The notes beneath the pieces are model-generated. The model was not told the DNA's origin and made no database searches. It was given only the letters and a program-made list of their open reading frames with translations. A stretch of 64,000 bases of DNA from Isoetes taiwanensis (Eukaryota > Streptophyta > Lycopodiopsida > Isoetales > Isoetaceae). The stretch is from contig JAJEKV010000057.1 in assembly GCA_021234155.1 (NCBI GenBank), positions 8,646,108-8,710,107 of the forward strand, written 5' to 3'. Shown here one piece after another: positions 1 through 64,000 of this stretch (the first letter of the stretch is position 1; each line of letters opens with the position of its first letter). The translations under genes and the position numbers were made by a program.

Positions 1-60
1 TTGTAGCAGGGTATTAGTTTGGCAGCAGCCAATTGATTGCGTCATTGACTCGAATTTATA

Positions 61-580
61 TTCATACATCTTTCCTTCAAAAGGAAATAGCAAGAGAACT
101 GGAAATAGTATCTGCAAAAGATTAATTTTTGTTGTCAGTTTGCAGAATGCCAATGACATATTTAAGCTGCTTGCTTGGTTCTTCTCTTATGATTCTTCTC
201 TTATGTTCCGCCCAAAATAGGTCACATCTGGGATAGTTTTGTTTTGCCCAGATTAATGTGGAGGGATTCTCTATTTGCTGCTGAACTATCCGATATAGTG
301 CCAAAAACAAAACCTTGAAGTTCTAGCTAGCCAAACAGGTATTTGTCACCTCCCTAGATATAATCTTTATACATTTTAAAGCGGAGTAAAATAATAGAAC
401 TATAATGTTCTTTTCGTACTATGCTTCAAGATATTAGCTAAATGTAAATATTAGGTTGTTTTCATACATCTTTCCTTCAAAAGGAAATAGCAAGAGAACT
501 GAAAATAGTATCTGCAAAAGATTAATTTCTGTTGTGAGTGTGCAGAATGCCAATGAAATATTTAAGCTGCTTGCTTGGTG
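61..580. repeat. Direct duplication of a ~120-bp unit, 400 bp apart
   Basis: The segment at about 61-180 recurs at about 461-580 with only a few substitutions. Both copies start ttcatacatctttccttc and run to a shared ttaagctgcttgcttggt. The spacer between them differs. No coding signal is visible, so this is either a local duplication or two copies of a dispersed repeat. Confidence 0.8.
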
Positions 581-717
581 ATTTTGGATAGGTATGGATT
601 GCTGCTTGGTGTTCAGCAGGCTTGCATGCACAACACAGTTGTCGGAAAGGAAAGGAGTGCTTCTTGATTTGAACATTTAGGGTCGTTCACATGTTTGTTT
701 GGAAGTGTTGTGGTTCT

Positions 718-1045
718 GCCTAGTCTTGGCAGGGGGTTCAAGGATCAAAGCATGGAGGTGGGGGACACTTTTTGTGTCAGCGACACATGGTGCTTAGGGG
801 GTGCTTTCCGGAGCTATTTTCTTTGTATTTTTAAAAAATATTTTTCTTTTATTTTTTTGATATTTTTCCTTGAAACGCATTCATATTACGCCTTGGAATA
901 CAAAATTTCAGCTTCATCGGAGTTATAGAAAAAAAGATAAAAATAAGTAAAATTTCCCACATTAGGTGCTTAGGGGGTGCTTGGCTGGCGCAAAAATGCC
1001 CCCCAGCTCCATGCTTTGACCCTCAAATCCCCTTAAAAACTGTTT
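718..1045. repeat. MITE-like element with ~75-bp inverted arms
   Basis: The left arm (about 718-800) contains ggatcaaagcatggaggtgg and gtgcttagggggtgct. The right arm (about 962-1040) contains their reverse complements in mirrored order. The core between the arms is AT-rich. The overall size of about 330 bp with long imperfect terminal inverted repeats fits a non-autonomous DNA transposon. I could not fix exact ends or a target-site duplication. Confidence 0.55.
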
Positions 1046-1309
1046 TGTGAGACGATTATATGTTGACCTGTATATTGACTTATTGCAAAGGTTAAACAAT
1101 CTTATGCTGAGGTGGAAAATGGGATTTGGCCCCATCACCGATTTGGTGGACGGTGTAGAATTCATAGGAAGGAATATGTGTGAGAATATTATGTAAATCA
1201 ATGGTCCAAAACAAGCGATAAAGGGAAAACAAGCGATATAAGTTATCAACTCTAAGAGCTATAATCTTATTAAATTTTTGAAGTGTCTATAAGTCACGTT
1301 GATCTCAAC

Positions 1310-1520
1310 GTTCATGAAAGAAGATTCGACACAGAATCCCAAGACAAATATAGAATTAGCATAGTTTAACTAAACTCATATATAAGCTTTCTAAGGGCAA
1401 CAAATGATGCACTTCATACATTCCACTTATATCTACATAATAAAGAATTTTATCAATTTAAATATGGCGAATAACCATGTATTCTTTATATTTATAGGTG
1501 GTTGCCAGTACACAAAATTG
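1310..1520 (+). repeat. Dispersed repeat, inverted copy at 19590-19805
   Basis: About 210 bp containing tatataagctttctaagg and atgcacttcatacattcc match the reverse complement of 19590-19805 closely over the full length. The two copies sit in opposite orientation about 18 kb apart, one on each side of the O-fucosyltransferase and sulfate transporter genes. The element class is unknown. Confidence 0.75.
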
Positions 1521-1649
1521 AAGATTTTAAGCATAGTAGCTTCTAAAGCTTAAACCCATAGCATGCAAATTATTTTTGGAGTCTCAGCTATTTTATTTTA
1601 CAAAACATCTTTAGTAACAATAATTTTCTGACATCCATACATCCTGTTC

Positions 1650-2252
1650 TATTGGAACATTTAGAAGAACCTGAAGTTCGTCAATGTCAGCTTCATACTT
1701 TCTGCCGCATTTATTGGTGATCTCCAAGGCGCTCATGTCATTGCCATTGCAGTACAAAAGAATTGATGCAGGCAACAAGGCTTGCAGGTAACAAGGCTAC
1801 GTAGAAGGTTCCTTGATTTTTGAAGCAAGTATTACTTCAGGGCAAATGTCCTGCAAGACATCTGCGCAGGTTGGATAAAGTTGTGTAGTGAGCATAGTTA
1901 GAATGCAGCTACAATTGGTGCTGGAGAGACAGTTCCAGCCGCAATGATGGGTTACATGCCTGCTTCAAAATCCGTTATTGGAGTTTTTTATCAAGTAAAA
2001 TTTTCGTTTGACATAACCTAAGGGCTAGTTGAATATAGAATCTAAAAGAGGGGCAGAGGATTTTAAAGGAAAAAACATGTACCAGATCAAAAATATTATA
2101 CCGTAGAGACGTCAAATAGGTCAGGATTGCAGTTTTGGGCCACGTTCCATCATTGTTATTAGGCCATAGCCCATGAACGGAACAATCTGCAATGGGTTTT
2201 CCGTGGATGGATAGCAGCAGACGCTCCTCGTGCCGCAGTAAGATCCCGCCCA
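1650..2252 (-). pseudogene. RNase T2 family relic
   Basis: RNase T2 enzymes cleave RNA through two conserved histidine motifs, and in plants they act in vacuoles or are secreted. The minus strand at 2252-2102 reads as one old exon bounded by AG and GT. It carries GSYCGTRSVCCYPS, then HGLWPNNNDGTWP (the first catalytic motif), then NCNPDLFDVST. These three pieces lie in different frames, so the exon has at least two frameshifts. Further downstream (about 1790-1690) a C-terminal-like segment reads LYCNGNDMSALEITNKC, which resembles the end of the domain. I could not find the second catalytic histidine motif. The copy cannot encode a working enzyme. The family call rests on motif order rather than a search. 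Confidence 0.62.
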
Positions 2253-2259
2253 CTAACAA

Positions 2260-3110
2260 AAGATTCTAGTCAATCAGAAAAAATAAAAGGCAACAAGAAC
2301 AAGCACTCATATCCGAGGCACCTAAAGTACGAGGTAGAAAAAATTGAATCCCTAAGATAGGCCCATGGCCTGCGCGACTAGACACATGAACCATCTCCAA
2401 GCTACCCTTTCTAGCGCAAATTTCTTGCCCATTTTTTGCACTACAAAAGAAACCAAATGCTCTAGCTTTTATCAAAAGTAGCCACAATCGGCGCCTGCTC
2501 TTTTGTGCACGCAAAGTGGCCATCCCGTCCATAGCTATAACGCCTTCGTTTTGTAAGCATTGCAACTGCTGCACTCACAAATACAAATGAGATCCAGCTT
2601 ATTGCCGATGAAGAAATTCAAGGATTGCTTCCAGAGGAAGATAACACACGTGGAAGTAAAGAATTTTCTTTTTCTGAATTTAGAAAAACCAAAAATAATG
2701 TACGTGTCAAGCCGTGGGCTCTTCTCAGCCCAGAAATATTAGACATCCATTTTTTAAGAACAAAATAGACTACTTTATATAGGTAGTGAAAATGGCTTCA
2801 TCCCGAAGGTTTTCACAACTATGCAACATCCTCTGTTGCTGAGCGCACTTTTAAAGTTCATTTGGTGCAGTTCTTAATTCTTCTTAAAAGTGTTGTGATT
2901 GACACAGGTAAAAAAATTTCAACCCGAAAAGAGCAAAAGAGACTTGGAAAACAAGAGGCTATAATAAGACGTCGTCATTCTAATTAATTGGGGTTCCCCC
3001 CACTAATAAAGTACAAGACTAAACAAGAATATTCCTCTCTCTATTGATGCAACGATCCACCATGGAGTCGGAGCCTAAAAATCCTCTTTGTGAAGTCTCT
3101 GAATCCGCAA
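2260..3110. other. No gene recognised between RNase T2 relic and O-FucT gene
   Basis: Short open frames occur on both strands, but none shows a known motif or consistent splice sites. The interval probably includes the 3' flank of the O-fucosyltransferase gene that ends at 3111. Confidence 0.5.
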
Positions 3111-6100
3111 CTACACTGCACTTAATGTCCTGTTTTGTGCTCCAATTTGACACATACAATCGGGTGCAGGATATCTATACAGTGAGTATCTAAACCTTCT
3201 AACAGCTGGAGCACCTTGTCTGAGTTGATGTGCAGCAACAGCCTTTGCAGCAAAGTCCTTCCATGTCAGGGAAGTGTTAGAGAAAAGATTTACCAGATAA
3301 GCCTTGTCTGGATGAATCGATTTCTTGGGCCCAAAAAAGTTCTTTGTCCAGTCTGCACAACAATGAAGGAATATCAGTAAGTTATCCAAATCGAAATTTC
3401 AAGATAAACTCATCACATTCACAACTCATCACTTTGACAAAAGTGTTTATCCACAGCAGACACATACAGGATTGAGAAATGACTCACTAAGACGTTCGGA
3501 AAGTTTCCAGCTGCATTGGACATGAAGACGTTACTGTTGAGGAGTACAATAAAATCAAGTGCAGCAAGTTGATGAGAAAACCGAAGGAATGGCTTTAATT
3601 CCTCCCTTGTTGCAAGTGTGAATTTGTTGTCAACATATGGAAACAATTGCCTCAGTGGTTTCATTCTTTGCTCCCCTCCATACAATTCCTTTCAAAATGC
3701 AGAGAGGTGTTAGAGAATTATGACACAAATTTGCAAATTTATAATTTAGTACCTTCCCGGCAATGTAAATAGGAGTTGTGTCTGTAAAACCAAGTGCAGC
3801 TAAGAATAAAGCTAGCTCCTCTGGGGTTAGAGGGCAGCTACCATTCTTCCTTAGATCTTCAGGCTTAAATTGCGCCTTCTTCACCTGGTTCCTGCAATGC
3901 ACACAACTCAAAGTTAAACGAACTTCCTATAGGTGGAACCTCTCTACTTTGGGCTGGATATACTGCCATAGAAACGGTTCTTTACTGATGCAGGCGATCA
4001 TCATGATGGCTACAGAAGTGTTGCATAGAAATCTATCTACTTGAGCACAGGCAATAGAACAAAGCATTTGGTAAAAGTGCATCTGTTTTGGCCTTTGCAC
4101 AACCTACCTAGGAAAACATGACGAAAGCCAGTACATACCTCCAGACATGGTAACGGAATGAAGCAAGAGATTTCCGTTCTGCCCTTCCACCTCCATAGTC
4201 GCAGGCAGAGTGTGCCACCATATCCTTCTCAAATCGTACATGTAATCCAACATAATTACTAGCACTACTCCGTAACAAAGATGAATCTAGTCCAAGCTGC
4301 TTCTTTTCTGCTTCTTCATTCTGTAAAATACTCCATGCCCATTGCCACCAACTAGCGATATCTGATGCATTGCTTGATAGAAGCTGCCTACTTAGTTGAG
4401 AACCTGCTGCCAAAGGTGTTCTTCGTTTATTCCTCATCCTCAGTGTTAACAGCTCCCCTAAATCGCGAATCGGTTTTACGAAACGCAACCCATAGAAGTT
4501 TGCTTTACACCGAAGCCTTGTGATATAGTCTGGTAAATCTTCAAAAGAAAGTTTATGCTCAAATCCATCTATCACCAGCAAGTGATATCTGCAAATTAAA
4601 AGCTTCACTTGTGCTGCATTGATTAAATAATGATGTTCAACTGCTAAATATCTATATAACGGGAAAGTGCAAGAAATATTTCATAATCACACCTTTTGAG
4701 AACTGGAAAAGCATTCTCGAAGTACCATTTCATTGTAGCATGCTTCGGAAGAAAGGTTAAGCAATTTGAGCGTTCTAAACATCGGTTCCAGTAATAACCA
4801 GGAGTACTCCATCTATACTCAGGTGGCAGCTCCCTCACAACTTGCACATCATCCTTCAAATAGGATATAAAGTGATCGACATCATAAATATCCTCAAACT
4901 TGCTAGGGTGGAAAGATATCGCCAAATTAGCATCTACCACATTTTCATATGTATGCCACATTTGAAGCGGATACATTATACCTTGGATCCTTCCAAAAAG
5001 GGTACTCTTTGAAATAGGGGATTAACAGTGTCGCATTCAACAAGCGGGCCACCGCCACAGCATTACACACCTGCAGATGGCTGTAACTATTTCAAGAATC
5101 CTTACACTGCAAAATTAACATGTATAATGTCCAGATATAACACAACTTACGCATATATGTAGTTGAAAAAGCCCTCCACCACAGAAAACTTGAAAGTAGC
5201 CGTTAGCATGATCACTAACTGAATATATCTTCATCAGATGAATTGTCAGACAGAATCAAAACCTATACCTAAGCAGTGTGTGTTCCTTTTCAGCTCAAAC
5301 GTGGAAAAAGTAATTAACTGATTTTTTATCTTCCTATACTTAATAACTGCTGCCAAGTCCTGCCTAAACAGCAATGTGAGAGACAAGACCCTTCCATTTT
5401 CTTTAATCTGTTTCAGGTAATGGATTTGGTCAATATTAGCGCCTTGTTTTATGTTACCTATCTTAGAAACTCAGCAAATACATATTAAAAAGATGCAAAA
5501 GTATTAAAGCTAAGAATCAGTGAAGGTGTTAAAATAGCTCTTTCATCTTATCAAACAACCAATCTCCTTGATAGATTTTACAAACAACCAATTTCCTTGA
5601 TAGACTAAAACAAATCTAAAACCTACATTATGTCAATGCAACAGGATTATTCATAACTTTTGGGAAGGAGTGATAATACATTTCTCCTGTTTCATTTCTG
5701 GACATGGCTTCCATCCATTGTCTCCTGGAGAATCCCACATTCTTGTTTCAGCTGTATGATGCTGCAAAAATATATTCACGACTACAGTTCATGAACAACA
5801 GACTTACTGCCATACCTCCCTTGACAAGCATAAGAATTGAAATCAAGATTCACAGATCCAGGTTTCATGAAGGCAGTCTCAAGATATTTTGTGTGTGCTT
5901 CTAAATTCTGTCCTGGAGTTGGACGCTAAAATCAGGTCAATCCTTTGCAATAATAAAATCTATCGCAGAAGCAACTACAAGAAGCATCAGTTCCTGCAAG
6001 GAGTAAAAAACAAGAAATATTCAACCTAGCTTTAAGTGAACCATGTGATGGTTGTGTACTGCTCCTTTGACGATCAGTTGAATACAATTTAGATGAACTA

Positions 6101-6640
6101 ACATGCTTCAGTTTTTAGCGACATTAAAATTAGAACCATTACCATGAAAGAAGAACTCCGCAGGCTTTCAATAAGATGGACATGCATGGGTCTTGGCGGT
6201 ATATATTCCTGCATTTACCATATTTTAATTAGAAATGCCAGATGATTTGCTGATGTAACATCTAGAACATAATTATTTAGTATTACAACGTGGATTTTAC
6301 GACAAGATTAAAAGTGAGAATACATTAGTGTAATCTCCACTACCAAAATATTAGCATCAAATTTTTCCAAACTTTTCCTCGTCCAAATAAAGAGTCATGC
6401 TTTGGGATCGAACTTCTTACACATACATATGAAAAGGAAATAACTTACAGAAAAAAGATTGTCCTTCCACATCCGATCGACCACTTTGGGTGGCAATTGA
6501 CCCAAATGCAACCCTGACATACTAGCCGCCAGGCCAACAATCGACATCAACAGGGAATTCCATCTAAAGGTACTCGCCCAAGCTCCTGCAAGCAATGCTT
6601 CCCTAAATCTTGATCCCCGAAGTCTTCCAGCCCGCACCAT
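3111..6640 (-). CDS. Plant O-fucosyltransferase family protein (about 12 exons)
   Basis: Golgi GT65/GT106-type glycosyltransferases of this plant family use GDP-fucose or a related sugar nucleotide. Exons as I read them: 6640-6449, 6208-6143, 5993-5979, 5925-5808, 5751-5680, 5218-5151, 5070-4982, 4902-4693, 4588-4139, 3891-3753, 3688-3488, 3352-3111. Introns have GT/AG ends and the codon phases join correctly through exon 11. The start ATG leads into a basic N-terminus and a hydrophobic stretch, which fits a type II membrane anchor. Family motifs follow: VCNAVAVARLLNATLLIPYF, KFEDIYDVDHFI, YVGLHVRFEKDMVAHSACD, NGSCPLTPEELALFLAALGF, YGGEQRMKPLRQLFP and SHQLAALDFIVLLNSNVF. Exon 12 holds the usual C-terminal frame (GPKKSIHPDKAYLVNLF, ending DCMCQIGAQ), but it joins exon 11 one base out of phase. 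This may be a 1-bp loss in a T6 run, a sequencing error or a recent lesion. The 15-nt third exon is the least certain. Confidence 0.85.
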
Positions 6641-6825
6641 TTCTGGACTATAGCGATGCTAGAATAGGACTTGGATTAGAATGAGATTCGGTAAATAGCA
6701 GCATATTTTCGCTCTGAATGTTCAGCAATGGAATATTAAGAGACTGGCAATGTATTGCACCAATGGTGTGTTTATTTTTCTTGTTCTTCTTGCCCTTGGG
6801 GTTGGGGGGTTTTGAAATATGCTTC
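6641..6825 (-). promoter_or_regulatory. Proximal upstream region of the O-FucT gene
   Basis: This is the unique DNA immediately 5' of the O-fucosyltransferase start codon, before the duplicated block begins at 6826. No TATA box can be chosen with confidence. It is listed because any core promoter or 5' leader must lie here or in the adjacent repeated block. Confidence 0.35.
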
Positions 6826-7329
6826 CGCATATAATTGATTGGTGTTCCTGGTCATGGTGTTAGCAACTACATCATTAAAGATAATGGTTTTTTAGGAGGC
6901 TTCTCTAAAGGAGGTGCATCATTTCCTCCAATGTCCACATACCATACCATCTCAGTAACATTGAACATGAGCCCTAGGATTTTCTATTTTCTAATCTAAC
7001 AAAAAAAAAAAAAAAAACTTAAGAAATTCCATCCCAAGGAAGAAAATTTCTGAGCATTTTAAAGCTGAGCTATGGCGTGCGCCACGTTGGTCTGTGGCGT
7101 TAGAATAGCACAAGTAGCTGCAAAAGCTTTGCTTCACAAAGTTTTTTTTTTTGCAGGGTTGCCTAACCCGAGGTGCACACTTTGCTGCAATTCTAGCTAT
7201 GCCACGTGTCCTGCCACGTCAGCTAAAATCACTTTCAGTCGTCCGATTCTCTAATTTCAAATCCTAGGGTCAGGAAAATTAGAAAACCCAAGAAATTCTC
7301 TGCCGGAGTGCTCCTCGGGCTCCTCCTTC
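6826..7329 (+). repeat. Direct repeat copy A (~505 bp) upstream of O-FucT
   Basis: It starts cgcatataattgattggtg and ends ctcctcgggctcctccttc. The same block, with small indels, recurs in the same orientation at 9067-9598. Both copies hold an A run near the middle, a T-rich run and paired ACGT boxes. I could not find matching short flanks or TG/CA ends that would make the pair a clear LTR pair, so segmental duplication is equally possible. Confidence 0.85.
7201..7223. promoter_or_regulatory. Paired ACGT elements (G-box and CACGTC box), copy A
   Basis: The stretch gccacgtgtcctgccacgtc contains CACGTG followed by CACGTC, cores bound by plant bZIP or bHLH factors. The pair is kept in copy B at 9468-9490 with one base fewer between the boxes. 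It is about 560 bp upstream of the O-fucosyltransferase ATG. A regulatory role is inferred from the motifs alone. Confidence 0.4.
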
Positions 7330-8163
7330 TGACTATGGCTATGGCGCCCCAACTACAGTTTGCAGCTCTGCACTAGCTATGGCGCCCTAACTCAGTCGTG
7401 ACGCTTTCTTCTGCTATGGTTGTAAATTTGTGTTATGTTTGTGTGTGCTTATGTTTGTGGTTTCTTGTGGTCGCAGATCTTGTTCTTGATCGGTTTCTAG
7501 GAGCCAGAAATAAAGCATGAAGACTAAAAGAACTGCAGATAAAATAAGAAATGGCTGTAAGAGAAACCCCTATTTACTTATCAGCATGTGGTTCTATTCT
7601 ATTACCATTGCTTGTAGTTGTGCCCTATTAGCAAAAGCCTAGCAAATTGATTTCTATAGTTCCATTTCATCTATTCACATTCTGCCGGAAGCAGGAGGCT
7701 CGATTTTGGTCGCCTAACCATTGTAGTAGTTAAAATAGGCAAAACAAGCTTGCTGGTACGAATTTACATCCTAATTTTGTGTTGATACTGTCAGATGTTT
7801 GTTTCATTTCTCACTCTGTCTTATGAAATATTCCAAGATTCATCACAGTTTTTTGAAGGCTTCCCAACCTCGCTGCAAATCTTCGAGGTACCTCTGAAGC
7901 TTTGTTATTTAAGGAATCTGTTGCTGGGGCTTTGGTCTAACCGGGGTTCAACTCCCTAGCCCATAAATGTTAAATGCTCTGTAAAACTAAAACAAGAAAG
8001 CAGAATGCGAGTCAAAATGCAGGTAGAAATTTTAGAATGCAAGTAAGAATCCAAAGATGCAAGTAAACTTTCGGAATGCAGGTAAGAAATTCTAGAAACT
8101 TGGAATGCAAGCAAGAAGACAGCATCTCATTGGCGGATAAGCCAGAATTAAGCCTAACCAAAC

Positions 8164-9060
8164 TTTACGAAATATATATATATATTTTTTTTTTTTAAGG
8201 ACGACAAGCTTTATTCACTAACTAAAAACTAGAGCAATATAAAATGCAAAGACAGGATTATACCCCAGTGGACAAACCGATCCAACTGAGCACAACAACC
8301 TGCCTATGCAAAAGAATGAATTTGAAGGTAAGCATGCCAGATCAGTACTTTCTTCTCTTGATCAAGAGAAGAACAATTGTAAGCCATAACAATTTTATTT
8401 TGCGCCCACTGAAGAACAATCTCATCTGCAGTATCTACGCCCTTAAAGATAAACAACCTCCTTCTCTTCGGATTGACCATAAAAGCCCGACCATATGCGA
8501 GATGAAAACCTCGTTTAGTAGTTTGGGCCAAGCATCGGGATAGATAGCAAGCAAAATTTCTTTGGCTAGATCGAGGCGATGCCAAATAAGGTCGACAACC
8601 AAGACCATGCCCGCGAAGCCGCTCACCACAAGAAAAACAATGCTCAATACTCTCAACCCTTTCTTTGGCATAAAGGACGAGCTCACGAGATCCGATTATC
8701 CATTTTATGGACTAACACTGTTGACTCACGAGAAGCATCTATGGATCACTTGCCACCACAAAACTACTACTTTGGGATGAAGCAGCTTATCCCATACCCA
8801 TATCCAAACACTTTTCCATTGTGGTTGAGGGACCTGAAGATGCCACCTATTCGATGGAGGCAGGATTTCAGAATGCAGAAGCAATTTATGCACAGAAGAC
8901 ACAAACCGCCCTGGCGGATATCCTGATGGCAACCCCATACGACTACCTCAATCTGTGGACCAGAATCCTGTGGCAACAATGCAGCAATATGATTCCAGAT
9001 TACTCTGTCCCATCTGTACAACAAGAACTTTGTTCTAAATGCTTCCCATGACATGAGATG
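8164..9060 (-). mobile_element. 5'-truncated L1-type LINE 3' fragment
   Basis: On the minus strand, frames between 9050 and 8240 read WIWVWDKLLHPKVVVLWWQV, then a frame-shifted ESIEHCFSCGERLRG. This is the zinc-binding zf-RVT tail found after the reverse transcriptase of plant LINEs. The fragment ends at its 3' side with an AATAAA (seen as tttatt near 8209-8214) and a poly-A/AT tail (8173-8200 on the plus strand). The 7-bp word accaaac occurs at 8157-8163 and 9061-9067, a likely target-site duplication. Several frameshifts make it inactive. Confidence 0.72.
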
Positions 9061-9066
9061 ACCAAA

Positions 9067-9598
9067 CGCATATAATTGATTGGTGTTCGAGCCATGGTGT
9101 TAGCAACTACATCATTAAAGAGAGTGGTTTTTTAGGAGGCTTCTCTAATGGGACATTTCCTGCAATTTTAAGGTGTCCACATACCATGCCATCTCAGTAA
9201 CATTGAATATGAGCCCTAGGATCTTCTGTTTTTTAATCTAACAGTTCAAAAAAAAAAACTTAAGAAATTCCATTCCAAGGAAGAAAATTTTCCAGCATTT
9301 TAAAGCTGAGCTATGGCATGTGCCACATTGGCCTCTGACATTAGAATAGCACAAGTAGCTGCAAGAGCTTTGCTTCACAAAGTCTCTCTCTCTCTCTCTC
9401 CCTTTTTTTTTTTTTTTCCAAAGCAGGGTTGCCTCCGAGATACACACTTTGCTGCAATTCTAGCTATGCCACGTGTCTGCCACGTCAGCTAAAATCATTT
9501 TGAGCCATCCAATTCTCTAATTTTGAATCCTAGGGTCAGGAAAATTAGAAAACCCAAGAAATTCTCTACAGAAGTTTGGCTCCTCGGGCTCCTCCTTC
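9067..9598 (+). repeat. Direct repeat copy B (~530 bp)
   Basis: It matches copy A at 6826-7329 from its first bases to ggctcctccttc. Differences include a CT-dinucleotide run followed by T's near 9382-9418, and small indels. It begins exactly at the right-hand target duplication of the truncated LINE. Confidence 0.85.
9468..9490. promoter_or_regulatory. Paired ACGT elements, copy B
   Basis: CACGTG followed by CACGTC occurs as in copy A, inside the second direct repeat. No gene start is recognised close to this copy. Confidence 0.3.
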
Positions 9599-12109
9599 AT
9601 ATGGTTTTATACCTAGAAAAGGTGATCTGCTTGATATTAAAAAGATACTAGTCAGACTCTTGCTACAAGTGTTTTCCAAATTAACACCTTCGCTGCTTCT
9701 TTTAAGCGCCTTATTAATCAGCTGGGTGGGAACAACTAAGAATACCCCCGAGCTACGAGAAAAAATGTGAGTATCTGTTTTAGGGTAATGAATGTTGAAA
9801 TGTTTCGTTTGGGACTGTGCACATGCAGAGTTTGATTTTGGGTATTTGTACCTTGTTTATACAGACATAAGATTAGGCAACATATTTTGAACTTGTCAAA
9901 AAAACTTCTAGAAAACTTAAAGCAGTCGGGAATTGTGGAGGCGACTTACATGTTGTGCCATAGATTATCAAAATAGCATAAAAAAGTGGATTGTTTTTCC
10001 AGGCAACGATGCTAAGCTTGCCAAGGATTTTCAGACAATGCTTCAAGAATTTGAAAAAGCTCAAAAATAGCCAATGTCAATGGAGGTTGCCCTGGGGCAT
10101 CATATGGATTTTTCCTAAATCAGTTGGAGAACATAGATTTAGTATCTAATTCATGCTCAGTTATCTTTCTTCAAGAGCTTCTAGCTCCTGTTGATGATAT
10201 AGAGGAAATATTTGTAGCAACCTTTACCAGTGATATCTTATGGTAAGGTGTAGGAAAATTGTAATTATTTTTACTCTTCTTTCTTGAAGTTTTTAAAAAA
10301 GGTATTTCCTTGTTGCAGGTTTCTTCATTCAAAAAAATTATCCCCCAGTCTACCCGTGACAGTTGCATGTCATCACTATGAGAAAAGTTGGAGTAGCTCA
10401 CCCGTAGATCGATATGAGTCACCATACCAGGAATGGCCAAATTTCACAGTTGTGTAAGTGATTGCAGCTCTTTAGCTTGAAGTCATGTTGAGCAAGCATT
10501 AAGGCATAGGCATGGAATGCCACAGAAGCGAAGAAGCTTTTCAAGTTATATGTCTGGCATTCTATAAGCAAGGAGTCATTTCTAAATAAGTCACATGTCG
10601 AGCCACACTTTTATGGGAAAGGGGTATAAATGAAGATCAAGTTTCTTATTTCAATGTTGGTTCCATCAGACCAGCAACGCTTCTTACTTAAGGGAACTTT
10701 CTCTGGAACTTCTAATTCCATTACGTGGATGTTTATATAGATGTAACTGTAAATTTTAGATGCCATTTTGAAGAGCTGATAGATTCCAGCATAGGATTTC
10801 TAAATCTATAACCTTCTATTTCTTTAGGAGATAAAATTGGAAAGATATCTCACAAAAAGTTGCCAAAGTTTAAAAGTTGATTTGAGACAGGTAATCAAGT
10901 TTTGAAGGATGAGGGAACAAAAGCTTAAGCATGTATAATTAACAAAATAAGACTTGAAGACAAGTGTATTGCCCAAGTGTAAACAAAAGAACATCTTAAC
11001 AAAGTGCAAACAAAATTCTCCTAATGTTATTCTCTATTTTCTATTGTTATGATATTTCTAGCATATTTACCTATTTAGGCAATAATGCATGAAACACCAC
11101 AAGTTTTTGCATATTCTTTGTTGAGATTTGTTGAATCTGCATGGGTGTGAATGGTGACATTAAAACATGAGAGCATGTCCATGTCAACAAGAAAATGTTC
11201 TGAAGCTGGGACTAAATTAAAAATAAAATAAAAAATAAAGTGGAATGAAAGAATGGAGAAGATTGAAGTACTTGGTTTAGACAATGTGTAACTGGGAATA
11301 ATGTAAGAAGCTTTTCTCAACCTCTTTCCTACTTTGTTATGATTTGTTACACATTGTCTTAAACAATTAATTATTACTTCGTTGTGATTACTTCTATCAT
11401 TATGTCATAAATTTTATATAGCCATACCTAACATGGTTAAAAGGGAAGCGATGTTCTCCCCTCAACCATCTCCCCTCAAAATTTTGATTGAAGTGCTAGC
11501 TAGAACAATAGCAAAAGCAATAAAATGACAACACTTAAGAAGCAACCCAAACTACTTTTGCCTATTGTTATTAGCAAATGCCCTCTATGCAAAATCTTGC
11601 ACCTTCTTAATACACTTCCAACTTACCACCACCTTTAAACATAAACCCGTATTCATATGTTATGTAGTAAATCATGTTTAAAAAGTTTCTATTGCATTTT
11701 TGGTATTCTCAATGGCAAGCTTCATGTTATTTCAAACCTTTGTGTTCTGAAGCAAGTTTTAGAGGACAAGAAAGCTTTAGAAATAAACAGACCCCAAGTT
11801 TTGCTCATGCTTCATGAAATTGTCCACTAGCACCAAGTTTGGACCAACTGCTATTTAAAGGATCTATTTTTGCTTCAATTTTGTCCCACTTCACACATAC
11901 TTCGGCTAAATATTTTATTTCTATGCTGAGAAAGTGACAAAATGATACAAGCTCTAATGTTGCCATATTTACATTGTCAAAAAGCATTATACATTCTAAA
12001 TTAGAGACAAATTTATATATCCATGACATAAAAATAATATCCTTTTATTTGTTCAACTTATATCCATTCCATTGTATTTTTTAGCTTTTGCATTTATGCC
12101 CGATGAAAA
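9599..12109. other. No gene recognised; leads to a Helitron 3' end
   Basis: The region is AT-rich with only short, unconvincing frames on either strand. Because it ends at a plus-strand Helitron 3' terminus (12110-12137), some or all of it may be Helitron cargo. No matching 5' end was found. Confidence 0.45.
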
Positions 12110-12137
12110 GCCCAGCAACGCTGAGCACTTTTTCTAG
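12110..12137 (+). mobile_element. Helitron 3' terminus (plus strand)
   Basis: The hairpin gcccagcaacgctgagc (7-bp stem with one mismatch, AAC loop) is followed after a short T-rich spacer by CTAG, with T next. This is the classic Helitron 3' end. The same hairpin sequence occurs in the minus-strand Helitrons at 38971 and 39143. The 5' end was not identified. Confidence 0.7.
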
Positions 12138-12239
12138 TATATATGCTAATGGGGTCTCAATCATGGTGTATTTGGTCAGTTAATTTAGGTTTTGGTAGTA
12201 TATCTATACGTTTGTTATTTTCAATTTAGGTATGTCAAG

Positions 12240-12660
12240 CTGGTAACCAAGGTGCTAAGGGTTTGGTCATATTTTAGGATATGCCCTCAGCCAATGAATG
12301 AGATTTACCCATAGAGTAGATTTACCTATATAAAGCAAGGGTTCCTCCTCATAGACCAAAGGTTCAGCCACATATCTTTGGAATGAGATATCTTGGAGCT
12401 CTTTCTCTTGAGATTTACCCATTTTAAGCAAAAAATAAGGATCTCATTTTTTCCTCCTTATAGACCAAGGGTTCTCTAATCTTTATCTTCTTCTGGTAAC
12501 CAAGGTGCTAAGGGTTTGGTCATATATCTCTACCCTTCCTTCATGGGTATAGATCCATAGACCAAAGGTTTTGACTTATAGACCAAGGGTTCTCTAATCT
12601 TTATCTTCTTCCTGCACGATATCTCTACCCTTCCTTCATGGGTATAGATCCTTGCTGACA
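12240..12660 (+). repeat. Short interspersed direct repeats
   Basis: Three phrases each occur twice: aaccaaggtgctaagggttt (about 12244 and 12496), gaccaagggttctctaatct (about 12465 and 12580), and ctacccttccttcatgggta (about 12530 and 12626). The pattern suggests staggered local duplications. Confidence 0.7.
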
Positions 12661-13059
12661 CTTCCCTATTCTGCCTACAATAATTAGGCCCAGCTCTTCT
12701 CCTGCACCATCCAACTCTTGAGCCTGCTTGACGGTCTCCACACGAGCATTGTAACTGCCCACGAGTCGTTAGTGTCATCAGTTCCAGTTGGAGAGGGAGT
12801 GCATAATTTACCCATTCTACCATTTTAAAGAATCCACTTTACATAGGAACTTAAAGCTAGGCCTGTACTAAGTTTAAATTTTTTGCAAAATGGATGATGT
12901 CATTACATAGACATGCATAGAATTATAACATATAAAGAATAACGCTTTCATATATATTATAAAAGAAACATGCCTATTAACAAAAGATTAATACAACATA
13001 AAGAGTGGAGAAGATCCTAAGTGGGACGTAATATCCTAGAGAGATGTTCTTGCGTGTGG

Positions 13060-13195
13060 TCCTTATTATGAAGAGGTATATGCTATAAGGAATTGCGGCT
13101 CATCCTTATGGCAGTTCTTCCTTATCCTTCATAGAGCAAGGATGGGATAAATGAATGAAGAGACATATGCTATGACGGATTGCGGCTCATCAAGG
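13060..13195 (+). repeat. Two copies of a ~35-bp unit
   Basis: The unit reads approximately gaagag-atatgctat-a-gga-ttgcggctcatc and is present near 13070 and 13157. No function is apparent. Confidence 0.55.
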
Positions 13196-13996
13196 GCTAG
13201 GGCAGCTGCCAACGACTTTAGATCCATCCATATTCCCTTGTCCATCCAATAATAAAAAAGGACGAGTCTCTGCCTTATTGATTCGCCCACGAGCTATTGA
13301 GTTCAACTCTCAAACGTATGCAAAAATGGCACTTGCTCTGTAAGTGCTAAGTTCTTGTATCAATATAAATGCCATTTATTTGAAACGAGCATTTATGATT
13401 ATTTTAGCTATAAACAAGAATGATTGCAAGAGCGTTGAAGAAAAAACAAACAAAATAAATAAAATGTCCTAGTTGCCAACTTGAGTCTCGTTTGCCAAGT
13501 TGGAATTGTTTACTATCTAACCTATTATATGTCGACCAAATAGCTTGATGAGGTTAGTACTTATTCAAGTGGATGTTCTTTTAATGTGACTAAACACTTG
13601 AGAACAAAGAATTTCTATCACAAAATATATAAAAAAGAAACATGACGAACCTATCTTTTTATGTGAACCACCACTTGAGGAATTTACTAAATCTACTTAT
13701 TGACAAAGTAATATAAAATCCTTTTGAACAATTTCAAGGAACAAGGGCATGTGGAAGGGATATTGCCTATAAGTTTTACAATATATTTGTTCTAGATCCA
13801 CATGGAAATGAACATTTAGAAATATTAAGAAAATATGGAGTAAATTTAAAAGAGCAAATAATTGATGTAGTGACAACATCTCTCGACAGTAGTTTGTCAT
13901 CAACTCCATATGCAATGGAAACCATTAAAAAATCAGAGACTGATTAGAGAAAATGACAAAAACAAGTATATTCTTAAGCAATGTCAACGTTGAGCT

Positions 13997-16042
13997 ATGT
14001 CCATATATAGACACCCACGTCTATTGGATGTTCAATTAAAAAGCATGACACCTGATCATCATCATAATGGAGAATTGCCTCAACATGTTGATGTTGATGA
14101 AAATGATGTTGAAGGCGGGGGTTTTACTGCAACTCAAATCAATGGATTGCCTCATGTTCACGCACATGATAGAAGCATCAAATATAAGTTATTGCATAAT
14201 CTCAAGGAAACATTGTTCCCAGATGATCCATGCCATGACTGCCACAATATCACATTTCATGGATTCATTTTAGCACTACAATACATTTTTCCAATCTTTG
14301 ATTGGTTACCAAAATACAAGCTTGGAGATCTCAAAGCTGACTTCATTGCAGGTATCACGATAGCCAGCTTATCCATTCCACAAGGTATTGCATATGCAAA
14401 GCTTGCAAATTTACCTTCAGAATATGGCCTTTATGCAAGTTTTATTCCTCCTTTGATCTATTCAATCTTTGGTAGTTCAAAACATATAGCTCCAGGCCCT
14501 TCTGCAATTCTATCAATTCTTGTTGGGGTCCTTGTCCAAGCAGATGTTGATCCTGTTGCAAATCCTCAATTTTATCTAAAAATGGTATTCACAGCAACTC
14601 TATTCGCGGGGATTTTTCAAATTTCTCTTGGTGTATTAAGGTTGGGATTCATCATGGATTTGCTTTCTGATGCAACCCAAATAGGATTTGTATCGGGGGC
14701 AGCCATCATACTATGCACCCAACAATTGAAAGAGATTTTGGGGCTTCACGAATTCACCAAAAAAACTGACATAATCTCCGTTTTTAAAGCCGTTTTCAAA
14801 GACCCTCATAAGTGGAACTGGGTGCCAATTGTGATGGCCATTTGCTTTATCTCCTTTATATTGACTACTAAATTCTTGAGCAAGAAGAGAAAATTCTTCT
14901 TTTGGATAAACGCTGCAGCACCAATGATGTCAGTGATCATTACGACGTTATTTGTATGGCTAACGAAAGCAGAAGAAAGGGGTTTAAGGATTGTGGGTGG
15001 CTTGAAAAAAGGGCTTAATCCTGCATCGACCAAGATGTTGGTTATGCATGGATCTGACATGATAAGTGCAATGAAAATTGGAGTTGTCGCCGCATCAATT
15101 TCTCTAATGGAATCTATAGCAGTAGGAAGAATATTTGCATCAGCCAAAGGATACCACATAGATGGCAATAAGGAAATCATTGCAGTGGGAGTCATGAACG
15201 TTGTAGGATCATGCACATCATGTTACCCTGTTGCAGGAACCCTTTCTCGATCTGCAGTGAATGTTAGCGCGGGATGCAGATCTGCCATATCAATTATAGT
15301 CATGGCATTTTTTGTTATGATTGCACTATTGTTCCTGCTGCCTCTGTTCCATTACACGCCCAATGTGATTCTATCTTCCATAATCTTTGCTGCAGTAATT
15401 GGTATGATTGATCCTATTGGTGTATATTCAATATTCAAGGTGGATATCATAGATTTTGCTGCATGTATGGCTACATTTTTTGGCGTTGTGTTCATCTCAA
15501 TTCCAATAGGACTAATGATTGGAGTGATAGTTTCATTAATTGGCATGTTGCTGCACATGGCCAGACCACATACTACGTTGTTGGGGCAAATTCCTCATAC
15601 TGGTGTTTACAGAGATCTTCATCAATATCCTGAAGCAAGCAAAATGGAAGGAATCCTTATCATCAGAATAGATGCTGCAATATATTTCTTTGGAGCAAAT
15701 TACATTCGAGAACGTGTTCTCAGATGGGTTGGAAGTGAAGATGCAACCTCAAATCCAATTCGTTTTGTAATTTTGGATTTGAGTCCTGTAATTACCATGG
15801 ATGTAACTGCAGTTCATGCCTTGGAAGACTTGTTTAAGACCTTAGAACACAAGGAGAAACAACTTGTAATAGTTAATCCTAACAACGGTGTCCTTGTAAA
15901 GCTAGAGAAGTCAGGATTTATTAAGCTTTTGGGTGAAGACTGGGTCTTTCTTGCTGTGGCTCAGGCTATTAGTATGATCAGAATCATTTGTGGTCATCTA
16001 AATCATGAACAAGATGAGCAACAACATGAGGACCGTGAGTAG
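13997..16042 (+). CDS. SULTR-type sulfate/proton symporter, intronless
   Basis: This protein should carry sulfate with protons across the plasma membrane or an internal membrane (SLC26/SulP family). The single 681-codon frame starts at ATG 13997; a second in-frame ATG lies at codon 17. Residues 1-70 are hydrophilic and His-rich. A transmembrane domain of about 12 helices follows, with the SulP hallmark PQGIAYAKLANLPSEYGLYA at 128-147 and a conserved CYPVAGTLSRSAVN segment near 412. A C-terminal STAS domain covers about 548-660 (RIDAAIYFFGANYIRERV, then VILDLSPVITMDVTAVHAL). The length is normal for plant SULTRs and there are no internal stops. What is odd is the lack of any intron, since SULTR genes of land plants usually have many. 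This suggests a retrocopy, although no poly-A tail or target duplication is visible. I cannot assign a subgroup. Confidence 0.95.
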   Translation: MSIYRHPRLLDVQLKSMTPDHHHNGELPQHVDVDENDVEGGGFTATQINGLPHVHAHDRSIKYKLLHNLKETLFPDDPCHDCHNITFHGFILALQYIFPIFDWLPKYKLGDLKADFIAGITIASLSIPQGIAYAKLANLPSEYGLYASFIPPLIYSIFGSSKHIAPGPSAILSILVGVLVQADVDPVANPQFYLKMVFTATLFAGIFQISLGVLRLGFIMDLLSDATQIGFVSGAAIILCTQQLKEILGLHEFTKKTDIISVFKAVFKDPHKWNWVPIVMAICFISFILTTKFLSKKRKFFFWINAAAPMMSVIITTLFVWLTKAEERGLRIVGGLKKGLNPASTKMLVMHGSDMISAMKIGVVAASISLMESIAVGRIFASAKGYHIDGNKEIIAVGVMNVVGSCTSCYPVAGTLSRSAVNVSAGCRSAISIIVMAFFVMIALLFLLPLFHYTPNVILSSIIFAAVIGMIDPIGVYSIFKVDIIDFAACMATFFGVVFISIPIGLMIGVIVSLIGMLLHMARPHTTLLGQIPHTGVYRDLHQYPEASKMEGILIIRIDAAIYFFGANYIRERVLRWVGSEDATSNPIRFVILDLSPVITMDVTAVHALEDLFKTLEHKEKQLVIVNPNNGVLVKLEKSGFIKLLGEDWVFLAVAQAISMIRIICGHLNHEQDEQQHEDRE

Positions 16043-18160
16043 ACTTCCATTGATTGATTGAACATAATAATCAAATTACTCCTTTTCTAATATCAACAAT
16101 GTTATTGAATAGATAAGACTAGGGATAGGTTCTGATCCTATTTTTCAAACCTTCTGTATGTAATTTTTCTAAGAAAAATATTTTGGAAATATAAAATATA
16201 TTTTCGACAGTTTAATACCTTAACCGAAAGAAAAAAGAATCCAGCGCGGATACGTCTCCTTCTGGGTGCATAAGCATATAAATTAAAAGAGATATGGGCG
16301 CCATGTTATGCGACTGCCACATGTTGTGCCCGCCTTTAACCAGTTTGCAGACACATCGTTTCCAGCATGGCCACAAAGTTGTGAAACTGCGGACACGTTC
16401 CAAAATTTTGTGGCAGTCGCATTAGGAAAAAACGTGGTCATGCATGAAAGTGGCGGATGCATGTTGTGGGCTTGCGGCCGCAACATTACGGCTGCATTTT
16501 TGCCTGGACATGACCACACCACCATTTTTACAGCTGTGTTTTTGGTATTTTGCAGCCGCACCATTGTGTATAAAACAGGCGCAGTCACGATGCTTCGCTT
16601 GTGCACACCAAGAATGGTGAGCACACCCCAACCGTCCTTCCCCCACCCCTCACCCTCTTTGTTTTTGTTATAGCGCTAGTTTTTTCTTGTCTTAGCATCC
16701 TAGGGTCCACTGAGTTTCATGGGCCTGCCTAGCTTGGCTTCACCGCAATTTATTCCAGCGCCATAAAGCTTGGGCACTTGACCATGCGAGCTCATTGGAC
16801 CTGGTCCATGTTGTCAGGATTGACGTTTGCATTGCCTTGCATTACCATGAGCTATCCTGGTAGTGTTCTATGGTGCATGGATGTTGTTTTGATGATGCTT
16901 CAAGAGCGCTTGCTACTATGCCCTCACTCCCAATAGTACTGTGCATGAATGGCCAGCATTAAACATGGGATTGGAGTATACGGTGGCAAGCACTTGAATG
17001 GTACGTAAGATCATAAGCGAGCGCTTTATGGCACTGGCTAGTAACATTTGGACCGAGCCAGATCGTGTCATTTCTTGAACCATAGACACAAGATGGGCAT
17101 CATTTTCTTAGCAACCAGAGCAACCAAGGAAACATATAGATCTATAACATCGAAAATAGCAACCAGTGAACCTTAACACTAGAGTCGTCACATGATGTAC
17201 CAGAAAATGTGCATTTGCATTGTTTGCTTAATTTATTCTTACATGTTAATATATGGCAGTCATGTTGCATGGAAAAAATACCTAAAAATCTATTGGTCCT
17301 AGTTTATGAGAGTTACACTTAGGTAAATGTAAGGGGGGTAAGTCTGTTTTGCTTAATATTTAGATAGAGTAAAACTGTTTCGGTAAGAAGATTTTTATTA
17401 TTTTTTTCATTATTTTTATATTTTTCTTCCTAGAGAGTAAGACACAAAAAACTGCACCTCAATCCGAGGTCTCAGAAGGGAGATAGGGTTATTTGAATAT
17501 GACAGGGTCAAAACTGTTATTTGTCTTCTGTGAACCAATACTGGTTTTTAGAAAGCTGTTTCCAAATCAAATCTCCAACTTTTGTAGGGAAAGGAATTTT
17601 GACCTAATGGAATCACCCCAAAAACAAACACATAAAAAAAGCACAGCGTTCATTCACAAGAAATCAAGAAAGGTTTGTATACTCGAGACAATTACTGGTC
17701 CACCTTCTTTTTAAAATTAAAAACTCCCTCATGTTAATTGATTTTAGTTTCAATTGTGGGATAATCACGTCATGAGCTACTCCATTCATTAAAAATAATC
17801 AATGCTCATGATCTTGAGATTAGAGTAAACTTTCTAGTGTCCATTCCAAGTTATCTGTTTAGATTACGCGTTCTATGAATTTTATAAACCTATGCATTGA
17901 ATGGTGAACTCAAAACTTGTATTTTCAAACTTCTCAAGTTGTGGAAGCAATGCAAAAGATAAGATAAGATAAGATGAATTTTTACGTCCACGGGAACCCA
18001 ACGGGTTATGGGACGGCACATGCAAGGGCAACAACCCATCTAAAACCTGGGAACTAGGCCCCATCACCAAACACAATAACCAAATATTAAAAAGCTACCA
18101 AGAATAAGATAATATAATGCTAATGCTAGTGGAAAATTTATGCTTCCAAAATTATCTAGA
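16043..18160. other. 3' flank of the transporter and gene-poor DNA
   Basis: AT-rich sequence after the stop codon probably includes the 3' UTR (16043 to about 16200). Between 16307 and 16421, ATGCGACTGCCAC and its exact reverse complement GTGGCAGTCGCAT bracket about 90 bp, with GC-rich sub-repeats around gcggccgcaac near 16480. A pentamer run (aagat)n is at 17958-17979. No gene is recognised. Confidence 0.5.
17958..17979 (+). repeat. (AAGAT)n microsatellite
   Basis: The pentamer aagat is repeated about four times in a row. Confidence 0.8.
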
Positions 18161-18167
18161 CATAGTC

Positions 18168-18770
18168 AGTCCAAGGATTGGAAGGCCATTGATCTAGAAT
18201 AATTCTTTGCGCCCCCCATTACCTTGCCCATTTCTTTTTGCAGACGGGCTGCCGCCTCACCTTTGAGCTCCTCCTTACGGTTACACAATTGAAGAGGGGA
18301 GAGGTCCTCTGCATCTTGAGAAACTAGTCCCTTTGAGATGGTTCAGGTGTGAAGAACATGTAAGCGGCTAAGAGTGTCTTGAAACCGAACCAAAAGATGG
18401 CGAGGGCGATCGGTCTGCCGCTCCCACCCTAGTAGCGGAGACAACTCCACCAGCCTCCACATGCATGACATCGGTGAAAAATGTAAAGCAAAGATCCATA
18501 TCGAAAGGGCATCATCTTACGCCTCAACCCCCTATAATACGCAAGTTTAGGCTCCTAGTAACAGAAGATACTGAGGCAGCCTGCTCCTGTCTGCTAGCTC
18601 GGCACTGTGACTCCTGGTCCCCTTGGGATTGTGGAGATGTCTGTACGCCCACCTCAACATGTTCCCTTTCCAATGTCTGCACTTCCGCTTCAACACAATG
18701 CTTCTTCTGTGGCTGTAACTCTGTATCTAGTGTCTGTACTGTGGCTATAACTATGAAAAATAAAGGTTGA
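18168..18770 (-). pseudogene. Coding relic of unknown family
   Basis: On the minus strand, 18290-18168 gives a plausible C-terminus, KEELKGEAAARLQKEMGKVM, ending SMAFQSLD and a stop. Just upstream, in another frame, is a hydrophobic stretch ALAIFWFGFKTLLAAYMFF, like a membrane helix. Further upstream (18770-18600) a different frame has a recurring VQT motif (TVQTL, EVQTLERE, GVQTS). I do not recognise the family. The pieces need frameshifts or introns to join, so this is either a captured gene fragment or an old retroelement piece. Confidence 0.35.
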
Positions 18771-18779
18771 TTGCTATGT

Positions 18780-20680
18780 CTATTTTTTATTGCTGGTCCA
18801 CATGTTTTAGGATCATTCAAAAAGCCATAACATCCTCATCTTAATTGGTTTTAAACTCGCCTTAAGAATATATAAATTCCATGTATAGTATTCTATTTGA
18901 AAAATTTGTTAATTGCTAGAATTGCATTATTTAATGGTAATGTTGACGCACGAGAAAATTGAACCTATATAAATCTCCACTCACCCTTCCAAAAATCATG
19001 TTAGAGGAGGTAAAAAATCACCATATCATCGTATAAGTGACAAATGAACAATAAATAGAATTGGTAATGATAACTAGAGAGCTTTACTTCTATATCCAAT
19101 TCCTCTAACTGTGGACCACAATGGTCCATGCATATTTATATTCAAGTCTTACATATAGTAGTATGTTATTTTTAGCATCGAATTGCAGATGTATGTTGCC
19201 GATGAAGCTTAAATCCATAAAAATTATAGTCTATCATGAAAGACAAGCTGAAATTACTATTATTATACCTAAAATAGGAACTCCTAAGTAGCAAACACGT
19301 GTCCTAAGTTTATGATAGTAAAGAATAAGAAGATTTCATCGCGTGCTTTGCACTATGTTTCGTCAGTCGTGAGTTGAAAAAAATGTTATCTTACCTTAAA
19401 ATATGGCAAACCTAAGTACAAACTAGAAATAGTCCGTGTCTATTTTAAATCAAATCTTCTACATAATGTGTTACTTTTAACATGAAATTCAAGGTTTATG
19501 TTGATAAAGAAGGGTCACATTCATAAAACAAAACTGCCTATCATAAAAGATGAGTTTTTTGTACTATTACCATAACTAAACTCCAATTTTGCGTACTGGC
19601 AACCACTTTTAAATATAAATAATACATGGTTATTCGCCATATTTAAGTTGATAAAATTCCTTTTTATGTAGATATAAGTGGAATGTATGAAGTGCATCAT
19701 TTGTTGCCCTTAGAAAGCTTATATATGGGTTTAGTTAAACTATTTTAGTTCTATTTTTGTCTTGGATTTTGTGTCGAATCTTCTTTCATGAAAATTGAGA
19801 TCCACATGACCTATAGAGTTGACAACTTATGGCCGCAAGTCTTACGTCAAAACTTGTTATAGTAAAGGAGAAACAACTCACAATCTCAAACAGCTTTTTT
19901 GAGCTAAATATGGTTTTAAGACTTGTCACTTCATATATATATAATGTCATCTAATAGCAAGGAAACATGAAGACATGCAAATCAACATGTTTTATCATAA
20001 AACATCAATTACTTTTAATTTTAGAATCATTTGGACTCCTTTATGCTAGAAACTTAGAGAATGCAGTTCTGGCCTGGCGTAAAAACTGCTGACACAAGGC
20101 GCCCAAAAATTAATTAGCATTCATAATCATGAATAAAGTTAGTATAAGGGTGGTTTTAAATACATGCAAGTCATAATGTCAATAAAAACTAGATGACTTT
20201 CATGGTTTTGTAAAATCACTATGAGTTTAATCATGGTTCTTATACTAATTTTATGTCGTACACTAGTTTCATAAAATTATTACTATTTCAGAAGGTCGTT
20301 TTCAAGAATTCATTGTCAATATTATAAGTTAATATGTTTTTACATATTAGTTATTATTTATCATATACATATTTTTAAACCTAGTTTTCATCCTCCCAAA
20401 TTTGTTTTTATTAGTTTAAAAAAACCATGCTTGATTTTGAAAATGTGTCATGGTTTTGGGCATGTATCAAAAACCATGCTTCAAATCCTTCCACTATCAT
20501 CAATGTATCATGCTAGTGAAAGTTGATTGCATAAGTCCATTGTGATAAGGGATGTCTAATGCCCTAATATGAAACTCTAAAAATTGTCGAGCATGTTCCT
20601 AGGACTTTTATATCTATCTATTGTTTAAATTCGGTTTTTCCGGTTTGGTGAGAAAGGTTTTTTGGTTTTTCTTTTAGCCT
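18780..20680. other. No gene recognised
   Basis: The region is strongly AT-rich. The only structure seen is the inverted copy of the 1310-1520 repeat at 19590-19805 and loosely repeated tcatggtttt words near 20200-20480. Confidence 0.5.
19590..19805 (-). repeat. Dispersed repeat, inverted copy of 1310-1520
   Basis: This is the reverse complement of the 1310-1520 segment over about 210 bp with scattered substitutions. Shared landmarks are gtactggcaaccac and gtgcatcatttgttgccctt. Confidence 0.75.
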
Positions 20681-20689
20681 AATTTCCTA

Positions 20690-23600
20690 TGATTGTTGGC
20701 ATTTTAGTCACCGGAAAATATTCCGATGCTTCCAAAAATCGCTCACATTTTTTAATATGTTTTCAAGTTGCAGGTTTTAGGGGTTTTTTCTTCCTTGCTT
20801 TTCCTTTCAATTCGGGCATGCATTGCCACGAAATTTCGCCCTTTCTGTGCATCATCTATGCACCGACATGTAATATTATCCATTTCGAAATGGGTAGATC
20901 TTCTTTAGGCTTCCAAAACGGTGCGATTTTATATGTTCTTGCTGATGGGCATGTGAAATTGTATTTTTTGTTGCAACAGACACTGCAGAAATCGTTGCAT
21001 AATGATTCTTAGCAAATGAATCAAAGATAGGCGCATGCAGTGTATCGATTCAGTGGGTTTGTTAATTGATAAATTTATTTTGTAAATCACTTCTGTTCAT
21101 CTGCTGATTTGGGAGTTTTAATAACTTCTGTTCATCGGCATTTTTTTTTCCAGAAAAATCGCTTGATCCGGTATTCTAGAACCCTTCGATCATTTCTTAC
21201 TTCACAGAACCTTTCGATCGCTCATCCTTCTCCTCGCTCTCAGTCTAGGGAGCATTTCCAAAGGTGCTGGACGACATTTCATTGCATGGCATTCTATCTT
21301 GCTGCAGTTTGCAAATATTGGGTTGTATATTTCTGAAGCTTTTGATTTTTCTTATCCTCTCATTGCGAGCGTTCTTTTTTCAGGTTACTGTGGCATCTGC
21401 AGCGAAAACTCTGTTTAAGAAAACCGTGTTTCGGCCATTTTTTTCAAAAGCCTCCACTCTTCTCTCCGAAACGGCAGCATGCTCGGAGTGATGATTAGAA
21501 TTCGCAAACGAGACTAATGCCGATTTGAAGAGGGATTCATTTAGCGTTTTTAGGGCTCTTAGATTAGTCAGAAGGCAGAGCCAACCAGCCGATTTTGGAT
21601 TTTGAGGGTCAGTAAGAAATAAACCTCAGACTGACTTGGGATTCATGGCGCGCAAATAGCTTCGTAATTCTTTTTGCGTTCATGTTTGTGCCATGTTTTT
21701 CTTCAGGTACTTTGATATTTATGCTTGAAGTATGGTGCAAGAATCGGTGCCAACCCTGCATCTAAGCTCCCGGAAGCATCTTGGGTTCCAGAATTTTGAT
21801 TGAAGCAAGCAGTTCGTATTCGGCAAAGTAGTGCTGCGTCTATCTTTAAATTTTTACCCTTAGATGAAGTCTTCCCATTTTTATTTTTAGGTTGTTGCCT
21901 GGATGGAGCTATTCTCTTCTATAAATTTGGTTTTGCAACCTTCCATCTTTGAATATGATCCATGATATCATAACCAGCAGAGTTGGCTGTGCCTTCCGCT
22001 CCATGTGCTGGGCATAATTCACCATAGCCATCACTTGGCTGGCAACCTCAGGGTGAAGGCCTTCTCTTTTTATATTGAAGGCAGGCAGGGTGAAGGTTTT
22101 CTCAAATGCTATATTTATTTTCGATGTACTCACAGATGCTGAACTGGTAGTAATCTGCCTACTACCCTGTGGCATCTACTCTTGAGGCTTTTGGTTGATT
22201 GGGTCTTGAAATTCCCTAATATTCGTCTACACCAAGAATCAGAGGATATTAGCTTCATCTCTTACTCTGTTGGTCTTTCAGATTCAACCAGGAAAAGATC
22301 GTTTGAGTCTCTTTGTAGGTCTTAAGTTTAAACTGTGATATGTGTTTAAACGGTGATATGTGCTTTGCAAAAAGTCCAGTTGTTTAATTGCGATTTTTAT
22401 TTCCATGTGCAGGAACTAGGCTCAGGCAATTCCAGTATCTTGACTCTCAAGGCTGATTATTATCTCTTAGAAATCTGTAGATGAGCCCACAAGGTAGTTT
22501 TCTTCTTCGAGATCATAGGGTCCACATATGGACACCTTTCTTGACATATTTTTTATCTGTTTAGTAATTTCCTTGCTTATTTTGGGATGCTCATAGCAAA
22601 GCTCATGCAGTCTTGCCAGGTACTTTGGTGTCCAGTCCTAAATGCTTAGTACAACGTTATTGCGCCTTGGCCAGTGAAACAGGTGCAACATCTTTTATAT
22701 TTTCATCGTTTGTCACTTACGGATATAGCATTTCTTGAATTTCACAACCCATTGAGAGGCAAAGCCACGGTGGTGCAACTCTGGCACTCAATGTGGCAAT
22801 GTTTTTGCAATTTGTACCATTTTTGCCATATTTTAAAGGTAGGGAACTGCTAACCAAGCAGTCTTAAATGTGGATGAATATTGTTTTGGTTTTCATTCTC
22901 AAGGTGGTTTTTGGTGAACCGTACTCTGATTTTATGTTGCTGATTATCAATATGTCAACTGTAGGTTGGGAGCAACCAATTTGTGAAGATGGGCTCTAGG
23001 AACAAGTTATGAACACGTTATATTGTTGTGGCTTAATCTATTACCATTTATCATTTCCAGGTCATTCATATTGTGGCAGATGTTAGACGTCTTTCCATAA
23101 CTGCAAGATAATAGATAACAATATTCATTCTACTTAGTAGTTGGACTAATGTTCTCCCAGGGTATTTTCTGCAGGGTGATAGGAAGAAATAAGGTGGTAG
23201 TTCGGTTAAATAGCCATGTGATAACAAGGCAGGGTTTGTATGATTTTTTGAGTCTCTTACAAGCTGCTGTAGCAGTTGTCCAAAAGGTACCTTGAATATA
23301 TTTTAAGTGCACAAAACATCGAAGACCAACGCTATTCTAAACACCAACTCCACACTTAGACATTCTATTTGTTACAAGGTTTCTTAGATTTTTATGCAAT
23401 TTGATTTAAATTGATGTTATTTGGTGACTTTTGCTTTCGTGCAAAAGTCGCACTAAAAACACAGTATTCCCAACGTAAAGGAACTACAAACTCTACAAAC
23501 TCTATAAACAAACAAGAATGTTAATATATGTATTGTGTTAAATGCAAAGTTTCCTTGAAGCAATCATTGTATTTTTGAACCTAGCGGCTATATTTTGCCA

Positions 23601-24458
23601 AGTAGTCTAGAGTAGTCTAGAATATATGCAACAATTGAAGGTCCATTTTCCTTAAACCTGAGGTATAAAGGACCATCTTATGCTATAGGCACAAGCTTAG
23701 ACTATCAAAAGTAGATATTTGGACAGTCTTAAGGAAAATAAGGAGTTCTCTTGGGCATTGCGGTATCATTATCAGGCTTGGGAGTAAAAGTGAAGGCAAT
23801 GCAATAAAGAGAGTCTTGAAGCACCGATTTCAACAACTCTTATCAAAATAACTCTTACCAAAATATGGTTGAATGCGCCTTCCATGCCTAAATTATTCTA
23901 TCTTAAAATAATGAGCATGGTTACAACAACATTTAAGATGATGTTACCATAGAGAAGTCCATATGTGCATGTCATCTATGATAATGAGGTTATTTCATGG
24001 GTAATTGATAACTGCCAATTTAACTTTACAGCTGGAATATTTAAAATTTAAAATTCCAAACATACTCCTCAAATTTTGCACGAACATTATAGATTTGAAA
24101 CAGATCTTCCCAGTTAAATCAAATTCATCTAAATTGGAGTCAAAATTCACAATTTATGTTCATATACATTGTTTTTTATAGCACTTACTTAAAACACTAT
24201 AACTTAAAGATTCCAACTCCATTTTAGACGATTCTACTGCTACTGGATAGCTTCACTCTCACTATAAGTTTCATGAAGGGCACTTTTTCAGTTATTGCCA
24301 TTTGAGCCAAATACCCTGCTTCTACAGATATTTCTAGAATATTTGTAAACTTCAAGATTACCACGGGACCAAAATAAAGTTCATTCTTGCCAATATCTGT
24401 TGTTGAAGTTGCACATATGGACGTTAAAGTCCGAGTAAAACCAAATGCCAGGACATTA
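20690..24458. other. No gene recognised; possible Helitron cargo
   Basis: Short frames exist (for example 20689-21012 plus and 21909-22175 minus), but none matches a family I know and no consistent exon chain was found. The stretch ends at the Helitron 3' terminus at 24459-24488, so it may be carried DNA. Polypyrimidine-AG sites around 20780, 21380 and 22410 hint at intron remains. Confidence 0.35.
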
Positions 24459-24488
24459 GCCCGGCAACGCCGGGCACCCGTTTACTAG
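24459..24488 (+). mobile_element. Helitron 3' terminus (plus strand)
   Basis: A perfect 7-bp stem hairpin, gcccggcaacgccgggc (24459-24475), is followed nine bases later by CTAG (24485-24488) and T. The stem differs from the other copies at paired positions, so base pairing has been preserved. The 5' end was not found. Confidence 0.75.
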
Positions 24489-24784
24489 TTCCTTAGAATT
24501 AGCAATGTTCAATTTAGATGTATGGATAAGGAAAAAATTGTTGAGTCAATGATACATGTCTCCATCCTCATTTCCATAACCTTAGTTTAGAAGTCCATAA
24601 CACTTAGCCAAATCGAAACCTTAAAACCTTAAGATAATACATAAGGTCATTTTTTAGACTCAAACAATATTCGTATCCATTGTAACATTTAGCAATAAAG
24701 CTATAGATGTTCAAATAATTAAATTCACTTAGGCAACAAGTTAGAATAAAATGCTTCACTTTTATCAACATGGAGTTCCCTTCG

Positions 24785-24920
24785 CTTTTTTGTATGATTT
24801 TTATATGATTTTACAGCTGTATTAAATGAGACATACTAATTGGTATATCTAGAATGCATATACGCCTTTTATTAATTTTAGTGTTTTTGTTTAATGGTTT
24901 AGACCCATGTGCCATGTTAT
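24785..24920 (-). repeat. Inverted copy of the 30.3 and 31.1 kb repeat
   Basis: The reverse complement of this segment matches 30324-30470 and 31070-31225. Landmarks are the tatactaatt, gcatatacgcc and ggtttagaccca words. Two direct copies and one inverted copy in the window make it a dispersed element of unknown class. Confidence 0.65.
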
Positions 24921-25152
24921 ATTTTTGCTTAATTATGTATTTTGATCCTCAACATGCAATGCTCGAGCTAGATAGAAATAAGGTCTGCTAGGGCAAATTT
25001 TGAGATCAATCGATATTCGTCCTTATTCTGTCCCTGCCAGACTATGCCAAAATAGCCGACTACTCTAGCATGAGCTCGGAACATGGTATGTCTGTGCACA
25101 TATGACTTTCTCAACACGAGTTTTGGAAGCCTTCATGCTATTGATGAACATA

Positions 25153-26114
25153 CTACAGCTGGAGCCCGGATCTGCCAAGGCATGCTGATCGCAGCCATAG
25201 AGGCTGATGAGCAATAGATGTTTGAAACTCGATGAGGTCCTTCAAAGCTAGTTTTGTATTTTTGGCATTAGGGTTCCTCCATTTTTTGTACAGGTTAGAA
25301 CCCATTTCTTGTAGTTTATTGAAATAACTCTTCCTAGCATCCAACATGTTGGAAGACAGACAAAAAGACTCTTAATGAAACCCAAGAAGCCTTTAAGTAT
25401 TCAGACGAAGTTTCAGAAGGAGGTGATGATACGACGATCAGAGCAGTGATATGATGATCAGAGCAGTGATACGATGATCAGAGCAGTAGATGTAAGTGCT
25501 TTTTTAGTTTTCCCCAAATAATATATTTCTGTAAGGGAATACCCTAACCCTAATGTAAACGGCGGCTCGTTCTCTTCCATTTTGCGACCGGAGCTCGCAT
25601 ACAGAGGTTTGTTGCAGATCAAGCAGGTAACAGCCTTCTCGCAGAAAAAAGATTGCGGTTTAATACTTCTTTCCAATTGAAACAGGGACATACCTCCAAG
25701 CAAATGCCTACTGGTGATTCAACCTGAGAAGTAACTCTTATGTATATCTGTAAAAGTAAGAATTCTTGTTATAGAGTTGAATCTTTCTTCATTTATCATG
25801 TAGTGGACCTTAGTTGTTGTGAAATAGACCGCATTGCAATCTACAAGCCGTTTCAAGCAGAGCCCGATTTTTGAAGTTGAATATGCATATACAGATTTGA
25901 TATCTTTTTCGTCAGTTTGAAGCTTTGGCTTATGATGAGGTATGATGTATTCAGAAGAAAATGCCTCCATCTTGGACCTGTGCGCTCGGTTTTTCTCTGT
26001 AGAAGTAAAGGAGATATCAAAGAGTTTGCTTGCAAAATCATCTCGGTGAGATACGCAGAACCGATCAAGAAAATGGAGATGAGGGTTTCGAGTGATACCA
26101 TTGGAGTGTATCAC
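25153..26114 (-). other. Three consecutive unrecognised minus-strand frames
   Basis: Open frames at 26114-25719 (131 aa), 25703-25458 (81 aa) and 25347-25153 (64 aa) follow one another on the minus strand. Some parts look protein-like, such as KAVTCLICNKPLYASSGRKM and KSYFNKLQEMGSNLYKKW. I recognise no family and saw no clear splice sites, so this may be a decayed coding region or chance. Confidence 0.2.
25427..25490 (+). repeat. 21-bp minisatellite, three units
   Basis: The unit gatacgatgatcagagcagt is repeated three times with c/t changes. Confidence 0.85.
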
Positions 26115-26754
26115 TCATTTAAAGGTGTTCACCAAAAAGTATTTATCATCTGATCATGTTCTTGTATTCACAATACATGTACAAAATTAACACCATTAAG
26201 TACATTCTCTCAAACCTTATAGTATTTTGCAAACCTTAATATACAGTATACAAAAACTTGTACATGCATACCCCACAAACGAGGATCGCTATGTACGGTC
26301 CAGATCTTAGAATAAAGGGCAAATATGCCCATCCGACAGCTCTCGCTGCCCTACGTAACCCCCCGTGTGAATATGCACCCAAACCAAAGGGGGTTTAAGG
26401 GGGATTTTAATTTAAATGTGTTAAATGCAATGGTTTATGTTAATAATGTTAATGGTAGTTGTGTGAAGGCCTAAAAAATTTTTGGCCCCTTCGGGGCCTC
26501 AAACAAAAAACATTACATTATACTAATTATTAATGTTAATGGTAGTTATATTAAGAAAAAAAATTTGGGCCCGAGAAATGCAAACATAGGTAAACTTTGA
26601 AGAAAAACTAGCATACCCAAGTTTATGTCTGAGAAATTGGTAAACAAATACAATCCAGTATCACCATGTGAGATAATTTGCAATCATATATGACCGAAGA
26701 AGGTATGATGAAGTAAGCATATGAAGATAAGTTCGATGGTCATTGCAACTTGAT

Positions 26755-26848
26755 ATCCAAAGATAGCATTTTAAGGTACAACAACATTGTGTAACAGAAA
26801 TACATGCAAAGATAGCATTTTAAGGTACAACAACATTGTGTCAAACTT
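26755..26848 (+). repeat. ~52-bp tandem unit, two copies (again at 28785-28870)
   Basis: The unit agatagcattttaaggtaca...cattgtgta is present twice in tandem here and twice in the second long duplication. Confidence 0.8.
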
Positions 26849-27282
26849 CTGATGTCCTTAGCAACCAGTGAAATGTTGGCTTTGTCATCTCAACAGAAAT
26901 GAACACCCTTTGGGAACCTGATTGTTAATGAAAAAATTAAGAACCAAATACTAGTTTGAACTGAACAAATTATAGAGAGTAGAGCTCACATGCATTCACT
27001 AGTGTCCTTGCACTTGCATGAAGGCAGCAAAGCCATGTTCCGTGAGAGACTGATCCTCAAATTTGGTCATGCTCCTCACCTTGCTGGCAATGAAGACCTC
27101 GAAAAGGAAATATGCAGGCCTTATCCATGGCTGTTTGGAAACTGATTCGATCTTCACAAACCCTATCTAGCAAACAAAACTGATTCGATCTTCTGCTCCG
27201 ATGATGCTTAATCTCTGCTTCTGTTCTGATGATGCTTCCGTTCCAATGATGCCCAAAAGTAGTGCACATTGTGAAAGCAAGT

Positions 27283-27421
27283 TTACCTTTGAATCCCATG
27301 AAAAAGTTCCATTCTTAATTGAGATAGCTGCTGAATCATTTTCAAGTGGTGGATTAGGAAGTATTTCCTGTTCTTCTGCTAGAAGCAATCCTTCCAAACG
27401 TTTCAAGGATACATTTTGCAT
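27283..27421 (-). pseudogene. ABCC (MRP) transporter exon fragment
   Basis: The minus strand reads NVSLKRLEGLLLAEEQEIL and then ISIKNGTFSWDSK. This is the linker and start of the first nucleotide-binding domain of plant ABCC transporters, which pump glutathione and other conjugates. The frame stops matching exactly at GATTCAAAG|GTAAAC, a good splice donor, so a genomic exon end was carried in rather than a cDNA. The Walker motifs are absent. It lies inside the inverted-repeat element at 26155-28262 and is not a functional gene. Confidence 0.7.
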
Positions 27422-27896
27422 TCACAGCCTGACAGATACTAGTCAGCATAGAGATAAGTAATAATACCTGGGTTATTAGTGATGGCAAATTAAAGAGGAT
27501 ACCGGAGCACTGCAAAAAGAGAAAGGGAGGAATATCAATGAAAATGAGCAGCTTGCTATTGTCTTTACAAGTATGATATGTAATATCCAGATGCCATATG
27601 GAGGGCCATCACTCATCTAGACCATGCTCTAAAATCTATCAATATTCATTAAGTTCAAGATCAATATGACGCCCATGCAGATATAATTAAGCACTCAATT
27701 CCTTAATCAACTAGCTAAATCATTTCCTCTGGCTGTTCATATATTCATGTAATAATGAAGTGCACACTCCTCACAAAAAGTAAAAAGGCTATAGCTGTTC
27801 ATATGCATGTGGTGATGAATTGCACAAACTGGCATAAACTTACAAAACTGAATAAGGAGCATATCTGTCAATTGATTGTGCTTACTTAATCGTGCT

Positions 27897-28050
27897 ATGA
27901 TGATCTATTTACTTTCGGCTCCTCTCCCTTATCTTGTTTGGGTGGGGCTGAATCTGGCTTGCCAGGCTTGACAAAAATGCTGCCACCAGAGCCAATGGTT
28001 TCCCTGATCCCTTCCTCATAGCCTTTTATAAATTCTCTTAATGCATCTCT
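27897..28050 (-). pseudogene. C-terminal coding fragment, unrecognised protein
   Basis: The minus strand reads DALREFIKGYEEGIRETIGS, continues GGSIFVKPGKPDSAPPKQDK and GEEPKVNR, then a stop. The composition (amphipathic segment, then a Pro/Lys-rich tail) looks like a genuine protein end. I do not recognise the parent gene. It is in the same element and orientation as the ABCC exon and borders the right arm. Confidence 0.4.
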
Positions 28051-30239
28051 TTATTCACACGGGGGGAGACTCCGGGCATCGAGAGCTGTTGGATAGGTAT
28101 ATTCACCCTTTATTCCTTAATCTATACCGTACATAAAGTTCCTCGTTTGTGGGGTATGCATGTACAAAATTTGCTATACTGTATAACAAGATTTGCAAAA
28201 TACTATAAGATTTGAGGTAATATACTACATGGTGTTCATTTCGTACATGCGAAATATAATTTTAGGGGCTCTCGCTGCCCTACGTCTCCCCCGTGTGAAT
28301 AAGCACCCAAACCAAAGGGGGTTTAAGGGGGAATTTAATTTTGAAGTGTGTAATGTAATGGTTTTTGTGAAGGCCTAAAAAATTTTTGGCCCCTTCGGGG
28401 CCTCGAACAAAAAACATTACATTATACTAATTAATGTTAAATGCAAACATAGGTAAACTTTGAAGGCAACATAAGATGCCTTAGCCATTAGCCTAATATC
28501 TAAATATGGACCAAGAACTGTAAAGAAATAAAGAGAAAAATTTGTAAATCACCTTCACTTCATTCTTTTATAGTTAAGTTATTATAGATCATACTTTCGC
28601 CTTTGCCAACAAAAAAACTAGCATACCCAAGTTTATGTTTGAGAAATTGGTAAACAAATACAATCTAGTATCACCATGTGAGATAATTCAAGAATCATAT
28701 TTGACCGAGGAAGGTCCGATGAAGTAAGCATATGAAGATAATTTCGATGGTCATTGCAACTTGATATCCATTGCAACTTGATATTCAAAGATAGCATTTT
28801 AAGGTACAACAACATTGTGTAACAGAAATACATGCAAAGATAGCATTTTAAGGTACAACAACATTGTGTAAATGTAAATACACGCCCCAAGCCTTGATGC
28901 TCATAATATATGCTCCAAAATGGCAACGTGGTGTAGAGCAAGTAGATACAAGGAAAGAAAAAAATAAATTGATGCGCTGAGAATTTAAGCAGAAAAAACC
29001 CTTTGCATTAAACATAGGAAAACAATTACGCTTAAGGTTCACTAAGTTAAAAAAGGAAGAGCTTGCCTAGATGCCGCTTGCATAAGCGCATGAAACCGCT
29101 ACCATTGCACATCATTAAGTGTGAAAGAAGGAAAAATGTTGGCTAGAGTATATCGGAACTTGCAAATACAAACACCTTCAAGCTTTGGGCTTAAACCAGA
29201 AGCCCATAACGCATAACAACAAATTTCACTTAACTTAGTTTGCTCTTTGAATGCCCCTTTCATAGCTTCGGCACAGATTTTGGATTAAACATGAATGCCA
29301 TAGTCCCTCGAATCAACTCGGGCCTGCATATATAGCCCGGTCACTCTTTGGAATGATCCTTAGAAAATACATCTGCTCCATCCCCACAACGTACCGATGT
29401 GTTTGTTAAACTTCCGATGTCCTTAGCAACCGGTGGAATGTTAGGTGGATTTTGTAGGATCACATCTGAAACCGCCACTTGCAAAACCATTAACCTTAAA
29501 ATTTGATGGTGTTCTTCCCAGCTTTGACAAGACATGGACATGTTACTCCCAATCATGAACCCATCCGTCTTGAGTATCCACAACTTAAAAATTTTCGCCA
29601 AACATAGAGAAACGGCAAGAAACATCGACATGTGAAGAAGCGGGGCTTTCAATCCTTTTAATGTCTAAGCAAAGGATCAATTGCGAACATTTTTCCCTGT
29701 TAAGAATGATCCAAGAGCGAATCGCAAAGAAGATTTTCGTGCAAGCTCAATGCATGAAATCACCTCCACGTGAAACGGCTTTGTCATCTCAACAAAACGA
29801 ACACCCTTTGGGAACCTGATTGTTAATGGAAAAAGTAAGAACCAAATACTAGTTTTAACCGAATAAATTATAGAGAGTAGAGCTCACACGCATTCACTAG
29901 TCTCCTTGCATAAAGGCAAAGCAGAGCCATGTTTCGCGGAGAGACCCGATCCTCAAATTTGGTGAAGTTCGTCATGCTCCTCACCTTTGCGGGCAATGAA
30001 GACCTCGAAAAGGAAATATGCAGGCCTTATCCATGGCTGTTTCGAAACTGATTCGATCTTCACAAACCCTATCCAGCAAACAAAGCCGATTCGATCTTGA
30101 AATTTCCATGCTTCGTTCGATGATGCTTAATCTCCGCATTCGTTAGATGATGGTTCTGGTTCGATGATGCCCAAAACTACCGATTGCTCCACCTCGCATA
30201 ATTTGTGCCTTCACTAGCAAACCCTATCTAGCAAACCCT

Positions 30240-30290
30240 ATTTCTAAATGGCTCGAGGGTTGCATGTGAAGGAGTTTAATAAGCTAATTG

Positions 30291-30325
<35 letters not shown>

Positions 30326-31240
30326 ATGGCCATGGGTCTAAACCATTGAACAAAAAACACTAAAATTAATGCAGGCGTATATGCACTCTAGATATACTAA
30401 TTAGTAGTTCCCATGTAATACGCTTTCGAAATCATATGAAAACCATAGGAAAAATAGTACAAAAATACAAAACCAACCCCTTGTTATTATGCTAGATATT
30501 GCTGCCCTGGCAAGGTAAATACGTTGCAAGGCTGGCTTGATATGCTCCGCTCTTGCTCGTGCTGCAATTGCTGTTTAATGGAGGAACATAGACAACATCA
30601 AGTATAAAATCTAACCATAGTGATCAGGCCATCAAAACTCAGAGATAGAAAATACCCAAATCCTCGGCAGCACTTCTTTCCCTTTTCTTATCTTCCTCTG
30701 CTTCTTTGTCTTTATCTGTTTTCTCGTAAATACTCCCAGTTCTCCAGCTGCGTATGTAAAGCTTTACCAGAACTAAGAACAGGAATCGGATAGCTACAAA
30801 GACCGATTATCTGCAGAATACCAAAACAGGCCGCCACGGATTATCTCTGACACAAAAGAAACACCCATTTCTGCAAGTTGAACATTTATTTTTTTCTGAT
30901 GCTTGCTCCAGCCTTCTTGTTTTCGATGCTTGCTCTAGCCTACCGAAGCACCACAGACAGTTCTCCACCTCTGCAGAATTTGTGCCTTCAGGTAGCAAAC
31001 CCTATTTCTAAATGGCTCGAGGGTTGCATGTGAAGGAGTGGAATAAGCTAATTGAAAAAAAAAAATACAACATGGCCCATGGATTTAAACCATTGAACAA
31101 AAAACACTAAAATTAATGCAGGCGTATATGCACTCTAGATATACTAATTAGTAGTTCCCATGCAATACGCTTTCGAAATCATATGAAAACCATAGGAAAA
31201 ATAGTACAAAAATACAAAACCAACCCCCTGTTATTATGCT
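30240..31240 (+). repeat. Two direct copies of a ~230-bp block
   Basis: The block ctcgagggttgcatgtgaag...aataaaccaaccccttgttattatgctagatatt-like sequence appears at about 30250-30500 and 31014-31245. The first copy has an A run expanded to about 36 bases (30289-30324). A related inverted copy is at 24785-24920. Confidence 0.8.
30289..30324 (+). repeat. Poly-A run (~36 bp)
   Basis: Uninterrupted A's sit at the point where the sister copy near 31052 has only about ten. Local expansion is more likely than a retrotransposon tail. Confidence 0.85.
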
Positions 31241-31249
31241 AGATATTCT

Positions 31250-33120
31250 TTTTGCTCTTTCATCTAATTTATTGTTTTTTTAACATATCTAAGCTAATGT
31301 ATTTAACGTTTTGCATTGCATGCACAATGATGGAGGACAGAATATATATACAGAAAGAAAGCTTTTACGGTTCAACAAACTCTGATTACTGGTCTGGTTA
31401 CAATTATTATGGTTTCTTTTCATATCTTTTTTTTGTTCAAATTTCTCAATACGACGGCCTGGCTTTAAGCAACACATAGTATTTAAAAAAAATGAAGGTA
31501 TGAGTCACTTTGTTCATTGCCAATTATCTCCATTTACTTTGGGCAATTATAATTCCATTTTGTTGAGGTTATTTGGTTTATCCCATGCAAGAAGTCATTT
31601 CGAAGTTCAGATCTTATCTGCTGAGTTTTCAGTTTTGTAGATTGAATAGATTCCCTGCTTTAAAATTAATCACCAATTTTCAATGGTTTAAAGTGTACTT
31701 GCTTAATTTGATGATCAGATTATTCTTTCATTAAATCATTTGCCAGTTGATTCTTTGCTCATATTCTCTAAGTTTTCTTGAGTACGAATTGAGCATCCAC
31801 ACTTGAATATGTGAGTTGGGATGATCCATTTTTGCAGCACACTACATATTGTCTATAAGATAATTTGACTTTTGAGTGCTTATTTCCTTTTGCTTTCTAA
31901 TGGGTTCTGATTCTTTAAATCACATCTCATGACTCTAATTCATGTATTGTAACACAAATGGTCTACTTGTGGGTTCAACTCCCACATGTTCATTGAAGCC
32001 ACAAAAAAGTAAAGACAACTACTAAAGAAATTGGTAACGGTTGCCATAAGTAATCACCATTAGATATCATGTGTATTCGTATCGGTTAACTACTGGGGAT
32101 CATGTCAAAAAATCATATTAAGAAATTCAAACTAGTCTATTTATCACTTGATGGTATTGATGATTAATCACTATAGAACAACATAGCAACCATGCACTAT
32201 AAATTATCGTGTCGATATACACCTGAGGGTGTTGATGATTAATCACTATAGAATATCAGAGGGATTATGCACTCAAAATTACAATGTCAATGTACCAAGA
32301 AATATAGACGCGATCAAATATCATTCCTCTAAACTTGACATATTAACCAGTGCTACACACCATATACTTTAAGGCGTTATAGAGACCAACTACAATTATC
32401 ATGTTTCAATGCTATGTTAAAAAACAATATTTGTTTATTACATTCTAAAATCGTGTTCATGAACCATATTGTATAACTAGACATGGTTTGTAAACTTTTT
32501 GGCCCACAAAATTGTATTGATTTTTTAGTTTGATTTTCGCTACTAAACCATCACGTGGACTCATCTCAATTTTTGAACATATCTAGATTTAGTTCCATGC
32601 CCATATATCTTCATAAAATCCCTTACCTATGGTTTTTATTATTACTTAATAAAAACTCACTTCTTTAGCTTATAATTTAATTGTAAGCTCTTAAGAAGCA
32701 CATTGCAATCTTTCTTCCCTGATGACGAGTGACCGTCTATGCCCCATCTTTATGCTAGACTGTTCCCTAGCATGGGCTCCTCTCCCCGAGCTAAGAATAC
32801 AATGTTCTGAATGTCTTAAAGTATACTTCTTATTTACCAATTAGTGTAGCAATGATTTCAAACAGAACATGTTTAACGTGACATTCAAGATTACTTTCCT
32901 ACCTTCAGATTGAACTTCTCAGATAGATTCTTTCCTTTTGCCTGCTTTCCCACTTCTCCATTGGTGCCCCTTATGTCCTTGGTTAATTTCCATTTGTATT
33001 CTTTAATTAACTCTTAGTTTAGAAACAAAACCATCAACAAATGCAAACAACAATTAATCAATTTTAACCAAGCAATTATTAACGACGATTTCCAATTTGT
33101 CGCAGATGTCCAACAGAGGC
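31250..33120. other. No gene recognised
   Basis: The region is AT-rich with no long or conserved frame. A word gttgatgattaatcactatag occurs twice (about 32157 and 32232). Confidence 0.5.
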
Positions 33121-33239
33121 AATTTGGCATGCCCACAGATTCGATTCTTGCCCATCCTTCTCTCAAGCAATTTTGGCCATCTTGGTTCAAGAACGGCCTT
33201 CTAGACAGATTCCAACCTGATCCATCACGATTTAGGTGC

Positions 33240-33860
33240 AGATTCTTCCCTTTCAATCCTATTTTTCACAGACTTTTGCGGATTCAAACACTCCTTTTCC
33301 TTTTCCTTTTTCTTATGCCTTTTTATCTTCCCTTTCCCCCTCCCTTTTTCCCCCTTTCCCTTTCCCTTTTCTTTATGCCATTTTTTTCTCCTCTTTCCTT
33401 TCCATTTCTCTCTAACCTTTTTTCCTTCATTTTTTCGGTGCTCTTTTCTCTTTTTCTCTTTCTTCACCCTTTCCCTCTTCCCTTTTTTTCCGTGCTCTTT
33501 CCCCCTTTCCTTTTCCCCCTCCCTTTTTCTTTTTCCTTTCCCTTTCTCTTTTTCTATACGCTTTGTCCATCCCTTCTTCCCACCCTTTTCCCGTTTTCCC
33601 TTACCTTTTTCTCTTTTTTCCACCCTTTCCTTCTTCCCCTTTTCCCAGTGCCATTTTTCCCTTTCCTTTATCCCTCCCTTTTTCTATTCTTTTTTTTCAT
33701 TTTTCCATGTCATTTTTCCCTTCCTTTTCTCCCTTCATTTGCCCTTTTCCACTTCCCCTTTTTCCCTTCCCTTTTTTCTTTTTCTTTTTCCATTTTACCT
33801 ATGTCTTTCCTTCCCTTTCCTTTCTCCCTTTTTCCTTTCCCATTTCCCTTAAGAGATCAA
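33240..33860 (+). repeat. Polypyrimidine tract (~600 bp of C/T)
   Basis: The plus strand is almost entirely T and C in irregular ttccctttt patterns, interrupted by isolated A or G. It produces long meaningless Phe/Pro/Ser/Leu-rich frames on the plus strand and Lys/Glu/Arg-rich ones on the minus strand. It is a low-complexity tract capable in principle of triplex formation, not a gene. Confidence 0.9.
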
Positions 33861-33959
33861 ATCATGATCAGTCACGGTGGTGAGAAGTCGTGCAATAAAT
33901 CTCGGCCTTCATATTCAATAGGATAATCTCGGCCATTCAAATTAGGGCTTGATCCAAAT

Positions 33960-33991
33960 CCAATACGGCATAATATTATAATATAAGAAGA
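33960..33991 (-). mobile_element. Helitron 5' terminus (minus strand), orphan
   Basis: Read on the minus strand, the sequence starts TCTTCTTATATTATAATATT, preceded by A. It shares the TC-plus-TATATTATAA start with the right ends of the nested Helitrons at 42920 and 44712. The following cgtattggatttggatc-like sequence also resembles the copy ending at 42920. No matching CTAG hairpin end was found to the left, so the element is truncated or the other end has decayed. Confidence 0.5.
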
Positions 33992-34374
33992 TACTGGTCT
34001 TTTGCCACATTTGTTAATTTTATTTTAGAAATATTCATCAAAACTTTTACATCTTTTAAGGCTAGAAGTGCCATTTACCTTCATTTTCAATGAATAGATG
34101 GTAAATGGACTTTTAGAGCTAGGAGACAAGTGTCCCGAGCAGTTAGCAACTGCCAGGATCTTGCCCTATTTGTAGCTTGGCCTTCACGTTCCTTGCATCA
34201 GCCCTGTTGTGCACATCTCCACACTGGAATTTTCCTGAGCTCCCCTCCCTCTCCCAAAAAAAAAAAACCCTCCCTCTTTTCTTTTTTCCCTTTGCTATTA
34301 CTTTACCGTCTTGTTCCAGTTTCCTACTTGAGTTTGTCAATATGACCTGCTGTGGTTATTACCAAATTGGTTGA

Positions 34375-34505
34375 TGTGGTGATGGAGCCTTGATGGCTTA
34401 TATCAATGACTCTCTTATGGTTTTATAGCCTTGGTGGCTTATTTATGGTTGGAAGCCTTGGTGGTTGTTTTATGGTCTTAAAGCCTTGGTGGCTTATGTT
34501 GGTAA
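34375..34505 (+). repeat. Degenerate ~35-bp tandem repeat (about 4 units)
   Basis: The phrase agccttggtggcttat with tatggttttata-like spacers recurs four times. Confidence 0.7.
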
Positions 34506-34659
34506 CCTTTGGTGCCAATGGGCCCGGGGTCTTGTCTTACTTGTGTTATTCTTTTGCAGGATGAGTCAGTTGAGTTTGCGACGTTTGAATGGTGGAATTG
34601 CTGCTTGCCTTCAAGTTTCGGTATAGCCGGCAAGTCAAATTTGCCTGTGGCCTTCCTCT

Positions 34660-35114
34660 TCAACATATCTGTAAACCCAAAAAGGCCAGTAGGCATGAGG
34701 GTTCCTTTTCTTTTCTATTGTGTATAACATCCCTTAGAAAGTCAAGTCCCAAGGTACGCGTAACAGAAAGCTGCTCTCTCAAAGTTGGACATACATAAGC
34801 ATCTTTAGCTGCTTCCGACTTCCAATGACCATGAGCTTTGAAAAGACGATCAGGGATGTCGAAAGCTGCAGCAGTCGTAGCACCACCCCTCCTTCCAGAA
34901 TGAGTATCAAAGGCAGTGGGGTCTTCTCCGATAGCAAGCAAACAATGGCGGAACCATGCCCACAACATAGAGTATGAAATAGGGTTCCGACGCAAGGAAA
35001 AACTTCCTTTAGAAATTATGACGCTTCTGAACAAAGGACCCCCAGCAGGACCATCTACCTCTCTATATCTGGCAAGTGAAATAAGTTGTTATACTAGAGC
35101 TATAGGACAATATA
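34660..35114 (-). pseudogene. Tyrosine recombinase, C-terminal half (split by LINE)
   Basis: On the minus strand this reads CPIALV, a stop, then RYREVDGPAGGPLFRSVI and the catalytic core. Family residues are visible: HSGRRGGATTAAA (His and second Arg of the active site), HGHWKSEAAKDAYV (the His/Trp position and the nucleophile Tyr). This is the YR enzyme type of Crypton, DIRS or related elements, which integrate by strand exchange through a Tyr-DNA bond. The N-terminal half is at 48885-48264, on the other side of the LINE. The frame CNGLYCPIALV continues across the LINE target site. At least one nonsense codon makes it inactive. The exact element class cannot be told from this window. Confidence 0.8.
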
Positions 35115-35125
35115 ATCCATTGCAG
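35115..35125 (+). repeat. LINE target-site duplication, left
   Basis: The 11-bp word atccattgcag is identical to 48253-48263, directly after the LINE poly-A tail. Confidence 0.88.
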
Positions 35126-35162
35126 ATCTTGTTAGGGTTGAGAGAGACGTAAGGAGAACAGA

Positions 35163-36434
35163 ATGGAGAACCGAGGTGTGGGCCCGAAGGGACCCCTGCA
35201 GGGTATGCAGGAGACCATAGGTACAGATACGGCAGGGAAAGGTATAGGTATTGAGGCAGATTTAACAGGTCAGGGTAATGGTTTCGGGGATAGATTGGGA
35301 ACAGGGAAGGATGATTTGGGGACAGTGATGACAGAACTTTTTCAGAAAATGTCAATATCCATGCAGAATCAAATGATTGATATGATAAAGACTCTGATAG
35401 GGAATGAAACTGTTACTGAGAAAGGCGAAAAGCCTTTTTTTGTCTGTGGCGATTGGCTTATTCCCAGCATTCCTAGCATGGCGGAGACGAGGAGGACAAG
35501 ATCACAAACTATGTCGCCGGTGCAAATGCAGAGTCGGCTGGTGCAACCCATATTGGATGAAGTGAACCGAGAACAGAGAAGAATGCTGCAGAAACAAGAA
35601 CACAGAACAAAGCCATAGTTTCGAGGTATTCCTTCACTCAAACATGATTTTGTTCCCAACAGGTTAAAGGAATTAGAATCGAAGGCTGTAATAGGTTGCA
35701 TAAGGCATGAAGGGGTTCGATTGGCAGCCATAAGAATGGAATTAACAAAAATGGGAAAGAATGTGGATATCAGAAATATGTTCTGGCTCGATTTTCCTTT
35801 TTTTGTGGTAGAATGTGGAGATTCTCAGACTGTTCAGTTCCTTTTAAAAAAAGGAACTATTTTTAAGGCAAACTCACAATTCTATTTCCAAAAATGGAAT
35901 GCAAAGTTTGACCCCAATGATCTAAAGGAGCTATTTCATCCTGCATCATGCTCGGTTCAAGGCTTGAGTCCCATGTACTGGCATGAGGATATTTTTAAAA
36001 ACCTCTTTGCAGGAATTGGAGATTACATTGGATGGGAGACAATCCCGGAAAGAGCGCCGAGGATCTGGGTACAGATTGACATATTGAAAGAGATCCCGAA
36101 GCAGCTAATCTATAAAGATTACTATGGGGGAGAAGATCTTAAAACTGGATTGGACGGGATTACCAACCCCATGTGGAATTTGTGGGTTGAGAATGGAGGG
36201 GGGGTGTGTCAAGGAAAGATGGTAATAAATAAACAAATTCCTCAAACCATACCCATCCAAGAGAAACAAATCTCGACAAGAGAGAACTGGACTCCTGCAA
36301 ATAGGAAAAAAAGAAATAAAAATGGAAGTGCATACAAAAAGGCCAGAAAGCAAAAAGCCAAACAAGCCAAGGAAAATTTGAAACAAGAGATGCATAATAC
36401 AGGTAATCTTATGAAAGTATGGAGAAAGAAATAG
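35163..36434 (+). pseudogene. LINE ORF1, N-terminal part (one in-frame stop)
   Basis: ORF1 of plant L1 elements encodes an RNA-binding chaperone of the retrotransposition particle. The frame from ATG 35163 is broken only by TAG at 35616-35618 and then continues to 36434. The part after the stop resembles the DUF4283-type ORF1 domain: SPMYWHEDIFKNLFAGIGDY and ERAPRIWVQIDILKEIPKQL. A Lys-rich tail follows (KKARKQKAKQAKENLKQ). The protein then probably continued in the frame that starts at 36419, so a frameshift lies near 36420-36434. The DUF assignment is by resemblance. Confidence 0.75.
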
Positions 36435-38156
36435 GACCAGTTAAGAATGTCCTGGTCAGGCCCACTGAGGGTGGAAAAGGGAAAGACCTGGTCAAAGATA
36501 TGGTTCAAGGGAGTTTTTGTATTACTCCAGCCCATCTGGTTAGAAGTAATACTTTGACCATTGCTGAATCCACTAATCCCCCCATTAACCCATATCCAGA
36601 GTCTTCTGACTCTGATATCTCAGCTGGGGGAACAAGGTTATTCAAGGGAGACTGCTCCAGAAAGGGCATCAGTCCAACCAATCTGGAATTCTCCCCAGTT
36701 GGTGTGATGGGGAAACCAGATACACAGGAAGATAAAGAGGATAAAGAACTGCATGAGGTGCTGCTTCAGCTCATGGAAAGACAAGAAGATATGGAAAAAT
36801 AGAGGGTCCTGAATACCCCTATGGAAAAGGAGATAGGAGAAGAACCAGAAGGCAAATATAAATTCTTCACCACATCTCCCATGGAATATAATAGCAGCCA
36901 TGGAATAAATTACTACTCCTATATTTTAGTGTAGCCAAAATAAGCTTAGCTAAACTACCTTCAAATCGGGGCTAGAAGTTTCTAACACTTAGCTAAACTA
37001 AATGGTTTTTCTCCATCACAATTTCTTGCTTTTGGCTAAACTTTCAGAAAATGGAGAGGCGAATATTAGCCATCACGCTATAGTAATTTAAAAAAATCCA
37101 AGCATTTTGGCAAAGACATTGAATTTATGTAAATACATAAAAAGACACAAACATACATGAACATGTTCAAAAACCTAAAAGAAAAAAGAACTACATTGTT
37201 CCTTTTCCTCTAATGCTTCAACTTTGTATAAGTAAAAAAAGAAAAGAAATATATAAACTCTATTTGAAATTTCTTAAAGTTGGTACATACATTGGTGTTG
37301 AATTTTGGGCTAATCTATCCATTTTTTCACGTCCACTCTATCTTAGGTTTAGCTAATCGATGTCCTGGTGGATATGTCTGGAGGTAAAGGTTTGGCTATT
37401 CAACCTAAAAACTCACTTGGGCGGCAAAAAAATTGGGCTAAAATTTTCTTTTTTTTGAGCATTTTTTCCATTTACTTTAGCCGTTTTTCTTGGCAAAACT
37501 GCTACAAAATAGCCATTTGGCTAACCTTAGCCATTATTTTATTCCATGATAGCAGCCTGCATAATTCCTTGGATATTGGCACTGAGGAGATCACTTTCTC
37601 CTCAGAAGAGAGATCCATCGACCCTCTAAGTCCTACTGGCCAGGGTGTGGATGACGAAAGCCAAAAAAATGATAAAAAGTCTGATGGCCTAGGAATTGAC
37701 AGTGATGTCAATAGACTAATAAGCCCATTAGGCAAGAATTTGGGAGAAGACAAAGATGAGAGGTTCTTTACTCCTGCAAAAAAGATTGCCACACTATCTC
37801 CAGATGGCCTGGGAACTCATGTTAATAGACCATTAAGTCCAAATGGCTCTTTGCCAGAAGGCCTGGGAATTAATGTGAATAGACCACTAAGCCCATCCAA
37901 CAATTCCATACTAGCTGGCCTGGAAATTGAATCAGGAAAGAGCAATAGGCCAATAAGCCCAGCTAGACAGATCTTGGCTGACATTAATGGAGTTCAGAAG
38001 AAAAGCACTAATGTCACAGGGGAGGTGGAGATTGTGGAGGATAAATTTTATACTCCACATACAAGAAAGAAGGGCACTAGAGTGGTGCACTTCTCTGAAA
38101 ATAGTCCTGCCTTGAACTTGAGAAGCCAAGGCAAAAAGAATATTTCTGGCCAATGA
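36419..38156 (+). pseudogene. LINE ORF1, C-terminal part with SP-rich repeats (MITE inserted)
   Basis: The frame 36419-36890 (one TAG at 36800) joins 37557-38156 once the MITE at 36899-37548 and one 8-bp duplication are removed. SPMEYNSS then runs straight into LHNSLDIGTEE, so the first 63 codons of the open frame 37368-38156 come from MITE DNA. The C-terminal segment has four degenerate repeats of about 25 residues around GLGI..VNRPLSP, with TPHTRKK near the end. This region is probably disordered and rich in Ser-Pro sites. The ORF1 stop overlaps the ORF2 start as ATGA at 38153-38156, compatible with reinitiation coupling. Confidence 0.75.
36899..37548. mobile_element. hAT-like MITE (650 bp) in LINE ORF1
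   Basis: The terminal inverted repeats are perfect over 11 bp: catggaataaa at the left, tttattccatg at the right. The 8-bp direct repeat atagcagc flanks it at 36891-36898 and 37549-37556, the duplication size of hAT elements. Its removal restores the ORF1 frame, which confirms the ends. The interior is AT-rich with many tagctaaac and ggctaa words and no gene. Confidence 0.9.
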
Positions 38157-38875
38157 GGATCACAACCTGGAACCTGAGAGGGATTAAGGGTCCTCTCAAG
38201 AGGAAAAGGGCATTGATTGCAATAAAAAACATGAAATCAGAGATCATTATATTGCAGGAGCACAGATTGCCTGAATTCGAGTCCTCAAATTTAGGTAAAT
38301 GGATCATGCCAGATGGAGATTCAATTTGGGCTGCAGCTAATGGTACCAAAGGAGGCATATGTATGGCTTGGAAAGGATACAAATGTATGGAGAAATATAA
38401 GCATGACAGTGGCAGGTGGACTGTGGCAGTTCTGGAAAAAGGAGAAAATATTATTGGAATAATTAATGTCTATGCATCCACTGATCCAGCAGAAAGAGAA
38501 GTCCAATGGAAACAAATACAGTCATGGATCCAGAACCACCAAAACAGAAATTGGCTTATGGCTGGGGATTTCAATAATACACCTGTGTGGGATCAGAAAC
38601 TAGGGAAGCAAATGAATATGTCCAAAGGAGAAAGGAATGCCTGGGATAGTTTGATGTCGAATTTCATATATATTCCCCCTTCTTCATCACACCAATATTC
38701 TTGGTGCAATAAAAGGAAAGGTGATCAGAGAACCTATTGTCTACTGGATAGGTTCTACCTATGTAATGTTAATCTAAAGGATTGGGATGATTTAACAATC
38801 TCAAGTGATGTTGGAAACTCCATATCAGATCACCACCCTCAGTTCTTGGGAAATATGATATCTCCACAGAAATGA
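38153..38875 (+). pseudogene. LINE ORF2 endonuclease domain (APE type)
   Basis: This domain nicks target DNA to prime reverse transcription. Starting at ATG 38153, it has the full set of APE-type motifs: TTWNLRGIKG, IILQEHRLPE (catalytic Glu), GIINVYAS, LMAGDFNNTP (Asp/Asn), CLLDRFYL and ISDHHP (final Asp-His). About 241 residues are open. After SDHHP the frame is lost, with two shifts between about 38860 and 38905. The coding sense then resumes as FKFNTAMLQNKQFCEEFKKY up to the Helitron border at 38959. ORF2 therefore cannot be translated in one piece even without the Helitron. Confidence 0.9.
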
Positions 38876-39131
38876 AGCACAAAAACCTCATTCAAGTTCA
38901 ATACAGCAATGCTTCAAAATAAACAGTTTTGTGAGGAGTTTAAAAAGTATTATACTCAACTAGTAATAATGCCCAGCGTTGCTGGGCTAACTTGGGGACT
39001 AACTTGGGGAACCTGTTAATGTACTTACTCAATTCAATCCACATATCCTGGAATTTCCATAGGCATTTTGGTTTGAGAAAAGAAAAAATTGGAGAGAGGT
39101 TTAAATCACACCGGATTGTTTTATTAAATGA

Positions 39132-39577
39132 CTAGTAATGATGCCCAGCGTTGCTGGGCATAAGTTGGGAGCCTATAAATGTTTTGATCATGCATGTCCT
39201 TGAATGGTTTCTTGTTGTTAAAGGAGAAGTTCACACGAAGGTATACCCAATTAGGTCATACTGGCACATCTTGTAATGTTAAAGACATCTTCTTCCTTGG
39301 CAGTACTAAGATATCTCTGGATGCGGGCCTTTTCTTTAGCAAGCTTATTGATTCCAATCAAGACCCGAGGTATGGAAGCCGAATTATTGGACAATGCCTC
39401 CAAGATTTTGGGGCAAGCTAGGATTAGCTATTAAAAAGTGACATTTCAGCCCTCAGATCTATGTCAAATTATCTGTATTATCTTATTTTGGGCGCGATTG
39501 AAGATGTCAAACTATCTATATCGTCTGATCTCGGCCGCGATTGAAGACACAACGTAAAACATTATAATATAAAAAGA
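39132..39577 (-). mobile_element. Alternative: 446-bp non-autonomous Helitron
   Basis: The minus-strand start TCTTTTTATATTATAATGTT at 39577, next to T (39578), matches the family 5' consensus. Paired with the CTAG end at 39132 it gives a compact 446-bp element with correct flanks. The interior contains two copies of a gcgattgaaga word. This pairing competes with 39132-42920. Confidence 0.5.
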
Positions 39578-41398
39578 TGTCTCTATTTTGTGGCATCCAT
39601 TGTGTATATTTGAAACATCCAATGCACCTTGTGACATTTGAAACTGAAGTAATTCAAATCTCAATAGAGGACCAAACTATTGTTGGGCATAAGTTGGATT
39701 GTTAAAATAAGTTGGATTGTCAAAATATTGTTTGCTATTTGATGGGCTAATTTATTCCAAAATATTGTCTCTATTTGATGATTAAGGATAGCATTTATGT
39801 CCATTCATGGCAAAGACATCAAATCATATCAATGGCAACACATTCATGCCACATCACACATTTAATAAATCATTGAATGCCGACTTGCTTATCCAAAATT
39901 GTCAATTACACCTTGCAAATAATGTAGGTCTTTCTTTCATTTTACTCCTATAGACTAACAATTTATCAACGAAGAAAGATCTAACATGAATATTGATATA
40001 CATTATTATCAAGCAACATCTTGCAAGTCTAGATAGAGCAGTTTCTTTCTGCACTAAGTGAGACTATGAAAAAAAAATAGTAAATTAATTTATCATTCTT
40101 TGTGGCAAAATATTGTCTTTACTTAAAAATAGATTCATGTTGTTTGAGCAAATTCCATGACCAGGCTCTGGCTATTTTTGCAGCATACTGTTATGGAGCC
40201 TTTAAACCAGCATGAACATATTTTCAGGCTTCTTATTGTCACTGCATCCATTGGCATCTCTCTCACTTAGGCATCATTCATATGTATTGATCCAATGCAA
40301 AGAAGTATTGATCCAATGCAAAGAAGTACATGCCATGAGTACAGGTTTTTCTAGAATCTGACTGTTACTGAAGAAAGACATTTGCACCTAGATCTAGCCG
40401 TTGAGCTTCCAATGATTTCATTTTGTAAATGTCATACATAACTTGTTACGCACATTCCATCATTTCAACAAAAGGATCAGATTCCATCACCCCAACTTAA
40501 GCCAGCAAGCAAACTCACAAAATTTTCATGTACCAATTCAGGTCTAGCTGCAAAACAGCCACATGGTCCATCTGCAAGACAGTCAAAATGTACGATTCCA
40601 TGAACACCTTTTACCTTGAATTCCCATGAAACTTAAATTAAATGCTTAAGATGGAGTATTTTAACTATTGAAGGTGCTCCTATGAGCTAAGAACAGCTAT
40701 AATTTAATATTATATCCAATGCTTGCACAGCAGCGTCATACCTGAATCTAAAGAGCTGCATTAGTTATTTACGCAATTTTTCCGAGCAAAATAACTGGCC
40801 AAGACAACCAAAATGTTATGACTTCCTTCCGAGCCTCAGTTTGATCTAGTGAAATGGAGCAATACCCCGAATGCCTATGGTGCTGCATGTATTGGGAAGG
40901 TTGCAATCACAAATGATGGATTTGAATAAGATGGCAATGATCAAATGGTTTTAGCTCAATCAGCAAATAAGGAACAAAATAGAGTCTTACCTTACAGCAT
41001 TAATGTCATTATTTGAGTTACTTCCAGTTGAGGAAAATGGCAACTGTTACTGCAAGGGAACAAAATGTCAAAATCTTTCAAAACAAACAATGTGATAAAC
41101 AGAAGAAGAAAGAAAGCGCAGAGCAGTACAGCTAACGGCATAGCCAGACCAACATAATTTATATTTTTTTTGGCTACTCAATGATTAAGCTTACAAAATA
41201 AATTTGTAACGCCGCCATTTACACCTGCCGCAACCTGTGACAATTCAACCATAAAAGATGAGCAATGGAAATTCACGTACTGACATGGCAAATAGAATAT
41301 ATATTTGTGATAAGAAAGTGCACAGATTTATAGAAAAAGATGTGGTAAAGCGCATGCATACAGAAAGGCATTTACAGTTGCCTAGCCAGATTGACAAC

Positions 41399-41734
41399 TT
41401 ACTGTTCTTTGCATCTTTGCATCAAGGTAACGGCAAGCTCTACAGAATTTGTAAATCCTTGAGAATGAACCTGAGTAGAAACTGAAAGAGAAAAAAGATT
41501 GAGAGTGAGAATACCTGAGTTGATGTTATGCCTGAGGCTCCAGATATGCCCCAGCCATGGTTCTTTTTTCCTCCTTTCTCTGATAATTCTGAATGGGTAC
41601 AGGACAGGGCTCAAAATTAAACCTAAAGCTGCACGACTAAGCGATAGCCATGCATTGTTTCTTATTAGTTGATTTCTGTTTCTGGCCGTATTATACTCTT
41701 TTAAGTTCTTCAGCAGGAGGCTGAGAGATTGCAA
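41399..41734 (-). other. Unrecognised frame inside Helitron cargo
   Basis: A minus-strand frame of 111 codons reads LSLLLKNLKEYNTARNRNQL and LGLILSPVLYPFRIIRERRK. It looks protein-like, with a possible membrane segment followed by a basic stretch. It may be a captured exon. I do not recognise the parent gene. Confidence 0.3.
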
Positions 41735-41854
41735 CCCAAAAAGAGCTATGCCATACGCAGTTAGAGAAGGGCTTGGTCTATTTCAAAATAAGATCCTTGC
41801 CATATTTAAATCAAAGAAACATGAACCTTTACTGCCTGTATTGCAACAACATAC

Positions 41855-42129
41855 CAAAGAGGAAATTCATATACAAACTGCAGATATGGCCAAGCAGGAT
41901 CCATAACCGGTTCTTCCTCTTGAGGATCAAAACCCTCGGTATTGCAGTTCTTCACGAAAAGATTCTGTCTTTCCAAATTAGGGACACCCCTAAAAGCCGG
42001 AAGCTTCTCAAAAGTAACAGTCAATCCACCATTTGCTGGGTTTGATTTTGGGGAACGACTACCTGATGCAGCCAATCTTGTTGAAACTGAATGGCGAGTA
42101 CCCGCCATGGCAGTATTTCTAGAGCCCAC
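41855..42129 (-). pseudogene. Captured PP2A B' (B56) regulatory subunit exon, internally deleted
   Basis: B' subunits direct protein phosphatase 2A to substrates. The minus strand reads SRSPKSNPANGG, then FEKLPAFRGVPNLERQNLFV and FDPQEEEPVMDPAWPYLQFV. These match two parts of the conserved B56 core that are normally about 70 residues apart. Here they are joined by KNCNTEG, so an internal piece is missing. The match ends at a good splice donor (CTTTG|GTATGT, 41855/41854). It lies inside the Helitron in the Helitron's own sense orientation. It is a fragment, not a working subunit. Confidence 0.78.
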
Positions 42130-42920
42130 AAGAATAGCTGCAGATTGTCTAGCATTTAGAACTGCATCACCCTGAACAGCCGAACCATAGTCCCTGCCTG
42201 CGCAACAGGCGCACTTGTTGTCACAACTCCGGAGGGCAAAGCCCCACTGCTTTCATTTTTAGACAGTTCTCTGGGGAAAAACATATTCACTCGATTCTAT
42301 GCCTACCAGCAAATTAGCTTCTCCATTTTGAAAACCTAACAGCTAAGGCTTCTTCAGAAGCAACCGACCTGTATCCAACAATCACGCTTTAATGAAAAGA
42401 AAATCAAGCTGGCCGCAGGAACAGTAGCTTGGAATGTCTGGAGAGGTCTCGATGACTCCCATTGCTGGAGTTGAACCAAGAACAATAGGATCGACTGGCC
42501 CGATCTCAGCCTAAATTCGAAATCAATGAAGCACTCCGCTGTGGAACAGGGCCGATGGAACAAAACCTAGTTATGCCATAGCAGGAAAAATCTTAACCAT
42601 TAAATCTGGACGTAGGCTCCAGAGCTCATAAAGCTCCCTAAATCGCTCTGATAGCTTTAGTCAAGTGCCAGAACCCGTTTCTAGAAACTCACTTGCCCGA
42701 GGTAAGAAAACCCTAAGCCTTTTTTTGGACTGATCCCTAGATTTCGTGGCTTCGTAAAAAAAACAGGTCTTTGTTTGGACCTTCTAAAAAAGGAAATCAC
42801 ATTTAAGAAAAAAAAAAGGGGCTTTGTTTGGACCCTTTGATCTAATTAGGTTATTTGTGGCCGTCAGATCTAGGGCTGGATCCAAATCCAGGAATTACGG
42901 TATAACATTATAATATAAGA

Positions 42921-44699
42921 TATATATATAGGAAATTGCCCACGAAAATATATAGGCATTTCGGATTGTGGAATTGTTGTTGCATTTGGGGCAATTTAAT
43001 TCTCATTTATTCCCAGCATAGCTTGCAATTATTTTTATGTGTTGTGAGGTATTGCCTCATATGCTTGCAATTATTTTTATGTGTTGTGAGGTGGAATTAT
43101 TGCATTGCCCCAGTACCACTATATATGAGTGGCATTTCATGCCAATGCCGTAACAAAGTGTGCTTAGACACATGGGCCAAATATTAATCTATCTAATTTC
43201 AACAATTTTTTGAATTGTATTCAAAGGTCATAATTCTTGAAGAGGGAATATCACCTAGTATATTGCCTTGATCAAAAGCCAAACTTAGGCAATGAGTTAT
43301 GCAATTATATAGAGCGTGTGAATTGGATTCTTCATATACTATTAAATGTGCCTTTCCCTTTTCCTCTTTCCCTCTTTGTCTTTTCCTACTCTTTATAGTT
43401 GTGAATTGCCTGGTAGTTGACCGGAAAGGTTTATTTAAGGAGTATAAAAATTGGTCATCCTTATTTGCTTCCCATTTATTACGTGCCATAACAGATTGTA
43501 GAAGATTTTAAAAAGCATAAATGAAACACATAGAAACACATAGCCAGATGTGCATGGCAGGGCTCGAAACTATACGTTTTGCAAAAAAACGTAGAGGTCA
43601 TGACCCATTTTATCTTTAACAATTACAGAATATGTTAAATAGAAGAAACTGTGGGATTTTCACAAACTGAAGCAGTTGTATAATTACCTTTAATCCATGT
43701 AGTTACTGGTACCCACAACTACTCTGCAACAGACGGTATTTGCTAGAAATTGAAAGGCTTCATCTACACACATCAAGAACCATTTGGATATTGTAAATAA
43801 ACCAAGCTTCGTAATAGCATTAGATATGGACAATGACATGAACTCCTCATAAAATACCTTGGCTTCATGAAAAAAATCTGCATCTTGGCCTGGTATCACC
43901 AAATTCATCAGCTTCCGAAATCAAGAGAAGCATCCAAGGGATCCGACTTGCCTTTTTGAAATAGAAGCAAATTCAGAGTCGAAACTCAGATTAAATCGAC
44001 CTCCTCTATGTTACCAGATGGATGACTAAAACCAATGCTTTCATAGCAGTAAACCTAGCATATATTGATGGTGTCCACAACCATCGCTTTGTAGCCATCT
44101 CCAATCCGAAATACCTAATAGTAGAGGAAAATAGTTTGAAATGCTACTCAATGGGATATTTGAGCTATGCTTAGCTATGCCAAGGAAGTAAAACAACAAC
44201 AAAAGTGAGGGAAAGGCATAGATCGAAGAGCTAAAAACCCCATTTGAAGCTATCAAAAAAAGGTCAAAGGAAAACATCTTCTGAATTGCAATTTTGAGGG
44301 ATCCGCCTATGAAGATTCGGCTAGTTAAAAGCTTGAATGAAAGCCTGAGTATGAGCAATAACAAAACTCAAAACTCAAAAACAGATTTGCTTACGTCTAA
44401 TCTAAGCAAGTAATGTGCACCTGGATTAAGAAAGAGCAGTTTCTACTGGAAAGCTCGACAACAGCATTCTCTGATCTGAGAAATCGCAAGGAGCAATTCG
44501 CTGGAGTTCCAGCGACCATGGCAAAGCTCTGATTTCGGCGCCTCTACCTAACCGGAACTGATGCAAGGCATGATCGTGGAAAACACGATAGGGAAAAGGG
44601 CTTTTTAGGGTTAGAATTCACACAAACCATCCGATCTAAGCCATGAATAATCTCAGCCGTCCAATTTAGGGCGACATTCACAACACATTCACTATAGTT
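42921..44699 (-). other. 5' half of the outer Helitron: cargo of unknown origin
   Basis: There are minus-strand frames at 43908-43690 (NLVIPGQDADFFHEAKVFYE) and 44364-44041. The DNA just inside the 5' end (44680-44500) looks like a gene leader (ccctaaaaagcccttttccc, then cctctaccta in reverse). A 38-bp unit, gcttgcaattatttttatgt..., is tandemly duplicated at 43020-43095. No known family is recognised. Confidence 0.35.
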
Positions 44700-44749
44700 T
44701 TATAATATAGGATTGCCTAGACTTCCCCTATCTGAATCAATGAAGCACT

Positions 44750-47605
44750 TTGTACAAAAGTTCAGGGACATCAAAGCCTTGGATTAAAGAATGGGGAAAG
44801 GAATGGAGTCTAAAGAGGAAAAAAGAGAAACAAGATGTGTATGAGGCCATGAGGGAGATCAGGGGATCCTTGTTTCAAGATAAAAATAACAAGATGTGGC
44901 AGGAAAAGGAGGCAGAGTTAGAAATAAAAGTCAAAAAAATAGAAGAGGCAGAAGCCAAAAGCCTGGCCATAAGAAGTAAGTGTAAATACATTAATGAGAT
45001 GGATGATGCAGGGTCAGCTTTCTTCTTTAGGACTGCCAAAAGCAGAATCATTAACAATGGAATTGTTTTGGTTAAAGATGGGAAAGGTAATACCTTGACT
45101 GCTCAAAAGGAGATACAGGAATATTTTCATAAGGAATACCAAAACCTGTTCACCAAATATGAGGCAGATACAAAAGCCATAGAGGATTTCTTCTCTCAGA
45201 TTCCCAAGGGACAAGAAATCAAAGATGAGGAGCTTCTTCAAACCCCTGAGGAGAAAGAAATAAAGGAAACATTACAATCTATGGCACATGGTAAGAGCCC
45301 AGGCCCTGATGGGTTCCAACCTGAATTCTATTTAGGTTTCTGGGAAATCATGAAAGAGGATCTAGTAACATTCATTCAAGGAGCTTGGAGGGCAAGATAT
45401 TTACATCCAGCTATTAATGCAGGGCATATTACCCTCATTCCAAAAGTTAGCTGCCCTACAAACATTGGTGAGTGGAGGCCAATTTCACTTACAAACACCA
45501 CATACAAGGTGCTTGCTAAGATCCTTGCAAACAGATTGAAGCCTAACCTAATGAAGGTCATAAACCCCTGCCAATCAGCATTCCTTCCCCAAAGGAACAT
45601 TCTGGATAATTATATTGGAGCTGCAGAAGGTTTGCATTGGAACAAGCTTTCAAAACAGAAGTGCATGCTTCTAAAACTAGACTTCAGAAGGGCTTATGAC
45701 ACAATTAGCTGGCAATTCCTGGAGAAAGCCATGGCCCACATTGGACTGCCTGAGGAAGTGTACCAGAAAGTCTATGGATTTAACATGACTGCCTACTCAT
45801 CCTTGATTATTAATGGATCTCCCACTGATCAGTTTCCCTGTAGAAGAGGAGTAAGGCAAGGTTGTCCCCTGGCTCCTTACCTATTTCTGATAGTGGCCGA
45901 GGTGTTGACAAAGCAGGTGATGCACATGCAGGAAAAAGGGGACATTCAATGTCTACAATTAACAGGAGGTGGAGGTACCTTTTCCATTATGCAATATGCT
46001 GATGATACCTTTGCTTTTTTGAAAGATGATGGAGAAAGTCTGCCCAAATTTCTATCAGTAATGGAAAGGTTTGGCTGTATGTCAGGTGTGTTTTTGAACA
46101 AAAGTAAGTGTGCTATAATTATGGAATCACAGGAAACATCAATGCTTGGAATTAAAGTGCTGAATAAAGATTCTGGTACAGTCATATTAGGTATCCCTTT
46201 GGCTCTAAATTCATCCTTGAAAGGTCTATGGGAACCAATAGTGACCAGAATTAAAAAAAAACTTGGGACATATGCTTCTTGCTTATCTTTGGCTGGAAGA
46301 ATACAGATTGCTAATGCAGTAATAGGGAGTACTCATGTATATTTTTCCTCAGCAATCATAGGAGACAAAGCTTCTTATTCCAAGATAGAGGTAGCTATCA
46401 GGAAATTTATTTGGCAGGGATCTCACAAGGTTGCATGGGATGATCTGACCAAGTCAAAGAAGGAGGGAGGACTGGGATGCAAGGACCTTTTTGTTCAAGC
46501 ACAAGCCCTGGCAGCTAAAATGATATGGAGGGCTATCCATAACAACTCCCCTTCCCCAGCCCAAATATTGGTTAAATACTGGGTGCAAGAATCACATCCT
46601 GTGGGCAGTCATACTCTGAAGCATCAACTGCCAGAGTCAGCATATTTTCAATTTAACCCTTGCTCGAATACCTCCAACATCTTGAGGAGAATGTTTGAGG
46701 CCTAGAATTTAGCCTCCTTATGCTATAGACCACCATGTATTGATGAAACTGCTAAGGAGATAAAAATTTTCTGGCATCCAGGTATAGCAGGAAGTGATAA
46801 TAACTGTATGGCATGTATTCATCCACAAAAATACATGCAATGGCATCAAGCAGGAATAAGACAGATAGGGGACCTTTACCAGGAAGGATCAGGTTGGAAA
46901 TCCTGGGAAGAAATAGCAGAAAGAACCAAAGGTTCAATTCTGGATAAGGAAATATACAATACTGTCATGGATAAAGTTGAGCATGTTGATGAGCTGGTTG
47001 ACAGATACAGCCAATGGAATCTCAAGGGCAAGGAAGTATATTCAGTGAAGGAAATATATAAGGCCTTAATCCAACATAAACCTTCTAGAGCTACTCTTCT
47101 CTGGAATTGTAGGCAGAAGACTCTTGCAAAAGTATGGAATAAAGGGTGGAAGAATTACACTGCAAATAAGATAAAGACATTTACATGGCTTATTTTGCAT
47201 CAAGGGTTGATGACCAATCAAAGGAAAGCCAAATTTGATCCGGTTATATCAGTAAGATGTCCCTTAGGATGTGGGGAGGTTGAATCCTCCAATCATGTCT
47301 TCCAATGTAAGATTATTACTGAATTCTGGAACTGGACTGCCCAGATAAACAAAGGTGCAATTGGAGAAAATGGTCTCATTCAATTCCTAAACACAGATGA
47401 CAGGGTCTTGAGCACAACAAGAGCACTCTGCTGTTGGGTAGTATGGAAGCACAAGAACAGGGTCACAATGGAACACAAGAATCCAAATATCATCTGGCTG
47501 AAACAAATATTCTTATCTGAACTTATCAACTCGGCCATTGCCCATAGATCCCTAAAAGGGATGAATTATGACAAAGGCTGGACAGCCTTTGGTAGATTTC
47601 GGTGA
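44750..47605 (+). pseudogene. LINE ORF2 reverse transcriptase and zinc tail (one in-frame stop)
   Basis: This copies the LINE RNA into DNA at the nicked target. RT motifs run in order: GKSPGPDGFQPEFY, LIPKV...EWRPISLTN, LKLDFRRAYDTISW, RRGVRQGCPLAPYLF and the catalytic QYADDTFAF near 46000. The frame is open from 44750 to 46705. It is broken by a single TAG (46703-46705) and continues in the same frame through 46808-47605. The end carries the zf-RVT tail: TWLILHQGLMTNQRKAKF, then CPLGCGEVESSNHVFQC. No RNase H domain is seen. Upstream of 44750 the frame shifts by one base near 44740 from the sequence that borders the Helitron (LPRLPLSESMKHF). Confidence 0.93.
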
Positions 47606-47636
47606 ACATATGACTTTTTTGTGATGAATCTAACCT

Positions 47637-48029
47637 GTGATGATGCTATTTTGCACAGATGCTATGAGGAGACTTAACAGATATGGAGCAGCAGATCGAG
47701 GAATGGGGGTAGCTAAGGACTCGGACAGCGAGGAGGCAAATCTCCCCATGGTTGAAGAAGAGGAAATTTTTATCCAATTGAAACAGGAAATGATTCATGC
47801 AGCAGCACTAAAGAAGATCTTGAAAAGAGCAGAGACCTGGAGACATAACAACCTTAGGCCTTTCTTTATGAACCTATTCCATAAATGGCAGCAGAAACGG
47901 GAGGCCCATGTGCTTCTTTTACTGGACTTCACCAACTATCCGGTTGTCAAATTGGATGTGTTGCTAAACATATTGGGTAGACGGACAGTGCAGGATCTTA
48001 CCTTGCAGGACCTAATCGAGGCACAGTAG
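47637..48029 (+). CDS. Small third ORF of the LINE (ORF3, 130 aa), unknown function
   Basis: An intact frame of 130 codons starts 31 bases after the ORF2 stop. It is mostly charged and helical: DSDSEEANLPMVEEEEIFIQ, then KKILKRAETWRHNNLRPFF, ending ILGRRTVQDLTLQDLIEAQ. No known domain is recognised. Most plant L1 elements have only ORF1 and ORF2, so an undamaged extra frame in an otherwise damaged element is notable. It could also be an ORF2 tail, a captured fragment or chance. Its amino-acid make-up favours real coding. Confidence 0.55.
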   Translation: MMMLFCTDAMRRLNRYGAADRGMGVAKDSDSEEANLPMVEEEEIFIQLKQEMIHAAALKKILKRAETWRHNNLRPFFMNLFHKWQQKREAHVLLLLDFTNYPVVKLDVLLNILGRRTVQDLTLQDLIEAQ

Positions 48030-48122
48030 ATCAAATCAGTCCACTTAATAACTCTAAACTTTGTTTTTCTGATATTTATAAGTTTGGACTATGTATCAGA
48101 CATTAGTCTGGTTTTTTTTTGA

Positions 48123-48148
48123 ACACTCTCCTAACTATAAGGAGTGTG
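48123..48148 (+). other. Possible 3' UTR stem-loop of the LINE
   Basis: acactctcctaactataagg followed by agtgt can fold with one bulge (ACACT/AGTGT and CCT/AGG). Stem-loops near LINE 3' ends are often bound by the reverse transcriptase. The role here is inferred. Confidence 0.35.
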
Positions 48149-48238
48149 TATATGACATTATGTCTATTAGTGTATCACTGATGGTACACAGTACTATGAT
48201 GTGATTTTCTAGTATGAATACAAAACCCACCTTACCTC

Positions 48239-48252
48239 CAAAAAAAAAAAAA
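48239..48252 (+). other. LINE poly-A tail
   Basis: A run of A's lies directly before the right-hand copy of the target duplication. It fixes the LINE 3' end and its plus-strand orientation. Confidence 0.9.
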
Positions 48253-48263
48253 ATCCATTGCAG
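48253..48263 (+). repeat. LINE target-site duplication, right
   Basis: atccattgcag, identical to 35115-35125. In the minus-strand recombinase frame this word encodes part of CNGLY. Confidence 0.88.
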
Positions 48264-48885
48264 CGTGCGACTGAGACCCAAGCACCCGAGGCATATTGGT
48301 CAGTTTTTGAGGAGCGGGGATAATGAAACTAGCATGCGAAAAGCAAAAATAATCTGATGCCAATGAAGGTTGAGTAACTCTGCACTACGCATGAATGCGA
48401 CAAAAGAAAGGACAATGCATAACGCATGAGATCCAACAAAGTGGAATTTGGGCCGAAAACTTATCAATAATGAGACGGACCAAATGAGGTAACAAAGGGC
48501 GTTTCCTAGCAACTTCAACTGGAACTTACGCTTGGCAATATCATAGGCAAGACCCACAAGAGGGTGATCATTGGGTTTAGGTAGACTTGCCAAAACATGA
48601 TGGAAGCTGATAGATGCCAGAGTAGCATTGACTCGTGACATTGAAGACCACAAAGTCATCGTATAAGTAAGAAAAAGGCATATTGTAGAAGGAGCAGCAG
48701 GGAGCTAGAATAGGTCCCTAGCACATCACCAAGCTTTAAACTCATGTCAAGGTTGTGAATATCTCTTTAGAGTAGATGAAGCTCGACATCCTAACAAGTT
48801 ATGCTTAAAAAGCTCTTTCAATTTGCACAATTCCATGTTGGAAGCGTCAACCTCATTCCAAAATTGAGACTTAAAAACATCTGCA
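48264..48885 (-). pseudogene. Tyrosine recombinase, N-terminal half (split by LINE)
   Basis: On the minus strand, an AG acceptor (ttgcag near 48885) opens a frame. It reads ELCKLKELFKHNLLG and STLKRYSQPWHEFKAW (arm-binding core type), then ATLASISFHHVLASLPKPND and FVAFMRSAELLNLHW, which holds the first catalytic Arg. It ends KTDQYASGAWVSVARC at the LINE target site. Small frameshifts and stops (near 48740 and 48300) must be bridged to read it through. The second half is at 35114-34660, and the two halves plus one copy of atccattgcag give one continuous recombinase. An upstream exon may exist beyond 48885 but was not recognised. Confidence 0.75.
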
Positions 48886-48889
48886 ATAA

Positions 48890-49950
48890 AAACAAATAAA
48901 CTCACCATCAATAGCCAAAAGAAACCTTAGAGCAATAATCGGGCTAGACGGTTTGCCAAGTGGGAATGATGAACATCCTGATCCTTTAACCAAACATTGC
49001 CCACCTGCAAAGTAGAGATGGTCCACATTAGAGGGGAGCCAATCACCTGAATCCATTTGCAAGATAGGCCACCGAGGAGCTGATTCCCAATGGAAAATAA
49101 CTAAAGACATATTGGTTGCACAATCTAAGGCAAACTCTAAGGTTTCTGTTTATGGAGATGCCCACAAGGGCCATTTTAAGGAGCATTTCATTGCAATGTT
49201 TCTTTGGGCAGTTGCAGACCATCTATCACTCTAGGTAAGCAACTCAATTTTCTTTTTATTGCTTCGTATTTTATGCAGATTAAAGCTTTGAGTTTCAGTT
49301 GGTATGACAACCTTTCATAGTTTCTTTGCCATAGGAACTTTCTGCTCCTCCTCTGGTCGCTCAAATTGGGAGATCACATTTTTACTACTTACACAAATTG
49401 TACAGGTGAGAACATTCTTTTATATCTATGTCCATTTTTTTGTCTTTGATGGGTGTTGCTCTAAAGTTTGTGGGTTGGCCTTTACATGTATCATTGAGAC
49501 TGCTGGATCAACGTTTCACAAGGCCATCACACAAGGTATCCATGCTAGCTCAGTTGTTATCGATTTCATAATTTTTTACAACTTGAATCATATTATCTGC
49601 ATTTGCCAAGAAGTCGTATTTAATTAAAGTGGGACTCATTCCATTCCCATTTTTTTTCGGAACCCGGTTAATTTACATAAAAAGTAGCACCCCGACCCGA
49701 AAACTATCCTTAATTCCAATTTTTGAATAAAACTCTGAATCCGAGCTTTGCTGCAGTTTTCCCTGGTTCGCGAGTCGAGAACAAAAACAATGCAACTGAA
49801 ACAAAGGAAATTCATTAAAGTTTAAAACCAAAGATCTAGTTGAAAAAGAATTTTTATTAATAAATTGAACAGATACAATGTATTTTACATCGGACGCAGA
49901 GACCATGGTGGTCTTGCTATCACTACAGTTACATCATCTTGGTAGGTGGT
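48890..49950. other. No gene recognised
   Basis: There are short frames on both strands (minus 49110-48871, plus 49304-49627) without known motifs. The part next to 48885 may be intron or leader of the recombinase element. Confidence 0.4.
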
Positions 49951-49955
49951 CCACC

Positions 49956-52708
49956 TTAGGGGATTAACTTGCGGGGCCTCTTCATGCCGTCTGTAAGCCT
50001 TGGGGGCAACCTGAAGAGTGTGGAATGCCTCACGTCCAGGTCGGTCATGTCCAGACACGTCTTGTACCACTGCTCTATGTCAGCTTTGTCATAAAAAAGG
50101 GTGGGGTCTTCGATCATATTGATGGCAAATAGTGCCAGTTCCAGACCACCAAATCCCTTGTGTCCCAAAGTAACCAGAAATGGGGGGGAGCTATCGTCTG
50201 CCTTAAATGGGACCACCCCGAATCCAAGCTTCCTCTTCAGAATTGCCATAGCACGTTCAGGGAAAGGAAGGGTTTTGACGTTACGCCGACTTGGTGTTGA
50301 TGTAGGGTTGACATAGACGGTTCAATTCCTTCATGTCTTCCTCATCAAGGGCAGCCTTTTCCTTGTAATAATCAAAATCATGGTATTCATTAGATGCAGC
50401 GTTGCGGAACTTCGTGATGCCTTCTTCTAACGCCTGGCTTGCCGCTTTTAGGGCTGTGGCATAATCCTTTAGATCCGTGCATTTTAGAACTCACGGTCTT
50501 CCTTAGCGGGATTGTTCCATCAAGATTTTGCCTTGTAGTTCAAAGCGTTTCTTTGTCCGGTGAGGCCACGTATCCTCTTCATGAGCGCTTGTCAAACAAC
50601 TTGGGGTCCGGGTGCTTGGAAATTCTCCATTCTTGTCCTTGACTTGCCTCTTGTCCATTTAGCCCATATCTCGAGTCCATTTCTCCCGACCGCCTTCGGT
50701 GCTAAGAATGAGGTCATATTGGTCTGAGAGAGACTCCCTACCTTTCCTTGGTGTTCTTCTTCTTCTCCTCTTCTTCCTCTCCCTCATCATCTTCCTGTCC
50801 CTCCGCCAGAACATATCTGCATAGTTTCTCAAAGGTCTTCCACTTATCCGAGGGAGCCACGTTTCCTTTAGGTCGCCGAGGACAACCCAATGCTTTCCAC
50901 TGTTGCCCTGGCGTGTATGATCTTGGTGGGGATAAAGGGTGCATTGGTCAATGTACCAATGTCGAGCATGAGCGTATCTACAACAACCCGGGAATAAAAT
51001 GGTAAATAGTAAGTTATGGGTTTTCGACTGTGATCGGTGAAAGTCCCTTGAATATCTAATTTTCTTTTACTTATCTGCGTTTTTCGATTTCCGAAGTCGA
51101 AAGCTCTAAATCTTTGATTTTTACGTGTTCCCACGGCTTTCGACTTCGTGAGTCGAGAAACCCCGTGAAATCGGCAAATGTTAGGATGGTAGGGCTTTCG
51201 ACGAGTCGTCAAAGCCGGTAAACTACGTGAAAATTTGAGGATCAGAAAGAGCTTTTCGACTTCGAGTCGAAAACCGAGAAGAAGTAAAAAAGAAAATTAG
51301 ACATTCAAGAGACTTTTCGAGTCGAAAGTCCCTTGAATGTCTAATTTTATGGTTTTCTGGGTTTTCGACTTCGCGAGTCGAGAAAGCCTTGATGATAATC
51401 GGCAAATGTGAGGATGGTAGGGTTTTCGACTCGCGAAGTGAGAATGGAAAGATTCGAGAGAGTTAATTACCTTACGTAGTGGCACTTTCGCTATTGTGTT
51501 GGCAGCGCTGGCTAATGCTGGCCGATTAGGTTCTTTGGCGTCTCCGCCGAAAAGAACTCGCGACTCGCTCGGCATATCTATCCTTGATCCTTTCGCGGCA
51601 CCTCCTTCTCCGCCTGCCGCAATACTTGAGGCGCCCTCGAATGCTGACCGTCTACAACCCGTAACCGGACGTCTTTTCCCTTCAGATCTTCCTCGGACTT
51701 CCGGTGAACAACTCAATTGCCGACTCGCTAAAAGGTATGACATCCGCAGGGCATTGGATCGCAATGAGATGTCGCACCATCGAGTTGAATCTCCAGCATG
51801 TGTGCCGGATTAAATTCCCTGGTTGAACAAGACGGCATCTCCCGTGCAAACCTTCACCGCCTAATGTCTAGCGGCTACTGTGTGTGATATTCCCAGCGGA
51901 TATCTTGAGCTAGCTCCATTTTACGGCCCCCTCTGCGGAAATCCTGATCGATCATCCGGATCCATTATTGGAGAGTCGACCATATCTTCGTCATCTTCGT
52001 CATCTGATTCCTCCCGTGTGGTGTCATCTTCCCCATTTGTGTTTTTTGGTGGACTTTTTTGTGTATGAACCACAACTTCATTCCCCACTGTAGAGTGTTG
52101 TAGAGCCTACAGCACAGTAGAAGTGAAGCTCCCCATATTGAACAGTTTTTCCCTGACTCTGGAAATCTCCATACCAAGCTCCCTGGATGTTAGGGTTCCG
52201 GCCTCCTTCATCCCTTCCAGATCCTTCCACCCAAGGTTTTGACAATTTAAAGGCGCCGGCCTTTTTTCGGTGCCCTTAGCCTTGCTCATGGAAGAGTGAG
52301 AATAATTTGAAAGCGCTAATTTTTTGGTGCGATAGAACTTACTCTTCGGCGTCCCTCGACATGTAGTGTTAAATGCTTCGGATCCGGGCCTTGAGGCGGA
52401 GAGCACAACACCGATTTTCTTGTACTTGTCTCAGGAGCTCTTCTTGTCCCTTTGGTGTAGAAAGCAGATCTTTCTCCTTCCCACTTGTCGATACCTCGAC
52501 ATACCACCAAGAATCTCTTTCTGCCAGAAGCTCTCATCTCCGGTCCCTCGATGACGAAGAATGGAGTTCGCCGCTGATCACCGGTGAGTCCGAGGTGAAT
52601 CTTCGCAAGAAGAAAGGATGGATCAGTTAAGGTATTCGACAAAAGAAAAACCTCAGAGCTCACCGGGGTGTTTGTCTTCTTCTTCTTCTTGGGGGCTGGT
52701 AGAAGCAT
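49956..52708 (-). pseudogene. Frameshifted coding relic of an unknown protein
   Basis: Protein-like sequence runs along the minus strand in changing frames. From upstream to downstream it includes TPFFVIEGPEMRASGRKRFL (about 52600), SPRSYTPGQQWKALG-like and KWKTFEKLCRYVLAEGQEDD with an acidic run (about 50860-50770), DQYDLILSTEGGREKWTRDM (about 50690), RIRGLTGQRNALNYKAKS (about 50580), CTDLKDYATALKAASQALEE (about 50480), and KLGFGVVPFKADDSSPPFLV (about 50230). I do not recognise the family. The order and composition suggest one multi-exon gene or transposon ORF that has decayed. GC content is higher than in the rest of the window. Confidence 0.4.
51083..51444. repeat. Cluster 1 of short TCGACT/AGTCGA palindromes (7 copies)
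   Basis: Imperfect palindromes such as ttttcgacttcgcgagtcga (51362-51381) occur near 51083, 51141, 51195, 51252, 51311, 51362 and 51423. The arms are conserved and the 2-8 bp centres vary. The class is unknown. Confidence 0.75.
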
Positions 52709-53816
52709 CCCCTCCGGCGCCGCTTCTTGGGCGAGTCATGCGTATGCCCTCTCATCCTCTTCGAGCCCTCTCAGAATTAAGTTTCCTCCGCTGGTTGTGA
52801 GTTTTAGGACTGCATGTAAAAAAGATCGGGCGTGTTCTTTAGTTTGAACTTAAGGACATGCAATCATTTATGAAAAAAGCGGGCTAAAGGGTACAAGACG
52901 CCTACGGCTTTAGCCCCAAACACTATTTCAAATTTAATCACATCAAGGGACTAAGTGAGCGGGCGTAGTTTATCTTCCCGGCATTGGGGACCTCGACCGG
53001 AGGGGAGCATCGGGCGACTTCCGGAATGGCGCCCGCGACGCTGTAAGCTGCTAACGCGCCTTGCATATGTGTGTTTTTCCTGACCGCGGCCCCTATTGCA
53101 AGCGTTTGATCCGATCGATGAACATGGAGCTAAGGTAGGAAGCCGGAGAGGAGCTGCCGGACACGGGAACTCTACGCTGCAAGGCCATGGAAGCGGGGAT
53201 ACGCGAGAATCGCAGCGATGATACAAGTATTAGATGCGAATACACTCTTGAAGAGACCCATGAAGAAGCAAACACTCTAGGTGAGGCTGCGGGATCCGTG
53301 ATACAAATGGCCCAAGGAATTACTGCGTGAAGAGGTGAGTTTCGAGATGCCTATGTTATTCGGGGCTTTGTAGAACATGCCGCCGTGTTTAAATAATGGA
53401 ACCGCCGATAAGCTCGACGGATTCATCTTGTTTCCTTGTCTAGCATTTTCAGCTTCGAGATGATTTACCGGGTCGAGAGATGCTCGGCAAAGGAAACAAT
53501 GGATCGGGGGTTAATGAACAGTTCCGCTTTAGGTGTCTCTTTTCATGGTCCGTTCTTGGAATGTTGTGCATAGATCGCTAGGTCTAAGGCCCAGGAGATG
53601 CGGGTTTAAATGCATCCTCTTGTAGTTAGTCGGAGGGGCCTCGGCCCAGTCAGAACCACTCCTCTCGTAATATTCGAGGAAGATGGTTCAAGGAGAGTGG
53701 CTCGATGTGCTAGAGGCACTTGGGACTAAAAAAGTGAGAATACAAAGAAATGCGATAGTTGTAGAGAATGCAAGCCTTGGCTTCCTCTCGTGGTTTCCAC
53801 GTGGTTAGTTGTAGAC

Positions 53817-54290
53817 CATACCGTGGGAGAATTGGTCGGCTAAGGGATTCTCCGACTTGCGCAGTCGAGAATGCGATCGTTATCGCATTGTCTACATTTC
53901 GACCGCAAGTCGAGAATGCCTTTGGCCATCCGAGAACTCCGTTAGTACACACACGAGTGCCGGGTTGGTTAAGGCATTCCCGACCGGGCGAGGGGCAGAA
54001 CGCATTGAAGAAGCTCTATGGTTTCCCCGGTGTCGTAGGTGGTCGCGGATCGGTAGAGGCCATCGCTAACCACACGGTGAGAATTGGTCGGCTAGAGGAT
54101 TCTCGACTAGCGAAGTCGAGAATGCGCATCGTTGGTTTTTGTCTACATTTTCGATTTCGGCAAGTCGAGAATGCCTTTAGCCATCGGAGAACTCCGGATG
54201 GTACACATGGAGTGCCGGTTGGGTAAGGCATCCCACTTGGGCGAGCGAGAGAATGCATAAAGAAGCTCGCGGTTTCCCCCGTGGGTTGCT
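53817..54290 (+). repeat. Tandem duplication, two ~230-bp units
   Basis: The units at about 53817-54045 and 54073-54290 share gtgagaattggtcggcta, two of the palindromes, gaatgccttt.gccatc, gagaactccg, gagtgccgg and ggtttcccc in the same order. Divergence is moderate. A third, looser family (ctcgcaatattcg.gaagatg, then gaaggagagtgg) recurs near 53665, 54495, 54617 and 54777. Confidence 0.75.
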
Positions 54291-55042
54291 AGAGTTGGCC
54301 CGCAGACACCAAAACAACTTCCCTTCTTAGCAATGTCCAGGAGGGAAGATAGAAGGAGAGTTGTTAAGATCTGCTCGGCAGCCAGCTCTAGAGTGCACTA
54401 GAGCTGCCATTTTCTTGACTCACGAGTCGGCTGCCCAGCACCTCTCTCGTGGTTAGTCGCCGAGGCCTCCATCCAATCGAGCCCATCCCCTCGCAATATT
54501 CGGCGAAGATGGTTGAAGGAGGCGGTTTTGATTGGGTAGAGGCCCCTGCGACCAATAATACGGAGGAGAATTGGGTTGCTAAGAGTTGGCTGCAGCCGGT
54601 CAAAACCACTTCCCTTCGCAATGTCAGGAAGATAGAAGGAGAGTGGTTAAGACGTCTGCCGCAGCCAGCTCCAGAAGTGCACTAGAGCTTTGCGTTTTTC
54701 TCGACTCACCAGTCGGCGGCCGCCACACCTCGATGGTTAGTCGTAGAGGCCTCCACCCGTCCGGAGCCGGTCCTCTTCGCAATATTCGATGAGCATGGTT
54801 GAAGGAGAGTGGCTCGGGGCGGGTGGAGGCACTGCGACTGCACAAAGGGCCATTGGCGGTATCACATTCTCGACTCACGCAGTCGAGAAGCCAGCCAGGT
54901 TCTAAAGAATGTGAAGACATTGGGTAGGCTGTGCAATCTCGAATCGCGAAGTCGAGAATCCCTCAACACCGCGGGTCGAGAGTGTACTCCCTCTTCTACC
55001 GCCTCTGAAAGTCGAGAAGTTCGACTTCATGAAGTCGAGAAG
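53848..55042. repeat. Cluster 2 of short TCGACT/AGTCGA palindromes (about 9 copies)
   Basis: Copies lie near 53848, 53897, 54100, 54148, 54411, 54692, 54865, 54936 and 55019. The best example is cattctcgactcacgcagtcgagaa. The consensus is TTCTCGACT, 4-6 variable bases, AGTCGAGAA. Several lie inside the tandem duplication at 53817-54290, but others do not. Confidence 0.75.
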
Positions 55043-55059
55043 AAGGCCACTTCCGGATT

Positions 55060-56055
55060 GTTGGCAAGTGAAGTATTCTCAACTTCGCCACTCCTCTGCA
55101 TGTCTCCCCGCCGTGGATTTCTTTGTGAGTTAGAAATGGAGATTCGTAAAGCAATTCCTATTCTTAGTTCTTCTTTGGGGAGAAAGATATTCCTAGTTAT
55201 GTTCTGTTAATGCTACGCAATATCTTACTTCCTAACACCGGTCTCGATGATTTCTATCTCGGTTTGCTTGCTACTACTCTAACCACTATTCTCACTTGTG
55301 CCTGCGTACAATGTATTCAACTCAACCACAAGCAAGAAAAAAGATAACATAAAAAGAAAACAATACAAAGATTAATGAGATTAATGAGAAAACAGAGAAA
55401 CATTGGAGAACGATACAGAACACAGTGGAGAACAAAGATGAGAAATGAGATTAAAAAAGGGTATGATATTACAAAAAAACATACCCGGAAGATTTTGCCG
55501 GATGAGGAGGAGGCTTCCGAAGTTCGCTTCCATGTTGGCAAAGCTGAATAAGGATTTGTCGGGCTGTAAATTGTATCAGGGATTAATAAGAGCTCTAACA
55601 ACAGAATATAAGTAAAAATGCACTAAAGGACTTACGTAAAAACTAAAAAGCAAAGACTAAAGGGGCCTCACTTTCTTCTCGAAGGGTAACGCTCGGCCGA
55701 ACAATGAATCGCTACAGAACCTCGGGTATTGGGAAGCGCCCTGATCCGTCGACCAAGCCGCTGTCATAAGATGGCGTTGGAATCGCGAAGAATCGATCGA
55801 TCGCCCGATCGGTAAAGAAAGGCCTAAGGAAACAGTGGGGAGGAAGAGTGATCGAGAAAACGGGGAGGAAGAATGGTCGGGGAGAGGAAGAGGGTGCAAA
55901 GCACCGGCCGCACCCCGAACCCTCGTAAAAGTGCAATAATAAAACCATTGTCACGTGTGGGCCATGCCCTCCATGGCGATGGCGGCGGATAGCCGACATA
56001 ATAAGCGGTTTTGACCTCCGAAGAGGCCCACACATTGGCCATGACAAGATATGAA
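55060..56055. other. No gene recognised; end of the GC-richer block
   Basis: Short frames on both strands have no known motif. Base composition falls back to AT-rich at about 56050, where the minisatellite starts. Confidence 0.4.
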
Positions 56056-56059
56056 AGGG

Positions 56060-56450
56060 TAGGTTATATGTTTATATGTTTCAATGGTTATGGTTATATG
56101 TTTCAATGGTTATGGTTATGGTTATATATGTTTATATGTTTATATGTTTATATGGTTATATGTTTATAACCATATGTTTATATATGTTTATATGTTCATA
56201 TGTTTATATGTTTATATGGTTGTATGTTTATAACCATATGTTTATAACCATATGTTTATATGGTTATATGTTTCAATGGTTATATATGGTTACAATGTTT
56301 ACATATGGTTTAGAATGAGTGTGGTTGTATGCTTTAATATGGTTATATGATTTTAGTTAATATGGTTGTATGATTTAATATGATTATATTTAATATGTTT
56401 GTATGGTTTTATATGGTTCATATGGTCATATTTGTGGTGTTTGGGGCTAT
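56060..56450 (+). repeat. AT-rich minisatellite (tatatgttta / tggttatatg units)
   Basis: Irregular repeats of tatatgtttatatggttata with the mirror word tataaccatatg run for about 390 bp. They could form local hairpins. It separates the GC-richer block from the transposase-like relic. Confidence 0.85.
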
Positions 56451-56489
56451 ATGGTTTTAATGTGAGCTTTTTCATTCAGGGAACATGTG

Positions 56490-58978
56490 AGATGAGTAAA
56501 ATGGAGCCAGGGAAGTCCAAAGGAGGCCATTGCCCTAGGCTCCAATGGAGGAAGATGGGTTGCCTTTTGTTGCACCCTTGCAAACTGCATCGGTATTTCA
56601 GAGGGCATAATAAGCTGCAGTTGATCCATTTGATAGTGTGAATGATGAGAGGCTGGGAGATGAACATCTTGGAGTTGGCATTGTGAAGCTTCTTATCGAA
56701 GTTGATACAATCATGTCCCAGGGAAGCTCTAGTGATTGCATTGTGTGCTCAGGGCTGCTGGAGTCCCAAGCTCAGTTGAGATGGCCAATTAGGTATATTA
56801 CACACAAGAATGGTGATACTCTAGATTGCCTAACTGAACTACACACCCCAAGGCCCACCCAAGGCCATGTGGAAGATTTGGTGGTTGATGAGCATCCTTT
56901 GATCACAAGGAAGAGACGCTATGTCTTTCATAAAAGGCAGCCAAAGGTGCCCAAGAGGCCTAGAAGTGACAAATATTTAGAAAGGATGGAAAGTATGGCA
57001 CCAACCAAAGAAAACCTGGAGGCAATTAGGGGACAAGAGTGTTGCAACCTAGATTGCCAAAGGCAAGATTACAATGTGGATGACCTCGTGCGATAAGGTC
57101 CCAATACATTGGACCTGAGCTTCAAAAAGATAGGATTAATTTCATTTACTCCTTGTGTAGGAATTCCAGCTATGATGAAAACACAGGACGGCTGGGGCAT
57201 GAAGGTATGCATGAGAGCATTGAGATGGATTCTTGGGGTGAGCAAGTCTTCATTTTACAGATACTGGGAGCAGGTTAGAAAAGGGCACACTTTGTTCCAA
57301 CATGGTAATGCACTCACTTTGAAACCTAGAGCAAATACTCTAAAGGCCATTCTGCAGTCTTCGAGAGCTTTGTGAGATACATGTCTCAATCTATGCCTCA
57401 CAAGTCGAGAAGGTGAGCAGCACGGTGTGCGAAAGTGGTGCAAAAGAGTGTTGCCACAACACTATATCCGAAGGAGTGCCTTAAGGAGGTCAACTCCATC
57501 CTAGAAACTCTTGGAGGTAGGCCTCTTTCTCAATCACATTTCAAGAAGTTATGGAGCACTCACTTCTCGGACGTGAGTGTCCTACAACACATGCCATTCT
57601 CAAAGTGCAACACTTGCATTCAACTCAAGGATACACTTGCATCAACCTGCAATAGAGAAAGAAAGAATGGCAATTAGGAAGCAATTTGCAGATCACCAAA
57701 GGGACCAAATATCATGTAGACAGTTGTATTGGCGGTGGAGAACATTTTCTCGAGATGCAGCCGGGACAAATTTTGTGTATAATTCATGATAAGATGGACC
57801 AACACAAGACTTTCTTGCCAAAGCTAGATCCTTTACCCAAGCGTTGTCAAAACGCTTTTCAGATGAAAGTAAGTCTGGCGGGTGTATTAACACATGGTCA
57901 TGGAACTGGAACATATGGTCATTTTGTGCTTGATCTATGGAGAGATGATCCAAACTTCCATGTGAGCTCTATTTTCAAGTGCACGAGAACACTAGAGAAA
58001 GGATCGATAGAAGGGAGGAGGTATTCCCCTTCAAGCACCCATTTTGAGGCTTTGATGGATGATCAACCGCTTTGTTACCAAAGGCGGATAAAAAGCTCAC
58101 ATCCAAGGTGTCTAGTGAATCAAGAAGGACTTGGGATGATTTCCCCTTACTTGAGAAATCACCGCCCGAGGAGCTATGTGTTGATTGGACAACCTGTTGG
58201 AAAGAAAACAAGAATAGATGGATGTTTGGGGCAATGTCATACTTGACAAGTAGTGGGAGTATTCAAAGTTGTGAAAGTGGGATTCATGATGGTTGGGCAT
58301 ACGCATGATGATATAGATGGATTCTTTGGAACTTTCTCCACCAAGCTCAAGAGAGAAAAACGTGACCACTCTCCCTGAACTAATGGATGTGTTTGAGAGT
58401 GCATTGACCCCAACCCAATGGCTTTCTTGATGGATGAGGTTGCAGATTGGAAATCATTTGTAGAAGGATACTTGCTAGATGGTAAGGACCCGGTTGATGG
58501 AGACACACAAAGCCACTTGGTTCAAGTTTTGGGTTAGGGATGGAATACCAATCATGCAATATAAGTGGAGACCAGATGACAAGTTGTGGATGCCCTGTAC
58601 AAGGTATCGAGTTGTGGCAAAGGGGTCTTTGCTTTGGTGAAGTTCTCATTCCTAAAGGGCAGCCAAAACCACTACCTCCCTTCAAGACAGTCAAAGACTC
58701 TAGCCAATTGGTGAAGGGCATCAAGGATTACATAACACACTGGGATGATGTTCGAAATGGAAAGCACACCTCCACTCTTAAGAAAAATCAAATGGACTCC
58801 CTAATCACGTACTGGGAGAAAGTTGTGACATGCTTGGAAACTGAACAGCCATGTGGGAGGGAGCTAAGAGACGGGTTCTTGCCAGAGTCAAGATGGGAGG
58901 GTTCTCAAGGTGCAAGCACGTCTAAGAATGCTCACTTGGGTCCCAACAAGGGTTCCAAGTGGTTTGTGGGAAGTAAGG
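56490..58978 (+). pseudogene. Transposase-like gene relic (ENKN / GHTHDDID family)
   Basis: Successive plus-strand frames spell one protein: MKVCMRALRWILGVSKSSFY (57200), FSDVSVLQHMPFSKCNTCIQ (57570, Cys pair), MAIRKQFADHQRDQISCRQL (57660), GQILCIIHDKMDQHKTFLP (57770), LAGVLTHGHGTGTYGHFVLD (57880), ENKNRWMFGAMSYLTSSG (58200) and KVGFMMVGHTHDDIDGFFGT (58280). The order CxxC, DKMDQHK, HG, ENKN, VGHTHDDID resembles a widespread eukaryotic mobile-element family that I believe is catalogued as DUF7869. The enzymatic role is not established here. At least four frameshifts separate the parts. The last frame runs into the LTR at 58979. The weakest part is 56490-57100. Confidence 0.6.
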
Positions 58979-60566
58979 TGTGACGCTCCCTGAACATATA
59001 CGACCCTCGGACGTATACATACGGGGACTTTCCCCTCCCATGGCGACCAACTCGCCATGAGCAGGGCCCTCCGTCTATTTCGGGCCATCTATGATATGAT
59101 GCCCGAAAGAAGGACACGAAGGGGTCATTCGGCCCACGCCTTCAATGGGGCTCCTACGTCGCGGAAGCGTGAATACATGTTAGCACACATCATAAATCAT
59201 ATATAAATAACCACCACGAAGGGTGGCACATCCATCCAAGTACCAACGACAAAGAATATGCATCTAAACCTAAGAAAACACCCCAAACCCCAGGTTCTAC
59301 CCCGGTTCAGACTCCGATGAGGATGGACTGACGGCTCGGCCTCAAGAGATCAGCAGACAGAGGTATAACCCGGCGTTATCGGCATAGAACATCGGCTAGG
59401 GTTGTCCACTCCATCGCCCCTCACTGTGCACACTTTGCGGATGAGTCCAATCGCGCTATGGCGTCACTATATATACGGATACGCGGACTCAAGGTATCAC
59501 CCTTCGAGCCTACTACGGGGTTCATGAAGTCCCGTCCCAGATGAGGCAGGTCGGGAAGCGTCCCCCTTCCGGGATCACAGTGGTTCCATGGGTGGACTAG
59601 AGAATACGTCGTCGCATCGGCGACCGCATCCGTACCCGACTTACTCGCCCTAAATCTACTCAAAGTGCAAGGTGCCCCATGCGGGTCACACCAACTACAC
59701 CCAGGGAGTGTCAGACCCATACCCGGCCTGGATCGCGCCTAGCTCACTGGGGTAGGCTATTAGGCCTAGTCCCTTTGTAGGAGTCTCAGGAGCCTTTTAT
59801 GTTCGTGCAAGACCCCACCCCCACTTCACCACTTGTGTCCCTTGTTTGGTGCTAAGTCACTCCATAGCATCCACGACTCGGTGGGCTCTTATGCACACCA
59901 GCCGACCATCTAATGGGAATATCTGAGGGCTCTATCTAGGAGCATACTACAATACATGGGCTCAGAGGTCTCTACCCCCGTAATCCCCCCATATCCGGAG
60001 TGCTAACTAAGCAAAGAACTACTAAACCATCAACCAAAGCACGCATCTGAGACTAGAGATAAGAATACTCACCATATCAATCAAGGGTTAGTCTAACGGG
60101 TAAACCACAGAGAAAACAGAGAGAACACACCCGAGAGAGGTGCTATGCTATAAATCAACAAAGTAACCTCTTGACTAACCAGTCAAATCGGTCTTGGGCT
60201 GCTCCATCTCGACTAAGCGGAAGGAGGCACAGGCTGCACAAGCTCCTCCTCCATCCCCAATTGCTCCCAATTGAATTGGGGCACAAAAGCCCTAATTTGG
60301 GTGTCCAAAATGGAAACCCTACCTTGCCCCAATCGATTTGGGCCAGGTGGCATGTCATAAATTAACTAATTTGGTATTTTAGCCCTTTTTAATATTAGGA
60401 TAAGCCCTAAATTCGAATTAGGGTTTTGGTTAGGTTTCCACCTTTATAATTTAATTATTAACATAGCTAACCTTAGCTTATGAATAATTAAGGTGCCATT
60501 AATTATTCATAGTGACGTGTCACGTATTTATACTTAAATATGCGTATAAATATGTGGAACGTCACA
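58979..60566 (-). mobile_element. LTR (1,588 bp) of a Gypsy-like retrotransposon, minus orientation
   Basis: The terminal inverted repeats are TGTGACG (58979-58985) and CGTCACA (60560-60566). On the minus strand the purine tract AAGGTGGGGAGAA (60579-60567) lies directly before TGTGACG, so this is the 3' LTR and the element body should be to the right. The five bases left of it (taagg) differ from those to the right (ttctc), as expected for a full element rather than a solo LTR. The Gypsy call rests on the typical end and polypurine context. Confidence 0.75.
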
Positions 60567-60579
60567 TTCTCCCCACCTT
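60567..60579 (-). other. Polypurine tract next to the 3' LTR
   Basis: AAGGTGGGGAGAA on the minus strand abuts the LTR start. This is the site that primes plus-strand DNA synthesis in LTR retrotransposons. Confidence 0.65.
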
Positions 60580-63500
60580 AAAAATGATGCTGTCCTCAGC
60601 ATCAAGACTACTCTTGTTGCAGGGCAACACATCATACATTGGAAGGAAGTCTCCCCTCCTTAAAGAGATAGCGTGAGATTATAAGTCACACAGACGACGT
60701 CATGTTCAAAGTGATCAAGTTTGAAATGACTTGTAATGTGCAATTTATAACTTTGGGATATAAGAGGTAGAGGCATAGATCAGACATGATCATCGGTTAG
60801 GACTGTCAAAAGTGAAAAGTCTCACTGTTTCATTCGTGGTGACGAGTTCACAGTCTATCTATTTTAGAAATCATTCTTTCTATGTAAATATGATTATATA
60901 TTAAAGATAGGTCTAGATGTAAAAAAAAACTTCTATTTGTGGTTATATTATAATACAGAGTTGTTAACCTGACACTGTTTAGTAGAAAGTTATTCTAATC
61001 ATATTAACTTCTGTGTATATATCTATTATATTCACCCTTCACTTTGCAAGTGATTTTATTACAGCCAGGCTTAATGTAATTTTGCATCTAAATTTGGTTT
61101 TCCTATTTTGTTATAATTTTAACAACTCATATATTGCTATCGTGAGTGTTTAGATGCCCCTGACATTTATAGCTACCCTTTAATAGAATTATATGTTATA
61201 CTGTATTTGCCATTTTGACCTATATACTTTAATATTAATTACAGACAGACGTTCTTCATTTATTATTCATAACCTTGTTATAACATTATCTAAGTCTCGT
61301 TATTCCCTCAGAAGTTTGTGTAAGACATATATACTTAGCTCCTTCTATTGTATTTGATATGTGTTTAAATAGTTTGCTCCTTCTGATTATCGTTAATGTT
61401 TCCACACTCACACTCTCTATCTTTAGCATAGATTATAGTCACATGAGGACACATATTAATTCATTGGTTATGTTTATACATTTACGAGATGTCCCGATGT
61501 TCTTACATTTGAATTACTTATTTATTTTATTGCTATTTTCGTAAATTTATGACACATAGAGACAGTCTTATAGTTATAGGGCACAGGTACAGCTGACATA
61601 TACATTCGACGTAATTGGTACCGCCCTGGTCGCTATCCGGCAGTGCTATGGCCATGCAATCGTCCTGAATCACGGAAGGCCAGTTGTAACTATGGTGTCC
61701 ACGGCGGAAGCATCGAAACCATGCATGGTCTGTTGAGCCTGTTATATGGTGATGACTGGGCAGGTTCTGGGCTCTTACTTAAAGTAGAAGTGCTGAATGT
61801 TGGGAATAAGGAGTGTTAAGATATCCCTATTTTGATGGATACTCGAGAAAATTAGTATGACGATGTTTGGTATCTAAGTGAAATACTGGACCTAATAATT
61901 ACGAGGATTGATTTATTCTGCGGCATATATATTGCCACTCAACGTAGAAGAAGACTGGATATAGCAGCATATATCTGAGGAAGAAGTGGTTTATGATTAT
62001 CTACCATATGCAAGCGTGTGCATGATTAAGATGACAACATAGTCACTTGGATACGCTTAATGACGTCGGTCAATTGCATGCCGATTATGCAGGATATAAA
62101 TTAAGGAAATGGACACATCTGATGTCTGCTGGGAACATCGAGATGCCGTATAATAGATTGGACACTAGGGTAGAACGTACGCCACACAAGGTCAAGAGAA
62201 GACGACAATTGGTAGGACCAGGCGCAACCATCGAAAGAAATATACCCACACGACAAGTGGGAGACAAGAGGGGTTTGAAAGTTGTTGTAAACAACGTTTC
62301 AAATATAGAAAGTTTGGAAAGAGGCGTTGAATACACCAAAGTGTGGAGAAGGAGGATGTGCTCTGGAGTTGGTATCGTGTGTGTATATGTGTACTAGGAA
62401 CATTTAATAGTAAAACATAAACTTTTAGTTCACATATATGAATACAGAGGTAATGAAGATAAGAATTGCTATACTAGACATTAAGTATGTCCACTAGGAA
62501 CTTAGGGTGGCATGTGCCCCTGTGGAATTTATGACTAGAGCGTGAGGACCAAGGCAACCTAAGGATAGAGAGTCTAGAAGGTGTGGTGTGAAAACCACAG
62601 CATATATAGTACAAGCAGCTAGGGGGCTACGTCAATGAATTACATACGAGTCTAGAGTTAGGGTTGGTGCACACATGTTACTATATCTCATAATAACAAC
62701 GTAGTGGTTTCGGATGTTTGAAGGATTTAGTAGTATTACATACTACACTAGTGAGGAGATCAAAGATGTTAATTGTGATATTCAGATGTATATCATATTA
62801 AAAGATAGAAGAATAGCCGTACAAGGCGAGGGAAATATCACTTGACAAGGTTTAAAGAATGAGCGTAATGATATGCTTATATACGAAGATATCCATATTG
62901 GCAGCGTCTATGAGGACATATGAGGGACCCCCAGAGACTTTATTCACATAATCCCCTGGGATATGTAGATTCATTTGCGGACTTAAAGACATCTAGGCAT
63001 TAAAATAATGGTTGAAAACATTTTGCTCGGACCTTATCTAGGTACCCTAGAAGGAGGTGAGTAATCAACAATGGTTGGGTGGCATTGGAATGTACAGGAG
63101 AACACTCCAAAAGAGGGTAGGCGGTTGTCACTTTGACAGGCGTGTGGCACAGATAATTAATCACATCATATAGACGGTGAAGTTTGGCACAAAGTGTTGA
63201 CATTATTATGGGGGGGTTCTAACACAGGCACTTACTACGATTATGAGTTTTGTACCGTGGTGCGGGAAAATGGTCCATAAAAAAAGAACGACCATTGAGA
63301 AGAAGTAGTGAGGGGTGGTAGGATTAAAGCTACCCATGGTCTAGAGGGGGTCTTTGCATGGCGAGTCCCTAGTTGGTTGGGCTTAAAAGAAATCCTTTGT
63401 CACGGAGGAATTGAGATGAGGCAAGGTTTAGACACTAGAGAGAGACAACGTTAATTATAGTTATGTCTATAACATATTACGTATATATCGTCGAATAAGG

Positions 63501-63840
63501 TCTAAGATAAAGCATATAAATGTAGTATAGATTGAATGATGGCAAGGCCCGAAGAAATTGTGTTATCAAGGCATCTACCAAAGGAAAGGAAAAAAAAATA
63601 ATTAAAGTTATAGGTCGCGAAACGCCGATAACTGGACATTATTATCGTCGCCTAAAGAATATCCAAGGATATACGCATGCTGCTATTCTAGAGAATTGCC
63701 CTGTCGTTGTTAATTAAATTCCGGAATTAGTCCCACCAAGTGAGTTGATGTTGTCATAACAAGTTGGTCGTACTTGCTAGATTACGTCGTGTCATTTGGT
63801 CGGTTTATTCCTAGGGGATACTAGCTTTATATATGGTTAA
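60580..63840. other. No gene recognised; expected LTR-element interior is absent or decayed
   Basis: Minus-strand pol or integrase should lie here if the LTR belongs to a complete element. I find no integrase, RT or chromodomain motif, and only short frames such as 62047-62397 (plus, 116 codons, with THLMSAGNIEMPYNRLDTRV). The interior may be very old, non-coding or deleted. Confidence 0.45.
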
Positions 63841-63853
63841 CAGTTATCCGGTT

Positions 63854-64000
63854 GACTATGGCAGAGAGAGGTCGACTCCCATGGCTATGGCAAGACTGCT
63901 TATTCTGGCGGCTATGGCGAAAAAAGAGCTCCGTGGCTATGGCGGAAGAGCTTGCTCCGGCGGCTATGGCGAAAGAGCTTGCTCTGGCGGCTATGGCGGA
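63854..64000 (+). repeat. 27-bp tandem repeat reaching the window edge
   Basis: The unit ggctatggcggaagagcttg plus ctccggc is repeated about five times, with the first units more divergent. In one frame it encodes repeats of GYGGRACSG / GYGERACSG, and an ATG lies in the same frame at about 63881. It may be a coding repeat continuing beyond the window, or a plain minisatellite. A similar ggctatggcg word occurs near 7336. Confidence 0.7.

Follow-up and report, generated by a model that had tools for sequence, protein, structure and literature searches.

The window analysed here is a stretch of 64,000 nucleotides from the genome of the lycophyte Isoetes taiwanensis. It carries a minus-strand tyrosine-recombinase gene that is cut in two by an L1-type LINE. 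The LINE in turn holds a MITE and a non-autonomous Helitron, and a second non-autonomous Helitron lies within the first. The features are described below from the LINE inwards, followed by the recombinase element at the bottom of the nest.

The LINE occupies 35126..48252 on the plus strand, interrupted by the MITE and the Helitron, and was compared with seven other genomic copies. Its Pfam domains are DUF4283, Exo_endo_phos, RVT_1 and zf-RVT; with an endonuclease, a reverse transcriptase (RT), a poly(A) tail and a target duplication, it has the features of an L1 element. The original prediction had called it full-length, which is slightly off, as comparison with five copies places its 5′ end about 24 nt short. 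Its poly(A) run precedes the right copy of an 11-bp target-site duplication, ATCCATTGCAG (48253..48263, plus strand), the left copy of which (35115..35125, plus strand) closes the 3′ part of the recombinase gene. The proposal that the LINE split this gene with an 11-bp duplication is thus borne out by ATCCATTGCAG at both sites. The proposed reading frame across the site is found as well: excision of 35126-48263 brings SKTDQYASGAWVSVARC directly before NGLYCPIALV; the genomic copy at locus L037, which has no interruption, has SKTDQHASGAWVSVARCNGPYCPIALV; and the frame of recombinase copies is continuous through the junction. None of the 40 scored non-self matches (20 recombinase and 20 LINE, from 233 candidates) spans the border between recombinase and LINE, and the 20 recombinase matches end at or before 35125, the recombinase border of the LINE. 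In the wide translated-BLAST comparison of the LINE site, joins shifted by −1 and +2 outscored the exact one because of an upstream frame change in the window copy; the local comparison gave the best scores to in-frame joins.

The MITE (36899..37548, 650 bp) begins and ends with inverted repeats that are perfect over 11 bp, CATGGAATAAA, and 39 of its 40 scored matches, from 1248 candidates, are non-self. It is flanked on the plus strand by an 8-bp target duplication, ATAGCAGC, at 36891..36898 and 37549..37556. Such a duplication is a trait of the family, present in all ten copies read (nine perfect, one matching at 7 of 8 positions). The MITE is missing from this site in all seven LINE copies retrieved from among the 20 LINE matches scored. 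One of these copies, L032, provides a clean empty site of the same length and is the only one to do so, the other six having some 30-40 extra nt beside the site. Of the 'hAT-like' description, the 8-bp duplication stands, and the hAT label, drawn solely from that duplication, is unproven. Terminal sequences of the hAT type are 5′-YARNG, a pattern that the MITE ends, CATGGAATAAA, do not have, and the element may belong to another superfamily that makes 8-bp duplications.

The outer Helitron lies at 38960..44712 on the minus strand. Helitrons begin with 5′ TC, end in a 3′ hairpin followed by CTRR, and insert between A and T without duplicating the target; both elements described here have such ends and insertion sites. 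The outer one has its 3′ CTAG and hairpin at 38960 and its 5′ TC at 44712, with A and T flanking, in agreement with the split of the LINE that had been put forward. Six of the seven fetched LINE copies reach this site, all six are without the Helitron, and five of them pass the site gap-free. With translated BLAST, the exact join at the Helitron site gave seven spanning matches, and joins shifted by +1 and −2 gave 40 and 39, at higher scores, because the window has one extra base about 64 bases further on, as seen in aligned copies. In the local test, the exact join and joins shifted in frame received similar scores.

The inner Helitron (39132..42920, minus strand), for which the original prediction of a Helitron within a Helitron gave no coordinates, has its ends fixed by other copies: 18 of 43 non-self matches begin at 39131 at one end, and 24 of 40 finish at 42920-42923 at the other. 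A shorter candidate, 39132-39577, was dropped, as 12 of the 43 matches extend beyond 39577 to at least 39643. Another outer Helitron, the single copy L080, is without the inner one and represents its empty site, in which the join has a TA run longer by 4 nt. The inner Helitron contains a fragment of a PP2A B56 regulatory subunit gene at 41806..42252 (minus strand), covering the N-terminal part with an internal stretch missing. It matches PF01603 at E=1.1e-5 (25.1 bits, the cut-off being 25) and solved B56 structures at E=2.7e-7. The Pfam scan of minus-strand frames in both Helitrons found nothing besides B56.

Empty sites for all four insertions are therefore present in other copies within the same genome, and we consider it very probable (about 0.93) that the locus holds a genuine nest, four layers deep, produced by ordinary transpositions. 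The order of the recombinase element, then the LINE, then the MITE and outer Helitron stands as predicted, with the reservation that nesting gives no order between the MITE and the outer Helitron. The last step stands in part. The inner Helitron did come later than the outer Helitron family, but the two may have entered the LINE as a pair. This composite arrival, in which the outer Helitron brought the inner one already aboard and the last two steps were a single event, is consistent with the fact that Helitrons carry along everything between their ends and that nesting does not reveal where the inner insertion took place. On the other hand, L080, the sole other outer Helitron read among the few copies seen, has no inner element, and three relatives of the inner Helitron (C41, C1044 and C1106) are flanked by sequence other than the outer Helitron. 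We thus think a composite arrival unlikely, though by no means negligible, and favour an inner Helitron that would have arrived when the outer one was already in the LINE. That the whole nest arose as a chimera or another artefact of assembly is scarcely credible. The assembly does consist of gap-filled long-read scaffolds, according to the available text of the genome paper (PMC8566536); however, the borders examined match element ends seen in other copies and carry target duplications or the expected A and T flanks, and the 5′ end of the outer Helitron is supported by its own sequence and by the LINE copies.

The element at the bottom of the nest is a split-direct-repeat tyrosine-recombinase retrotransposon of the PAT/Ngaro type. 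The original prediction recognised neither this nor the inversion of the recombinase piece in the window copy. Its plan in other genomic copies is A1 - RT/RNase H - recombinase - B1 - A2 - B2, with the repeats in the same orientation. The direct repeats A1 and A2 were found in five of the 11 loci that were extended upstream (L037, L039, L040, L044 and L047), where they are 87.3-98.6% identical, and the B repeat occurs in two or more copies at seven of 13 loci. In L037, the one locus scanned for it, an RT lies upstream of the recombinase (RVT_1, E=4.9e-10). The catalytic R, K, HxxR, H/W and Y of tyrosine recombinases are present in the alignment. Some copies of the family keep an unbroken recombinase frame; that of L037, 348 aa, matches Cre at E=4.9e-5 and PF00589 at 18.0 bits, below the cut-off of 27.1. 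The junction of B and A lies inside a near-perfect inverted repeat with arms of about 22 nt. At three copies that could be read at both ends (L039, L040 and L047), no target duplication is visible by eye beside the retrotransposon. No methyltransferase family was found in the L037 and L049 stretches scanned, which points to Ngaro; a weak zinc-knuckle match, below the cut-off, makes PAT a candidate as well. The locus L038 carries tandem units. An invertible or cassette-array system was a first impression, abandoned after A1 and the RT were found.

The window copy of this retrotransposon is a rearranged remnant. The A2 repeat with its spacer (34062..34737, plus strand) matches the segment of repeats next to the recombinase elsewhere (73% in L037, 88% in L041) and is oriented opposite to the recombinase piece, which it meets at an inversion breakpoint at 34737. 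The 3′ part of the gene, with the HxxR, H-W and Y boxes, runs from 34737 to 35125 on the minus strand. Beyond the LINE, 48264..49145 (minus strand) holds the 5′ part, in which the N-terminal and first arginine boxes lie and the frame is broken several times, together with the last stretch of the RT/RNase H frame located upstream; the corresponding stretch of L037 holds RT/RNase H and recombinase. The B repeat core (49142..49177, plus strand) is joined to the inverted piece across a 4-bp overlap, GTTT. Only A2 and the B core are thus left of the repeats, and the RT part is lost. Among the 14 loci compared, the recombinase is inverted in the window copy only. Overlaps of just 1-2 bp and 4 bp at the two inversion breakpoints suggest that the flip arose by repair or template switching, and not by site-specific recombination.

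Two other readings of the bottom layer have to be weighed. Taken by itself, the recombinase could be a Crypton, a bacterial-type integrase or a host gene outside any retrotransposon: it stands alone in the window, where a Pfam scan of the minus strand from 48264 to 56000 found no family, and its named relatives are bacterial integrases. Relatives also occur in viral contigs (19 loci) and plasmids (19 records), at no more than 30% and 29% identity, respectively, among the matches listed, and a search of phage DNA yielded nothing beyond matches some 30 bases long, at E=0.1. Yet elsewhere in the genome, as in L037, this gene comes after RT/RNase H and sits between split direct repeats, and we give an origin outside retrotransposons almost no credence. 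It is also improbable, if less extremely so, that the window copy represents a kangaroo-like subfamily in which the recombinase is normally inverted, as in Volvox. The order A2 - inverted recombinase - B does resemble kangaroo as described in the accessible part of one paper (PMC4157794), but recombinase and repeats are co-oriented at all 13 other loci. In addition, none of the 20 scored non-self recombinase matches crosses the inversion junction, 16 of them stopping there within 6 bp, and the RT part of other loci has no match in 30001-34061 or 49178-56000 of the window.

The history of the locus very probably ran as follows. A split-direct-repeat tyrosine-recombinase retrotransposon inserted. 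This copy lost its RT part, and the recombinase piece came to lie in flipped orientation between A2 and the B core, presumably before the LINE arrived. An L1-type LINE then entered the recombinase gene, probably by target-primed reverse transcription, leaving its poly(A) tail and the 11-bp duplication. The LINE independently received the MITE, with its 8-bp duplication, and the minus-sense Helitron, placed between A and T without a duplication. A second Helitron with similar ends and the PP2A B56 gene fragment would finally have settled between A and T of the first.

Nested transposons are commonplace in plants, and the nest itself changes little; its value is that of an unusually clean case, with an empty site in the same genome for every insertion. 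The bottom layer matters more. Literature descriptions of split-direct-repeat tyrosine-recombinase retrotransposons, in the parts available, come from algae, animals, fungi and protists. In a 2011 survey that covered 274 genomes, green plants are given as being without DIRS1-like elements, in the portion accessible (PMC3266345), and a later paper, likewise in its accessible portion, lists such elements for Viridiplantae (PMC4157794); 'DIRS' is absent from the main text of the I. taiwanensis genome paper as available (PMC8566536). Such retrotransposons are scarcely documented in land plants, and what is new here is a family member in a lycophyte, the kind itself being known. We tentatively suggest, at a little under even odds, that the lycophyte family has been recently mobile, that the inverted-repeat B-A junction is the putative site of its recombinase, and that the window copy has preserved a recombinase flip of the sort that would give rise to kangaroo-type elements. 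A lycophyte family that combines RT and recombinase with split direct repeats would help to connect land plants with the elements known from algae, and copies with both repeat pairs are material for testing circle formation and integration by the recombinase.

The Helitrons resemble plant Helitrons with captured gene fragments in their TC start, their hairpin and CTAG end, their A/T insertion and their internal gene fragment, and no difference in kind was seen. The LINE shares with plant L1 elements a DUF4283 ORF1, endonuclease, RT, zinc-binding domain, poly(A) tail and target duplication. It differs in that its RT relatives are at most 37% identical among the matches listed (120 of 1642), and in having an extra acidic reading frame between the DUF4283 and endonuclease frames, with a small frame following. 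With Ngaro-like and PAT-like elements of the DIRS order, the bottom element shares RT/RNase H followed by the tyrosine recombinase and the split direct repeats, A1 ... B1-A2-B2. In both, the inner repeats lie downstream of the recombinase, the Ngaro/PAT plan being as given in the available parts of two papers (PMC4157794, PMC6681497). The difference is that the host here is a lycophyte and that the window copy has an inverted recombinase. With kangaroo of Volvox carteri it has in common the split direct repeats and, in the window copy only, a recombinase inverted relative to the other parts; unlike kangaroo, the recombinase is not inverted at the other 13 loci, and the window copy is without the RT.

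Nested transposons are ordinary. Each border of this nest was checked in the window sequence and then against other copies from the same genome (1,658,258,908 bases in 1110 contigs). At the base, the original prediction that a LINE splits the recombinase gene holds. The LINE is flanked by the target duplication ATCCATTGCAG (35115-35125 and 48253-48263), the right copy of which is preceded by a poly(A) run. A query across the border (window 34660-35700) gave 41 rows, with 40 scored of 233 candidates. One is the window's own match, 20 belong to the recombinase and 20 to the LINE. No non-self row (0 of 40) crosses the border, and eight LINE rows start exactly at 35126. The recombinase frame is continuous over the junction: database relatives align through it, and the uninterrupted recombinase copy at locus L037 has SSKTDQHASGAWVSVARCNGPYCPIALV at this position. 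When the LINE was removed and a wide stretch was compared by translated BLAST, the best relatives scored higher with −1 and +2 shifts than with the exact join, because the frame of the window copy changes upstream. Limited to the junction, the comparison favours in-frame joins: the exact join gave 19 spanning matches, and 3-base shifts gave 20 each with best scores slightly below it, against 0 to 4 for shifts out of frame.

The LINE holds DUF4283, Exo_endo_phos, RVT_1 and zf-RVT domains, and the best of the database relatives listed for its reverse transcriptase (120 of 1642) reach 37% identity. Described earlier as full-length, it is nearly so, but its 5′ end is about 24 nt short relative to five copies (L022, L023, L024, L026 and L028). 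Between the DUF4283 and endonuclease frames lies a long frame (36407-38156), acidic and with recurring peptide motifs; its stop codon shares bases with the following start codon (ATGA). At another locus, L029, the DUF4283 and acidic frames are fused into one of 784 aa. A small frame (47634-48029) lies downstream of the reverse transcriptase frames.

Two further elements interrupt the LINE. The MITE (36899-37548) is bounded by perfect inverted ends of 11 bp, CATGGAATAAA, and by an 8-bp duplication, ATAGCAGC. A search in which 40 of 1248 candidates were scored found 39 further copies at 91-93% identity, of which 38 are full length; the duplication is perfect in nine of the ten copies read at both ends and matches at 7/8 bases in the tenth. 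The MITE is absent from all seven LINE copies fetched: L032 presents a same-length empty site, and the remaining six carry roughly 30-40 extra nt next to it. Its insertion into the LINE is confirmed. The label "hAT-like" has the 8-bp duplication as its basis; the terminal bases do not match the hAT end pattern. The outer Helitron (38960-44712, minus strand) ends in a hairpin followed by CTAG on one side and in TC on the other, and is flanked by A and T. It is absent from all six fetched LINE copies that extend to its site, and five of these, once aligned, pass through the site gap-free. Coding continuity had also been offered as support for this border. In translated BLAST, the exact join gave seven spanning matches and the unremoved sequence none, but a +1 shift gave 40 and a −2 shift 39, because the window LINE has one extra base, relative to the aligned copies, about 64 bases past the site; in the comparison limited to the junction, the exact and in-frame shifted joins score alike. 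Since shifted joins match as well or better, coding continuity supports this border only weakly, and the strong evidence comes from the aligned LINE copies. Other Helitron-like ends occur in the window: a 5′ end on the minus strand immediately left of the recombinase element (33966-33988) and plus-strand hairpin ends at 12110 and 24459.

That one Helitron lies inside another is borne out by ends in other copies and by an empty site. With a query at 39100-39660 (40 of 1201 candidates scored), 18 of 43 non-self rows start at 39131 and 12 reach at least 39643. With a query at 42700-43200 (40 of 869 candidates scored), 39 of 40 non-self rows extend no further than query base 234, 24 of these stopping at 42920-42923, and one row begins there. 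This row is locus L080 on contig C1042, the part read being an outer Helitron that lacks the inner one; it differs from the window by two mismatches, a 12-nt gap and a 1-nt gap, and at the join its TA run is longer by 4 nt. The inner Helitron therefore spans 39132-42920. The L080 flank scores 24 against the LINE, no better than 200 shuffles (which reach 28), though nine bases adjoining the Helitron end agree. Within the inner Helitron is a fragment of a PP2A B56 regulatory-subunit gene (41806-42252; PF01603, 25.1 bits, cut-off 25), with one stretch absent relative to solved structures. At C41:119190-119260 (L081), a relative of the inner Helitron stands head-to-tail with another Helitron, a 5′ end directly meeting a CTAG end; the flank at L082 on C1044 resembles this case, the stretch ending just before the join.

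The order is the recombinase element, then the LINE, then the MITE and outer Helitron, in either order. The inner Helitron entered the outer one, as predicted, and may have done so within this LINE or before the outer one arrived there. Identities to closest relatives (recombinase, 90.5%; LINE, 97% over the first 575 nt and about 82% over 1.8 kb; MITE, 93%; inner Helitron 3′ part, 99%) do not date the layers. Elsewhere in the window, two inverted copies of a roughly 240-bp repeat (1286-1526 and 19578-19817), about 90% alike, bracket 18 kb that includes a 682-aa frame (13994-16042), presumably sulfate-transporter-like.

For the bottom element, 13 of 20 recombinase loci were fetched and 11 extended upstream. 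In 12 of the 13, the repeat segment lies downstream of the recombinase and points the same way; in L046, the segment comes first, still in the same orientation. A1/A2 direct repeats occur in five of the 11 extended loci (97.3, 98.6, 87.3, 97.8 and 90.5%), and the B repeat is present at least twice in seven of 13. The B end (five copies) meets the A end (four copies) as ...GCTCTAGAA|GTCCCATTTACC..., and this join falls inside one of the two arms of an inverted repeat; by eye, the arms are about 22 nt long and a single base differs between them. Ungapped self-comparison of 65 bases gives 42 matches, and BLAST gives an 80% inverted match in L037. Scanning L037 revealed an upstream frame with RVT_1 (4.9e-10), in which RNase H is our reading of the frame, without a Pfam match, and a recombinase matching Cre (4.9e-5). 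A single open frame with all catalytic motifs checked was found in three of 13 loci. No methyltransferase family was found in the stretches scanned, and a zinc-knuckle match in the 5′ part falls short of the cut-off. L038 carries extra tandem A2/B-region units, roughly 1 kb each, behind the recombinase.

The window copy reads, in plus-strand order, A2 and spacer (34062-34737), the reversed recombinase piece (34737 to 49145, LINE excluded) and the B core (49142-49177). An inverted recombinase is the normal state in kangaroo of Volvox (PMC4157794), but here none of the 20 non-self recombinase rows crosses the inversion junction, and 16 of the 20 end within 6 bp of it (40 scored of 233 candidates). 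The breakpoints overlap by 1-2 bp and by GTTT, and the flip would have arisen accidentally, during repair or reverse transcription.

Green plants are said to be without DIRS1-like elements in a passage of PMC3266345. Against novelty, excerpts of other sources list such elements for Viridiplantae (PMC4157794), report DIRS in plants (a review, PMC6696364) and annotate 361 DIRS pieces, 45 kb, in a fern (PMC6890710). Among the open-licence papers that the literature searches listed, none describes a DIRS, Ngaro or tyrosine-recombinase element in a lycophyte. The bottom element shares the plan A1 - genes - B1 - A2 - B2 with PAT, Ngaro and VIPER, as sections of PMC4157794, PMC6681497 and PMC5890265 describe it. 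It differs from kangaroo, in which an inverted recombinase is normal, in that only the window copy is inverted, the 13 other loci compared all having the same orientation.
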